The notes under the pieces are model-generated. The model ran no database searches. It was given only the letters and a program-made list of their open reading frames with translations, and was not told the DNA's origin. DNA of 40,916 nucleotides from Clostridiales bacterium UBA4039 (GTDB lineage: Bacteria; Bacillota; Clostridia; Lachnospirales; Vallitaleaceae): positions 1-40,916 of the forward strand of contig DGAD01000028.1 in assembly GCA_002382805.1 (NCBI GenBank), in the 5' to 3' direction. The stretch's first letter is position 1; each line of letters opens with the position of its first letter. Of this stretch, positions 1 to 40,916 are shown one piece after another. Both the position numbers and the translations under genes were made by a program.

Positions 1-19
1 TAGGCTACTTTACACTACC

Positions 20-48
20 TTGACTTTAAAAGCATCCTCTGTTATATT
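20..48 (+). promoter_or_regulatory. Sigma-A-type promoter of the marR-nitroreductase pair
   Basis: A -35 TTGACT (20-25) and a -10 TATATT (43-48) are separated by exactly 17 nt. Transcription would begin near base 55, so an ATG at 52 would lie outside the message. This supports the ATG at 79 as the start of the regulator gene. Confidence 0.65.
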
Positions 49-78
49 TGTATGTACAAACAAGAAAGGTGGCGTGTC

Positions 79-522
79 ATGAATAATCCATGTAATTTGT
101 CTGATAGTACTTGCCAATTAAATAGTTGCTTATTTTTTTCACTCTCAAAAGTATCTCGAACTTTAAAGAAAGAAGCGGATACGCATTTTGCTGTCACAGG
201 ATTATCGCCAAGTCATGCGTTTATTTTATATATTGTTTGTCTAAAGCAGCGGATTCACCAAAAAGAAGTTGGTGATTATCTATTGTTAACCCCTTCTACA
301 ATGACACGATTTGTCGATAAATTAGAGAGCAAAGGTCTTGTACGCAAAGAACTCGAAGGAAAGAACGTCTTCTTATGTGCGACCGCTCAAGGCGAAGCTT
401 TAAAGCCTACCGTTATGAATGCCTGGGAACAACTTAATACGGCTATTCATTCAGCCCTATCTGACGATGAAAAACAACTATACATTGAATTAAATAATAA
501 AATTGTATCTAAATTGGATTAA
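79..522 (+). CDS. MarR-family transcriptional regulator
   Basis: A 147-residue winged-helix regulator. The usual MarR core is visible: a recognition-helix stretch around LTPSTMTRFVDKLESKGLV, followed by the wing (RKELEGKNVFLCATAQGEAL), flanked by dimerisation helices at both ends. An in-frame ATG lies at 52, but AAAGGTGG sits about 6 nt before the ATG at 79 and the promoter geometry also favours 79. The nitroreductase gene follows after 25 nt, so the two are probably one transcript and the regulator may sense the compounds or redox stress that the enzyme handles. MarR proteins commonly repress their own operon, but I see no obvious long palindrome in the short leader. The ligand is unknown. 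Confidence 0.85.
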   Translation: MNNPCNLSDSTCQLNSCLFFSLSKVSRTLKKEADTHFAVTGLSPSHAFILYIVCLKQRIHQKEVGDYLLLTPSTMTRFVDKLESKGLVRKELEGKNVFLCATAQGEALKPTVMNAWEQLNTAIHSALSDDEKQLYIELNNKIVSKLD

Positions 523-547
523 TATTTTTTAAAAAAGGAGAATTACT

Positions 548-1288
548 ATGAATAAAACTATAGAACTTATTAAAGACCATCGCTCAATAAGAGATTTTAA
601 GCCTGACCCTATTGACGAACACATTATAGAAGAAATTGTTCACGCAGCTCAAGCAATGCCTAATTCAATTAACGGTCAGCAAACATCCGTTATTGTTGTT
701 ACCAACAAAGAAAACAAAGCTACACTTGCCAATCTAGCCGGTGGACAACCTTGGATTGAACAAGCGCCTTTATTCTTATTATTTGTGATGGATTTTCACA
801 AAACGGAACTCGCTGCAAAGAAAAACGGCTTAACTCAAGTCATTCATGAAAGTATTGAAGGTACAATGGTAGGTACATTTGATGCCGGCCTAAATATGGG
901 CGCAGCAATCATTGCTGCTGAATCTCTAGGTCTAGGTGTTGTTCCTATTGGAGGTATCCGTAAAAATCCACAAGAACTTATTGAGCTTTTTAACCTCCCT
1001 GAAAAAGTTTTCCCGGTTGCCGGACTAGCTATTGGATATCCTAATAGCCCATCAAAGAAAAAACCTCGTCTGCCAATCAATACATTCCGACATGACGAAG
1101 TTTATCAACAAGAACATCTACAGCCTGCTATTGACCATTATGATGCACATATGCAGGAATACCTTAAACAAATTAATCGAGAACAAGAGGGTAACTGGAG
1201 TCAAAATACTGCTGGCATCTACCAGTACGTTTACTTTCCGGATGTACATCCAACAATGAAAAAACAAGGATTTTTAAATAACAAGTAA
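548..1288 (+). CDS. NfsA/FRP-like NAD(P)H nitroreductase (FMN flavoprotein)
   Basis: A 246-residue member of the nitroreductase superfamily, closest in length and layout to the NfsA/Frp group of NADPH-dependent FMN oxidoreductases. The N-terminus carries the FMN-phosphate-binding signature DHRSIRDFKPDPID, then a helix with PNSINGQQTSVIVV. Further on, GAAIIAAESLGLGVVPIGGIR and the VAGLAIGYP strand-turn are typical of the family. It has a good ribosome binding site (AAGGAG, 7 nt before the ATG). It is the second gene after marR and ends at a strong terminator. Such enzymes reduce nitro compounds, quinones or flavins; the physiological substrate cannot be told from sequence. Confidence 0.85.
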   Translation: MNKTIELIKDHRSIRDFKPDPIDEHIIEEIVHAAQAMPNSINGQQTSVIVVTNKENKATLANLAGGQPWIEQAPLFLLFVMDFHKTELAAKKNGLTQVIHESIEGTMVGTFDAGLNMGAAIIAAESLGLGVVPIGGIRKNPQELIELFNLPEKVFPVAGLAIGYPNSPSKKKPRLPINTFRHDEVYQQEHLQPAIDHYDAHMQEYLKQINREQEGNWSQNTAGIYQYVYFPDVHPTMKKQGFLNNK

Positions 1289-1289
1289 A

Positions 1290-1343
1290 AAAAGGGAGCT
1301 GAGCGTCAGCAAATAAATTTGCTAACGCAACAGCTCCTTTTTT
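1290..1343. terminator. Bidirectional intrinsic terminator between nitroreductase and chemotaxis receptor
   Basis: GGAGCTG (1295-1301) pairs with CAGCTCC (1331-1337), and the stem continues inward through GCGT/ACGC and AGCAAAT/ATTTGCT around a short AA loop. A T-tract follows on the plus strand and an A-tract precedes it, so both converging genes can terminate here. Confidence 0.85.
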
Positions 1344-1348
1344 ATGCT

Positions 1349-3352
1349 TTATACATTAAAACGTTTGGTTTCTTCTGCTAACTTAACGATATCTTGATTA
1401 AGAATCTCAATAGATTCACCGATTTCTGTTACTCTTGAAAGCTGTTCTTCTGTCGATGCATTGATTTCTTCTGTCGATGCTGCGGACTCTTGACTAATAG
1501 CCGCCATAGACTCTAAGGATTCAATCAAATCGTTTTTCAACACTTCAATATTTTTAGTTTCATCAATAAACTCTTGAATGATTTTTTCCACACGATTTAC
1601 GCTGTCTACTGTTTTATCAAATACCTCGACAGTCTCATTCAGATTGATTTTTACTGAATCTACGGACTCTTTTGTGTTGTTGACCTTTTCACTGGTGGAT
1701 GCTACCGTATTCACAATATTTCGAATAATAGCATTAATCTCTTCCGCTGAAGTTGAGGATTGCTCTGCCAGTTTTCGAATCTCCTCTGCCACAACTGCAA
1801 ACCCTTTTCCTGACTCACCAGCTCTTGCGGCTTCAATAGATGCATTTAATGCAAGCAAGTTCGTTTGATCGGCAATACCTTTAATGGTTCCAACAATTGT
1901 CTCAATTGCCTGAGAATTGGCTTCCAGTTCATTAACATTGTTTTCAACATCTTGTGTATTATCAATTGTCGTTTGAAATAATTCTGACAATACATTCATA
2001 TAATCAATTCCTGTATGATTTGATTGAACCATCTCTTTAGAGACTACTTCTGCATCCGATAACTTTGAATAAATCTCCGTCACACTATCACCTAATTTTT
2101 GTCCGGTTACTAAACGTTCCGTCACATTTTCCGCCATAACTGAGGTTCCATTCGCAATCTCTTCAACAGCTCGTGTCACTTCATTACTTGATATTCTAAG
2201 AACATCGACATTTTCTGTTATACGTTCAGATGAAGTCGCCACATTTTCAATGCTTGCCTTGGTCTCGTGAATGAGATTACTAACATTTTGTATCATAGTC
2301 CTAAAATGCTCTGTTAATTGTCCTATCTCATCTTTTGAGGAATAATTAATAGACACTTGAAAATTTCCTGATCCGACATGTTCCATAGCATTTTGCAGTA
2401 GTCTTATCGGCTTTATCACTAATCGATTTAACAGAAGGCTAATAATTAGAATAAGTAGTACCGTTGTAATCACTAAGACAATAAGGTTGTTGACCACACT
2501 ATCACTTAGAATATGATCAATCTCTTGCGTTGGATAGGTCACCACTAGCTCTAAATCATTATAAGCTTCTTTCATTATATAATAATACGTTCCATCAATA
2601 TCTATCGTTGTAAAATGTTCTTCACCCAATAAAAATTCATTTAACCAAGAAACTTCTTCCACATGCATATTACTTATACCAAGTTCATCTTTGGCAACAA
2701 GACTTCCGTCTTCACTGATAACAACAGCAAACCCTGATGTTCCGATAACCAAATCATTGACACGCTTTTGAAGGTTTAGATTAACAAGCAAATCTTGGAT
2801 GACTTTAGGTTCCATCCCAACTTGAACAACACCAGGTTCATCTATCCTTGCCACACCAATATATTGAAATAATTGTTTGTCGGTCCCCCGTTCAGATGCT
2901 TCTTGGGCGAGAGAACTTCCAGGATTTCCTATAAGATCAAGAAAAGGCTGTGTCTGTTCAGATTCATGAAAATCAAAGCCCACAAACTGATCAATACTTC
3001 CATATTGTATAACACCATTTCTATCCACTACATGAATTTCAGATACATTTAAATCTTCAGCCAATTTTGCCATTCTGCTGGTAGATAACAGCGTTGGGTC
3101 TGCATCAATCATTTTTGCAATGGATAATGTCAAATCAATATTTTTGTTATCCATCGCCGCTTTGGCAATTCCTACGATTTCATTAGACGACTCAATCGTC
3201 TTTTGCAAATTCATTAACTCATCATGCAATTGTAAATTAACATTGTCTGTAAATGCATTGCTTGTAGACATCGTATTAAAAATACCGATAAACGAGATGG
3301 ATAAAAGAATAATAACACTGGTGACTAAGAGAACTTTGATTTTTAATTTCAT
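1349..3352 (-). CDS. Methyl-accepting chemotaxis receptor with extracellular Cache-type sensor
   Basis: A transmembrane chemoreceptor of 667 residues. In order: a first membrane segment (about residues 5-27), an extracellular sensor of roughly 260 residues with Cache-like features ([29 protein letters not shown]), a second membrane segment ([20 protein letters not shown]), a HAMP domain ([22 protein letters not shown]) and a long cytoplasmic coiled coil. The hairpin tip that contacts CheA/CheW is intact ([19 protein letters not shown]). No C-terminal CheR-docking pentapeptide is evident. A TTG at 3358 is possible, but AAGGA lies correctly before the ATG at 3352. It is a solitary gene on the minus strand and shares its terminator with the convergent nitroreductase. 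The ligand is unknown. Confidence 0.92.
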
Positions 3353-3513
3353 GAACAATCCTTCTTTCTATTTATATAGGTCTCAGATAACCGATACAAT
3401 AATATCACAGTTCTTATCTTTCATATATATGTAAATAAAAGAGTTTATAAAATGTTCACAGTTTCTCCATATTATGGGCTGTTCACCTTCTATTGCTTCT
3501 CTAGTTTTGCTAC

Positions 3514-4062
3514 CTAATAGTGATACGTCACAAGTTCTTCAATATCCTTTCGTGGAGGTCCCGCTTTTTTGGATTCTAGCGGATAACCTAAAGCAATTAA
3601 TGCAACCACGCGTTCTTGCTCTGGGGCACTCACATATTGATGTATCTTCTCCTCATCAAAAATCCCCAATATGACACTGCCAACACCTTTGGCATGTGCG
3701 GCTAGGCAAAACGTTTGTGTTGCAATACCAGCATCAAAGACTTCCCATCGGTCATTTTGCGGCGTTGAAAAAGTTCCATCGTGTTCATATCCACTCACTT
3801 TTTTAAGAACGCTAACGACAACAAGTGCCTTGCATCGTTCAATGGTTTTAGCATTATAGCTAAACCCTAAAACACCTTGAGCAGCTATCTTTGCTTTTAA
3901 GTCTTTATCAAAAACAACATGATAGCGCACAGCCTGACTATTTTTCCATGAAGGCGCAAAACGTGCCAAATCTATAATCTCATCTATCGTATCTTTTGTA
4001 ATCTCTGTTTCTGTATATTTTCGTACGCTTCGTCTATCCTTAATACATTCTTCTATTTTCAT
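3514..4062 (-). CDS. Small nitroreductase-family protein
   Basis: A 182-residue single-domain FMN-binding nitroreductase homologue. The N-terminal signature is DRRSVRKYTETEI, followed by APSWKNSQAVRYHVV, which fits the FMN-contact region, and near the end VVALIALGYPLESKKAGPPR, the typical family terminus with an Arg-rich tail. It starts 18 nt after the stop of the serine dehydratase alpha gene, with AAAGGAT before the ATG, so it is probably the last gene of that operon. It is unrelated in detail to the larger NfsA-like enzyme at the start of the window. Substrate and partner are not deducible. Confidence 0.85.
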   Translation of the reverse strand: MKIEECIKDRRSVRKYTETEITKDTIDEIIDLARFAPSWKNSQAVRYHVVFDKDLKAKIAAQGVLGFSYNAKTIERCKALVVVSVLKKVSGYEHDGTFSTPQNDRWEVFDAGIATQTFCLAAHAKGVGSVILGIFDEEKIHQYVSAPEQERVVALIALGYPLESKKAGPPRKDIEELVTYHY

Positions 4063-4080
4063 ATCGTATCCTTTCTTACA

Positions 4081-4953
4081 CTATGAGAAGATTTCTTTTC
4101 TCATGGTAATGCCTGTTTTTGAATTTGCTATACCGCCTGTTCCGGTCTCTCGATGGCATGCAGGCATTAATCCTCCTACTTCTTTCATTGCTCCAACCAC
4201 TTCATCAAAAGGAATATAGGAATACATCTTTGCTCGAATTAAATCTATCGCCATTAAACTATTGGTTATCCCAATACCATTACGCTTTTGACACGGTACT
4301 TCTACAAGTCCTGCCACCGGATCACATACAAGTCCCATTAGATTTTTTATGGCAATGGCTCCGCCGCTAAAGACTTCTTCCATAGTTCCACCAAGCATAT
4401 ATATTCCCGCACCTGCCGCCATAGCAGCTCCTGAGCCCACTTCTGCCTGGCATCCTCCTGTAGCACCAGAAATCGATGCATTCTTCGCAATAATTGACCC
4501 GACCATTCCGGCTACAAAAAGACCTTCTATAATCTGCTCATCTGTCAATTTAAACGTCTCTTGTAACGATAAAAAAACACCTGGGATAATTCCTGAAGCT
4601 CCGGCAGTAGGCGCTGCAACAATACGTCCCATCGTTACATTGACCTCCATGACAGCTAATCCATATGCAACAGCTTTAAGCATCCGGGTCCCTGAAGCTG
4701 CTTCTTGAGTTGTTGCAAGCTCATAGACGTCTTTTGCCTTTCGCTTAATAATACGTCCCTCTCCTCGTGACAGATCATGTAGTCCTTTATCAATACTTTC
4801 CTTCATGATTTCCCAATAGCTTTTCATTTGCATGACTATATCTTCTCTTGATTTATCCGTTAATTCTTGTTCATATGCCAGTGCATATTCAAACAAACTC
4901 ACCTTATGTTGCTGACAGTATTCTATTATCTCTTGACTACTTCGCATTTGCAT
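4081..4953 (-). CDS. sdaAA: L-serine dehydratase, iron-sulfur type, alpha subunit
   Basis: Catalytic subunit (290 residues, the usual length) of the oxygen-sensitive [4Fe-4S] L-serine deaminase, which converts L-serine to pyruvate and ammonia in the cytoplasm. Conserved blocks are present: AAPTAGASGIIPGV, SGATGGCQAEVGSG and LVCDPVAGLVEVPCQKRNG. These carry the three cysteines expected to ligand the cluster; the fourth coordination site serves substrate. The ATG lies 2 nt after the stop of the beta-subunit gene, so the pair should be translationally coupled. A nitroreductase gene follows. Split alpha/beta enzymes of this kind are typical of Firmicutes. Confidence 0.95.
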   Translation of the reverse strand: MQMRSSQEIIEYCQQHKVSLFEYALAYEQELTDKSREDIVMQMKSYWEIMKESIDKGLHDLSRGEGRIIKRKAKDVYELATTQEAASGTRMLKAVAYGLAVMEVNVTMGRIVAAPTAGASGIIPGVFLSLQETFKLTDEQIIEGLFVAGMVGSIIAKNASISGATGGCQAEVGSGAAMAAGAGIYMLGGTMEEVFSGGAIAIKNLMGLVCDPVAGLVEVPCQKRNGIGITNSLMAIDLIRAKMYSYIPFDEVVGAMKEVGGLMPACHRETGTGGIANSKTGITMRKEIFS

Positions 4954-4955
4954 TT

Positions 4956-5624
4956 TTATTCACCTCTTGGAATCCATGTCACTTTATAGACGTCTTTTTG
5001 CTCTTTTAACTTCTCCAACTGTTCTTTGCGAAGGTTTTCATCCACTTCTAAGACCATGATTGCATGTCGTCCTCGCGTCTCACGATACAGTTTCATATAT
5101 GCAATATTAATACGCTCTTCAGCAAATATTTTACTTAATGTCGCAACCATTCCAGGTTGATCTTTATGAACGGTAATAATGGTATCATAGGCACCATCAA
5201 TCTCAACATCTACTTCATCAATCTTAGTTACTATGGCATTAGCACCACCTATAGAACATCCTTGAACAACACTGGTTTGTCCTGATGCACTCGTCATCGT
5301 TATACGCACCGTATTGGGATGCACTTCACCTAAATCTGTTTTTTCAAACTGATAGTCCACTTGCCCTTGTGCAAGTTCAAATGCATCACTAAGTCTTTCA
5401 TCATTGTGTTTGATTCCAAGTACTCCTGCTAATAAAGCCTTATCTGTACCATGTCCTTGATATGTATCTGCAAAGGAACCATGAAGTTCAAAAAGCACTT
5501 TTTTTACCGGCATCCCAAAGATTTTCTGTGCCATAAAGCTTAACTTTGCGGCTCCTGCTGTGTGGGAACTGCTTGGACCTATCATGTCCGGACCTATTAT
5601 ATTAAATATGCTATATTGTTTCAT
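4956..5624 (-). CDS. sdaAB: L-serine dehydratase, iron-sulfur type, beta subunit (ACT domain)
   Basis: A 222-residue partner of the alpha subunit. The N-terminal half carries the family motif GPDMIGPSSSHTAGAAK and YQGHGTDKALLAG. The C-terminal half (from about residue 145) is an ACT domain (TIITVHKDQPGMVATLSKIF...INIAYMKLYRETRG), likely involved in serine binding or regulation. The gene sits 44 nt downstream of the pyrophosphatase and immediately ahead of sdaAA. Its ribosome binding site, AGAGGA, is spaced about 10 nt from the ATG. Confidence 0.95.
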   Translation of the reverse strand: MKQYSIFNIIGPDMIGPSSSHTAGAAKLSFMAQKIFGMPVKKVLFELHGSFADTYQGHGTDKALLAGVLGIKHNDERLSDAFELAQGQVDYQFEKTDLGEVHPNTVRITMTSASGQTSVVQGCSIGGANAIVTKIDEVDVEIDGAYDTIITVHKDQPGMVATLSKIFAEERINIAYMKLYRETRGRHAIMVLEVDENLRKEQLEKLKEQKDVYKVTWIPRGE

Positions 5625-5668
5625 TGATTAAGTATCCTCTCACTAATTCTATGTCGCTGATTATCATT

Positions 5669-7834
5669 TTAAAGAAATAAACTCAAAATATTATATTGAC
5701 TAAAAACGGACACAAAGACTAACGATACCATCGCCATAATTTTTATTAAGATGTCTAGCGAAGGTCCCACCGTGTCTTTTAATGGATCGCCTACGGTATC
5801 CCCAACTACAGTTGATGCATGTAATACTGATCCTTTTCCATAGCCTTCAACCCCGCCGGACTCTACTAATTTTTTTGCATTATCCCATGCTCCACCACTG
5901 TTAGCTGAAAAAAGGGCTAACATAATGGCAGACAATAGCGTTCCAACAATCATCCCGCCCACAAATTCAGCTCCAAAAATAAATCCACTGACTAAAGGTA
6001 CCAACACTGAAATCATCGCAGGTAGGACCATCTCTTTTAACGCACCTGCTGAGGATATCTGTATACATAGTCGATAATCAGGCTTTTGGGTCCCTGTTAA
6101 AATCCCGGGATTTTCCCTGAATTGTCGCCGAACTTCTGTCACCATTGCCCCTGCTGCCTTAGCAACTGATTCAATCAGTAATCCCGAAAAATAATATGGC
6201 AATGCTGCACCGACAAGAGCTCCTGCAAGAGTTAATGTATGTATCATATTAATACTCAATAAAAATCCATAAATGTCTCCGGCATTTGCCTGGGAATACA
6301 GATAGGATGCAATAAGAGATAATGCTGCAAGCGAAGCTGAGCCTATGGCAAACCCTTTGCCTATAGCCGCAGTGGTGTTTCCCACCGAATCCAGCTTATC
6401 GGTAATTTCACGTACTTTAGGTTCAAGGTTACTCATCTCACTGATACCTCCTGCATTATCTGCAATGGGTCCATACGTATCCACAGATACCGTTGCCGCT
6501 ACAAACGAAAGCATGCCGATTGCAGCCATAGCAACACCGTAAAGTCCGGCAAAGTAATTCGCTGCCAATGTCGCACTTGCTAGTACCATTACCGGATAGA
6601 GGGTAGATTTCATTCCAGCCGACAGTCCTTGGGTAATGGTAAGTGCTGTTCCTTCAATGGATTTTTTTGCAATAGTTTTCGTTGGTTTATAATCATAACT
6701 TGTATAGTATTCTGCTAAGAATCCGATAAGAATTCCACTGCCGATACCAAACAAAGCTGCTATCCATGGTGACATAATCCCCAGCCTAAACCCAAGGGCA
6801 GTCACATCCATGGAATCAAAATACAACCACGTAAAACCACCGGTTCCAATAACTGTTAGTCCGGCTGATGTCCATAGTGCATAGTTTAACTCTTTATGGG
6901 GGTTTTCCGATATCTGACGCAAACTTAAAAATAAGACGCCAACCACACAACTAATAAGCCCTATTGCAGCAAAAATCAAAGGATATAGTATAAGCTTTTC
7001 AACCAATGTATATGTTAGGTGATTGCCGTTTCCACTGGTTGTATAGTACATGTAGGCAACTAAGACCACGGCTGATATTAATGCCCCAACAAAGCTTTCT
7101 AATAAATCTGCACCAAGACCTGCCACATCTCCGACATTGTCTCCAACATTATCTGCAATCGTCGCCGGGTTACGTGGATCATCTTCCGGTATCCCTGCTT
7201 CTGTCTTGCCGACAAGATCCGCACCCATATCTGCCGCTTTAGTATATATACCTCCACCGACCCGGTCAAACATAGCAATAATCGAACACCCTAAGGCATA
7301 CCCTGATACGGTCATGGTAAATGGAATAAAGTTGACTCCCATCCAATTTTCTTGTATCACTAAGTTGGCTTGATCCATTTGTCCAAGTCCATACCCAAAA
7401 ATAACATATACCATACCAAGACCCAAAAGTGCAAATCCGCCAACACTTAATCCCATGACTGATCCGCCTTGAAAAGCTACTTTTAAGGTTTGTCCGAGAC
7501 TTTTTGACGTGCGGGCTTTGTTCGCAACGCGCACATTTGCAATGGTTGCAATTTTCATACCTATAAATCCTGCAAGCCCACTCATACACGCCCCCATAAT
7601 AAAGGCAATCCCGACATACCATTCTACAACAATGCCGAGTACGATTGCAATGATTATTGCAAACTTTGATATTACTTTATATTCATGATGAATAAATGCA
7701 TCTGCTCCATCTTGAATAGCCGATGCAATATCACGCATCACTTGTGTTCCAGGATCCAGCCTAGAAACCTTGAAAAAGTGATACCCTGCTAAAGCCAGTG
7801 CCAATCCTACTGCAATAAAGACCAATACAATCAT
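5669..7834 (-). CDS. hppA: Membrane-bound, pyrophosphate-energised ion pump, predicted K+-dependent
   Basis: A multi-pass integral membrane pyrophosphatase of 721 residues that couples PPi hydrolysis to export of H+ or Na+. The catalytic signatures are intact: DMGADLVGKTEAGIPEDDPR, DNVGDNVGDVAGLGADLLES, and near the C-terminus NSGGAWDNAKK and VVGDTVGDPLKDTVGPSLD. The segment GNTTAAIGKG has Ala where K+-independent enzymes carry Lys (GNTTKA), so the K+-dependent subfamily is predicted, the class that includes the Na+ pumps of anaerobes. Whether Na+ or H+ moves cannot be decided by eye. An upstream in-frame ATG at 7849 overlaps the Shine-Dalgarno GGAGGT that serves the ATG at 7834, so the latter is preferred. 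It heads a probable operon with the serine dehydratase genes. Confidence 0.95.
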   Translation of the reverse strand: MIVLVFIAVGLALALAGYHFFKVSRLDPGTQVMRDIASAIQDGADAFIHHEYKVISKFAIIIAIVLGIVVEWYVGIAFIMGACMSGLAGFIGMKIATIANVRVANKARTSKSLGQTLKVAFQGGSVMGLSVGGFALLGLGMVYVIFGYGLGQMDQANLVIQENWMGVNFIPFTMTVSGYALGCSIIAMFDRVGGGIYTKAADMGADLVGKTEAGIPEDDPRNPATIADNVGDNVGDVAGLGADLLESFVGALISAVVLVAYMYYTTSGNGNHLTYTLVEKLILYPLIFAAIGLISCVVGVLFLSLRQISENPHKELNYALWTSAGLTVIGTGGFTWLYFDSMDVTALGFRLGIMSPWIAALFGIGSGILIGFLAEYYTSYDYKPTKTIAKKSIEGTALTITQGLSAGMKSTLYPVMVLASATLAANYFAGLYGVAMAAIGMLSFVAATVSVDTYGPIADNAGGISEMSNLEPKVREITDKLDSVGNTTAAIGKGFAIGSASLAALSLIASYLYSQANAGDIYGFLLSINMIHTLTLAGALVGAALPYYFSGLLIESVAKAAGAMVTEVRRQFRENPGILTGTQKPDYRLCIQISSAGALKEMVLPAMISVLVPLVSGFIFGAEFVGGMIVGTLLSAIMLALFSANSGGAWDNAKKLVESGGVEGYGKGSVLHASTVVGDTVGDPLKDTVGPSLDILIKIMAMVSLVFVSVFSQYNILSLFL

Positions 7835-7905
7835 AGCTCTTACCTCCATATGTTATTTTCATGTCTATACTCTCCAAAAACATTCCTATGAAAAGCGTAC
7901 CACAT

Positions 7906-7934
7906 ATTATATGTTTTTTACATCTTTTTCTTAA
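7906..7934 (-). promoter_or_regulatory. Possible promoter of the pyrophosphatase operon
   Basis: On the minus strand a perfect TATAAT (7906-7911) lies 17 nt from TTAAGA (7929-7934). The -35 is weak and falls inside a 12-bp tandem repeat. The leader to the hppA start would be about 65 nt. Confidence 0.4.
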
Positions 7935-7959
7935 ACTTTTTCTTAAACTTTTTCTTAAA
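7924..7959. repeat. Three perfect tandem copies of a 12-bp unit
   Basis: CTTTTTCTTAAA occurs three times head to tail without a mismatch between the terminator of the upstream operon and the putative hppA promoter. It could be replication slippage, and it supplies repeated -35-like TTAAGA hexamers on the minus strand. Confidence 0.9.
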
Positions 7960-7991
7960 AAAAGAGATAACAATTTTCATGTTATCCCTTT
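7954..7991 (-). terminator. Intrinsic terminator of the SHOCT/Met-His-rich operon
   Basis: AAAGAGATAAC (7961-7971) pairs with GTTATCCCTTT (7981-7991) with one mismatch around a 9-nt loop. On the minus strand the stem is followed by a run of T residues. It lies just after the stop of the gene ending at 8010. Confidence 0.75.
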
Positions 7992-8009
7992 ACATATAAT
8001 CTTTGACTT

Positions 8010-8771
8010 TTAATGATTTTCAATAATCTCTACAAGGTCTGCGTGCCAATCATGATACCAAACTTCTTGGGTATATCCGTTGACACTCAACATGCCATAG
8101 GGTTCGTTATCTTTTAAAACATGAAATGTATAATACCCATAAAATTCATGATATGCTTCATCAACACTGAACGTATTGTCATATTCGTCTAAGAAGGTTT
8201 GTGCTGCATTATAAGCTTGTTCATAGCTTACTGTATTATCTTCGATAACTCTTGTATCAAATGTACCACGCATATCCTCTCTATATGTATCCATCCTTCC
8301 ATAATCAAAATTGCGTCTTTGCATATGCCCGCGACCCATGTGTCCTTGTCCCATATATCCACGACTCATATATCCACTGCCCATATGCCCACCTTGACTA
8401 TGCATGCCATATTTTAGATTCCACATCATATTGGGACCATATTCCGGGAAGATTTCTTTTGTGTATGGATTAACTAATAGTTCCATAGCCCCTCGATGTG
8501 TGTCTTGTTCTACAATTGAAAAATAATATTCACCATCTGAAAAAACGAAGATATCACTAATTTCCAATGCCTCTTCATACCTATCAATATAGTCCTTCAC
8601 TTCTTTGGTTAATTCATCAATCGAATAAGGCTCTGTAACATCGGTTTGATTCCATATAGTACTATACGCCGTAGGCGTTTCATCAATGTTTTGACTATAA
8701 ATATATCCGCCAATACCCAATCCAATGAAAACTAGTCCTAAGACAATGATTGTAAGATGCATTTTCTTCAT
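8010..8771 (-). CDS. Membrane-anchored Met/His/Gly-rich protein with two PepSY-like repeats
   Basis: A 253-residue protein of unknown function. One N-terminal membrane segment (about residues 5-27) anchors an outside domain. Two similar modules (about 45-120 and 175-250) each contain a helix followed by strands ending in GAMELLVNPYTKEIFPE or YGMLSVNGYTQEVWYH. This resembles PepSY-type repeats, though I am not certain of the family. Between them, residues of about 120-150 are a low-complexity run of Gly, His, Met and Arg (HMGSGYM, GYMGQGHMGRGHM), a composition known from copper- or silver-binding proteins. It is the last gene of a three-gene set with two SHOCT proteins, starting 5 nt after the second. 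A role in envelope metal binding is inference from composition only. Confidence 0.8.
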   Translation of the reverse strand: MKKMHLTIIVLGLVFIGLGIGGYIYSQNIDETPTAYSTIWNQTDVTEPYSIDELTKEVKDYIDRYEEALEISDIFVFSDGEYYFSIVEQDTHRGAMELLVNPYTKEIFPEYGPNMMWNLKYGMHSQGGHMGSGYMSRGYMGQGHMGRGHMQRRNFDYGRMDTYREDMRGTFDTRVIEDNTVSYEQAYNAAQTFLDEYDNTFSVDEAYHEFYGYYTFHVLKDNEPYGMLSVNGYTQEVWYHDWHADLVEIIENH

Positions 8772-8776
8772 TATAA

Positions 8777-9022
8777 TTACTTCCTTTCAATCACATTTTT
8801 TCTTTTTAGATATTCTTCTTCTGATATATCGCCATTAACATACATGCGTTTTAACGTTTCAATGGCATCTTCATTATTGCTTGCTTTTTTTCGTCCCATT
8901 AAAATTAATGCAACAATGATTAGAACAACACCAATAATAATAAAGTATTGCCAAATTCCAAAATAGCCGCCTCCACCAAACATGCAGCCTCCATTATTAA
9001 ACCAATTATATCCATGCATCAT
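8777..9022 (-). CDS. Small membrane protein with C-terminal SHOCT domain
   Basis: An 81-residue protein. The N-terminus is Gly/Trp/Tyr-rich with one Cys (NWFNNGGCMFGGGGYFGIW), then one membrane span (YFIIIGVVLIIVALILMG), then a typical SHOCT motif of about 30 residues (ETLKRMYVNGDISEEEYLKRK). SHOCT domains are short helical hairpins often attached to membrane proteins and thought to mediate oligomerisation. The start is set at the ATG at 9022, with AAAGGTG six bases upstream; an in-frame GTG at 9031 overlaps that site and is less likely. It lies in the middle of the three-gene set. Confidence 0.8.
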   Translation of the reverse strand: MMHGYNWFNNGGCMFGGGGYFGIWQYFIIIGVVLIIVALILMGRKKASNNEDAIETLKRMYVNGDISEEEYLKRKNVIERK

Positions 9023-9055
9023 ATATATCACCTTTCCTTTTATATTTTCTATATT

Positions 9056-9238
9056 CTACTTAATTGTTTCTTTCATTTGAAGATAGGTTTTCTCATCAAT
9101 TTCGCCTTTTACAAAGCGTTCTTTTAATTGCTCCTGCGCACTTTTATGTTGATTGAATGTGATTTTTCCATTTTCTTGATTGAAAAACAGATAGTAAATT
9201 AATATTGCCAATCCAACCCAAAAGATAATCATCATCAT
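9056..9238 (-). CDS. Tiny membrane protein with SHOCT domain
   Basis: A 60-residue protein: an N-terminal membrane helix (IIFWVGLAILIYYLFF), a short linker, and a C-terminal SHOCT motif (AQEQLKERFVKGEIDEKTYLQMK) similar to that of the next gene. AAGGAGG precedes the ATG at ideal distance, so it is real despite its size. First gene of the operon with the other SHOCT protein and the Met/His-rich protein. Confidence 0.8.
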   Translation of the reverse strand: MMMIIFWVGLAILIYYLFFNQENGKITFNQHKSAQEQLKERFVKGEIDEKTYLQMKETIK

Positions 9239-9277
9239 TTCGCCTCCTTAATCTTTTCTATATATGTAGTATGCAAC

Positions 9278-9299
9278 ACAATTATGACACAATTATGAC
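9278..9299. repeat. Two adjacent perfect 11-bp direct repeats, possible regulator site
   Basis: ACAATTATGAC is present twice in immediate succession (9278-9288 and 9289-9299), 40 bp upstream of the first SHOCT gene. Direct repeats with an 11-bp, one-helical-turn period are the usual binding pattern of OmpR/PhoB-type response regulators. No such regulator is encoded in the window. Confidence 0.6.
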
Positions 9300-9358
9300 T
9301 GTATAAGCGTATTTTCCACTGTAGGCTTTTAGTTCAAAGGCTTCTTCTTATTTTTTGC

Positions 9359-9404
9359 AAAAAAAGAGCCATGCACCTGCAATACGCTTTGCAAGTACAT
9401 AGCT
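9359..9404 (-). terminator. Intrinsic terminator of the alpha/beta hydrolase gene
   Basis: AGCCATGCACCTGCAA (9367-9382) and TTGCAAGTACATAGCT (9389-9404) form a 16-bp stem (with G-U pairs in the RNA) around a 6-nt loop. On the minus strand it is followed by CTTTTTTT. It lies 37 nt after the hydrolase stop. Confidence 0.9.
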
Positions 9405-9441
9405 AAATATATATATGCATATTTCATTTCAGATATAAATA

Positions 9442-10596
9442 TCATTCATTACAAATATGCATTTTCTTCCTTAACCATTCCATCATATATGGTATTTCAA
9501 CTGATTTCATAGTATCTGTACACATATGATCGCCGCCTTCGACTTCTTTGAGCTCAACTGCCCCATTAATAAGTTTTGCAGCCTCACGAATACCTTGAAT
9601 AGGAATTAATGAGTCTTGTGTTCCATGAATTAAAAGTGTTTGTGCTTGTATTTTAGGTAGTATTTTGTTGAAATCAATATGGTTTTTTCTCTGTTCAAAT
9701 TCTTGCTCATCACATCCCCAGTGTTTAAATACCTGTCTTTTTTGAATTACTGGCAAGTGTTTCATGGCTTTTCCAAGATCATAAATCCCCCCACCAAGCA
9801 TCACCATATATTTGAATCTACGGTCTGACCCAGCCGTCATAGCTGACCAAGTCCCTCCTCCACTAAATCCAAATAAACACACTTGATCTTCATTAATCTT
9901 TTCATGCCGCTTACAAAAATCTAAAATTAAATGTCCAAGAATTTCAGCATTGTCTAACGCTTTATAACGATTTCCAGTTAAGCGACTTTCACCCCACCCA
10001 ACTTGGTCAACATTCAAAATCGCCATTCCTTGTTCCAATATAACATCCTCTATAGCACGCAATGTCTCTTTTACGGTATCATTGCCTTGAAACAGAATAA
10101 TCACAGGTACTTTTTTTATTGTATTCTCCGGAAATCTCAAACGCGCAAAGATTTTACCTTTTGTCCATGGGAAAACTATTTTTTCAACTGATGGTTTTGT
10201 GTATTTATCTATTTCAACTGAAATCTTTAAAAAGTCTTTATAGTTGCGGTCAATCTCTTCATCTGTCCGCGCAACCCAATCCGCTAAAAAAAACATCATC
10301 AATGCTTTTTGCTTTTCTTCAATATAATGATCGGGTTCGGATATAAATGCTTCTGCTTTTTTTTCACGTTCCTTTCCTACTCGACGGCAATGTTTATACA
10401 AATCATATCCCATATCATTTGCAGAACTAAAAGCCTCAATCATATCTTGTCTATCTGCTCCCATTAAAATATTGGATTCAAATAGCATATTAAATGTCGG
10501 CATCGATTTCCATTTATTGCTTGCAATGATTTTTCCCATCATCTTATCTTGTATATCATCTGGCATACGAATAAAAGCTTCCTTTGTAAAATTCAT
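9442..10596 (-). CDS. Alpha/beta hydrolase (FrsA/dienelactone-hydrolase-like esterase)
   Basis: A 384-residue serine hydrolase with an N-terminal helical region of about 140 residues and a C-terminal alpha/beta-hydrolase fold. The nucleophile elbow is GFSGGG, the acid is likely the Asp in HGTQDSLIP and the catalytic His that in EGGDHMC. An oxyanion-region motif (PVIILFQGNDTVKE) opens the fold. The helical cap plus core resembles FrsA-like and pseudooxynicotine-hydrolase-type enzymes, but the substrate is unknown. There is no signal peptide, so it is cytoplasmic. AAAGGAT precedes the ATG. The gene has its own TetR-type operator and follows the tetR gene, making it the probable regulated target. 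Confidence 0.85.
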   Translation of the reverse strand: MNFTKEAFIRMPDDIQDKMMGKIIASNKWKSMPTFNMLFESNILMGADRQDMIEAFSSANDMGYDLYKHCRRVGKEREKKAEAFISEPDHYIEEKQKALMMFFLADWVARTDEEIDRNYKDFLKISVEIDKYTKPSVEKIVFPWTKGKIFARLRFPENTIKKVPVIILFQGNDTVKETLRAIEDVILEQGMAILNVDQVGWGESRLTGNRYKALDNAEILGHLILDFCKRHEKINEDQVCLFGFSGGGTWSAMTAGSDRRFKYMVMLGGGIYDLGKAMKHLPVIQKRQVFKHWGCDEQEFEQRKNHIDFNKILPKIQAQTLLIHGTQDSLIPIQGIREAAKLINGAVELKEVEGGDHMCTDTMKSVEIPYMMEWLRKKMHICNE

Positions 10597-10616
10597 AATT
10601 TCATCCTTTCTTTTTA

Positions 10617-10638
10617 ACTAACCGGTTGGTTAATAGTA
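10617..10638 (-). promoter_or_regulatory. TetR-type operator overlapping a -10 ahead of the hydrolase gene
   Basis: ACTAACCGGTTGGTTAAT (10617-10634) contains the dyad TAACC-N4-GGTTA. It overlaps by 2 bp a minus-strand -10-like TACTAT (10633-10638). The same arrangement, with one base changed, precedes the tetR gene. Confidence 0.8.
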
Positions 10639-10659
10639 TCCAAAAAAAATTTCTCCTTT

Positions 10660-11268
10660 CTATAGTTTGTTTTTGTGATATTCTATATGTGTATTGAGAA
10701 ATGCTTGAACAAACATCTCTTTCATTTGTGCTTTCGAAAGCTCATGCTTTTCTCCAAAAACATCCCCAAATATAGCAAATGTGAGTATTGGCATTATTCC
10801 TGTAAAAAATTCGGTAACCATTAATAATTTTTCATCTTTTTCTATGTTCCATCCCTTTTGTTTGTATCGTTCTCGGATTGACTCAATTTCATTTGCCATT
10901 AACATGTCTGACAATGCAATGATAATATTGTCTTCTTCACCTTCTTTAAGTGACTCGATAACAGCAATTTTAATAAGTTTCTTTTTTCTCACAACAAAAT
11001 CCACCATCAATAAAGACGATTTTTCGATATGTCGCATAGACATTTCATCATTTTTCTCATTATATAAATATGTGATCTCTTTTTCAATTAATTTTACAAA
11101 TTCAAAAAAAAGTGTATTTAGCAAGTCTTTTTTACTCTCAAAATAGTAATAGATTAAAGCTTTATTCACTTCAGCTTCTTTAGCGATTTCATTTACACTC
11201 GTTCCATCATATCCCTTTTTAGCAAACATTTCTTCAGCAATATGTAAAATTCGTTCTCTTGCATCCAT
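10660..11268 (-). CDS. TetR-family repressor
   Basis: A 202-residue regulator. The N-terminal helix-turn-helix is clear: RERILHIAEEMFAKKGYDGTSVNEIAKEAEVNKALIYYYFESKKDLL. The remaining helical domain binds an unknown ligand. A TTG at 11271 is in frame, but AGGAG is correctly placed for the ATG at 11268. The promoter carries an operator almost identical to one before the downstream hydrolase gene, so autorepression and repression of the hydrolase are the simplest reading. Confidence 0.9.
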   Translation of the reverse strand: MDARERILHIAEEMFAKKGYDGTSVNEIAKEAEVNKALIYYYFESKKDLLNTLFFEFVKLIEKEITYLYNEKNDEMSMRHIEKSSLLMVDFVVRKKKLIKIAVIESLKEGEEDNIIIALSDMLMANEIESIRERYKQKGWNIEKDEKLLMVTEFFTGIMPILTFAIFGDVFGEKHELSKAQMKEMFVQAFLNTHIEYHKNKL

Positions 11269-11280
11269 CAAAATCTCCTA

Positions 11281-11325
11281 ACTAACCGTTTGGTTAATCT
11301 TATCAAAAATATATTTTTTTGTCAA
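11281..11325 (-). promoter_or_regulatory. tetR promoter with overlapping operator
   Basis: On the minus strand a -35 TTGACA (11320-11325), 17-nt spacer and -10 TAAGAT (11297-11302). The operator ACTAACCGTTTGGTTAAT (11281-11298, dyad TAACC-N4-GGTTA) covers the end of the -10 and the start site, a classic repressor position. Confidence 0.85.
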
Positions 11326-11333
11326 CCTATTTT

Positions 11334-13829
11334 TTATCTAGCTTTTATCAATCCATACTTTTCTTTGATCCGCTCAAGTTTTTCAAGCATTGGTCGGGCA
11401 ATTACAAACAAAAAAAACACTGTTGCTACGGCATGGATCAAATCAAAAGGAATTCCCCGAAGATAGGCAAGTACAAACATCTCCTTTGTCGGATGACTTT
11501 GAAACATCAACACCGCTGCCGGATTCATTATTCCACCATAAATAAAAAATGTACTTATCCCTCCAAAGACGCATAGTTCAATTGTCTTTTTCCTCAATAC
11601 GCCTTTTTGAAATAAAATACCAGCGATGAATCCGATAATACCAAGTGCGAACATTTGCCATGGGGTCCAAGGCCCTTGACCAAAAAACATATTGGATACA
11701 AACGCAATGATGGCACCAACTAAAAAACCTGATTCTGCTCCAAAAGCTACACCAGCAATAATCACAATAGCTACCACCGGCTTAAACTGAGGCACCATAA
11801 AAAAAGCCGCACGCCCCGCTACACCTATAGCACATAGAACTGCAATCACAATGAGTTCCCGGGCAAGGGGTTTTCTGTGTTCAAAAACCAATACAAAAGG
11901 TAACATCGTCTGTAAGATAATAAGCATACTGATAAAATAGTACTTTCGATCTCCTAAGTAATAGATGCCAATATACATCGTAAGAGGAATCGTCAGAAAA
12001 ATTATAATCATGGCCAAGAGTGTTCTGGTTGACAGATAGCGTTGATGTATTGGCACTTGTCCTTCATGCTTCTTATCCTTTTTTCGGGTTTGCACATTTT
12101 GGGGATATAGAGTTTTTACTTTCTTGGGATATACATGGGAAAAATCCACACTTTCCAAAGGAGTAATATCGCCTCCACATGCACTGATGACATCTTCTGG
12201 CGTCATTGCATCTATAATATGTTGACGCGCCATTCGATTTGCTGATGTGGTATAAAAGTTATTGCCTGTAAAGAAATTACGTGTATTATTTTCACTGACA
12301 ACTTTACCATCAAAAAACAAAGCACACCGCTTCGCATACTTGGCACAAAATTCAATATCATGGCTCACCATAATAATCGTCACGCCTTCTTGTAGCAATC
12401 CATGAAGTATACCGGCAAACACACTCTTAAAATGGGCATCTAAACCTTTTGTCGGCTCATCAAGCATCAAGATTTTGGGTTCAAGCAATAAAACCTTAGC
12501 CAATGCCAAGCGTTGCTGTTCTCCTCCGGATAAATCATAAGGATGCTTCGTTAATAGCTTATCTAATTGACATAATTGACTTATGTATTGTACTTGTTCT
12601 TGTCGCGTTTTCTTTTCCTTATCGTGTCCCAATCCATCAACAAGATCTTCGAATACTGTTTTTTGGCTAAAGAGCGTCTGGGGGTTTTGCGGCAACATAC
12701 CTATGCTATTTTCTACAACTTGATTACGCTTATTACCTATGACGTGTCCTGCAACGTTTACCATTCCTCTATATGGCGTATTTTCTCCACAGATGAGCGA
12801 AAGCATTGTTGACTTTCCTGCGCCGTTTCCGCCTAAAATGGCTAACAGTTCCCCTTCATATATTTGCATCGACATTCCTTTAAGAACATCCGTCGCGTTT
12901 TGTTCATAACGAAACCAAACTTCCTCCAGGGTAATTATCGGATTGTACGTCTTTATCTTCTCTTTTTGCGAATGTGTTGGCATCAGGTTAAGCGGTCGAT
13001 GTTGAACAAATGCGTCCAGCCATGTTCTCCCGTCCCGAACAGTTATCGGACACTCTAACTGATTATCCACCCTCGCATATATCTGCATTGGAATTGGCAT
13101 CGCCAAAAACATACTATGTCTTATGTTTTTTAGATATGTCCCTATCTCTTGTGGTGTTCCATCACCTATCAAACGTCCTTCATCTAAAACTAAAACTCTG
13201 TCTGTCAGGGAAAACACCTCTTCTAGGCGATGTTCTGTCATAATAACGGTTACACCTAGTTCACGATTTATCCTTCCAAGCGTTGCTAAAAATTCTGCCG
13301 CTGCAATAGGGTCCAACTGACTTGTCGGCTCATCCAAAATAAGAACTGAAGGCTGCATCGCCATAATTGATGCTAAATTTAAAAGCTGCTTTTGCCCTCC
13401 TGAAAGTTGAGCAACACTTTTATGAAACCAAGACTCAATTCCAAAAAAAGCGGCAATTTCAGCCACACGTAAACGGATGGTCGGAGTATCTATCCCCAAG
13501 CTTTCTAATCCAAAAGCTAATTCATGCCACACTTTATCTGTTACAATTTGGTTGTCCGGCGATTGCATAACAACGCCTATTTTAGAACTTTGAATACGCT
13601 GCTCCCATGCGGACAAGGACTTACCTTCAAATAGAATCTCTCCCTGAACAGTTCCATATGGCGCAAGTACAGTTTTTAATTGTCGAAGTAAGGTTGTCTT
13701 ACCACACCCCGAGGGTCCACAAAGGGTCACAAACTCTCCTTTGTTAATCGAAAAAGACAGTGCATCAAGAACCGCTTTTGTTTGTTTTGGATAAAAAAAC
13801 GTTACCTTTTTAAGCGTATAGCTCTCCAT
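11334..13829 (-). CDS. Single-chain ECF transporter: two ATPase domains fused to an S component
   Basis: An 831-residue fusion. ATPase 1 (about residues 1-245) has Walker A GPSGCGKTT, Q-loop VMQSPDNQ, signature LSGGQKQ and Walker B VLILDEPTSQLDP. ATPase 2 (about 295-515) has GGNGAGKST, LPQNPQTLFS, LSGGEQQR and ILMLDEPTKGLD. From about residue 600 to the end are about six membrane spans, including GVAGRAAFFMVPQFKPVVAIVIIAG, typical of substrate-binding S components of ECF vitamin transporters. The gene overlaps ecfT by 28 nt; the ATG at 13829 has GAGGAG upstream, whereas the more upstream in-frame start at 13877 does not. As last gene of a cobalamin-riboswitch operon, the S domain is predicted to bind a corrinoid. 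AAS fusion in one chain is uncommon; most ECF modules use separate EcfA1, EcfA2 and S proteins. Confidence 0.9.
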   Translation of the reverse strand: MESYTLKKVTFFYPKQTKAVLDALSFSINKGEFVTLCGPSGCGKTTLLRQLKTVLAPYGTVQGEILFEGKSLSAWEQRIQSSKIGVVMQSPDNQIVTDKVWHELAFGLESLGIDTPTIRLRVAEIAAFFGIESWFHKSVAQLSGGQKQLLNLASIMAMQPSVLILDEPTSQLDPIAAAEFLATLGRINRELGVTVIMTEHRLEEVFSLTDRVLVLDEGRLIGDGTPQEIGTYLKNIRHSMFLAMPIPMQIYARVDNQLECPITVRDGRTWLDAFVQHRPLNLMPTHSQKEKIKTYNPIITLEEVWFRYEQNATDVLKGMSMQIYEGELLAILGGNGAGKSTMLSLICGENTPYRGMVNVAGHVIGNKRNQVVENSIGMLPQNPQTLFSQKTVFEDLVDGLGHDKEKKTRQEQVQYISQLCQLDKLLTKHPYDLSGGEQQRLALAKVLLLEPKILMLDEPTKGLDAHFKSVFAGILHGLLQEGVTIIMVSHDIEFCAKYAKRCALFFDGKVVSENNTRNFFTGNNFYTTSANRMARQHIIDAMTPEDVISACGGDITPLESVDFSHVYPKKVKTLYPQNVQTRKKDKKHEGQVPIHQRYLSTRTLLAMIIIFLTIPLTMYIGIYYLGDRKYYFISMLIILQTMLPFVLVFEHRKPLARELIVIAVLCAIGVAGRAAFFMVPQFKPVVAIVIIAGVAFGAESGFLVGAIIAFVSNMFFGQGPWTPWQMFALGIIGFIAGILFQKGVLRKKTIELCVFGGISTFFIYGGIMNPAAVLMFQSHPTKEMFVLAYLRGIPFDLIHAVATVFFLFVIARPMLEKLERIKEKYGLIKAR

Positions 13830-14692
13830 TTTAACTTCTCCTCTATATTTATGCCCACTGGAGCGATACATAAACAAAAATATGTGACATACAGGCTGAT
13901 AGCATGTGCTTCAACTTTCCCCCCTTGTATCGTCGGAAAATACCGCCAATATGTGCCTTCAAAAACAATGCCTATAACCATATAGACTCCACAAACAATT
14001 AAAAAAACAAGTGCATATTGATCACGTCGGTCAAAATGATATATTGAAAAAGCACTACGCCCTGGTAAGCCATAGCCTCTACTTTTCATTGAATCCGCTG
14101 TTTCAATGGCATTTTCCAGCGCCCACGTCACCATAATCGAAAGAATTTTTATGCCTTGTTTTATGCGCTGTATGATATTTCCATAAGACACATCTTTTCC
14201 CAACGCTCTTTGTCCTCGAGTAATCCACTGAAGTTGTGTCAAAAAGCGAGGGACAAAACGTAAAACCATGGATAAGATTAAAGAAAGCGAAGGTATGATA
14301 CGTCCAAATAAATATATAAACTTATCCGAAGTCATGACGACATTATAACAAGAAAACCAGACCATAATTGTCATCAACATAACCGCTGCTGAGATTCCAT
14401 ACACAATAGACTCAAGCGTTAATGGATTCCCATTGGGCAAATAGGTCAAAATAGTCATCCCTTCATGGTTAAACGCAGGATTAATCATTGCTGTAGCAAC
14501 AAGTATCGGCAGCATATACTTCAAACTAAAATTAAGGGTCTTTTTTCCTCGCAAAAAAAATGCATACGTCAGTGCACCAAAAAAAGAGATGCACTGTAAA
14601 ACAGGATGCATAAAAAACATCGAAAAAATTAAGACTTGGGAAAAAAACAAAAAATTAATGATTGGATGATATGTTGAAAAGGTATCTCCCAT
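13802..14692 (-). CDS. ecfT: ECF transporter transmembrane coupling protein EcfT
   Basis: A 296-residue integral membrane protein with several hydrophobic spans and the long cytoplasmic coupling helices typical of EcfT/CbiQ. The signature near residue 210 (ADSMKSRGYG) is the second xRG coupling motif that docks on the ATPases; FVPRFLTQLQ precedes the helical hairpin. Its ATG shares one base with the stop of the DUF4430 gene before it (TAATG), and its 3' end overlaps the ATPase/S fusion gene, so the three should be translationally coupled. With the downstream fusion it forms a complete ECF importer. Confidence 0.92.
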   Translation of the reverse strand: MGDTFSTYHPIINFLFFSQVLIFSMFFMHPVLQCISFFGALTYAFFLRGKKTLNFSLKYMLPILVATAMINPAFNHEGMTILTYLPNGNPLTLESIVYGISAAVMLMTIMVWFSCYNVVMTSDKFIYLFGRIIPSLSLILSMVLRFVPRFLTQLQWITRGQRALGKDVSYGNIIQRIKQGIKILSIMVTWALENAIETADSMKSRGYGLPGRSAFSIYHFDRRDQYALVFLIVCGVYMVIGIVFEGTYWRYFPTIQGGKVEAHAISLYVTYFCLCIAPVGINIEEKLKWRAIRLKR

Positions 14693-15354
14693 TATTGGCC
14701 TCCCGTAGCGACATATCCGCCTACATCACGCCCCAAATCCGTAGTATAGACCCATTCAATAACATCCCCATCTTGAAGCTGATAGCGTGAAGCTCCATAA
14801 TTTGGAAACCATTCATTCACCTTATACATCCAGCCAGATAGTTCACCGACATCAAACTCATATAGATTATTGATTCCTTGAATATATGCGCTGTTATAAA
14901 TAGGTGTATTAACAAATTCCATATGAATATTATTTTTTTTCATTTCTCTTTGCAATAAATTAAAGACACTTTCGCCCTCATAAAAAACGACTTGTGTTGC
15001 AGGAAAAATGATCCCATCTTCCGGCACCAATTCCCATTTTTCTTTATCCAATGCATGCATATTCTCTAAAATCGTCTTACAAGATACCGAAAGTGTCGCT
15101 GTGTATTGCCCATCCCCTAATTGGACGTCCTGAGGTTCTACCGGAAGGGGTTTCCCTTCCGGTACAGGATCTGTAAGATATTCATCTTTTTGACTAATCG
15201 CATCATGCGTATCCTTGTTAGCATGAATTGCAAGTCCATCATCTACGTGGGTGTCCATATTGTTACCAGAGCCCTTCTCCTCCCATATGAATACACTGAG
15301 AAGAAGCACTAAGATTACAAACACCACAGCAAATGTTTTTTTATTCTTCTGCAT
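14692..15354 (-). CDS. Membrane-anchored transcobalamin-like (DUF4430) protein
   Basis: A 220-residue protein: signal anchor (about residues 7-25, no lipobox cysteine), a polar linker rich in Asp, His and Lys, then a DUF4430 domain from about residue 85 to the end. The diagnostic strands are ESVFNLLQREMKKNN, SGWMYKVNEWFPNYGASRY and DGDVIEWVYTTDLGRDVGG. DUF4430 corresponds to the beta domain of vertebrate transcobalamin and intrinsic factor. The gene lies between the barrel protein and ecfT, with its stop overlapping the ecfT start. I infer a docking or hand-over role at the outer membrane face, next to the ECF importer. Confidence 0.88.
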   Translation of the reverse strand: MQKNKKTFAVVFVILVLLLSVFIWEEKGSGNNMDTHVDDGLAIHANKDTHDAISQKDEYLTDPVPEGKPLPVEPQDVQLGDGQYTATLSVSCKTILENMHALDKEKWELVPEDGIIFPATQVVFYEGESVFNLLQREMKKNNIHMEFVNTPIYNSAYIQGINNLYEFDVGELSGWMYKVNEWFPNYGASRYQLQDGDVIEWVYTTDLGRDVGGYVATGGQ

Positions 15355-15379
15355 TTTTAAGCTTTCACCACCTTAGGCT

Positions 15380-17038
15380 TTATAATAGTTGAGATACGTC
15401 TAAAAGGTTATATAGCATCTGTGCAACTTCATAACGCTTAATAGCTTCTCTGGGTCGAATCGTTAAATCTTGTTGTGATAAAAGATCCGATTGATAGCAA
15501 AAGGCTAAGGATGTTCTTGCCCACTGCGACGCCTCCATATAATCCGAAAACTGAGCTAACATATCACGCATCTGAACCTCGGACACGTCGGTGTCATTCC
15601 CTGTCAATTTTGCCGCCCGTGCAATCATAACCGCCGCTTCCTCACGCGTAATCGTTCCATTAGGATTAAACACGGTCCTTGATTGTCCATGAATAATCCC
15701 ATAATTATAGGCTGCTCCTACGGATGTTGCATACCAACTTTTAGCCGGCACATCTCTAAATTGATTTGTACTTTGCTTAGGTAAACCTAGCGCCTGAACA
15801 ATCATAGTCGCAAACTCGGACCGTGTCACATGCATATTCGGTTTAAACTCTGTCTGTGTTTTCCCCTGAATAATTTGGCGAGCCGCAAGGCTATCCATGG
15901 CGAGTTTTGCCCGATGCCCTTTAATATCATCAAAGGTTTTTTTCGGCAAGACAACAGGTCTTAGTTGTACATCCGGATGCTTGTCTTTTTTGCCTACCAC
16001 CGAAGTTGATGGCAAGGATGCTTTAGTTCTTTGCTCAACATCTGTCATCCGATAAAGGCTTTGTTTTTTCTGCTGAGCTCTTTGTATGGCAACCAGTGCA
16101 TAAAATGCTTGTTCTGTTGCCATTTGATTAACTCCCGTCCCATCTTCTGTATGCAAAAAACCTTCCCCTGGTGTGTAAAATTCTAAAAGGTTATCTACAA
16201 CGGTTTTTCCATTTTTCACAAACCGTTTATCTGTCACTGATACGCCTAATTCTGTCAATGCAACAGCAACTTGAGCGGTACTTTCCACATTTTCTTTACC
16301 CCAGCTCGAGTATCCACCTTCATCATTTTGCACATTTGATAAAAAATCTAATGCTTCGTCAATAACTTTTTTAACATCATTTCGCTTTTGGTATTTTGCC
16401 AATGCTTGTAGTGCCATCGCCGTGATATCCGGGTCTGACACCTGTTTTTTAGATGATGCCGTTTCTAATCCTCCAAAAAGAGAAAATCCACCATCCTCAA
16501 GCTGTCTACGCAGTATTTCATCCACATACTTATCCCGTGTCGCTTGAGTCGATGGATTATCACTGTCACTAATTGTATAGGCACCGCTATCCAAAGCGAT
16601 GAGTGCAAAAATAGGCCCATTAATCCCTTGTTGGATTGTCTTATCAAAATCACTCAGTGGATATGTCAGGTCATAGCCACCTACATTCCTAGGATCATAG
16701 CCACTTGCTGTTAACGCCAAAATCAAGCGTGAATATTCTGTGAGTTTGACATGATGTAGAACCCCTTTTTTCTCCTTAACATATGTCTCCACATTATTAT
16801 AGTACGTCAAGTAGTAGTCATTTGGTACATGGTAGTCACTGCGAGCTAGTCCTAGGACAGCCCATTCTCCACCTACAAATCCAACTTGGGGATTACTCAC
16901 CGTCTTATGCATGTAAATTGCAGTATCTTCAATCACTTGATCCAGCTGTTGTTCTGAAACAGATACTACACTTATTCTAGTCACAAAACATAAAATCAAT
17001 ATCCATAGCCACAGGCTTTGTCTTTCTATAACCTTCAT
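15380..17038 (-). CDS. SLH-anchored surface protein with intrinsic-factor-like alpha/alpha barrel
   Basis: A 552-residue secreted protein. A signal peptide (about 1-30, WLWILILCFVTRISVV) is followed by an alpha/alpha-barrel region (about 30-330) built of prenyltransferase/squalene-cyclase-like repeats (GPIFALIALDSGAY, DGGFSLFGG, ALQALAKYQ, NDEGGYSSWG). This is the same fold class as the alpha domain of intrinsic factor. Three SLH modules (about 372-550; RSEFATMIVQALG, TREEAAVMIARAA, RYEVAQMLYNLL) should tether it to wall polymers. It has no DUF4430 domain of its own; that domain is in the next gene. ATGs at 17062 and 17038 are possible; GAGGTG lies 7 nt before the second, which is preferred. 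Confidence 0.85.
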   Translation of the reverse strand: MKVIERQSLWLWILILCFVTRISVVSVSEQQLDQVIEDTAIYMHKTVSNPQVGFVGGEWAVLGLARSDYHVPNDYYLTYYNNVETYVKEKKGVLHHVKLTEYSRLILALTASGYDPRNVGGYDLTYPLSDFDKTIQQGINGPIFALIALDSGAYTISDSDNPSTQATRDKYVDEILRRQLEDGGFSLFGGLETASSKKQVSDPDITAMALQALAKYQKRNDVKKVIDEALDFLSNVQNDEGGYSSWGKENVESTAQVAVALTELGVSVTDKRFVKNGKTVVDNLLEFYTPGEGFLHTEDGTGVNQMATEQAFYALVAIQRAQQKKQSLYRMTDVEQRTKASLPSTSVVGKKDKHPDVQLRPVVLPKKTFDDIKGHRAKLAMDSLAARQIIQGKTQTEFKPNMHVTRSEFATMIVQALGLPKQSTNQFRDVPAKSWYATSVGAAYNYGIIHGQSRTVFNPNGTITREEAAVMIARAAKLTGNDTDVSEVQMRDMLAQFSDYMEASQWARTSLAFCYQSDLLSQQDLTIRPREAIKRYEVAQMLYNLLDVSQLL

Positions 17039-17070
17039 CTTTTTGCACCTCGCTACTTTCATCCTACGGT

Positions 17071-20000
17071 TTATTGCTGTTCATATTTTTCAATAAAGCG
17101 TCTCAGTATTTCAGCGACCTCCGCTCGTGTTGCTTCACCTGCCGGAGAAAGTGTACTTGATGTACGTCCCGTTATTATGCCGGATTGACTTGCCCAACGC
17201 ATAGACTCTAGTGCCCACGGGCTTATCTTTGATTGGTCGATATACATAGTCAAGCTAGCATCTCCCTGCATGTCATATCCTTTTAACGTTCCATATCGAT
17301 AAAGAATGACTGCAATCTGCTCACGAGTTATTTGTTCATTAGGTTTAAAAACTCCATTATCATATCCACTTATGATACCTTTGTCTGCGGCCCATCCTAC
17401 GGATGTTGTAAACCATGTCGCCTCTGGAACATCATGGAATTTAACCGGTGAAGCATCGGGTTCTTTCTCCAACTTGTGTAACACGGTAACTAACATTGCT
17501 CTTGTCATAGGTTGATTAGGGCTAAAGGTCTCTGATGAAGTACCTACAAACAAGCCTTTTTGTGTTGCCGTTTGAACCGCTTTATAGAACCAATCCTCTG
17601 GCTTGACATCCTTAAATCGATGAACAAATGTAGCATCTTTCAATTCAGTGCCAACAACATAGGAAGATAAATAAGAACTATCAAAACTTGCCATCTCTGT
17701 CTTTGAGTTATAGTCTGATTCGATACGTTTCAATTGATTGTTTTCATCTAGACTCCATACATTGACCTCTTCTTTTGTTTCACCTGCTTTTAGTGTATAT
17801 GGCAAAGCAATCGTTACTTTTTTCTTGCCCAAATCACGTATAGATTCTCCTGCGCTTTCAATGACAATATCATAGACAACATGATGACCGATGGCTTCAC
17901 GTTGTTCCTCTGTAAGCGTTAAAGCATCCGTCTCTTGTAACTGCACGACTATCGTCTCACCCTTTGCTTGTTTTGCAAGAAGTGCTAACATCGCATTGGA
18001 CATATCTAAATGGGCAATGGAAGACTCTATATTTAGGTCTAGCCCTTTTTGTTTTGCCACAGATTCTATTGACTTTTTCGGAAGTTCTATGTTAAAGCCC
18101 TTCATTTTTTTATTGGTATCTATTTTTATAACAATATCTGATAATTTTCCTTTTTCAACTGCCTTCAAAGCTTTGTCAAAGTGGCGTTTACTTATAGATA
18201 CCTTCTCTGAGTCTCCATCCACTTCAATAACATAGGCTTTTTTGTTCGCTTTTAAATCCCCGCTCCACTTACTGTTATCTTGTCCTAAATCTTCACCTAA
18301 ATCTGTCGTGTATCTCCAGCGCAAGACATCACCTTCTTTAAGGTCATATTGACTTGCACCATAGTCCGGATAACGTCCATTTACACTATACATCCATCCA
18401 CTAAGCGGTCCATGATCAAACTCTCCATCTCCATCTATAGATTGTACATAGACACTTTCGAATTTATTATACCATTTATAGTCATAGCGAATATTTCGAG
18501 CATCTAAGGCTCGCTTTAACACGGACCATGCTGTATCTCCATCTTGAAGTTCAACATAGGTTGAAGAAATAACATAACCTTCGCCTATTGTTCGCTTGTC
18601 TACCGAAAGTTTAACTTTCTTTTCAGGTTCAATAACGACATCATCATCTACATCTCTTAGCAAATATACGACATAGTCCGTAAAATGTTTTGTCTTGACG
18701 ATTAAATCGTCTCCATTATCAAAAGCATAGGCATCTTTGCCACTGGCAAGTCCCTCTGCATCATTTGCATATTTTGATAGTAATTCTATATTCTCTCCAT
18801 TGATTGCAGCAACCAAGTGCCCTGCCTTTTTGGAAAATTGCATATGGACATAACCGTTGAATTCAATCTTATGGTTGCCTCCCATTGTAAATGCTTGGGG
18901 GATTTCATGGATTTTTTTATCCTTTGCAATGTGAGGTTCTAACACCGACAAATAGTCTGTCGGTTCTTGATATGTTATTAACTCAATCGATGCGCTATCT
19001 TGTGGCGTAACCTGTATGCCTTGAGGAAATACCACCTGGGTATTTTCCTTAATCACTTCAATACGTGGCATTGCATCCATTAAAGGCAACTCCAAAATAA
19101 CTTTTGAAGCAATATCTTGTGCAACATTAATACGTATCGTATGTTCAGGTGATGCTACCGGAACGATCTGATCTATCCCTTCAAGTAATTGAACATCTAC
19201 TGTAATGGTATTTTGTTCATCTGGCGCTGGAAGTTTAATGACGTTGATCGGTCTTTTTTTAGCCTGGTTAAACTGCTCATTTGCCCCATCTAATTGGGCA
19301 AGTGCATCATTAATTTCTTGTTGCAAGGCATCCGCTTTATCTGCAGTGATTTGAGCTGTATCAAGTGCTGATGTCAATACACTGTGTTCTTCTTGGGTTG
19401 CCCAGTTTTTTCCTAAGTCAACGTCTTTTCCGTCAACACTTACCGGTGTCTGTTCAAGATTGGATTTGACTTGTGTTATTAATGCATTTAATTTAGCTTT
19501 ATCTACTTGAGTGTATCCTAGGTCAATCGTGCCTAACTTATACCATGTGGATTGACCTGAGACACTATCTGCTAATGCTACTGAAGCTTGTTTTGTTGAC
19601 ATGAAGACCGCACCCGGGTTATCCTTTTGCCAATCAAATGCTCCTTCTGAATTTTGATAACTTAGTAATGCATCTATCGGTGTTTTTCCATTGTAATTCC
19701 ATGCTCCATCTGTTGAGGTTACATCTTCTCCAATGGCTATAAGTCCTTGGATTGCACAAGCGATACTATTGGAGTTTTCCGCATCCCACATACCGCTGCC
19801 GCCAAATCCACCGCTTTCTTGTTGCATACTTTTTAAGTATTGTTTTGCTTTTACAATACTTGTATCAACTGTTGGTCCATTTGCTTTTGACAAGGCAATC
19901 AACGACCATCCTGTATAGTCTATCTGACTAAATGCACCAAAACTACCATCTGGATTTTGTTGAAGAATTAAGTGGTCAACCGCTTTTTCCTTATTGGATG

Positions 20001-21474
20001 CATTCCATGTTCCGACATCAACGCCTAAGGTTTCACCAACATCTAAGGCAACAATAGCCCATATATGCTTACCTAAGCTCCCAAAACTCCCACTGTCTTG
20101 GTCTTGCTGTGCAGACAATTCTAAAAAGAGATTTCGCTCCGTTTCAAAAGCCTTTGCCGGATTTTTTCCAACGCTTAATAAACTATAGATATAGTATATA
20201 TGATCATTGGCGTTGGTCTGCGGATCAAATCCGGGGTCTAGTGTTTTCCAGCTGGCATCTTCCCATGGCGAAGTCGATAAGTCTTCCCCCGCTCCCCATA
20301 ACCCTACAAAGGCCTCCCAAGATCCTGAAGGTGAGGTCGGCTGATTATCTTTGTAATAGTCCGTCAGCTTATTTAACGCAATTTTGGGGGTTACCGGTAT
20401 ATCCGTTGATTTTAATCCGTATTTTTTTGCCGCATTGAAAATATCTGTTGCCTGTGCAAGCACTTGAACTGCATGATCAATATCTGTCTGTGTTACATCT
20501 AAACTGTCTCTTACGGCTTTGGCATCTTTAACTACATCAAGATATGTCTCTATATCAGATTGGCGCACCCACTGATTTGCTGTATCTATGTCTTTTCCAT
20601 CGATACTTATTGCGGCGCCTGTAATGTTGGCATGCGCATCATAAATTGCTGTGTCTAATACCGCTGTATCTACATCCGCTGTATCTTGCGGCGATACTAT
20701 TGTAATCTGATAAGTCTCAGCTAAAACATCTGAAGCACCCGACCACGAATTCATCGTTGGCCATGCAGGATCACCACAGATAACGGTTATCACCGTACCA
20801 TTAGATACCGGAATGCTTTGTGTGCGTTTATAATGTGTTCCCTCTACAAACGTTTTTATTAAAAAGTTTTTGTTACTTGCTGTAGGTTCCACATCAACCG
20901 ACGCAATACCTTGGGACAATTCTAAGGTATAGCTGTTAATCTCTTGATTAAATGAGGGGCTTAATGTCCCTTGACTAAAGCGAATGGACTGAATGGTTTT
21001 ATCATTATTATCCCATGAACCACCAACATCTTTTCCATAACCGTTTTTTGTATATACCCATCGAACAATATCTCCTTGCTCAACTTCGATGTCTCCTGCG
21101 CCTACATGTGTGAACCAGTCGTTTAGTGTTACCATCCAACCGCTTTCACTTCCTCCATCAAATGCATTGACACCGTGAATTCCAGAAATATAGTTCGATT
21201 CCATACCAACAACCTCGTAGCTTGTTCCCTCAAAGGCTTTGGCTGTTGCATCGATAACGGTGGAGTTTGCCGGTACAGTTACCCATTTTTGTACGAGTTG
21301 ACCGTCCCATGAAGCGCCTTGCCCCTGACTAAAGGTTGTGTTTTCAACCTCTACAAGAACACTTACTCCAGATGCTGCATCTGTAGTCCATATTGTATAT
21401 GGACTTATAACTGTAACTAGCATTATCAGCGTTAGGAAAAACGCCATATATTTTTTCATCTTCCTACATATCAT
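17071..21474 (-). CDS. Giant SLH surface protein: DUF4430, cadherin-like, alpha/alpha barrel, DUF4430
   Basis: A 1,467-residue secreted protein, the first gene after the cobalamin riboswitch. Approximate order: signal peptide (1-35); DUF4430 domain 1 (38-150; SGWMVTLNDWFTHVGAG, GDIVRWVYT); cadherin-like beta-sandwich (160-265; SFNQEINSYTLEL); a helical spacer; alpha/alpha barrel (360-675; HIWAIVALDVGE, QNPDGSFG, ESGGFGGSGMWDAEN); another helical spacer; a beta-rich region (750-950); DUF4430 domain 2 (960-1080; SGWMYSVNGRYPDYGASQY); an unassigned region; three SLH modules (1285-1467). One chain thus carries both halves of a transcobalamin-type binder, barrel plus beta domain, with a wall anchor. 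GGAGG precedes the ATG at 21474; a more upstream ATG at 21489 overlaps that site. Corrinoid binding is inferred from domain and riboswitch, not shown. Confidence 0.88.
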   Translation of the reverse strand: MICRKMKKYMAFFLTLIMLVTVISPYTIWTTDAASGVSVLVEVENTTFSQGQGASWDGQLVQKWVTVPANSTVIDATAKAFEGTSYEVVGMESNYISGIHGVNAFDGGSESGWMVTLNDWFTHVGAGDIEVEQGDIVRWVYTKNGYGKDVGGSWDNNDKTIQSIRFSQGTLSPSFNQEINSYTLELSQGIASVDVEPTASNKNFLIKTFVEGTHYKRTQSIPVSNGTVITVICGDPAWPTMNSWSGASDVLAETYQITIVSPQDTADVDTAVLDTAIYDAHANITGAAISIDGKDIDTANQWVRQSDIETYLDVVKDAKAVRDSLDVTQTDIDHAVQVLAQATDIFNAAKKYGLKSTDIPVTPKIALNKLTDYYKDNQPTSPSGSWEAFVGLWGAGEDLSTSPWEDASWKTLDPGFDPQTNANDHIYYIYSLLSVGKNPAKAFETERNLFLELSAQQDQDSGSFGSLGKHIWAIVALDVGETLGVDVGTWNASNKEKAVDHLILQQNPDGSFGAFSQIDYTGWSLIALSKANGPTVDTSIVKAKQYLKSMQQESGGFGGSGMWDAENSNSIACAIQGLIAIGEDVTSTDGAWNYNGKTPIDALLSYQNSEGAFDWQKDNPGAVFMSTKQASVALADSVSGQSTWYKLGTIDLGYTQVDKAKLNALITQVKSNLEQTPVSVDGKDVDLGKNWATQEEHSVLTSALDTAQITADKADALQQEINDALAQLDGANEQFNQAKKRPINVIKLPAPDEQNTITVDVQLLEGIDQIVPVASPEHTIRINVAQDIASKVILELPLMDAMPRIEVIKENTQVVFPQGIQVTPQDSASIELITYQEPTDYLSVLEPHIAKDKKIHEIPQAFTMGGNHKIEFNGYVHMQFSKKAGHLVAAINGENIELLSKYANDAEGLASGKDAYAFDNGDDLIVKTKHFTDYVVYLLRDVDDDVVIEPEKKVKLSVDKRTIGEGYVISSTYVELQDGDTAWSVLKRALDARNIRYDYKWYNKFESVYVQSIDGDGEFDHGPLSGWMYSVNGRYPDYGASQYDLKEGDVLRWRYTTDLGEDLGQDNSKWSGDLKANKKAYVIEVDGDSEKVSISKRHFDKALKAVEKGKLSDIVIKIDTNKKMKGFNIELPKKSIESVAKQKGLDLNIESSIAHLDMSNAMLALLAKQAKGETIVVQLQETDALTLTEEQREAIGHHVVYDIVIESAGESIRDLGKKKVTIALPYTLKAGETKEEVNVWSLDENNQLKRIESDYNSKTEMASFDSSYLSSYVVGTELKDATFVHRFKDVKPEDWFYKAVQTATQKGLFVGTSSETFSPNQPMTRAMLVTVLHKLEKEPDASPVKFHDVPEATWFTTSVGWAADKGIISGYDNGVFKPNEQITREQIAVILYRYGTLKGYDMQGDASLTMYIDQSKISPWALESMRWASQSGIITGRTSSTLSPAGEATRAEVAEILRRFIEKYEQQ

Positions 21475-21536
21475 TATAACATCCTCCATAATTTTTTATA
21501 AAACTTCAAAACTATAACTATCTTGTCTATTCATAA

Positions 21537-21575
21537 TAAAAAAACACCTTTTCTAGTATGGATAGAAAAGATGTC
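21537..21575 (-). terminator. Terminator of the cobalamin riboswitch expression platform
   Basis: ACACCTTTTCTA (21544-21555) pairs fully (one G-U in RNA) with TAGAAAAGATGT (21563-21574) around a 7-nt loop, followed on the minus strand by T residues. It lies between the aptamer and the first gene. A second small hairpin, AATAACTA (21584-21591) with TAGTTATT (21603-21610), precedes it. Confidence 0.85.
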
Positions 21576-21666
21576 TCACAAATAATAACTACTTTTTCAT
21601 CATAGTTATTCCTATGTCAAAAGTAATACAACGTCCTCCTTCCCATTCCCGTGAGAAATATAGAGC

Positions 21667-21825
21667 ATCTATATGGCAGGTCTCCTGGCTTTGCTTCGTC
21701 ACACAACTCTCTCCTTCCCATTATATATAACAGTGGATATAAGAGTTTGCTCTGCATTACAGTGGCGGGACCGCGTTGGCATTGCACCAAACTTCCCTCT
21801 TAGCTATAAATAGAACCATACAGAT
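21667..21825 (-). promoter_or_regulatory. Cobalamin (adenosylcobalamin-class) riboswitch aptamer
   Basis: Read on the minus strand, the B12 box AGCCAGGAGACCTGCC occupies 21675-21690, and the conserved 5' core (GAGGGAA, GGTGCAATGCC, GCGGTCCCGCCACTGTAA) lies at about 21754-21799. ATCTGTATGG (21816-21825) pairs with CCATATAGAT (21667-21676) to close the element. With the downstream terminator it should switch off the five-gene operon when cobalamin is plentiful. The 21490-21912 gap holds only this riboswitch, its terminator and its promoter. Confidence 0.95.
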
Positions 21826-21853
21826 ATTCTTATTAAATTTTCATATACTAGAC

Positions 21854-21882
21854 ATCATAGTTTAGAAGTCAAAGGATGTCAA
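21854..21882 (-). promoter_or_regulatory. Promoter of the cobalamin-capture operon
   Basis: On the minus strand a consensus -35 TTGACA (21877-21882), 17-nt spacer and -10 TATGAT (21854-21859). Transcription would start near 21847, giving a leader of about 370 nt that contains the whole riboswitch. It begins only about 30 nt after the stop of the anti-sigma gene. Confidence 0.85.
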
Positions 21883-21912
21883 GTGAGTTATTTTTTTGTC
21901 CTCCTTGTATTT

Positions 21913-22872
21913 TTATGAATCCGATTCCAAAACTGCATCTGGAAGGGCATAAGCTTCCACTTCATCGATAAAAATATTTAGTGTTCCATTAAACTGTTCT
22001 ACATAGTCTCTTGCTTGTTCTTTAGTTTCAAAGCGTCCAAACTCATAGACAAAGCTGTCTTGTGTATCTTTTAAAATATGATAGTCAATATCGCTATGCA
22101 TTAAGCCTTCTTCCATGATTGCAAAACTTTCTCCTGCAGGGTAAGAATAGCTTCGAACATTATATAATGTCGCTGTCTCTCCTGCTTTTGCTTCCTCTGC
22201 TTCAGATGTTGAGAGTTTAACCTCTAGCCTTGCCGGAGAAGCATGTTCAATAACTTCATAGGTCACCTTTGGATTTAAGACAATGTTAAATCGCACCATG
22301 CTATCGTCCAATGTAATGACTCGATATACATCTTCAACGAGCGAAGATTGACTTATCACTTCAAAGTCTTTTAGCATATCCATCATCCGTATCCCTGAAA
22401 TAGTAAAAGCAAGTACATTAGGGTGTTCATAAGCATTGATGCCATACGTCGATGCTAACTCGACTGTTTCATCTTCTGTTATAAAAGATATAAAAATAGA
22501 TTCTGTCGTTTCTTGGCTAACGCTTTCCATGTCACTTAGGTTAAGTCCGTCATTAATTTGACCGCCACTTGCTTCATGATCTACAAATGTCAGCGTTTTG
22601 ACAATATAGCCAATAATCGGAATATCCTCCACGGCCGCCACAAATGTTTTAGATGTATTGCTAAGGGTCCCTAATATAATAATCAGACCTAATACAGCTG
22701 CAACCGGTCGTAAATAGCTTATCATTTTATTATTTTTGACTTTATGGTGCTTAGCTTTATCTGCATCTGCACGCTGGATACCTTTTGCAATGGATAAATC
22801 CAAACCATCAGGTACCGGTATTGAATCAAAACTTTCCTTAATTTTATTTTCTATTCTCATCATATTATCCAT
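21913..22872 (-). CDS. Membrane anti-sigma-like protein partnered with the ECF sigma factor
   Basis: A 319-residue protein: a cytoplasmic N-terminus (about 1-50) without zinc-finger cysteines, one membrane span (about 52-72; SYLRPVAAVLGLIIILGTL), and an outside domain of about 245 residues. The start of the outside part (FVAAVEDIPIIGYIVKTLTF) resembles DUF4179/RsiV-like anti-sigma factors of Firmicutes. The end (YEFGRFETKEQARDYVEQFNG) resembles a SPOR-like repeat. The ATG overlaps the sigma gene by 8 nt, the classical sigma/anti-sigma arrangement. The outside signal is unknown. Confidence 0.75.
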   Translation of the reverse strand: MDNMMRIENKIKESFDSIPVPDGLDLSIAKGIQRADADKAKHHKVKNNKMISYLRPVAAVLGLIIILGTLSNTSKTFVAAVEDIPIIGYIVKTLTFVDHEASGGQINDGLNLSDMESVSQETTESIFISFITEDETVELASTYGINAYEHPNVLAFTISGIRMMDMLKDFEVISQSSLVEDVYRVITLDDSMVRFNIVLNPKVTYEVIEHASPARLEVKLSTSEAEEAKAGETATLYNVRSYSYPAGESFAIMEEGLMHSDIDYHILKDTQDSFVYEFGRFETKEQARDYVEQFNGTLNIFIDEVEAYALPDAVLESDS

Positions 22873-23392
22873 TGATTATCCCTTCCTCCATTAACACTTT
22901 TAACTTATCCAAACTTCGATAAAGAGTTGATTTTACAGTGCTTATTGGTTTATCAAGTATTGATGCAATTTCTTTTAACTCATAACTTTCATAAAACCTA
23001 AGCATTAAAATAATGCGCTCTGTTGAATTTAATTGATCCAACATTTTTTTCATATCTTCCCTTAATTCCATCTGTTCATATGCATCGAGGTTTTTCGTAT
23101 GGATATCCACAACTTCTTCTTCTTGGTTTAGTGGAATGACTTTATTGTTATTACGAAGTTGATCTATCGATTGATTTATAACTATACGAATAAACCATGT
23201 TTTCATATGCTTGACGGATGTCATTTTATCTAAGGCTGTATAGGCCTTATATACTGATTCTTGTATAACATCCAACGCATATTGCTCATCTTTTACATAT
23301 GAAAATGCAATGCGATAAAATTGGGCTTTATTTATTTCCAACATTTCTAAAAATAGCGCTTCATTAGGGTTTTTTTTCTTTTTAACGTTCAC
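22865..23392 (-). CDS. ECF-type RNA polymerase sigma factor
   Basis: A 175-residue group IV sigma factor. Region 2 (FYRIAFSYVKDEQYALDVIQESVYKAYTALDK, then MKTWFIRIVINQSIDQLRN) and region 4 (STERIILMLRFYESYELKEIASILDKPISTVKSTLYRSLDKLK) are complete. The start is a GTG with AAGGAGG at good distance; the ATG 2 bases upstream is out of frame. It is cotranscribed with the overlapping anti-sigma gene. An 18-bp perfect palindrome lies about 20 bp upstream. Its regulon is unknown. Confidence 0.92.
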   Translation of the reverse strand: MNVKKKKNPNEALFLEMLEINKAQFYRIAFSYVKDEQYALDVIQESVYKAYTALDKMTSVKHMKTWFIRIVINQSIDQLRNNNKVIPLNQEEEVVDIHTKNLDAYEQMELREDMKKMLDQLNSTERIILMLRFYESYELKEIASILDKPISTVKSTLYRSLDKLKVLMEEGIING

Positions 23393-23412
23393 ATATGCCT
23401 CCTTGACTCTTT

Positions 23413-23430
23413 TATAAATTGCAATTTATA
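23413..23430. promoter_or_regulatory. Perfect 18-bp AT-rich palindrome ahead of the sigma gene
   Basis: TATAAATTGCAATTTATA is fully self-complementary and lies 21 bp before the GTG start of the ECF sigma gene. It could be an operator or simply AT-rich chance. Confidence 0.4.
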
Positions 23431-23471
23431 TCTATTAGACTTCATCTTTCACTTAAAAGTTTCATAAGTGC

Positions 23472-23530
23472 AAAAAAAGCCTTGAAAACCTATTCATATT
23501 CGTTGAACATGAGTAATGTTTTCAAGGCTA
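23472..23530 (-). terminator. Intrinsic terminator of the glyoxalase gene
   Basis: AGCCTTGAAAAC (23478-23489) pairs perfectly with GTTTTCAAGGCT (23518-23529); a T-run follows on the minus strand. The 28-nt loop may hold a smaller internal hairpin. It begins about 10 nt after the stop of the glyoxalase gene. Confidence 0.85.
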
Positions 23531-23540
23531 ATTTAAGCAA

Positions 23541-23909
23541 TTATCTTGTCGGAACGATTTCTAACCAGTACCCATCAGGGTCGGCGATAAAATATATGCC
23601 CATCTTTTTATTTTCATAACAAATGCATCCCATCTGCTCGTGCAATGCATGTGCTTTATCATAGTCGTCTACGCGAAAAGCAAGGTGAAATTCACAATCG
23701 CCCAAATTATAAGGTCGATCCCAATCTCTTAACCATGTTAGTTCCAACTCAAACTCGGAATGTTCATTACCTAAATAGGTTATAATAAACGATCCATCGT
23801 CTGCTGTTTTTCTTCTTTTTTCTGTTAATCCCAGCGCTTTGTTATAAAAATCAAGGGATTTATCTAAGTCTCTTACATTGTAATTTTCATGAATCATTTG
23901 AAATTTCAT
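23541..23909 (-). CDS. gloA: Glyoxalase I-like VOC protein (GloA type)
   Basis: A 122-residue vicinal-oxygen-chelate protein closely matching bacterial glyoxalase I, which isomerises the hemithioacetal of methylglyoxal and a thiol. All four metal ligands are in place: His in MIHENYNV, Glu in FELELTW, His in EFHLAFRVDD and Glu in GYWLEIVPTR. The start is set at the ATG of MKFQMIH, with GAGGTGG upstream; further in-frame starts overlap that site. It lies 28 nt after the truncated metallo-hydrolase and ends at a terminator. The thiol cofactor is uncertain, since many Clostridia lack glutathione. Confidence 0.88.
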   Translation of the reverse strand: MKFQMIHENYNVRDLDKSLDFYNKALGLTEKRRKTADDGSFIITYLGNEHSEFELELTWLRDWDRPYNLGDCEFHLAFRVDDYDKAHALHEQMGCICYENKKMGIYFIADPDGYWLEIVPTR

Positions 23910-23937
23910 CATATCCACCTCTCGTTATCGTTTGATG

Positions 23938-24393
23938 TTATCTATCAATGCTCCACTGTTGCCCTTCTTGGCTGATTTCCATAATCTGTGCATGATTTAA
24001 ATAGCTGGCTCTTTCCTTCTTAAACTGTTGAATAATGGATGGTTGACCCCAAAAATGCATTGGAAAAACATACTTAACCTGGGCTGTGTTAATGAGCTTT
24101 TCTAACCCCAAATAATAATGTTCTTCTTGCCTTGGGTCTAATGGTGCAAAAGCAATATCAATGGGAATTCCCTGAAGTAATTGCATTTGTTTTAAAAACA
24201 TCGTTGTCATCGTATCATTATAGTGCTGGGTCTCTCCACTCCAAAGCCACCAGTTTAAGTCTCCTGCAAAATAGATGGTTTTATCCAAATAATGTATCAA
24301 AAACGCAACACCGGCATCTGTTGATTGCAACGTCGTTACAATGATTTTTTCTTCTTGATTATCATATAATACATACTCTTGACTATGATGCAC
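23938..24393 (-). pseudogene. Truncated metallo-beta-lactamase-fold hydrolase, N-terminal half missing
   Basis: A 151-residue open frame matching only the C-terminal part of a clostridial MBL-fold family that I recall as about 230-240 residues. Seen here are STDAGVAFLIHYLDKTIYFAGDLNWW (metal-ligand Asp in AGDLNWW), FAPLDPRQEEHY and VFPMHFWGQ (a His ligand). The N-terminal half, which should carry the HxHxDH metal motif, is absent. The frame opens at a GTG inside the 3' end of the upstream AraC gene with no good ribosome binding site. Both genes look cut at the same place, so one deletion is likely. A catalytically active product is not expected. Confidence 0.7.
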
Positions 24394-24986
24394 ATATATA
24401 ATTGATTCAAAAACATGGATGCTTTATATATGGCTGAATCAATCAAATCCTGAAAACTCTCTGCTTCAACTTGGCAAACTAGATACTCTCCTGCTTCCAA
24501 GGTATATTGATCCACCTGTCCTTTAACTCCCACTATCTTGTAGTCATCCTCTATGTATTGACGTGTGATTTCAATTACAATGCCATCCACAATCAACGGC
24601 ACATTTTCTTGTGCTTGTTCATAGTGTAAGGATAATTCAGGTTTTACAAAATGGTTGAGGTGCGGTTTTTCTTTTCGATACACTTCCGGCGTAATGCCAT
24701 ATACCTCCTTAAATGCACGCGTAAAACTTGGATGACTAGAAAATCCATATGTCAATGCAATATCAATAATACGTTTATCCGTATTGATAATCTCATCCGA
24801 TGCTTTTGCTAGCTTACGCAATTTGACGTACTCGGTTACTGATTGCTGCACCAAGCGTCTAAATAAACGTTGAAAATAATATACAGATAAATTCACCTTT
24901 TGCGCTAGTGCTTCGATTGCAATGTCTTGTTGCAGATGTTCTTCAATGTAATCTAATGATTGTTCAATTGCCTCCCATGAATGCAT
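24336..24986 (-). CDS. AraC-family regulator with damaged effector-binding domain
   Basis: A 216-residue protein. The N-terminal AraC DNA-binding domain (about 1-105) is intact: two helix-turn-helix units, IAIEALAQKVNLSVYYFQRLFRRLV and IIDIALTYGFSSHPSFTRAFKEVYG. The rest should be a GyrI-like effector domain of about 160-180 residues, but only fragments remain (DGIVIEITRQYIED...VGVKGQV and AGEYLVCQVEAESFQDLIDSA). The tail (MYYMIIKKKKSL) is unlike the family and runs into the truncated hydrolase in another frame, with 58 nt overlap. The intact AraC/GyrI gene at 26047-26928 is a useful comparison. DNA binding may survive, ligand sensing probably not. Confidence 0.75.
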   Translation of the reverse strand: MHSWEAIEQSLDYIEEHLQQDIAIEALAQKVNLSVYYFQRLFRRLVQQSVTEYVKLRKLAKASDEIINTDKRIIDIALTYGFSSHPSFTRAFKEVYGITPEVYRKEKPHLNHFVKPELSLHYEQAQENVPLIVDGIVIEITRQYIEDDYKIVGVKGQVDQYTLEAGEYLVCQVEAESFQDLIDSAIYKASMFLNQLYMCIIVKSMYYMIIKKKKSL

Positions 24987-25039
24987 GTGTACATCCCTCC
25001 TTTCTTAATAGACTAGCATATGTTTTTTAAAAAAGCTTA

Positions 25040-25486
25040 TCACCGAGTGCTCTTTCTTCCTCTGCTGCTTTTAATAAGAAACATGATACTCAACGTTATT
25101 GCTGATACAATCGCAATCAATCCAAACAGCAAAGATAAAGGAATCAGAGCAAAAGGTTCCACTAGCATACCGTCTGGTGCAACATAACTTCCAATTGCAT
25201 TGTAAGCAATAGCACTTCCTATACTTGCAACGATTGAAAGTATTAAGACACCTAGTAAAAAAGCCGATACTTTATCTTTTTTCCACTTCTGAGCAATATT
25301 TTTAAGTGCATTCGCCTCTTCAATCGAACTTCCCACTTTCAGCTCGTAGTCCATTTGTTGAAGTTCTTCCTGACACTTTGGACATATTTTCAGATGTTCT
25401 TCCACTAACTTCTTACTTTCTTGACTACATACATCATCATGATATAAGGGTAATAAATCTTTAATAATCTCACAGGTAACTTGCAT
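25040..25486 (-). CDS. Zinc-finger anti-sigma factor
   Basis: A 148-residue protein with a zf-HC2 (ZAS-type) N-terminus: Cys in VTCEIIKDLLPLYHDD and the HxxxCxxC motif in EEHLKICPKC. Two membrane spans follow (about 75-97 and 113-137). The ATG shares a base with the stop of the ECF sigma gene (TAATG), so it is the cognate anti-sigma factor. There is no large outside domain, only a loop of about 15 residues, so the signal may be intramembrane or cytoplasmic. Confidence 0.85.
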   Translation of the reverse strand: MQVTCEIIKDLLPLYHDDVCSQESKKLVEEHLKICPKCQEELQQMDYELKVGSSIEEANALKNIAQKWKKDKVSAFLLGVLILSIVASIGSAIAYNAIGSYVAPDGMLVEPFALIPLSLLFGLIAIVSAITLSIMFLIKSSRGRKSTR

Positions 25487-25962
25487 TATAATCTCTCCTT
25501 TATCTTCTTTTTGGCTCGATGGTAAGTGACTCTTGCCCAGCTTTCCGTCTTCATAAATAAATTACCAATCTGAAGAAATGATAGTTCTCCAAATACACGT
25601 AATGTAAATACTTCCTTGTAGGGTTCTTCAAGCTCGTGCAATATTTTATGAATCTCAATAGCTCTTTCTTTTACGACCAGTAGATTTTCAATATCTATAG
25701 CATCTGAATATTCTTGTGTTTTATCCGTCATACTTAGTGTCTTTTTTTGTTTTGCTGAATAGGAAAAATATGTGTTTTTTGCAATTTGGCACAGCCATAC
25801 ATATAATTTGCTTTTCCCATCAAATTTATCAATGTTTTTTAATGCCTTAAAAAAAGTTTCTTGGGTAATCTCTTCAGCAACCACTGCATTTTTACTTAAA
25901 GATAAAACATACTTATATACATCTTTAAAATACGCCTTGTATATTTGATCAAAATTCGTCAC
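25486..25962 (-). CDS. ECF-type RNA polymerase sigma factor
   Basis: A 158-residue group IV sigma factor. Region 2 is FKDVYKYVLSLSKNAVVAEEITQETFFKAL followed by LYVWLCQIAKNTYFSYSAKQK; region 4 is EPYKEVFTLRVFGELSFLQIGNLFMKTESWARVTYHRAKKKIKE. It uses a GTG start with GAGGTG upstream. The anti-sigma gene is translationally coupled. It is close in type to the sigma factor at 40359-40868 (both have a short membrane anti-sigma partner). Confidence 0.92.
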   Translation of the reverse strand: MTNFDQIYKAYFKDVYKYVLSLSKNAVVAEEITQETFFKALKNIDKFDGKSKLYVWLCQIAKNTYFSYSAKQKKTLSMTDKTQEYSDAIDIENLLVVKERAIEIHKILHELEEPYKEVFTLRVFGELSFLQIGNLFMKTESWARVTYHRAKKKIKERL

Positions 25963-26046
25963 TCTTTCACCTCGCTTTCCTCTATAAGACTCGATAAGTC
26001 AAGATTCGTTACAAACTTTTTTATCTTTTTTATCTTTTGCTTAATT

Positions 26047-26928
26047 CTATGAACTTATAATCGGCAAATATATTTCTACCGTTCTTTTACTATTTCCTTC
26101 CTCTGAATGTGGATAATGCTCTAATGCAAACCGATGGTCAAGTCTATACCCACTCTCTGGCAACCATTGCATGTACATATAGTTCCAGGCTTCTTCATAT
26201 TCATCCGGCCCAACACAAAATCTTCCTACCCCATATTTTCCCATGGGAAGATTTAATTGACCGATGTTACCACTAACCTCTAACGCTTGTTCCACGGACA
26301 TACACACACTTAAACGCAAGTATTCTTCCTGCGTCTCTTGCCCAAAATCATGATAAAGCACAAACCACCTTGTACGCTTTGAGATTAAATCCCTCGCTTT
26401 TGCCCATTGATACAGATGAAAAAAAAGTTCAGAAAAAAGCGCACTATCCCCTTTATAGACGCCTGTATTTCGAATATAAATCAGCTTCATAGCTGCTTCT
26501 TCTGTAATAAAAGTGTCTATAGGTTCAATGCGCATTTCTAGTTTTTGGGATGTATGTAAAATCATGGGAGACGGACATAGGCGTGAATATTTTTTCCAGT
26601 AAGCACTTCCACTCATTCCATATTTCCCTTGAAAGGCTTTTGCAAACGACGCTTGATGTTCAAATCCCACTCTAGCCGCAATATTGTTAATGGATTGTGT
26701 TCTATCTGCAAGTAACATATAAGCTGCTTTTTCTAATCGAAGCCGTTTAATAAAACTATAGAGGCTCTCGCCTACAACGCCTGAAAAAATACGTTGAAAA
26801 TGATATTCACTAAAGTGTGCAATATTCGCTAGCTCTTTTATCGTTAATGTTTGACTTAAGTGCTCTTCAATATAATCTTGCACTTGATTGATTGGTTTTT
26901 GATAAGGGTTTATCTCACGATTATGCAT
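26047..26928 (-). CDS. AraC-family regulator with GyrI-like effector domain
   Basis: A 293-residue intact regulator. The N-terminal AraC domain (about 10-112) has both helix-turn-helix units (LTIKELANIAHFSEYHFQRIF and NIAARVGFEHQASFAKAFQGKYG). The C-terminal half (about 130-290) is a GyrI/Rob-type small-molecule-binding domain (MKLIYIRNTGVYKG, LPMGKYGVGRFCVGPDEYEEAWNYMYMQWLPESGY). Such proteins (SAV/BmrR/Rob class) sense drugs or amphipathic compounds. GGGAG precedes the ATG. It lies downstream of the TrmO-UvrA gene on the same strand. Confidence 0.9.
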   Translation of the reverse strand: MHNREINPYQKPINQVQDYIEEHLSQTLTIKELANIAHFSEYHFQRIFSGVVGESLYSFIKRLRLEKAAYMLLADRTQSINNIAARVGFEHQASFAKAFQGKYGMSGSAYWKKYSRLCPSPMILHTSQKLEMRIEPIDTFITEEAAMKLIYIRNTGVYKGDSALFSELFFHLYQWAKARDLISKRTRWFVLYHDFGQETQEEYLRLSVCMSVEQALEVSGNIGQLNLPMGKYGVGRFCVGPDEYEEAWNYMYMQWLPESGYRLDHRFALEHYPHSEEGNSKRTVEIYLPIISS

Positions 26929-26992
26929 ATGTATTCTCCCTATTTTTATTTCATCATATCATATCGTTGATGCGCTTATCAATGCTTGAACC

Positions 26993-29900
26993 TTATTTCT
27001 TTATATAACCGCTACGCATAAGTTCTCCTCCTTGATCGCCTCCTTTTGGACCAAGCTCTATCAGATAGTCGCAGTTTTTTATCATCATAAGATTATGCTC
27101 AATAATGATAAGCGTCGCTCCTCTTGATTTTAGTCGTTTTAAAACCGCTATGATTTTTTGAGTATCTTCATCACTTAACCCCGTTGTCGGCTCATCCAAG
27201 ATATATAGTGTTTGAGATCCGCGTTTTTTAACTAGTTCCTTTGCAAGTTTTATTCGTTGCGCTTCTCCACCTGAGAGCGTCGTTGCACTTTGTCCCAGCT
27301 TTAGATATCCTAAACCTATTTGATCGAGTGTTAAAAGATACTGAAAAATCCTATCGTCATGTTCATAAATTTTCAACAACTCTTGAATCTCAACGTCAAG
27401 GATATCAGCTATGGACATACCTTTTTCTTTTATATTTAGGATGTTGTCCGCGTATCGCTTTCCATGACATTGGCTACAGGGTATATATATATCTTCCATG
27501 TAATGCATATTCACAGCCACTTCGCCAAGCCCTTTACACTTCGGGCATTGTCCTTTTGTAGAGTTAAAACTAAAGCTTGCCTTTGTCAAACCTTGAGCTC
27601 TTGCTTGTTGCGTACCGGCATAGCGTTCACGTAGCAAGTCAAAGACACCGGTATATGTACCTGGTGTGGAGCGCGGATTGCTTCCTATAGGACTTTGGTT
27701 GACATAGCATACCTGCTCATATGCTTCAAGTCCAACAACCGCCTCGACTTCACCTGACGCTTCGACGGTTTTACCCATATGTTTTAATATAGCCGGATAT
27801 AATGTTTTTGCAATCAGGCTACTCTTACCTGAGCCACTAACACCGATAACTGCTGTTAGTTGTCCTATAGGAATCGTCACATCAATATTTTTCAAATTAT
27901 AGGTTGCAACTTTTTTCATCTGAATAGCTGCTTCTTGCTTCGTATACAATTTAATGTCTCCTATTGCTTTTGCCTCAGCAGACATTGTTTTAGGATCTCT
28001 CAAATGTTCTAAAGGAACATTCGAGACAATCTCTCCACCATAAACCCCTGCTCTAGGTCCCATTACAAGATGAACATCTGCAATCTCCAAGAAGCTTTTC
28101 TTATGTTCAACAATAAGTATTGTGTTATCTTGTCTTTTTAGCTCCAACAGTGTCTTCATTAAAAATTGATAGTCTTTTGGATGTAACCCCTTAGAAGGTT
28201 CATCCATAATATAGGTGATATTACTAAGCCCTGAACCCAATTGACTAGCCAACTTAAGCCTTTGAGCCTCACCGGTAGAGAGGCTTGGTATGCTTCTGTC
28301 TATGGAAAGGTAACCAATACCTACATCCAATATACGCTTTAAACGCCGATTTAGTTGAACAAAAAGCTTCTTCGTTTGCTCCTGTTGGTTATGTGGTAAA
28401 TGCATATACATATGATGGCACCATGTGTGGAGTTCATCACTACTTAACTTAATCACCGTCACATAGCGATCTCCCATAATATTCACTAATCGTCCTTCCG
28501 GTTGTAACCGCTCTCCTTGGCATTCACTACATATTTGTTTCGTCATATATCGCTGCACTTGTGCATTGGTTTTTGATGAACTTGTCGAGTGCATCAAGCG
28601 CTCAATTAAAGGTATAGCTCCCTCTACAGGTCGAACAATCGTTCCACTACGTCCTTTAGCATTTTTATAATCCAAACGAACGTTTCGACCATTCGATCCG
28701 TGAAGCATTTCTTGTTTAAATCGCTCCGGCAATTGATTATATGCAAGTTCTAAATCAACCTCTAGATCCGCTGCCAATGCCAGCACTTCGCCTCGAATCC
28801 AATTAGCATTTGGATTTTCTCTATGTTTTCTTAAATTACCATATAATGACGACGCCCCATCAAGCAAAGATTTTTCTGGCGCTTCAACGATTTTAGATGG
28901 ATCACCCCCCATCTGCATGCCTAAACCTTTGCAAACAGGGCACATATAATCAGGATGGTTCGAACTAAATAGTTGCGGTGTTCGATCAAAGAAAACCTCA
29001 CCGCAGGATGAGCAAACATTACCTGCATCAATTTCATGGTGACATATCGGACATATACGCTGCCCGATAATTGAAAAAATCAACTTGAGAATATCACCAA
29101 TTTTTGTAACACTTCCAACACTTGACCTCGGATTTGCTCCTAAAGCTCTTTGATCGATTGCAATAGCTGGCTGTAAACCAGTGATATTATCCACGTAGCG
29201 ATCCGATAGAGCTACATCCCCCATCGGATTTGATAAAATAAGATCCATAAATTGTCTTTGACTTTCTGCATATAAAATATCAAATGCCAAATTGGATTTT
29301 CCACTGCCGCTGACCCCTGAAATCAGCGTAATTTTATTTTTGGGTATTTTAACGGATAGATTTTTCAAATTATGAATATGTGCATTATGAATCTGAATAT
29401 TTTTGGAATCCTCTTCATGTTCATCCAAAGGAATCTGTTCAAGATCCATGGATAGTTTCTTGAATTTTAAATCCTTTGTTTGCATTGGTCTTGCATCAAC
29501 CTCTTTAGGTTGTGCAAAGGTTTTTTTCTTTGTCCAATGCGAAACCCAGCTAGGTACACCGGCACTCTTAATACAATCCATTGAAGGTTGATAAAACATC
29601 ACTTGTAATATTTTACTTCCTATAAAGCCATCAAATCCTATAATCTCAATGAAGCCATCATCATGCCAAACATTATTCACACGAACAAGCGTCGACCCTA
29701 TCGGATTTGGGCGGACTGGTGAACGTGTAGCAAATACGCCTGTACGGGGAGCATGGTTATACGGTGGCATGCATGTCCTGATTTTTCGAAAATTATCTCC
29801 ATCAAAGCGATCAAACCACCATAAAACACGTAAGTAGTCTCCTTGTTGAATGTGGTGGATATTTGTATCCGTCTTATTTAATTGAATCCCCATACGCTTG

Positions 29901-30259
29901 CCATAACGCATGTATTCACCAATGGAGTCCCCTTGATAATTTATACAAAATCGTTGGACAGGTTCTTTGGCTTCCTCAATAACTTCCTCAATTGAAAAAT
30001 ACGGCTTAATATCAACTAATTCTCCTTTAAACTCATGATTATCCATTGTAACTTTAAAAAGAATCTCAGCTCTATCTAGAGAAATATGAATAATTTCAAC
30101 ACTATAGACTTCAAGTCGGTTATTTGAACGCATGAATAATATACAGTGAGAAAAAAGGTCTAGTTTAGTCAATGCTTTGCTATACCCATCTTCCAACTTA
30201 AGAATTCCTTCTAGATGTTTACTTTTTCGTTTTACACTTCCTATTTTTAACCATTTCAT
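26993..30259 (-). CDS. Fusion of two TrmO-like modules with a UvrA lacking the UvrB-binding domain
   Basis: A 1,088-residue fusion. Residues of about 1-100 resemble the first half of TrmO (IGSVKRKSKHLEGILKLEDGYSKALTKLDLFSHCILF). Residues 110-265 are a second TrmO-like module with the family signature RTGVFATRSPVRPNPIGS. TrmO uses S-adenosylmethionine to methylate N6 of t6A37 in tRNA. From about 285 on is UvrA: Walker A GVSGSGKSN, a CPIC/CSSC zinc site, CPVCKGLG, signature LSTGEAQR, second Walker A GVSGSGKSS, zinc site CPKC/CSQC, LSGGEAQR and DEPTTGL. The first zinc site runs directly into FSSNHPDYMCPVCKGLG, so the UvrB-binding insertion of classical UvrA is missing, as in UvrA2/DrrC-type proteins. 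The ATG at 30259 follows AAGGAGGG; an upstream ATG overlaps that site. Function beyond DNA binding is unknown. Confidence 0.85.
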   Translation of the reverse strand: MKWLKIGSVKRKSKHLEGILKLEDGYSKALTKLDLFSHCILFMRSNNRLEVYSVEIIHISLDRAEILFKVTMDNHEFKGELVDIKPYFSIEEVIEEAKEPVQRFCINYQGDSIGEYMRYGKRMGIQLNKTDTNIHHIQQGDYLRVLWWFDRFDGDNFRKIRTCMPPYNHAPRTGVFATRSPVRPNPIGSTLVRVNNVWHDDGFIEIIGFDGFIGSKILQVMFYQPSMDCIKSAGVPSWVSHWTKKKTFAQPKEVDARPMQTKDLKFKKLSMDLEQIPLDEHEEDSKNIQIHNAHIHNLKNLSVKIPKNKITLISGVSGSGKSNLAFDILYAESQRQFMDLILSNPMGDVALSDRYVDNITGLQPAIAIDQRALGANPRSSVGSVTKIGDILKLIFSIIGQRICPICHHEIDAGNVCSSCGEVFFDRTPQLFSSNHPDYMCPVCKGLGMQMGGDPSKIVEAPEKSLLDGASSLYGNLRKHRENPNANWIRGEVLALAADLEVDLELAYNQLPERFKQEMLHGSNGRNVRLDYKNAKGRSGTIVRPVEGAIPLIERLMHSTSSSKTNAQVQRYMTKQICSECQGERLQPEGRLVNIMGDRYVTVIKLSSDELHTWCHHMYMHLPHNQQEQTKKLFVQLNRRLKRILDVGIGYLSIDRSIPSLSTGEAQRLKLASQLGSGLSNITYIMDEPSKGLHPKDYQFLMKTLLELKRQDNTILIVEHKKSFLEIADVHLVMGPRAGVYGGEIVSNVPLEHLRDPKTMSAEAKAIGDIKLYTKQEAAIQMKKVATYNLKNIDVTIPIGQLTAVIGVSGSGKSSLIAKTLYPAILKHMGKTVEASGEVEAVVGLEAYEQVCYVNQSPIGSNPRSTPGTYTGVFDLLRERYAGTQQARAQGLTKASFSFNSTKGQCPKCKGLGEVAVNMHYMEDIYIPCSQCHGKRYADNILNIKEKGMSIADILDVEIQELLKIYEHDDRIFQYLLTLDQIGLGYLKLGQSATTLSGGEAQRIKLAKELVKKRGSQTLYILDEPTTGLSDEDTQKIIAVLKRLKSRGATLIIIEHNLMMIKNCDYLIELGPKGGDQGGELMRSGYIKK

Positions 30260-30304
30260 AAAAAAAGCCCTCCTTATCGACATCCATTATATCAATAAGA
30301 AGGG
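30260..30304 (-). terminator. Terminator of the MATE gene overlapping promoter and Shine-Dalgarno of the next gene
   Basis: On the minus strand CCCTTCTTAT (30304-30295) pairs with ATAAGGAGGG (30277-30268), extended inward by a T-G pair and GATAT/ATGTC around the loop AATGG, giving about 16 continuous pairs, then CTTTTTTT. The 3' arm contains the Shine-Dalgarno AAGGAGGG of the TrmO-UvrA gene and the T-run is its spacer to the ATG. An extended -10 TGATATAAT (30294-30286) sits in the 5' arm. Confidence 0.8.
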
Positions 30305-30332
30305 TTAAAGACTTTTCCATTACTGCTATTTT

Positions 30333-31712
30333 CTACTCAAACACCTTTTTCATTGCCCTTGGCTGATCTGTTTTTTTAAGTATCTTAAATTCTTTGAATA
30401 CAAGAACCCAAGTCCAGATACATATAATCAAATCTATGCCAAACGCCCCTACATATACTGCAAATACTCCAAAAAACCTTGGCAGTATTAGCATCAACGG
30501 AATGTAGAAGACAACTTGGCGTGCAATACCTATTAAAGAAGCTACATTTCCTTTATTAATTGCCGGGAAAAATGTCATTGCCATAAAGATGACAGGTAAT
30601 ATAGGTAGCAGTGACATAAATAATCGAAAATTCATAAGATCACTGGCTAAAAAGGTGCTTTCCGGCAACATTAGATGAAGGACATTGGCTGGTGCTATCA
30701 TCATAATTAACCAAAACGGTAACAATAACAATGTTGCTACAACTGCAAACACATAAAAGCTTTGAATGACACGACGATATTTTCCTGCCCCATAATTTAT
30801 ACCCACAGCTGGCTGCAATGCACGCATCAGTCCAAATACCGGAGTGAGCATAAATGTAAATATGCGATATGCAACTCCGTAAAAGGCCACATCACTATTG
30901 GTTCCATAGGCATTGAGGGCATTTAGCACTAATACCGCTTGAATCAATGTCATGACATTCATAATCAGTGAGGACATCCCCATTGATAAAATACTTTTAA
31001 CAATCTCCGGATCACGTCGTATAGAAAATGGATTTGATTTGAAGGATGCCTTTTGACGGGCAAAGTAGATAAATGATGTCAATGTATATACAATCATTCC
31101 TATATTCGTTCCAATTGCTGCACCTTCAACGCCCATCTTAAACAGAACAATAAGGATATAATTGATAAGAATATTTACAACTAATCCGCTTCCCATCATG
31201 ACTGCGGCGCGTTTCATTCTTCCTTCTGCCCGAATAATCATATTTCCTGCTAATCCAGCAATCCAAAAGAGTGCCCCATATAAAGTCACCTTAAAGTATG
31301 CCACACCATATTCAAGCGCTTCACCTTCGCCACCCATAAAAGCCACAAGTTGACGGGCAAAAATCAACGCTCCTAGGGTAAAGAAAAGACTAGTGATAAG
31401 GGTTAAATAATTGGCATTCCCCAAAAGTTTTCTCTGTGTAGCTTCATCATTTTTTCCAATAGCAATACTTAATGCTGAACCTGCTCCCACTCCGATAAGC
31501 GACCCTATTCCAAGCGTCATCTGCGTTAAGGGATAAGCTAGGGACACACCTGCTAGTGCAGTCTCTCCTACATAACGTCCTACAAAAAACGCGTCAAAAA
31601 CGGTGTTCATGCCATACAATACCATAGCGATAACAGCCGGCCAAGCCAGTCGAATACTGACTTTCCACATATTATCATGTAATATCTGTTGTTTTTGTGA
31701 TGTCTGTTCCAT
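30333..31712 (-). CDS. MATE-family multidrug exporter
   Basis: A 459-residue membrane protein with twelve predicted spans in two similar halves, each beginning with the MATE core motif (IRLAWPAVIAMVLYGMNTVFDAFFVGRYVGETALAGVSLAYP in the first; VLNALNAYGTNSDVAFYGVAYRI in the second). These proteins export cationic drugs or metabolites in exchange for Na+ or H+. The ATG lies 4 nt after the tetR stop; AAGGAGG is inside the end of tetR, 12 nt from the ATG, which is rather long. It probably belongs to the ABC-ABC-TetR transcript and ends at a terminator. Confidence 0.92.
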   Translation of the reverse strand: MEQTSQKQQILHDNMWKVSIRLAWPAVIAMVLYGMNTVFDAFFVGRYVGETALAGVSLAYPLTQMTLGIGSLIGVGAGSALSIAIGKNDEATQRKLLGNANYLTLITSLFFTLGALIFARQLVAFMGGEGEALEYGVAYFKVTLYGALFWIAGLAGNMIIRAEGRMKRAAVMMGSGLVVNILINYILIVLFKMGVEGAAIGTNIGMIVYTLTSFIYFARQKASFKSNPFSIRRDPEIVKSILSMGMSSLIMNVMTLIQAVLVLNALNAYGTNSDVAFYGVAYRIFTFMLTPVFGLMRALQPAVGINYGAGKYRRVIQSFYVFAVVATLLLLPFWLIMMIAPANVLHLMLPESTFLASDLMNFRLFMSLLPILPVIFMAMTFFPAINKGNVASLIGIARQVVFYIPLMLILPRFFGVFAVYVGAFGIDLIICIWTWVLVFKEFKILKKTDQPRAMKKVFE

Positions 31713-31716
31713 GATG

Positions 31717-32343
31717 CTATATATCCTCCTTCACGATGTTCACATTCGATGGCTTCATGACGATTTTTCGCACAAGAGGCTCAAAGATCGTGCGTAGCTG
31801 TTGTCGATTGGTTTCTAGTACTTTGGGCTCACGGCTTGTGTTTTGCGCCATCATCATCCCATTCATCATACGACTGATAAACTTCAATTCATCGATACAT
31901 ATGTCCAAATCCACTTCAACACGCGACGTCAACCACTCAAAAAACTGTCTTTCTAAAGTCAAAAACACTTCCCATATTTCTTGATCATATAACATTTCAC
32001 ATAAGAACATTGTATAGATCCGCTTTTCATCTGTTTGATAAATAAATTTGTCCAAAATAGCTTCTGTGACCAGCGCAATATTTTCTTCATCTGTATTTTT
32101 GGGTTCTATCTGAAGCATATGCTTGTTATATTGCATATAAAACATATTGCCCTGGCGCATCATATCAATAAGAATCTGTTTTTTATCCGCATAATAGTGG
32201 TATACACCACCTTTTGATAATTCTGTATGTGCAATGATATCTTCCATCGTTGTTAAGGGATATCCTTTTTTTAAAAAGCTTTTTTGGGCTCCGGCTAAAA
32301 TCTCTTGTATTCTCTCTTCTCGTGTTTTTCTTGTCTTTGCCAT
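31717..32343 (-). CDS. TetR-family regulator of the ABC/MATE cluster
   Basis: A 208-residue regulator with the N-terminal helix-turn-helix RIQEILAGAQKSFLKKGYPLTTMEDIIAHTELSKGGVYHYYADKKQIL and an all-helical ligand domain. AAGGAG precedes the ATG. It sits 40 nt after the second ABC gene and 4 nt before the MATE gene. The 26-bp palindrome at 35959-35984, in the leader of this gene set, is a plausible binding site; that link is inference. Confidence 0.9.
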   Translation of the reverse strand: MAKTRKTREERIQEILAGAQKSFLKKGYPLTTMEDIIAHTELSKGGVYHYYADKKQILIDMMRQGNMFYMQYNKHMLQIEPKNTDEENIALVTEAILDKFIYQTDEKRIYTMFLCEMLYDQEIWEVFLTLERQFFEWLTSRVEVDLDICIDELKFISRMMNGMMMAQNTSREPKVLETNRQQLRTIFEPLVRKIVMKPSNVNIVKEDI

Positions 32344-32383
32344 CCTATCACTCCTTGATTATCCATTTTCAGATATCATATTA

Positions 32384-34117
32384 TTATTGTTGCAACTGCG
32401 CCTTAAGCATTTTTGCAAATATGGATGGGCGCTCTCTAAGTGTCTGTGGATGTCCCATTTCTGCAATTTTTCCTTCTTTTAGTACAACGATTTTATCTGC
32501 ACCTATAACGGTCCGCATACGGTGGGCAATAATAATGACCGTTTTGTTTTTTATCAGCTCACCTAAGGCTTCTTGAATTTTTGTTTCGTTTTCAGCATCT
32601 AAAGACGCTGTTGCCTCGTCTAGTAGAATAATCGGTGCATCTTTTAATATTGCACGTGCAATGGAAATTCTCTGGCGCTCTCCTCCTGAGAGCTTATCCC
32701 CATTTTCTCCTACATGGGTATCATATCCTTGCGGGAACTTTTCGATGAATTCTTCACATCTTGCAAGACGAGCCGCTTCAATAACTTGCGCGTCCGAAGC
32801 ATCCTTACGTCCCAAACGAATATTTTCCATAATACTGGAATTAAACAGTGTAACATCTTGAAACACAATGGAATAATTTGACAAAAGTGTTTCTGGATCT
32901 ATTTTAGATATGTCCTGTCCCCCCAAGGTAATACGCCCCTTATCGATATCCCAAAAACGTGCGGCTAATTTAGCTACCGTACTTTTTCCGCCTCCTGAAG
33001 GTCCAATAAGGGCTGTAACTTCTCCTTGTTTGGCTGTAAAACTGATTTCATCTAAAACCGTTTGTTCCTCATCATACCCAAAGGATACCTTTTTAAATTC
33101 AATATCGAAGTGTTTGGGATAAAACTCAGCTATTCCTTCTTGTCGTGGCATCTTAAGCATCGATTTCATACGATCAATACGTACTTGTAAAAATAGTAGC
33201 GCTGCAAAGTTGTTTAACGCTTCTATAATCGGATTATAAATTCTTGAGGCAACCACCAAAAAGACAATAAAGGTAAACGCACTAATTTCCTTCGTTGAAA
33301 GCAGATATATCCCAACCAACACAACACTTGGCAATCCGAGTTTAAGAACTACATAAGACATATTAATAAAAGCCCCAAGAAGCAGTTCTCCATGAATCAA
33401 CAGTTCTTCAAGTTTGTCCAAACTCCTCACCATACGGCTTTTAAAATGCCCTTCGCGATTGTATGATTTTATCTCTTGTGCCGAGTCCAAAGATTCTTGC
33501 AATAAATCTGAAATGGTACGCTTATGATCATAAAGCTTCTGATGTACTGATTCTTGAAATTTCTTAGACAAAGTGAAGACAATAAGCGCAACAGGAATAA
33601 CCCACAACATCGCAACGGCCATTTTCCATTGATACATCATCAAGCTTATTCCAGCTAATACTATGGTAATTGCCGACGCATATATTTGAGGTACATTATG
33701 CGAAAACATTGTTTCTACTTGCGTAGCATCTTCCATAATGGTTGACGATAAATCTGCAATATCTTTTTTTCCAAAAAAAGCTAACGGAAGTTTCTTTAAT
33801 GTCTCTGCAAGATTTATGCGCATTTTTGCACTTTCTTCATAAGTGGTGCTAAATGTTGTATGATATTGAATATATGCTATTACAAACATCACACCAAAAG
33901 CAATAAGCGCAAATGCTACATAAAAGCCTATACTTCGCATCATCTGAGGATCTTCATTGTTTTGCATAACCATAATTGCATCTTCTAGAAAAGCAAAACC
34001 TAATATTGCCGGTGCAAAAAAACTTAGGTTCAGCAGTGCCGTCCAGAGTATAGCCCGTACTAATTGTTTGCTGCCTTCATAACTTAATGCGTATTTTTCT
34101 TGAAAAAATCTATACAT
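32384..34117 (-). CDS. ABC transporter, fused membrane and ATPase domains (second half of heterodimer)
   Basis: A 577-residue half-transporter: six-span type IV membrane domain (about 1-310) and ATPase domain (about 330-577) with Walker A GPSGGGKST, Q-loop VFQDVTLF, signature LSGGERQR and Walker B IILLDEATASLD. The ATG at 34117 has AAGGTG upstream and overlaps the preceding gene by 8 nt; an earlier in-frame start lacks support. The pair resembles YbtPQ/IrtAB-like systems, which have the exporter fold but import iron-siderophores. The Fur-like box upstream of the operon agrees, but ordinary drug export cannot be excluded. Confidence 0.9.
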   Translation of the reverse strand: MYRFFQEKYALSYEGSKQLVRAILWTALLNLSFFAPAILGFAFLEDAIMVMQNNEDPQMMRSIGFYVAFALIAFGVMFVIAYIQYHTTFSTTYEESAKMRINLAETLKKLPLAFFGKKDIADLSSTIMEDATQVETMFSHNVPQIYASAITIVLAGISLMMYQWKMAVAMLWVIPVALIVFTLSKKFQESVHQKLYDHKRTISDLLQESLDSAQEIKSYNREGHFKSRMVRSLDKLEELLIHGELLLGAFINMSYVVLKLGLPSVVLVGIYLLSTKEISAFTFIVFLVVASRIYNPIIEALNNFAALLFLQVRIDRMKSMLKMPRQEGIAEFYPKHFDIEFKKVSFGYDEEQTVLDEISFTAKQGEVTALIGPSGGGKSTVAKLAARFWDIDKGRITLGGQDISKIDPETLLSNYSIVFQDVTLFNSSIMENIRLGRKDASDAQVIEAARLARCEEFIEKFPQGYDTHVGENGDKLSGGERQRISIARAILKDAPIILLDEATASLDAENETKIQEALGELIKNKTVIIIAHRMRTVIGADKIVVLKEGKIAEMGHPQTLRERPSIFAKMLKAQLQQ

Positions 34118-35915
34118 TAACAACACCTTCTTCCTGTTTCTTCTCACTGATTTTCCATTCTAGAGATTGTTGATATTCTTGCCACATCTTTTCATAGATA
34201 CCATGCTGAGCCAGCAATTGTTCATGCTTGCCTGTTTCTACAATCTCACCGTCTTTTACCACAAGAATACGATCTGCATCTTGGACGGTTGTTAGACGAT
34301 GTGCAATCATCAAGGTTGTTTTTCCATAGCTCAGCTCCTTGAGTGCTTGTTGAATAAGATGCTCATTTTCGGGATCAGCAAATGCTGTTGCTTCGTCTAA
34401 GATAACTATCGGAGCATCTTTGACAATGGCCCGTGCTATGGTAATGCGTTGCTTTTCTCCTCCCGATAGATACGTCCCTTTTGATCCTATAATCGTCTCC
34501 AGCCCTTGGTCTAGACCATCGATAATCTCTCTTGATCGCGACATATCAATCGCACTATTTAGGGATTGTTCATCCAGATTGGTTTGACCAAAAGCAATAT
34601 TATCATAAAGCGTCCCTTTAAAAAGTTGTGTATTTTGGAAAACCAATGAGATATGATTCATCAGCTCCTCTTTTGGAATTTCTTTTATATTACGTCCACC
34701 AATTAAAATCTCACCTTCTGTAACATCCCAAAATCGTGAAGCCAAACGTGCAATTGTTGTCTTGCCTCCGCCTGAAGGACCAACTAAAGCAACAGTCTCT
34801 CCTTGCTTAAGCTTAAAGTTCATCTTCTTAATAACCGGCTCTTTGGACGTCCTATATCCAAAAACAACGTCTTTGAATTCGATACTATATTCATCCAAAG
34901 GTTGGCTTACCTTTTGAAAAGGCATTGCTTCATATTCAAGCAGTTTATCAAATCGATCAATGGCTTGTTCTGCAATTAGCGCGTTTTGCTGAAAATGCAT
35001 AGAACGCATCACTAATACGGTAAACATCGGTGATACTAGAAGATAAAAAATAAAGTCTGTCACTACCAGTTCTAAATTATGTCCTCGTCCCACGAGAAAA
35101 ATCGCCATCGGAATCAAAAAAAACGCAACCGCTTGCATAATAACCGTATAGAAAACCATTGGTTTTTGGCAACTCAATGTATACGCATATACCATATCCT
35201 TATATCGTATAATACTGTCATAAAATCGTTTAAATGAAAATATACTTTGTCCAAATGTTTTTACCACTGGAATTCCACGAATATATTCCACGGATTCAGA
35301 GCTCATCTCTTCCAAGGCATCGTAATAACGTTCTTGAAAAGCTCTTCCCTTACCACCAATCATAAATCCCATTGAGAGAAATCCTAACACAATCGGCACC
35401 AATGAGGCTAATCCCATGCGCCAATCAATCGTCAAAATCAGTAGAATCAAAATAACCGGAGCGATAACGCTTCCCGCCATATCCGGAAGTTGATGGGCCA
35501 AAAACGAATGGGTCGTTGATGCTTGATCATCAATAATCTTTCGTATTTTCCCACTAGAATGTTCATCAAAAAAACCCAATGGCATATCCATCATCTTTGT
35601 CATCCCTTGCTTTCGCATGCCGACTTCCACACGAAAAGCAGCTAAGTGTGATGTTAATAAGGCAATAAAATAGATAAGTACGCCTGTAAATGCTGCTGCA
35701 AAAGTCATCCAAGCATATGTTTGAATACTCCAACCTTCATTGGAAAAATCCGCAGCAAATATTCGCCTAATAATAATCCATATAAATACAAAGGGCAAAA
35801 TATTTAATATTGCAGATAAGGCTGATAAAAAAAGTGACGTCGGAATCAAGATTTTTTTCTTACCCATAAATGGTGTAAACCGACGGATTAAAGATTTTTT
35901 TTGTTTCTTTTTCAT
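34110..35915 (-). CDS. ABC transporter, fused membrane and ATPase domains (first half of heterodimer)
   Basis: A 601-residue half-transporter with six spans (about 20-310) and an ATPase domain (about 340-585): Walker A GPSGGGKTT, Q-loop VFQNTQLF, signature LSGGEKQR, Walker B IVILDEATAFADPENE and H-loop IAHR. It is the first gene after a promoter with a Fur-like box. AAAGGAG precedes the ATG. With the overlapping next gene it should form a heterodimer; both halves keep the Walker B glutamate, so both sites may be active. Confidence 0.92.
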   Translation of the reverse strand: MKKKQKKSLIRRFTPFMGKKKILIPTSLFLSALSAILNILPFVFIWIIIRRIFAADFSNEGWSIQTYAWMTFAAAFTGVLIYFIALLTSHLAAFRVEVGMRKQGMTKMMDMPLGFFDEHSSGKIRKIIDDQASTTHSFLAHQLPDMAGSVIAPVILILLILTIDWRMGLASLVPIVLGFLSMGFMIGGKGRAFQERYYDALEEMSSESVEYIRGIPVVKTFGQSIFSFKRFYDSIIRYKDMVYAYTLSCQKPMVFYTVIMQAVAFFLIPMAIFLVGRGHNLELVVTDFIFYLLVSPMFTVLVMRSMHFQQNALIAEQAIDRFDKLLEYEAMPFQKVSQPLDEYSIEFKDVVFGYRTSKEPVIKKMNFKLKQGETVALVGPSGGGKTTIARLASRFWDVTEGEILIGGRNIKEIPKEELMNHISLVFQNTQLFKGTLYDNIAFGQTNLDEQSLNSAIDMSRSREIIDGLDQGLETIIGSKGTYLSGGEKQRITIARAIVKDAPIVILDEATAFADPENEHLIQQALKELSYGKTTLMIAHRLTTVQDADRILVVKDGEIVETGKHEQLLAQHGIYEKMWQEYQQSLEWKISEKKQEEGVVNV

Positions 35916-35958
35916 ACAAAACTCCTTTACAATAAATACTTATGCATGAGGTCATCTT

Positions 35959-35984
35959 AGTTACCGACGTTTACGTCGGTAACT
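35959..35984. promoter_or_regulatory. 26-bp perfect palindrome, probable TetR operator
   Basis: AGTTACCGACGT (35959-35970) and ACGTCGGTAACT (35973-35984) are perfect inverted repeats around TT. It lies in the leader of the ABC operon, 43 bp before the first ATG, downstream of the promoter. In the RNA it would also make a 12-bp hairpin. Confidence 0.75.
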
Positions 35985-35994
35985 GTTAAATTAT

Positions 35995-36014
35995 TAAGGG
36001 AGCCCCCTCCCTTA
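35995..36014. promoter_or_regulatory. Short GC-rich hairpin in the ABC-operon leader
   Basis: TAAGGGAG (35995-36002) and CTCCCTTA (36007-36014) pair perfectly around CCCC. No T-run follows on the minus strand, so it is not a clear terminator; it could be a protein site or stabilise the leader. Confidence 0.5.
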
Positions 36015-36017
36015 GTT

Positions 36018-36036
36018 GATATTGATTTTCGTTATC
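36018..36036 (-). promoter_or_regulatory. Fur-like box over the ABC-operon start site
   Basis: GATATTGATTTTCGTTATC matches the 19-bp Fur consensus at 15 positions by my count. It begins directly after the -10 of the ABC promoter and covers the expected start site, a typical repressing position. Confidence 0.65.
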
Positions 36037-36065
36037 ATTTTAATCGTATTTTTTGTATTTGTCAA
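36037..36065 (-). promoter_or_regulatory. Promoter of the ABC/TetR/MATE operon
   Basis: Minus-strand -35 TTGACA (36060-36065), 17-nt spacer, -10 TAAAAT (36037-36042). Start near 36030, giving a leader of about 115 nt that contains the Fur-like box, a small hairpin and the 26-bp palindrome. Confidence 0.8.
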
Positions 36066-36199
36066 GTTTTTGTATTACTTTTAACAATAATTCATTTTGT
36101 TTTTCTCTAAACCTTTCTACCTATTGACCATGTCCTAAAAAAGTTTCATACTAAATATATTGATAATCTATTTCATTTATTCAGAAAGGTGGTTTTTAT

Positions 36200-36616
36200 A
36201 TGTTATTTGTTCCCTATATTATGTTTGATGGTAATGCAGCTGAGGCTATTGATTTTTACAGCAAAGTACTTGGAGCAGATGCACCTGCCGAAATAATGTA
36301 CTACCGTGATACAAATGCTGTAGATATACCCACAGAATATGGCGACAAAGTTCTTCATGCAGAGCTTAAATTTCCTGGCGGCATGTTATATATAAGTGAT
36401 GCATTTCCTGGTGCAAATGTCACTTATACTGACAGTATTTCATTTAACCTTGGTCCGGATTCAGAAGCTTCTGCATATGAACTATTCGACAAATTATCCG
36501 AAGGCGGCAAAGTCGTTCAGCCTCTTCAAAAAGAATTCTGGGGAGCACTCTATGGATCTGTCACTGATCAATTTGGCATCTATTGGAGTGTGAATTTCCA
36601 ATTGCCGGCAGAGTAA
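36200..36616 (+). CDS. PhnB-like VOC-family protein
   Basis: A 138-residue protein of the PhnB/DUF1338-like branch of the VOC superfamily (often annotated as 3-demethylubiquinone methyltransferase-like, without evidence for that reaction). Typical features: N-terminal VPYIMFDGNAAEAIDFYSKVLGA, middle KVLHAELKFPGGMLYISDA and the end WGALYGSVTDQFGIYWSVNF. AAAGGTGG precedes the ATG. It is one of only three plus-strand genes, divergent from the ABC operon and convergent with the UPF0016 gene (6 bp between stops, no terminator seen). Substrate unknown. Confidence 0.85.
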   Translation: MLFVPYIMFDGNAAEAIDFYSKVLGADAPAEIMYYRDTNAVDIPTEYGDKVLHAELKFPGGMLYISDAFPGANVTYTDSISFNLGPDSEASAYELFDKLSEGGKVVQPLQKEFWGALYGSVTDQFGIYWSVNFQLPAE

Positions 36617-36622
36617 TACTTA

Positions 36623-38461
36623 CTATAAGGGATGTATTTTGATTTTAGCCAATTTTTCTTCGTTTTTTACTAATTGTTTTTTTACAAATGGATTGCCATG
36701 GGATGGATACACTTTTTTATAATTCAGCGTTGCCATCTTCATCCAGGAATGTCTATATTCTTTTAAGTTCTCTATCCAAATAATGACATGATGGCGACTT
36801 GGCAATCCATTCATCGTTGCATCTCCACTAAATAAAACTTGCTGTTCAAAAAGTAACCCGATGGAATCTTTGGTATGTCCCGGTAGCTCGACAACTTTTG
36901 CCCCCAACGTGTTTTCAATCGCAGGTTTATTGTTCGCATCTGCAATCCAATAGCGTGTTGCAGCATTCACCGGCTGATATTGGTGCTTTCCTTTTCCAAA
37001 CACTTTCATGAGCTGACAAAAGCCCCAAGCCAAACGGCTGCTACAACCACCTTCAAAGGAATTTTGCCCTGTCTTTAAGCGTGTGATGGCTTCAGGATGT
37101 AAAATAACTTTTGCATGGGTTTTTTCAAGTATTTGGTTTAAAAATCCGACATGATCATCGTGAGCATGGGTCAAAAACACGTAGCGAATATCCTCTAGCT
37201 TAATATGCTGCTTTTCTAATTTTTTGTAAAAATCTTCATACTGCTCTGCATACCCTGTATCAATCAACAAATACCCTTCCATAAGTTCTATAAGATATAG
37301 ATTACTTATTCTATTGCCTAAGTTGATGACTCGCTCCTCAATGGGTTTTCGAAGTTCGTACATTTTTCTTAATTTTTCTGCTGTATCGCTATCTATGGCT
37401 AACAATTGTTGAATATAGTCATGAATGTTGACATACGGTGTAATCGAACTTCCAAAAAGTATGCTTTCCATTTGCTGGCGAATAATATGGGCATAAGCTA
37501 ATTGATTTTCATTATCTACATGCTCAATAATCCAAAGGGTATCAATCAAACTATCATAGACTTTTTCTTTTGAAAAAGGCTTCTGTTCATAATCTGCTTT
37601 GATTTTTCCCAAAGCTTCAAGTGCTTCTGTTCCGGTACGCGCCTTATCAATAACTTCCTTGGCGTGTCCAATAGCACACTGATTCCCCTTACACTGGGTG
37701 CAATACGTGCCTCCCACACAAATTTTTGTCAGATCTTTATGGATATGCGCATAATAATCATGAAGCATTTTTGCTTGAAGTTTAAAGGCTGTCTGAATAT
37801 TTTCTTGTCTTTGTCTTACTAACTTGCTCATCAAATAAAGCACACTTAATGTTAATAACAAAACTGTTGGCACGACATAAATCGGTCGTAAGTAAGCTGT
37901 TGGAACGGATGTCGCTAATTTTTGCAGTCCAAAAAACATAAAAATAATTGCTGCAAATACCTTGATTCCAAACTCAGGTATCTTGTCGCCCATCTTTTTA
38001 CCTACAAAAATTCCCAACGCCCCTGTAGCAACCATTCCAGACACTGTTCCTACAAGAATAAGCAATGGATAATACGCATCCGTTGCCAATGTAATGGCTG
38101 TTAATTGTGTCTTGTCTCCGAGTTCTCCCAAGAAAAATGCAAGTGCAACCGTTCCAATCGGTCCCATTTGAATAGTTGCTTCCTCTTCATCCTCATCTTC
38201 TTCTGTCTTTAGCGTCCATAAGGCAAATCCTACGAAAGCGATTCCTGCAATAATCTGCAACCTGTCTATCGGAATAAAATTAGACAGATAACTTCCGAGT
38301 AAGACCGCTAAGCCGTGGTTTAAAAACGATCCAATCGCTATCCCTACCAGAACTTTTTTTACTGGAAATCTTGTGGCAAATGCCATCGCAAGAATTTGAG
38401 TCTTATCCCCCATTTCCGCTACAAAAATCAATAAAAATGCTTGTACAATCTCTTGTGTCAT
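36623..38461 (-). CDS. UPF0016/Gdt1-type cation exporter fused to a metallo-beta-lactamase-fold domain
   Basis: A 612-residue fusion. Residues 1-215: six or seven spans with two copies of the Gdt1/TMEM165 motif ExGDKTQ (EMGDKTQ near 16, ELGDKTQ near 113), the ion-binding signature of Mn2+/Ca2+ exporters. Residues of about 215-365: a soluble helical region with a four-cysteine cluster (CVGGTYCTQCKGNQC, near 247-261). Residues 370-612: an MBL fold with HAHDDHVGF, a GHTKDSIG His, FSGDATMNG and SHGNP, so a complete two-metal site. The start is set at MTQEIVQAF with GGAG upstream; earlier in-frame ATGs extend into the leader. A Mn2+ riboswitch precedes it, so the transporter half probably exports Mn2+. 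The role of the hydrolase half is unknown. Confidence 0.9.
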   Translation of the reverse strand: MTQEIVQAFLLIFVAEMGDKTQILAMAFATRFPVKKVLVGIAIGSFLNHGLAVLLGSYLSNFIPIDRLQIIAGIAFVGFALWTLKTEEDEDEEEATIQMGPIGTVALAFFLGELGDKTQLTAITLATDAYYPLLILVGTVSGMVATGALGIFVGKKMGDKIPEFGIKVFAAIIFMFFGLQKLATSVPTAYLRPIYVVPTVLLLTLSVLYLMSKLVRQRQENIQTAFKLQAKMLHDYYAHIHKDLTKICVGGTYCTQCKGNQCAIGHAKEVIDKARTGTEALEALGKIKADYEQKPFSKEKVYDSLIDTLWIIEHVDNENQLAYAHIIRQQMESILFGSSITPYVNIHDYIQQLLAIDSDTAEKLRKMYELRKPIEERVINLGNRISNLYLIELMEGYLLIDTGYAEQYEDFYKKLEKQHIKLEDIRYVFLTHAHDDHVGFLNQILEKTHAKVILHPEAITRLKTGQNSFEGGCSSRLAWGFCQLMKVFGKGKHQYQPVNAATRYWIADANNKPAIENTLGAKVVELPGHTKDSIGLLFEQQVLFSGDATMNGLPSRHHVIIWIENLKEYRHSWMKMATLNYKKVYPSHGNPFVKKQLVKNEEKLAKIKIHPL

Positions 38462-38556
38462 CGTTAAAAGCTCCATTTCTTTTTTATTCATAAAGCGACA
38501 GCGTCGCATTATCTCATAGAGATATCATTCATCTTAGGAAAATGACCTAGGGCATA

Positions 38557-38613
38557 ATAAAAAAGAGACTTACAGATTAAATAGTAGACTACACCATTTA
38601 ATCTATAAGTCTC
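38557..38613 (-). terminator. Terminator of the Mn2+ riboswitch
   Basis: GAGACTTACAGATTAAAT (38565-38582) pairs with ATTTAATCTATAAGTCTC (38596-38613) over 18 bp, followed on the minus strand by TTTTTT. The RNA 5' arm (38596-38613) includes the bases that close the riboswitch aptamer, so both cannot form at once. Confidence 0.9.
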
Positions 38614-38703
38614 GCTCCATTAACATTCATTAACGTAAATAAGACCAGGATTGCTCCAGTATGTTGACCTTATTTTGGTTTCCCATAGCTACTCCCTTAT
38701 AGA
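38602..38703 (-). promoter_or_regulatory. yybP-ykoY (Mn2+) riboswitch aptamer
   Basis: On the minus strand TCTATAAG (38703-38696) pairs with CTTATAGA (38609-38602) as P1. Directly inside are the conserved loop GGGAGTAGC (38696-38688) and, near the 3' side, ATGGAGCGAG. A middle helix contains CAACATACTGG and CCTGG. This family senses Mn2+ and usually precedes Mn exporters, which fits the UPF0016 gene. As drawn, ligand binding keeps P1 and prevents termination (an ON switch). Confidence 0.85.
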
Positions 38704-38713
38704 GTTCTATATC

Positions 38714-38742
38714 ATTTTATCAAGTCATGCATTTATTGTCAA
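38714..38742 (-). promoter_or_regulatory. Promoter of the Mn2+ riboswitch transcript
   Basis: Minus-strand -35 TTGACA (38737-38742), 17-nt spacer and -10 TAAAAT (38714-38719), with start near 38707, just before the riboswitch P1 strand. The 38462-38771 gap holds only this promoter, the riboswitch and its terminator. Confidence 0.85.
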
Positions 38743-38771
38743 TCTATTCACATAAAATAAATATATTGCGA

Positions 38772-39611
38772 TTATACATTTCTGATTTTTTGTAAGAGCA
38801 TCAGCACACTGATAACGGTAAATGTCGATCCCACAATGGTTAGTAATATGTCTTCCTCTGTCTTATTGGCAAACTTTGCCGCAACTTTTGCTCCCACAAC
38901 TGCCGAAGCACTTGTAATTGCCATAGCCATGGCTAATAGCAACACATTAACAGATCCCATATGAAAAAAGTGAGATACTCCACCAGTTAGTGCAGTAAAA
39001 GTCATAATAAGTACCGATGTTCCGATGGCTGTTTTCATATCATAATTTAACACACCTGTTAAAACAAATAAAATCATCAATCCTCCACCTGCTCCGACAA
39101 TACCACAGACCAATCCTAAAAACAGTCCAAGAACAGAAGATAATACCATTGGGTTTATATCTAATTGCGATATTTTGCTGACTTTTTTTTCTTTTTTTTG
39201 AACAATACCATTTTTGGCATTTTTCCGCATTCTTAATCCATCTCTTAAGAACTTCAATCCTAGAAGAAATGTCATAAAGCCTCCGACGCCACCAAGTGCT
39301 TCATTGTTAAAAAAACTTGAAAGATAACTTCCTAAAAAGGCACCAATACATGCTGTAATGGTTAAGGCAATTCCATCTTTCATATTAATGTTGCCATTCT
39401 TTTTATATGTCAGGAACGAAAAAAATGATGCAAACACATCGGTAATCAAACTCACTGCAATAGCGACATATGCTGAGATTGGGCTAAAACTAACCAAAAG
39501 CGGTGTCACAACCGTTGCCGCTGATGCCCCTGCTAAGCCTGTGACAATGCCGGCGCCAAAACCTGCTACGATGAGTAAAACAAAATTTCCAAACTTTAAT
39601 ATTTCGGGCAT
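38772..39611 (-). CDS. TSUP-family (TauE/SafE) permease
   Basis: A 279-residue membrane protein with about eight spans in two halves, each starting with the TSUP glycine-rich motif (GFGAGIVTGLAGASAATVVTPLLV and GLFLGLVCGIVGAGGGLMILFVL). The family moves sulfite, sulfonates or related organic anions; substrate not predictable here. AAGGAGG precedes the ATG. It is a single gene between the anti-sigma gene and the Mn2+ riboswitch promoter, with no clear terminator after it. Confidence 0.9.
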   Translation of the reverse strand: MPEILKFGNFVLLIVAGFGAGIVTGLAGASAATVVTPLLVSFSPISAYVAIAVSLITDVFASFFSFLTYKKNGNINMKDGIALTITACIGAFLGSYLSSFFNNEALGGVGGFMTFLLGLKFLRDGLRMRKNAKNGIVQKKEKKVSKISQLDINPMVLSSVLGLFLGLVCGIVGAGGGLMILFVLTGVLNYDMKTAIGTSVLIMTFTALTGGVSHFFHMGSVNVLLLAMAMAITSASAVVGAKVAAKFANKTEEDILLTIVGSTFTVISVLMLLQKIRNV

Positions 39612-39676
39612 ATAGACCTCCTTTTCTAATTTGTCTCTTTTATTTTATAACATATCAAAGTCTGGCACAAGCAAAT

Positions 39677-40369
39677 TTATTTACTCCAAAAAAGCACATG
39701 TCCGGTATCGGACAAAGCAAATACGTACTCTTGTGATTGAAGTAATTGATATTGCCTTCCTTGGGCTTTTTGATTGTAAATCATCTCTCGATAGACATCC
39801 CATTCAGGGTCTATCGCTTTGGGAAGGTTGTTAAAATCCTTAGCCATTGCTGTTGTTGTTCTTTCTGTAAAAGCTACAACGCCTGATTGTGTAAGGTTAA
39901 AAGACCCATTAACAACATTATTATCCAGATTATAGGTCACATAAATATTCGTTGTATCTTCAGGAAGATTTTCAGGAATCCATCCACGCGTAACAATGTC
40001 TTGAGCATCTAAGTAACTGATAAATGTATAGGACGGTGTCTCTGCTGCTGTCATATGTCGGATGTAGCCAATTGAGACTGACAGCAACAATACCAGTACA
40101 ACAAAGATAGAGATGACTATTTTTCTTACTCGACGCACTCTCTTTGAAAATAATCCCACTGCACTTCCTGAGTTACTCGTTACTTCCTCTTGAACCTTTT
40201 CCGCGCTCTTCTCTCCTGTACTTTGTTCTGCTTGCAAAGTTTCAGAAAGTTCTCTACATTCTGAGCAGCTTTTTATATGTTCCTCCACAATGTCACTACT
40301 CGTTTTTGACAATGCTTGATCATGATACATGGGTAACAAATCTTGAACTAATTCACAATTATATTTCAT
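39677..40369 (-). CDS. Zinc-finger anti-sigma factor with outside domain
   Basis: A 230-residue protein. N-terminal zf-HC2 module: CELVQDLLPMYHDQ and EEHIKSCSEC give the Cys/His zinc ligands. One span (about 83-106; IVISIFVVLVLLLSVSIGYI) is followed by an outside domain of about 120 residues of unknown family (SYLDAQDIVTRGWIPENLP, YVTYNLDNNVVNGSFNL). The ATG overlaps the sigma gene by 11 nt. The outside domain may sense an envelope signal. Confidence 0.85.
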   Translation of the reverse strand: MKYNCELVQDLLPMYHDQALSKTSSDIVEEHIKSCSECRELSETLQAEQSTGEKSAEKVQEEVTSNSGSAVGLFSKRVRRVRKIVISIFVVLVLLLSVSIGYIRHMTAAETPSYTFISYLDAQDIVTRGWIPENLPEDTTNIYVTYNLDNNVVNGSFNLTQSGVVAFTERTTTAMAKDFNNLPKAIDPEWDVYREMIYNQKAQGRQYQLLQSQEYVFALSDTGHVLFWSK

Positions 40370-40868
40370 AGCCGTACTTCTCCTTTAATTTTCCTCTTAA
40401 CTTTTTTTTACCTCTAAAATAAAACACTTTTGCTGAACTTACAGAAATATGTTGATGCACTGCAATCGCATTATAGGATTTATTTGTAAAAATTCGCGAC
40501 AGCACCACTTCCTTCATCGGACTTTTCATCTCAAAGATAACTTTCAATCCATACTCAAGAAGTTCTTTCTTAATCTGTGCGTTCTCTATAGACTGCTGTT
40601 TATCCTCTGCGAATCCCAAAACATCTTCTACTGAAAAATCGATATGTTTTTGTGTTCGCAGATATCCAAAATATCTGTTTTTTGCTATAGCTAATATCCA
40701 TGTTCGAATATGGGATTGTCCATTAAATTTATGGAAAGATAAATACACATGATAAAAAGTCTCTTGTGTTAATTCTTCTGCGATATGATGATTGTAGTGT
40801 GTCAGCTTATTTATAAAGTTATAGACATCAACATAATATAACTTATAAATTTCTTCAAAACCATCCAT
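40359..40868 (-). CDS. ECF-type RNA polymerase sigma factor
   Basis: A 169-residue group IV sigma factor. Region 2: DVYNFINKLTHYNHHIAEELTQETFYHVYLSFHKF and HIRTWILAIAKNRYFGYLRTQK; region 4: PMKEVVLSRIFTNKSYNAIAVHQHISVSSAKVFYFRGKKKLRGKLKE. AAAGGAGGAG lies before the ATG. Coupled to the overlapping anti-sigma gene. The upstream gene, if any, lies outside the window. Confidence 0.9.
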   Translation of the reverse strand: MDGFEEIYKLYYVDVYNFINKLTHYNHHIAEELTQETFYHVYLSFHKFNGQSHIRTWILAIAKNRYFGYLRTQKHIDFSVEDVLGFAEDKQQSIENAQIKKELLEYGLKVIFEMKSPMKEVVLSRIFTNKSYNAIAVHQHISVSSAKVFYFRGKKKLRGKLKEKYGYEI

Positions 40869-40898
40869 GGTCTCCTCCTTTCTTTTGAAGTTATTTTA

Positions 40899-40915
40899 GG
40901 CGTTTGCAAAACGCC
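40899..40915. terminator. Hairpin at the window edge, possible terminator of an upstream gene
   Basis: GGCGTTT (40899-40905) and AAACGCC (40909-40915) pair around GCA. The following minus-strand bases (TAAAATAAC) are not a clean T-run, and the region beyond is cut off, so this is tentative. Confidence 0.35.
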
Positions 40916-40916
40916 A

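Follow-up and report, generated by a model that had tools for sequence, protein, structure and literature searches.

A candidate riboswitch-controlled operon for corrinoid capture and import in a Vallitaleaceae bacterium

How bulky corrinoids travel through the Gram-positive wall to ECF importers seems to be little studied, and our literature search, which missed most subscription papers, found no direct work on this passage through the thick wall. An operon of Clostridiales bacterium UBA4039 (Vallitaleaceae; GCA_002382805.1, contig DGAD01000028.1) raises the question of whether surface proteins might take part in it. The operon occupies positions 11334 to 21882, on the minus strand, of the window, the 40,916-nt stretch of DNA that was analysed. 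A promoter-like site, a riboswitch and a terminator-like hairpin are followed by the genes P0001, P0002, P0003, P0004 and P0005 (Table 1). The first four genes are spaced by 8, 25 and −1 bases, and P0004 and P0005 overlap by 28 bases if P0005 starts at its likely ATG. Every element named in the sequence-only reading was confirmed at its given position. Since order and riboswitch recur across many genera, a chance arrangement can be excluded. The operon very probably encodes a capture and import system for corrinoids (vitamin B12-type compounds). This is the best reading because the S component is CbrT-like, a modelled DUF4430 domain matches the transcobalamin beta domain, the set is widespread and often riboswitched, an LPXTG variant exists and the S component carries an additional conserved hairpin. 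The parts, their families and folds, the gene order and the conservation were all computed here.

Table 1. Positions of the operon features in the window.
Feature	Positions	Strand	Description
Promoter-like site TTGACA-17-TATGAT	21854..21882	-	11/12 consensus bases
Cobalamin riboswitch aptamer RF00174	21658..21835	-	110.1 bits, E 6.8e-27, model positions 1-189 (full length)
Terminator-like hairpin and T run	21541..21577	-	15 pairs; between aptamer and P0001 gene
P0001	17071..21489	-	1472 aa; N-terminal hydrophobic segment, DUF4430, cadherin-like, alpha/alpha barrel, beta sandwich, DUF4430, three SLH repeats
DUF4430 domain 1, N-terminal in P0001	21046..21264	-	50.2 bits
Alpha/alpha barrel of P0001	19510..20403	-	about residues 363-660; AlphaFold2 model and fold matches
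DUF4430 domain 2 in P0001	18307..18540	-	74 bits; modelled stretch matches human transcobalamin beta 5np4
P0002	15380..17062	-	560 aa; N-terminal hydrophobic segment, alpha/alpha barrel 16034-16957, SLH repeats
P0003	14692..15354	-	220 aa; N-terminal hydrophobic anchor, conserved stalk, one DUF4430 14743-14976
P0004	13802..14692	-	296 aa; EcfT transmembrane coupling protein (profile of 20 members)
P0005	11334..13877	-	EcfA-EcfA-S fusion; likely start ATG at 13829
CbrT-like S component stretch	11337..12080	-	profile search (alignment A2, hairpin included)
Extra transmembrane hairpin before S-component core	11880..12029	-	invariant or nearly invariant DRKYYFIS loop

The RF00174 aptamer lies far above the gathering score of 31.5 bits, and nothing in it is unusual. 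The promoter-like site is weak evidence on its own, because the 561-base leader region contains five such sites compared to 2.5 ± 1.8 in shuffled versions. Terminator-like sites, scored as consensus matches, were found twice in this region compared to 0.3 expected from shuffles. The hairpin between the aptamer and P0001 is likely the expression platform of the riboswitch, acting by transcription termination. This hairpin had not been described in the sequence-only reading of the locus.

At the downstream end of the operon we found a dedicated ECF unit, as that reading had claimed. P0004 alone gave no Pfam match, and the profile of its family hit solved EcfT chains at 1.2e-15. In P0005, two ABC ATPase stretches (TIGR04520, 358.9 bits against a cut-off of 315) are followed by an ECF S component. 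Among solved structures the S-component profile matched CbrT best (6fnp chain A, 1.4e-14), the next being 4hzu_S at 0.13, and the S component also matched the vitamin-type ECF families PF12822 and PF07155. General NCBIfam riboflavin and folate S models matched 23 and 24 of 24 S components, respectively, which counts against a corrinoid substrate; for the S component in the window these matches were weak and below the cut-offs (34.1 bits against 99 for riboflavin, 31 against 60 for folate). Its nearest solved relative is a B12 transporter component, and this relationship and the riboswitch score both back the corrinoid substrate class that had been proposed. The extra hairpin precedes the S-component core. 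CbrT (182 aa) lacks it, because its alignment begins only at profile position 64.

Upstream of the ECF genes are the surface proteins, in which the predicted anchoring domains for the wall (SLH) and for the membrane (a hydrophobic segment) were indeed present. The cadherin-like stretch of P0001 scored below the cut-off, as did its weak toroid matches in Pfam. AlphaFold2 models support the barrels of both P0001 and P0002 (mean pLDDT 90). In structure comparisons, terpene cyclases matched these barrels as closely as transcobalamin did, or more closely, which argues against the corrinoid reading. A Pfam scan detected no DUF4430 domain in P0002 and no NEAT family in any of the five proteins; an NF033190 match falls within the SLH part and is not a NEAT domain.

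The genome has three DUF4430 (PF14478) matches, all in the operon, with scores of 74, 68.3 and 50.2 bits against a curated cut-off of 23.8. The model of P0001 matched the isolated human transcobalamin beta domain (5np4) with a TM score of 0.74 (target length) at 2.5 Å over 105 columns of 106 residues and 19% identity. The match is assigned to DUF4430 domain 2 as the sole DUF4430 in the modelled stretch, the output giving no match range in the model. A profile from 24 DUF4430 sequences aligned colinearly with transcobalamin-2 beta, though weakly (0.45). These comparisons support a relationship of DUF4430 to the transcobalamin beta domain, in agreement with the earlier proposal. In P0003, the single N-terminal hydrophobic anchor contains no cysteine.

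Many other Gram-positive bacteria carry such sets, and at least 559 relatives of one cassette protein were confirmed. As anticipated from the sequence-only reading, the gene order recurs behind RF00174. Of the 42 related loci that were scanned with Rfam, 30 have the riboswitch upstream in the same orientation, compared to about 0.3 expected by chance; this expectation derives from a density of at least 186 RF00174 matches in 137 Mb of 30 cassette genomes, a lower bound with part of the candidates scored. In 69 of 72 loci the gene immediately upstream of the DUF4430 gene encodes a barrel, and in 63 of those 69 the two domains are on separate proteins. All three ECF components (EcfT, EcfA and S) come next in 44 of the 54 loci for which 5 kb or more of downstream DNA is available. 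Some loci count against the corrinoid reading: 12 of the 42 gave no same-strand RF00174 match in the upstream DNA available, and in 9 of the 54 no ECF genes followed the pair. In Latilactobacillus curvatus the same set is present with a barrel that is anchored by LPXTG (sortase) in place of SLH, which favours the corrinoid reading; that no RF00174 match was found in that 12.3-kb stretch counts against it.

Besides the operon, the genome has B12-binding-domain matches and, under a second riboswitch, a BtuFCD-like/PduO/CobB set, which favour the corrinoid reading, as does the absence of CbiD. What counts against our reading is that a BtuFCD-like importer with its own riboswitch is already there, which leaves the presence of another route unexplained. 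The absence of CbiD fits the statement of Burroughs et al. that key enzymes of B12 synthesis are usually missing from the host genomes (PMC1796856). However, CbiD was found in 16 of 30 other cassette genomes, which probably make their own corrinoid. Scavenging is therefore not always the sole corrinoid source, a further point against the reading. Among 31 relatives, with CbiD as the sole synthesis marker, it was found in 2 of 11 with DUF4430 and in 10 of 20 without.

The sequence-only reading had suggested that the locus would be a distinct uptake design. That the design was unrecognised is not supported, as Burroughs, Balaji, Iyer and Aravind proposed it in outline in 2007. They described Gram-positive operons in which cell-surface toroid and transcobalamin-like proteins accompany CbiO and CbiQ, suggested a role in B12 scavenging, and thought that animals acquired their carrier from such bacteria (PMC1796856). 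The operon resembles those of their SLBB clade in its surface transcobalamin-like domain, the alpha/alpha toroid fused on either side, the second paralogous SLBB protein and the CbiO and CbiQ homologues. The main text of that account mentions no riboswitch, SLH, S-layer or lipoprotein (PMC1796856). The riboswitch and terminator, the SLH or LPXTG anchors, the barrel-only next to DUF4430-only proteins and the CbrT-type S component with its extra hairpin thus go beyond it.

Other known systems share parts of this outline. Human transcobalamin, intrinsic factor and haptocorrin also combine an alpha/alpha barrel with a beta-grasp beta domain, but as single chains, barrel first, that close on one cobalamin (PMC1796856, PMC5599065), whereas here the two halves belong to different proteins or, within one long chain, are widely separated. 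ECF-CbrT of Lactobacillus delbrueckii (PDB 6FNP), likewise a cobalamin route, has a CbrT-like S component, EcfT and two EcfA; a cbrS gene adjoins cbrT, and the module is common to several S components (PMC5997447). In contrast, the module of the operon is dedicated, with the S component fused to the ATPases and carrying the extra hairpin. The Isd and Shr-Shp-Hts haem relays of Gram-positive bacteria (PMC2266757) are similar in outline: wall proteins pass a tetrapyrrole to a membrane-anchored protein and an ATP-driven importer. The operon differs from them in its folds, its importer class and its probable cargo, a corrinoid for haem, and in having no NEAT domain. BtuG of Bacteroides also catches B12 at the surface ahead of an importer, but is a beta-propeller working with the outer-membrane BtuB (PMC6977713), unrelated in fold and envelope. 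A proteomics study of L. rhamnosus lists an 'Additional lipoprotein component of putative cobalamin ECF transporter', without calling it a DUF4430 protein (PMC9963975); some databases thus already attach an outside component to a cobalamin ECF importer.

From the anatomy of the operon, scarce corrinoid would cause the riboswitch to let transcription pass the terminator. The two barrel proteins would be exported and held on the wall by SLH, one of them adding two transcobalamin-beta-like domains, while P0003, with a single membrane span, would use a stalk to hold its DUF4430 domain close to the outer face of the membrane. A barrel on the wall may catch the corrinoid and pass it to, or clamp it together with, the membrane-bound DUF4430 domain. 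The corrinoid would then reach the CbrT-like S component, possibly by docking onto its extra hairpin, and the EcfA-EcfA/EcfT motor would drive the passage through the membrane. Tentatively, we propose that this relay may be a split transcobalamin. The wall barrel (SLH or LPXTG) would be the alpha half and the membrane DUF4430 domain the beta half, joined by the corrinoid in the way that the human TC-alpha and TC-beta fragments assemble in vitro in a cobalamin-dependent manner (PMC5599065). Docking of this complex on the S-component hairpin would equip the ECF importer with an extracellular receptor that is triggered by its ligand.

In the sequence-only reading, P0001 itself was an intrinsic-factor-like clamp, in which the barrel and a DUF4430 domain of the same protein close over one corrinoid. 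Both domains do lie in one chain, and Burroughs et al. proposed that fused toroid and SLBB domains cooperate (PMC1796856). Between the barrel and the C-terminal DUF4430 domain, however, the model of residues 363-1079 shows helices and beta-rich sequence; the two domains are placed unlike in transcobalamin or intrinsic factor, and no closed inter-domain pocket was seen. When both domains were aligned to transcobalamin, intrinsic factor and haptocorrin, the rmsd was 29.8-33.5 Å over 629-746 columns, with a pTM of 0.56 that leaves the arrangement open. Because the pTM is only 0.56 and the linkers are long, the missing pocket is no refutation. As the architecture of the large protein also differs widely between loci, we consider the clamp unlikely. 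A quite improbable alternative is that the cassette imports corrinoid precursors such as cobinamide, or lower-ligand bases such as dimethylbenzimidazole, in a CblT-like role, instead of complete cobamides. B12 riboswitches also control precursor uptake, and a different substrate would explain a second route next to the BtuFCD-like set. Cobinamide is also handled by both relevant relatives, human TC-beta having been crystallised alone with cyanocobalamin and with cobinamide (PMC5599065) and CbrT carrying cobalamin and cobinamide (PMC5997447). Both findings equally favour the main corrinoid reading. Against this stands CbrT itself as the nearest solved relative of the S component.

The motor could also suggest a CbiMNQO-type cobalt importer whose operon includes unrelated surface proteins, given that 13 of 20 P0004 family members match CbiQ at E 0.1 or better and that the ATPases match CbiO models. 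Related motors are used by ECF importers in general, and the CbrT and vitamin-type matches of the S component make the cobalt reading hardly credible, even though some nickel/cobalt-type importers sit behind B12 riboswitches (PMC2667541). It is also very improbable that the SLH proteins serve S-layer structure or adhesion and share the operon without contributing to capture: the barrel gene keeps its place directly upstream of the DUF4430 gene even where no ECF genes are nearby, and also when LPXTG replaces SLH. Barrels in 18 aligned relatives are 54-66% identical to that of P0002, and the lactobacillus barrel 27%. SLH and cadherin-like parts are, on the other hand, common in structural wall proteins, and the alpha/alpha toroid is a common fold.

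For the capture and import of corrinoids, new elements are the CbrT-like S component, the structural match of DUF4430 to the transcobalamin beta domain, the spread of the set, the sortase-anchored variant and the extra S-component hairpin. The 2007 prediction is directly testable, because the cassette is widespread and often B12-switched, and its soluble domains should be easy to make. If the split transcobalamin is true, these bacteria would possess a bacterial form of the animal carrier, and their ECF importer would work with a receptor stage outside the cell.

The cobalamin riboswitch and five closely packed genes proposed in the sequence-only reading were borne out, behind a promoter-like site, as a single compact unit (see table). 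Successive genes are separated by 8, 25 and -1 bases, and the last pair overlaps by 28 bases. P0001 (1472 aa) combines an alpha/alpha barrel with two DUF4430 (PF14478) domains and SLH repeats, and P0002 (560 aa) pairs a barrel with SLH repeats. P0003 (220 aa) has one DUF4430 domain, set on a stalk behind a single hydrophobic anchor; P0004 is EcfT and P0005 an EcfA-EcfA-S fusion. The whole genome holds three RF00174 matches and three DUF4430 matches, the latter all inside the operon and none elsewhere. Among other genes of the window, 26993-30283 encodes a UvrA-like protein of 1096 aa, whose residues 139-236, about the usual place of the UvrB-binding domain in UvrA, match TrmO_N (3.7e-17), and 36623-38509 (628 aa) what looks like a GDT1-type cation/proton antiporter fused to a metallo-beta-lactamase fold domain.

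Coordinates of the operon, the plasmid-borne cassette and the other riboswitches of the genome (G000)
Feature	Position	Strand	Remark
Compact transcription unit	window, 21882 to 11334	minus	
Promoter-like site	window, 21882-21854	minus	consensus match
Cobalamin riboswitch RF00174, full length	window, 21835-21658	minus	110.1 bits
Terminator-like hairpin	window, 21577-21541	minus	between riboswitch and five genes
Cassette with LPXTG protein first	CP117684.1 (L113), 3853-9495		Latilactobacillus curvatus plasmid record
Second cobalamin riboswitch	G000:C48:7851-8040 (L105)		ahead of genes 8226-13054
Third cobalamin riboswitch	G000:C48:31673-31859 (L106:11673-11859)		115.5 bits

The sequence-only reading proposed surveying genomes for the same gene order behind RF00174, and the order was indeed found. 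A protein search with P0003 returned 7651 homologs (of 23 aligned, one was near-identical and 22 were at 61-72%) and a scan of species genomes at least 559 relatives. The best 80 of these at least 559 were taken as loci and, because they were chosen as best P0003 matches, the following counts apply to close relatives. Of the 42 loci scanned (the 40 longer than 18.5 kb, L047 and L089), 30 had a same-strand RF00174 match upstream, versus ~0.3 expected. Gene neighbours were counted over all 80 loci with profile HMMs. Of the 72 among these best 80 loci with at least 1.9 kb upstream, 69 carry a same-strand barrel gene (weakest score 314 bits) no more than 700 bases upstream; the three exceptions are L032 (no barrel), L057, where the barrel lies 0.9 kb away on the upstream side, and L097. 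This barrel protein lacked DUF4430 in 63 of the 69 loci and contained it in six; SLH was present in 61 of the 63 DUF4430-free proteins. EcfT, EcfA and S were all found downstream in 44 of the 54 of the best 80 loci with at least 5 kb downstream; in nine of the 54 the profiles detected none of the three, and L101, on a cut contig, lacked S. Barrel/DUF4430 genes without downstream ECF genes within the stretches covered were seen at L033, L046, L047, L050, L051, L054, L055, L066 and L077; such loci may use a shared importer or one encoded in another part of the genome. Genera with the cassette among the best 80 include Paenibacillus, Vallitalea, Pelotomaculum, Flavonifractor, Sporobacter, Lutispora and Candidatus Formimonas. 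At L048:6045-6575, L094:1357-2969, L029:410-1177 and L035:888-7009 the cassette or its surface genes are preceded by two or three cobalamin riboswitches on one strand, in L048 ~130 bases apart.

In a broader sample of 149 genomes drawn evenly from the phylum (profile threshold 1e-6), the DUF4430 profile matched 23 genomes and the barrel profile 31. Ten of the 149 had a strong P0003-like match (at least 85 bits, frames of 226-387 aa); judged by coordinates, a barrel match lay within ~1.5 kb upstream in eight of them and just downstream in G127, and G113 had no barrel match. Several of the ten have a long barrel frame (960-1600 aa) with room for DUF4430 as well. Any DUF4430 was found in 11 of 31 relatives of the window genome. 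At G166:C6:20634-20924 a P0003-like DUF4430 frame is interrupted by one in-frame TAG, either a decayed gene or a recoded stop.

The sequence-only reading held that the arrangement would be a distinct uptake design, which is not supported. Burroughs et al. 2007 (PMC1796856) describe operons in which secreted transcobalamin-like SLBB proteins with toroids occur alongside CbiO, CbiQ and a further, paralogous SLBB protein, and already propose B12 scavenging for them; a proteomics paper (PMC9963975) carries the database name "additional lipoprotein component" of a putative cobalamin ECF transporter. The locus therefore belongs to an already predicted class and adds new anatomical detail; the main text of PMC1796856 makes no mention of a riboswitch, SLH, S-layer or lipoprotein.

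A profile built from the window's S component and those of 23 related loci (24 in all) had CbrT (6fnp chain A, 1.4e-14) as its sole clear S-component match among solved structures, versus 0.13 for the runner-up, 4hzu_S. 6FNP is ECF-CbrT, a B12 importer reported to transport cobalamin and cobinamide (PMC5997447), so the nearest solved relative of the S component is a B12 transporter. In the other direction, NCBIfam folate-type models matched 24/24 and riboflavin-type models 23/24 of the S components, the window's own scoring below both cut-offs (31 bits against 60 and 34.1 against 99, respectively). The CbrT alignment starts at profile position 64, and ahead of it an extra hydrophobic pair (P0005 residues 620-638 and 647-665) flanks a loop, DRKYYFIS. 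The loop is as well conserved as the S core (the commonest residue has a mean share of 0.86 in the loop region versus 0.78 in the core), and it would lie outside, since the ATPases N-terminal to the hairpin are cytoplasmic. The S protein of L. curvatus, judged by eye, also has two hydrophobic stretches at its start, before the core.

The best reading of the operon is that corrinoid would be captured at the cell wall, handed over to the membrane-anchored beta-like (DUF4430) domain and imported through the CbrT-like ECF unit. On a more novel reading, P0002 and P0003 may be the two halves of a split transcobalamin. Human transcobalamin is a direct precedent: its beta domain by itself was crystallised with cyanocobalamin and with cobinamide, and separately made alpha and beta domains assemble in vitro in a cobalamin-dependent manner (PMC5599065). 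The pairing of barrel and DUF4430 (69/72) is more constant than the link to ECF genes (44/54), and most barrel proteins lack a DUF4430 of their own, both of which favour such a split. However, the barrels resemble cyclases as much as transcobalamin, fused forms occur in some genomes, and the wall and membrane halves would have to meet across the wall.

The two proteins also stay separate where the anchor is exchanged, again in favour of two halves. On the L. curvatus record the gene order is that of the window operon, but the first protein has an LPXTG anchor and no SLH according to Pfam; it matches the P0002-family profile across the toroid part (3.6e-32), and its neighbours match the DUF4430, EcfT and S profiles. 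A search of 12.3 kb of this record gave no riboswitch. In this single record the barrel is still wall-anchored and the DUF4430 protein still has a hydrophobic N-terminus, despite a different anchor chemistry.

The third riboswitch of the genome stands directly before genes for a glycyl radical enzyme (PFL2/glycerol dehydratase family; L106:11872-14358) and its activase (14359-15162), possibly a B12-independent dehydratase switched by B12. CbiD is present in 16 of 30 cassette genomes, so the 2007 statement that such genomes usually lack B12 synthesis is not general. In the window genome, which probably belongs to the Vallitaleaceae, CbiD was not found, and B12-binding domains occur in six places, five above cut-off. 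The best NCBIfam matches of the genes behind the second riboswitch include BtuF, BtuC, an ABC ATPase, a PduO-type adenosyltransferase and cobyrinic acid a,c-diamide synthase (CobB), the last alone above cut-off, and the BtuFCD-like set is, from these matches, probably a second corrinoid route. The organism thus probably scavenges corrinoid, by two routes.
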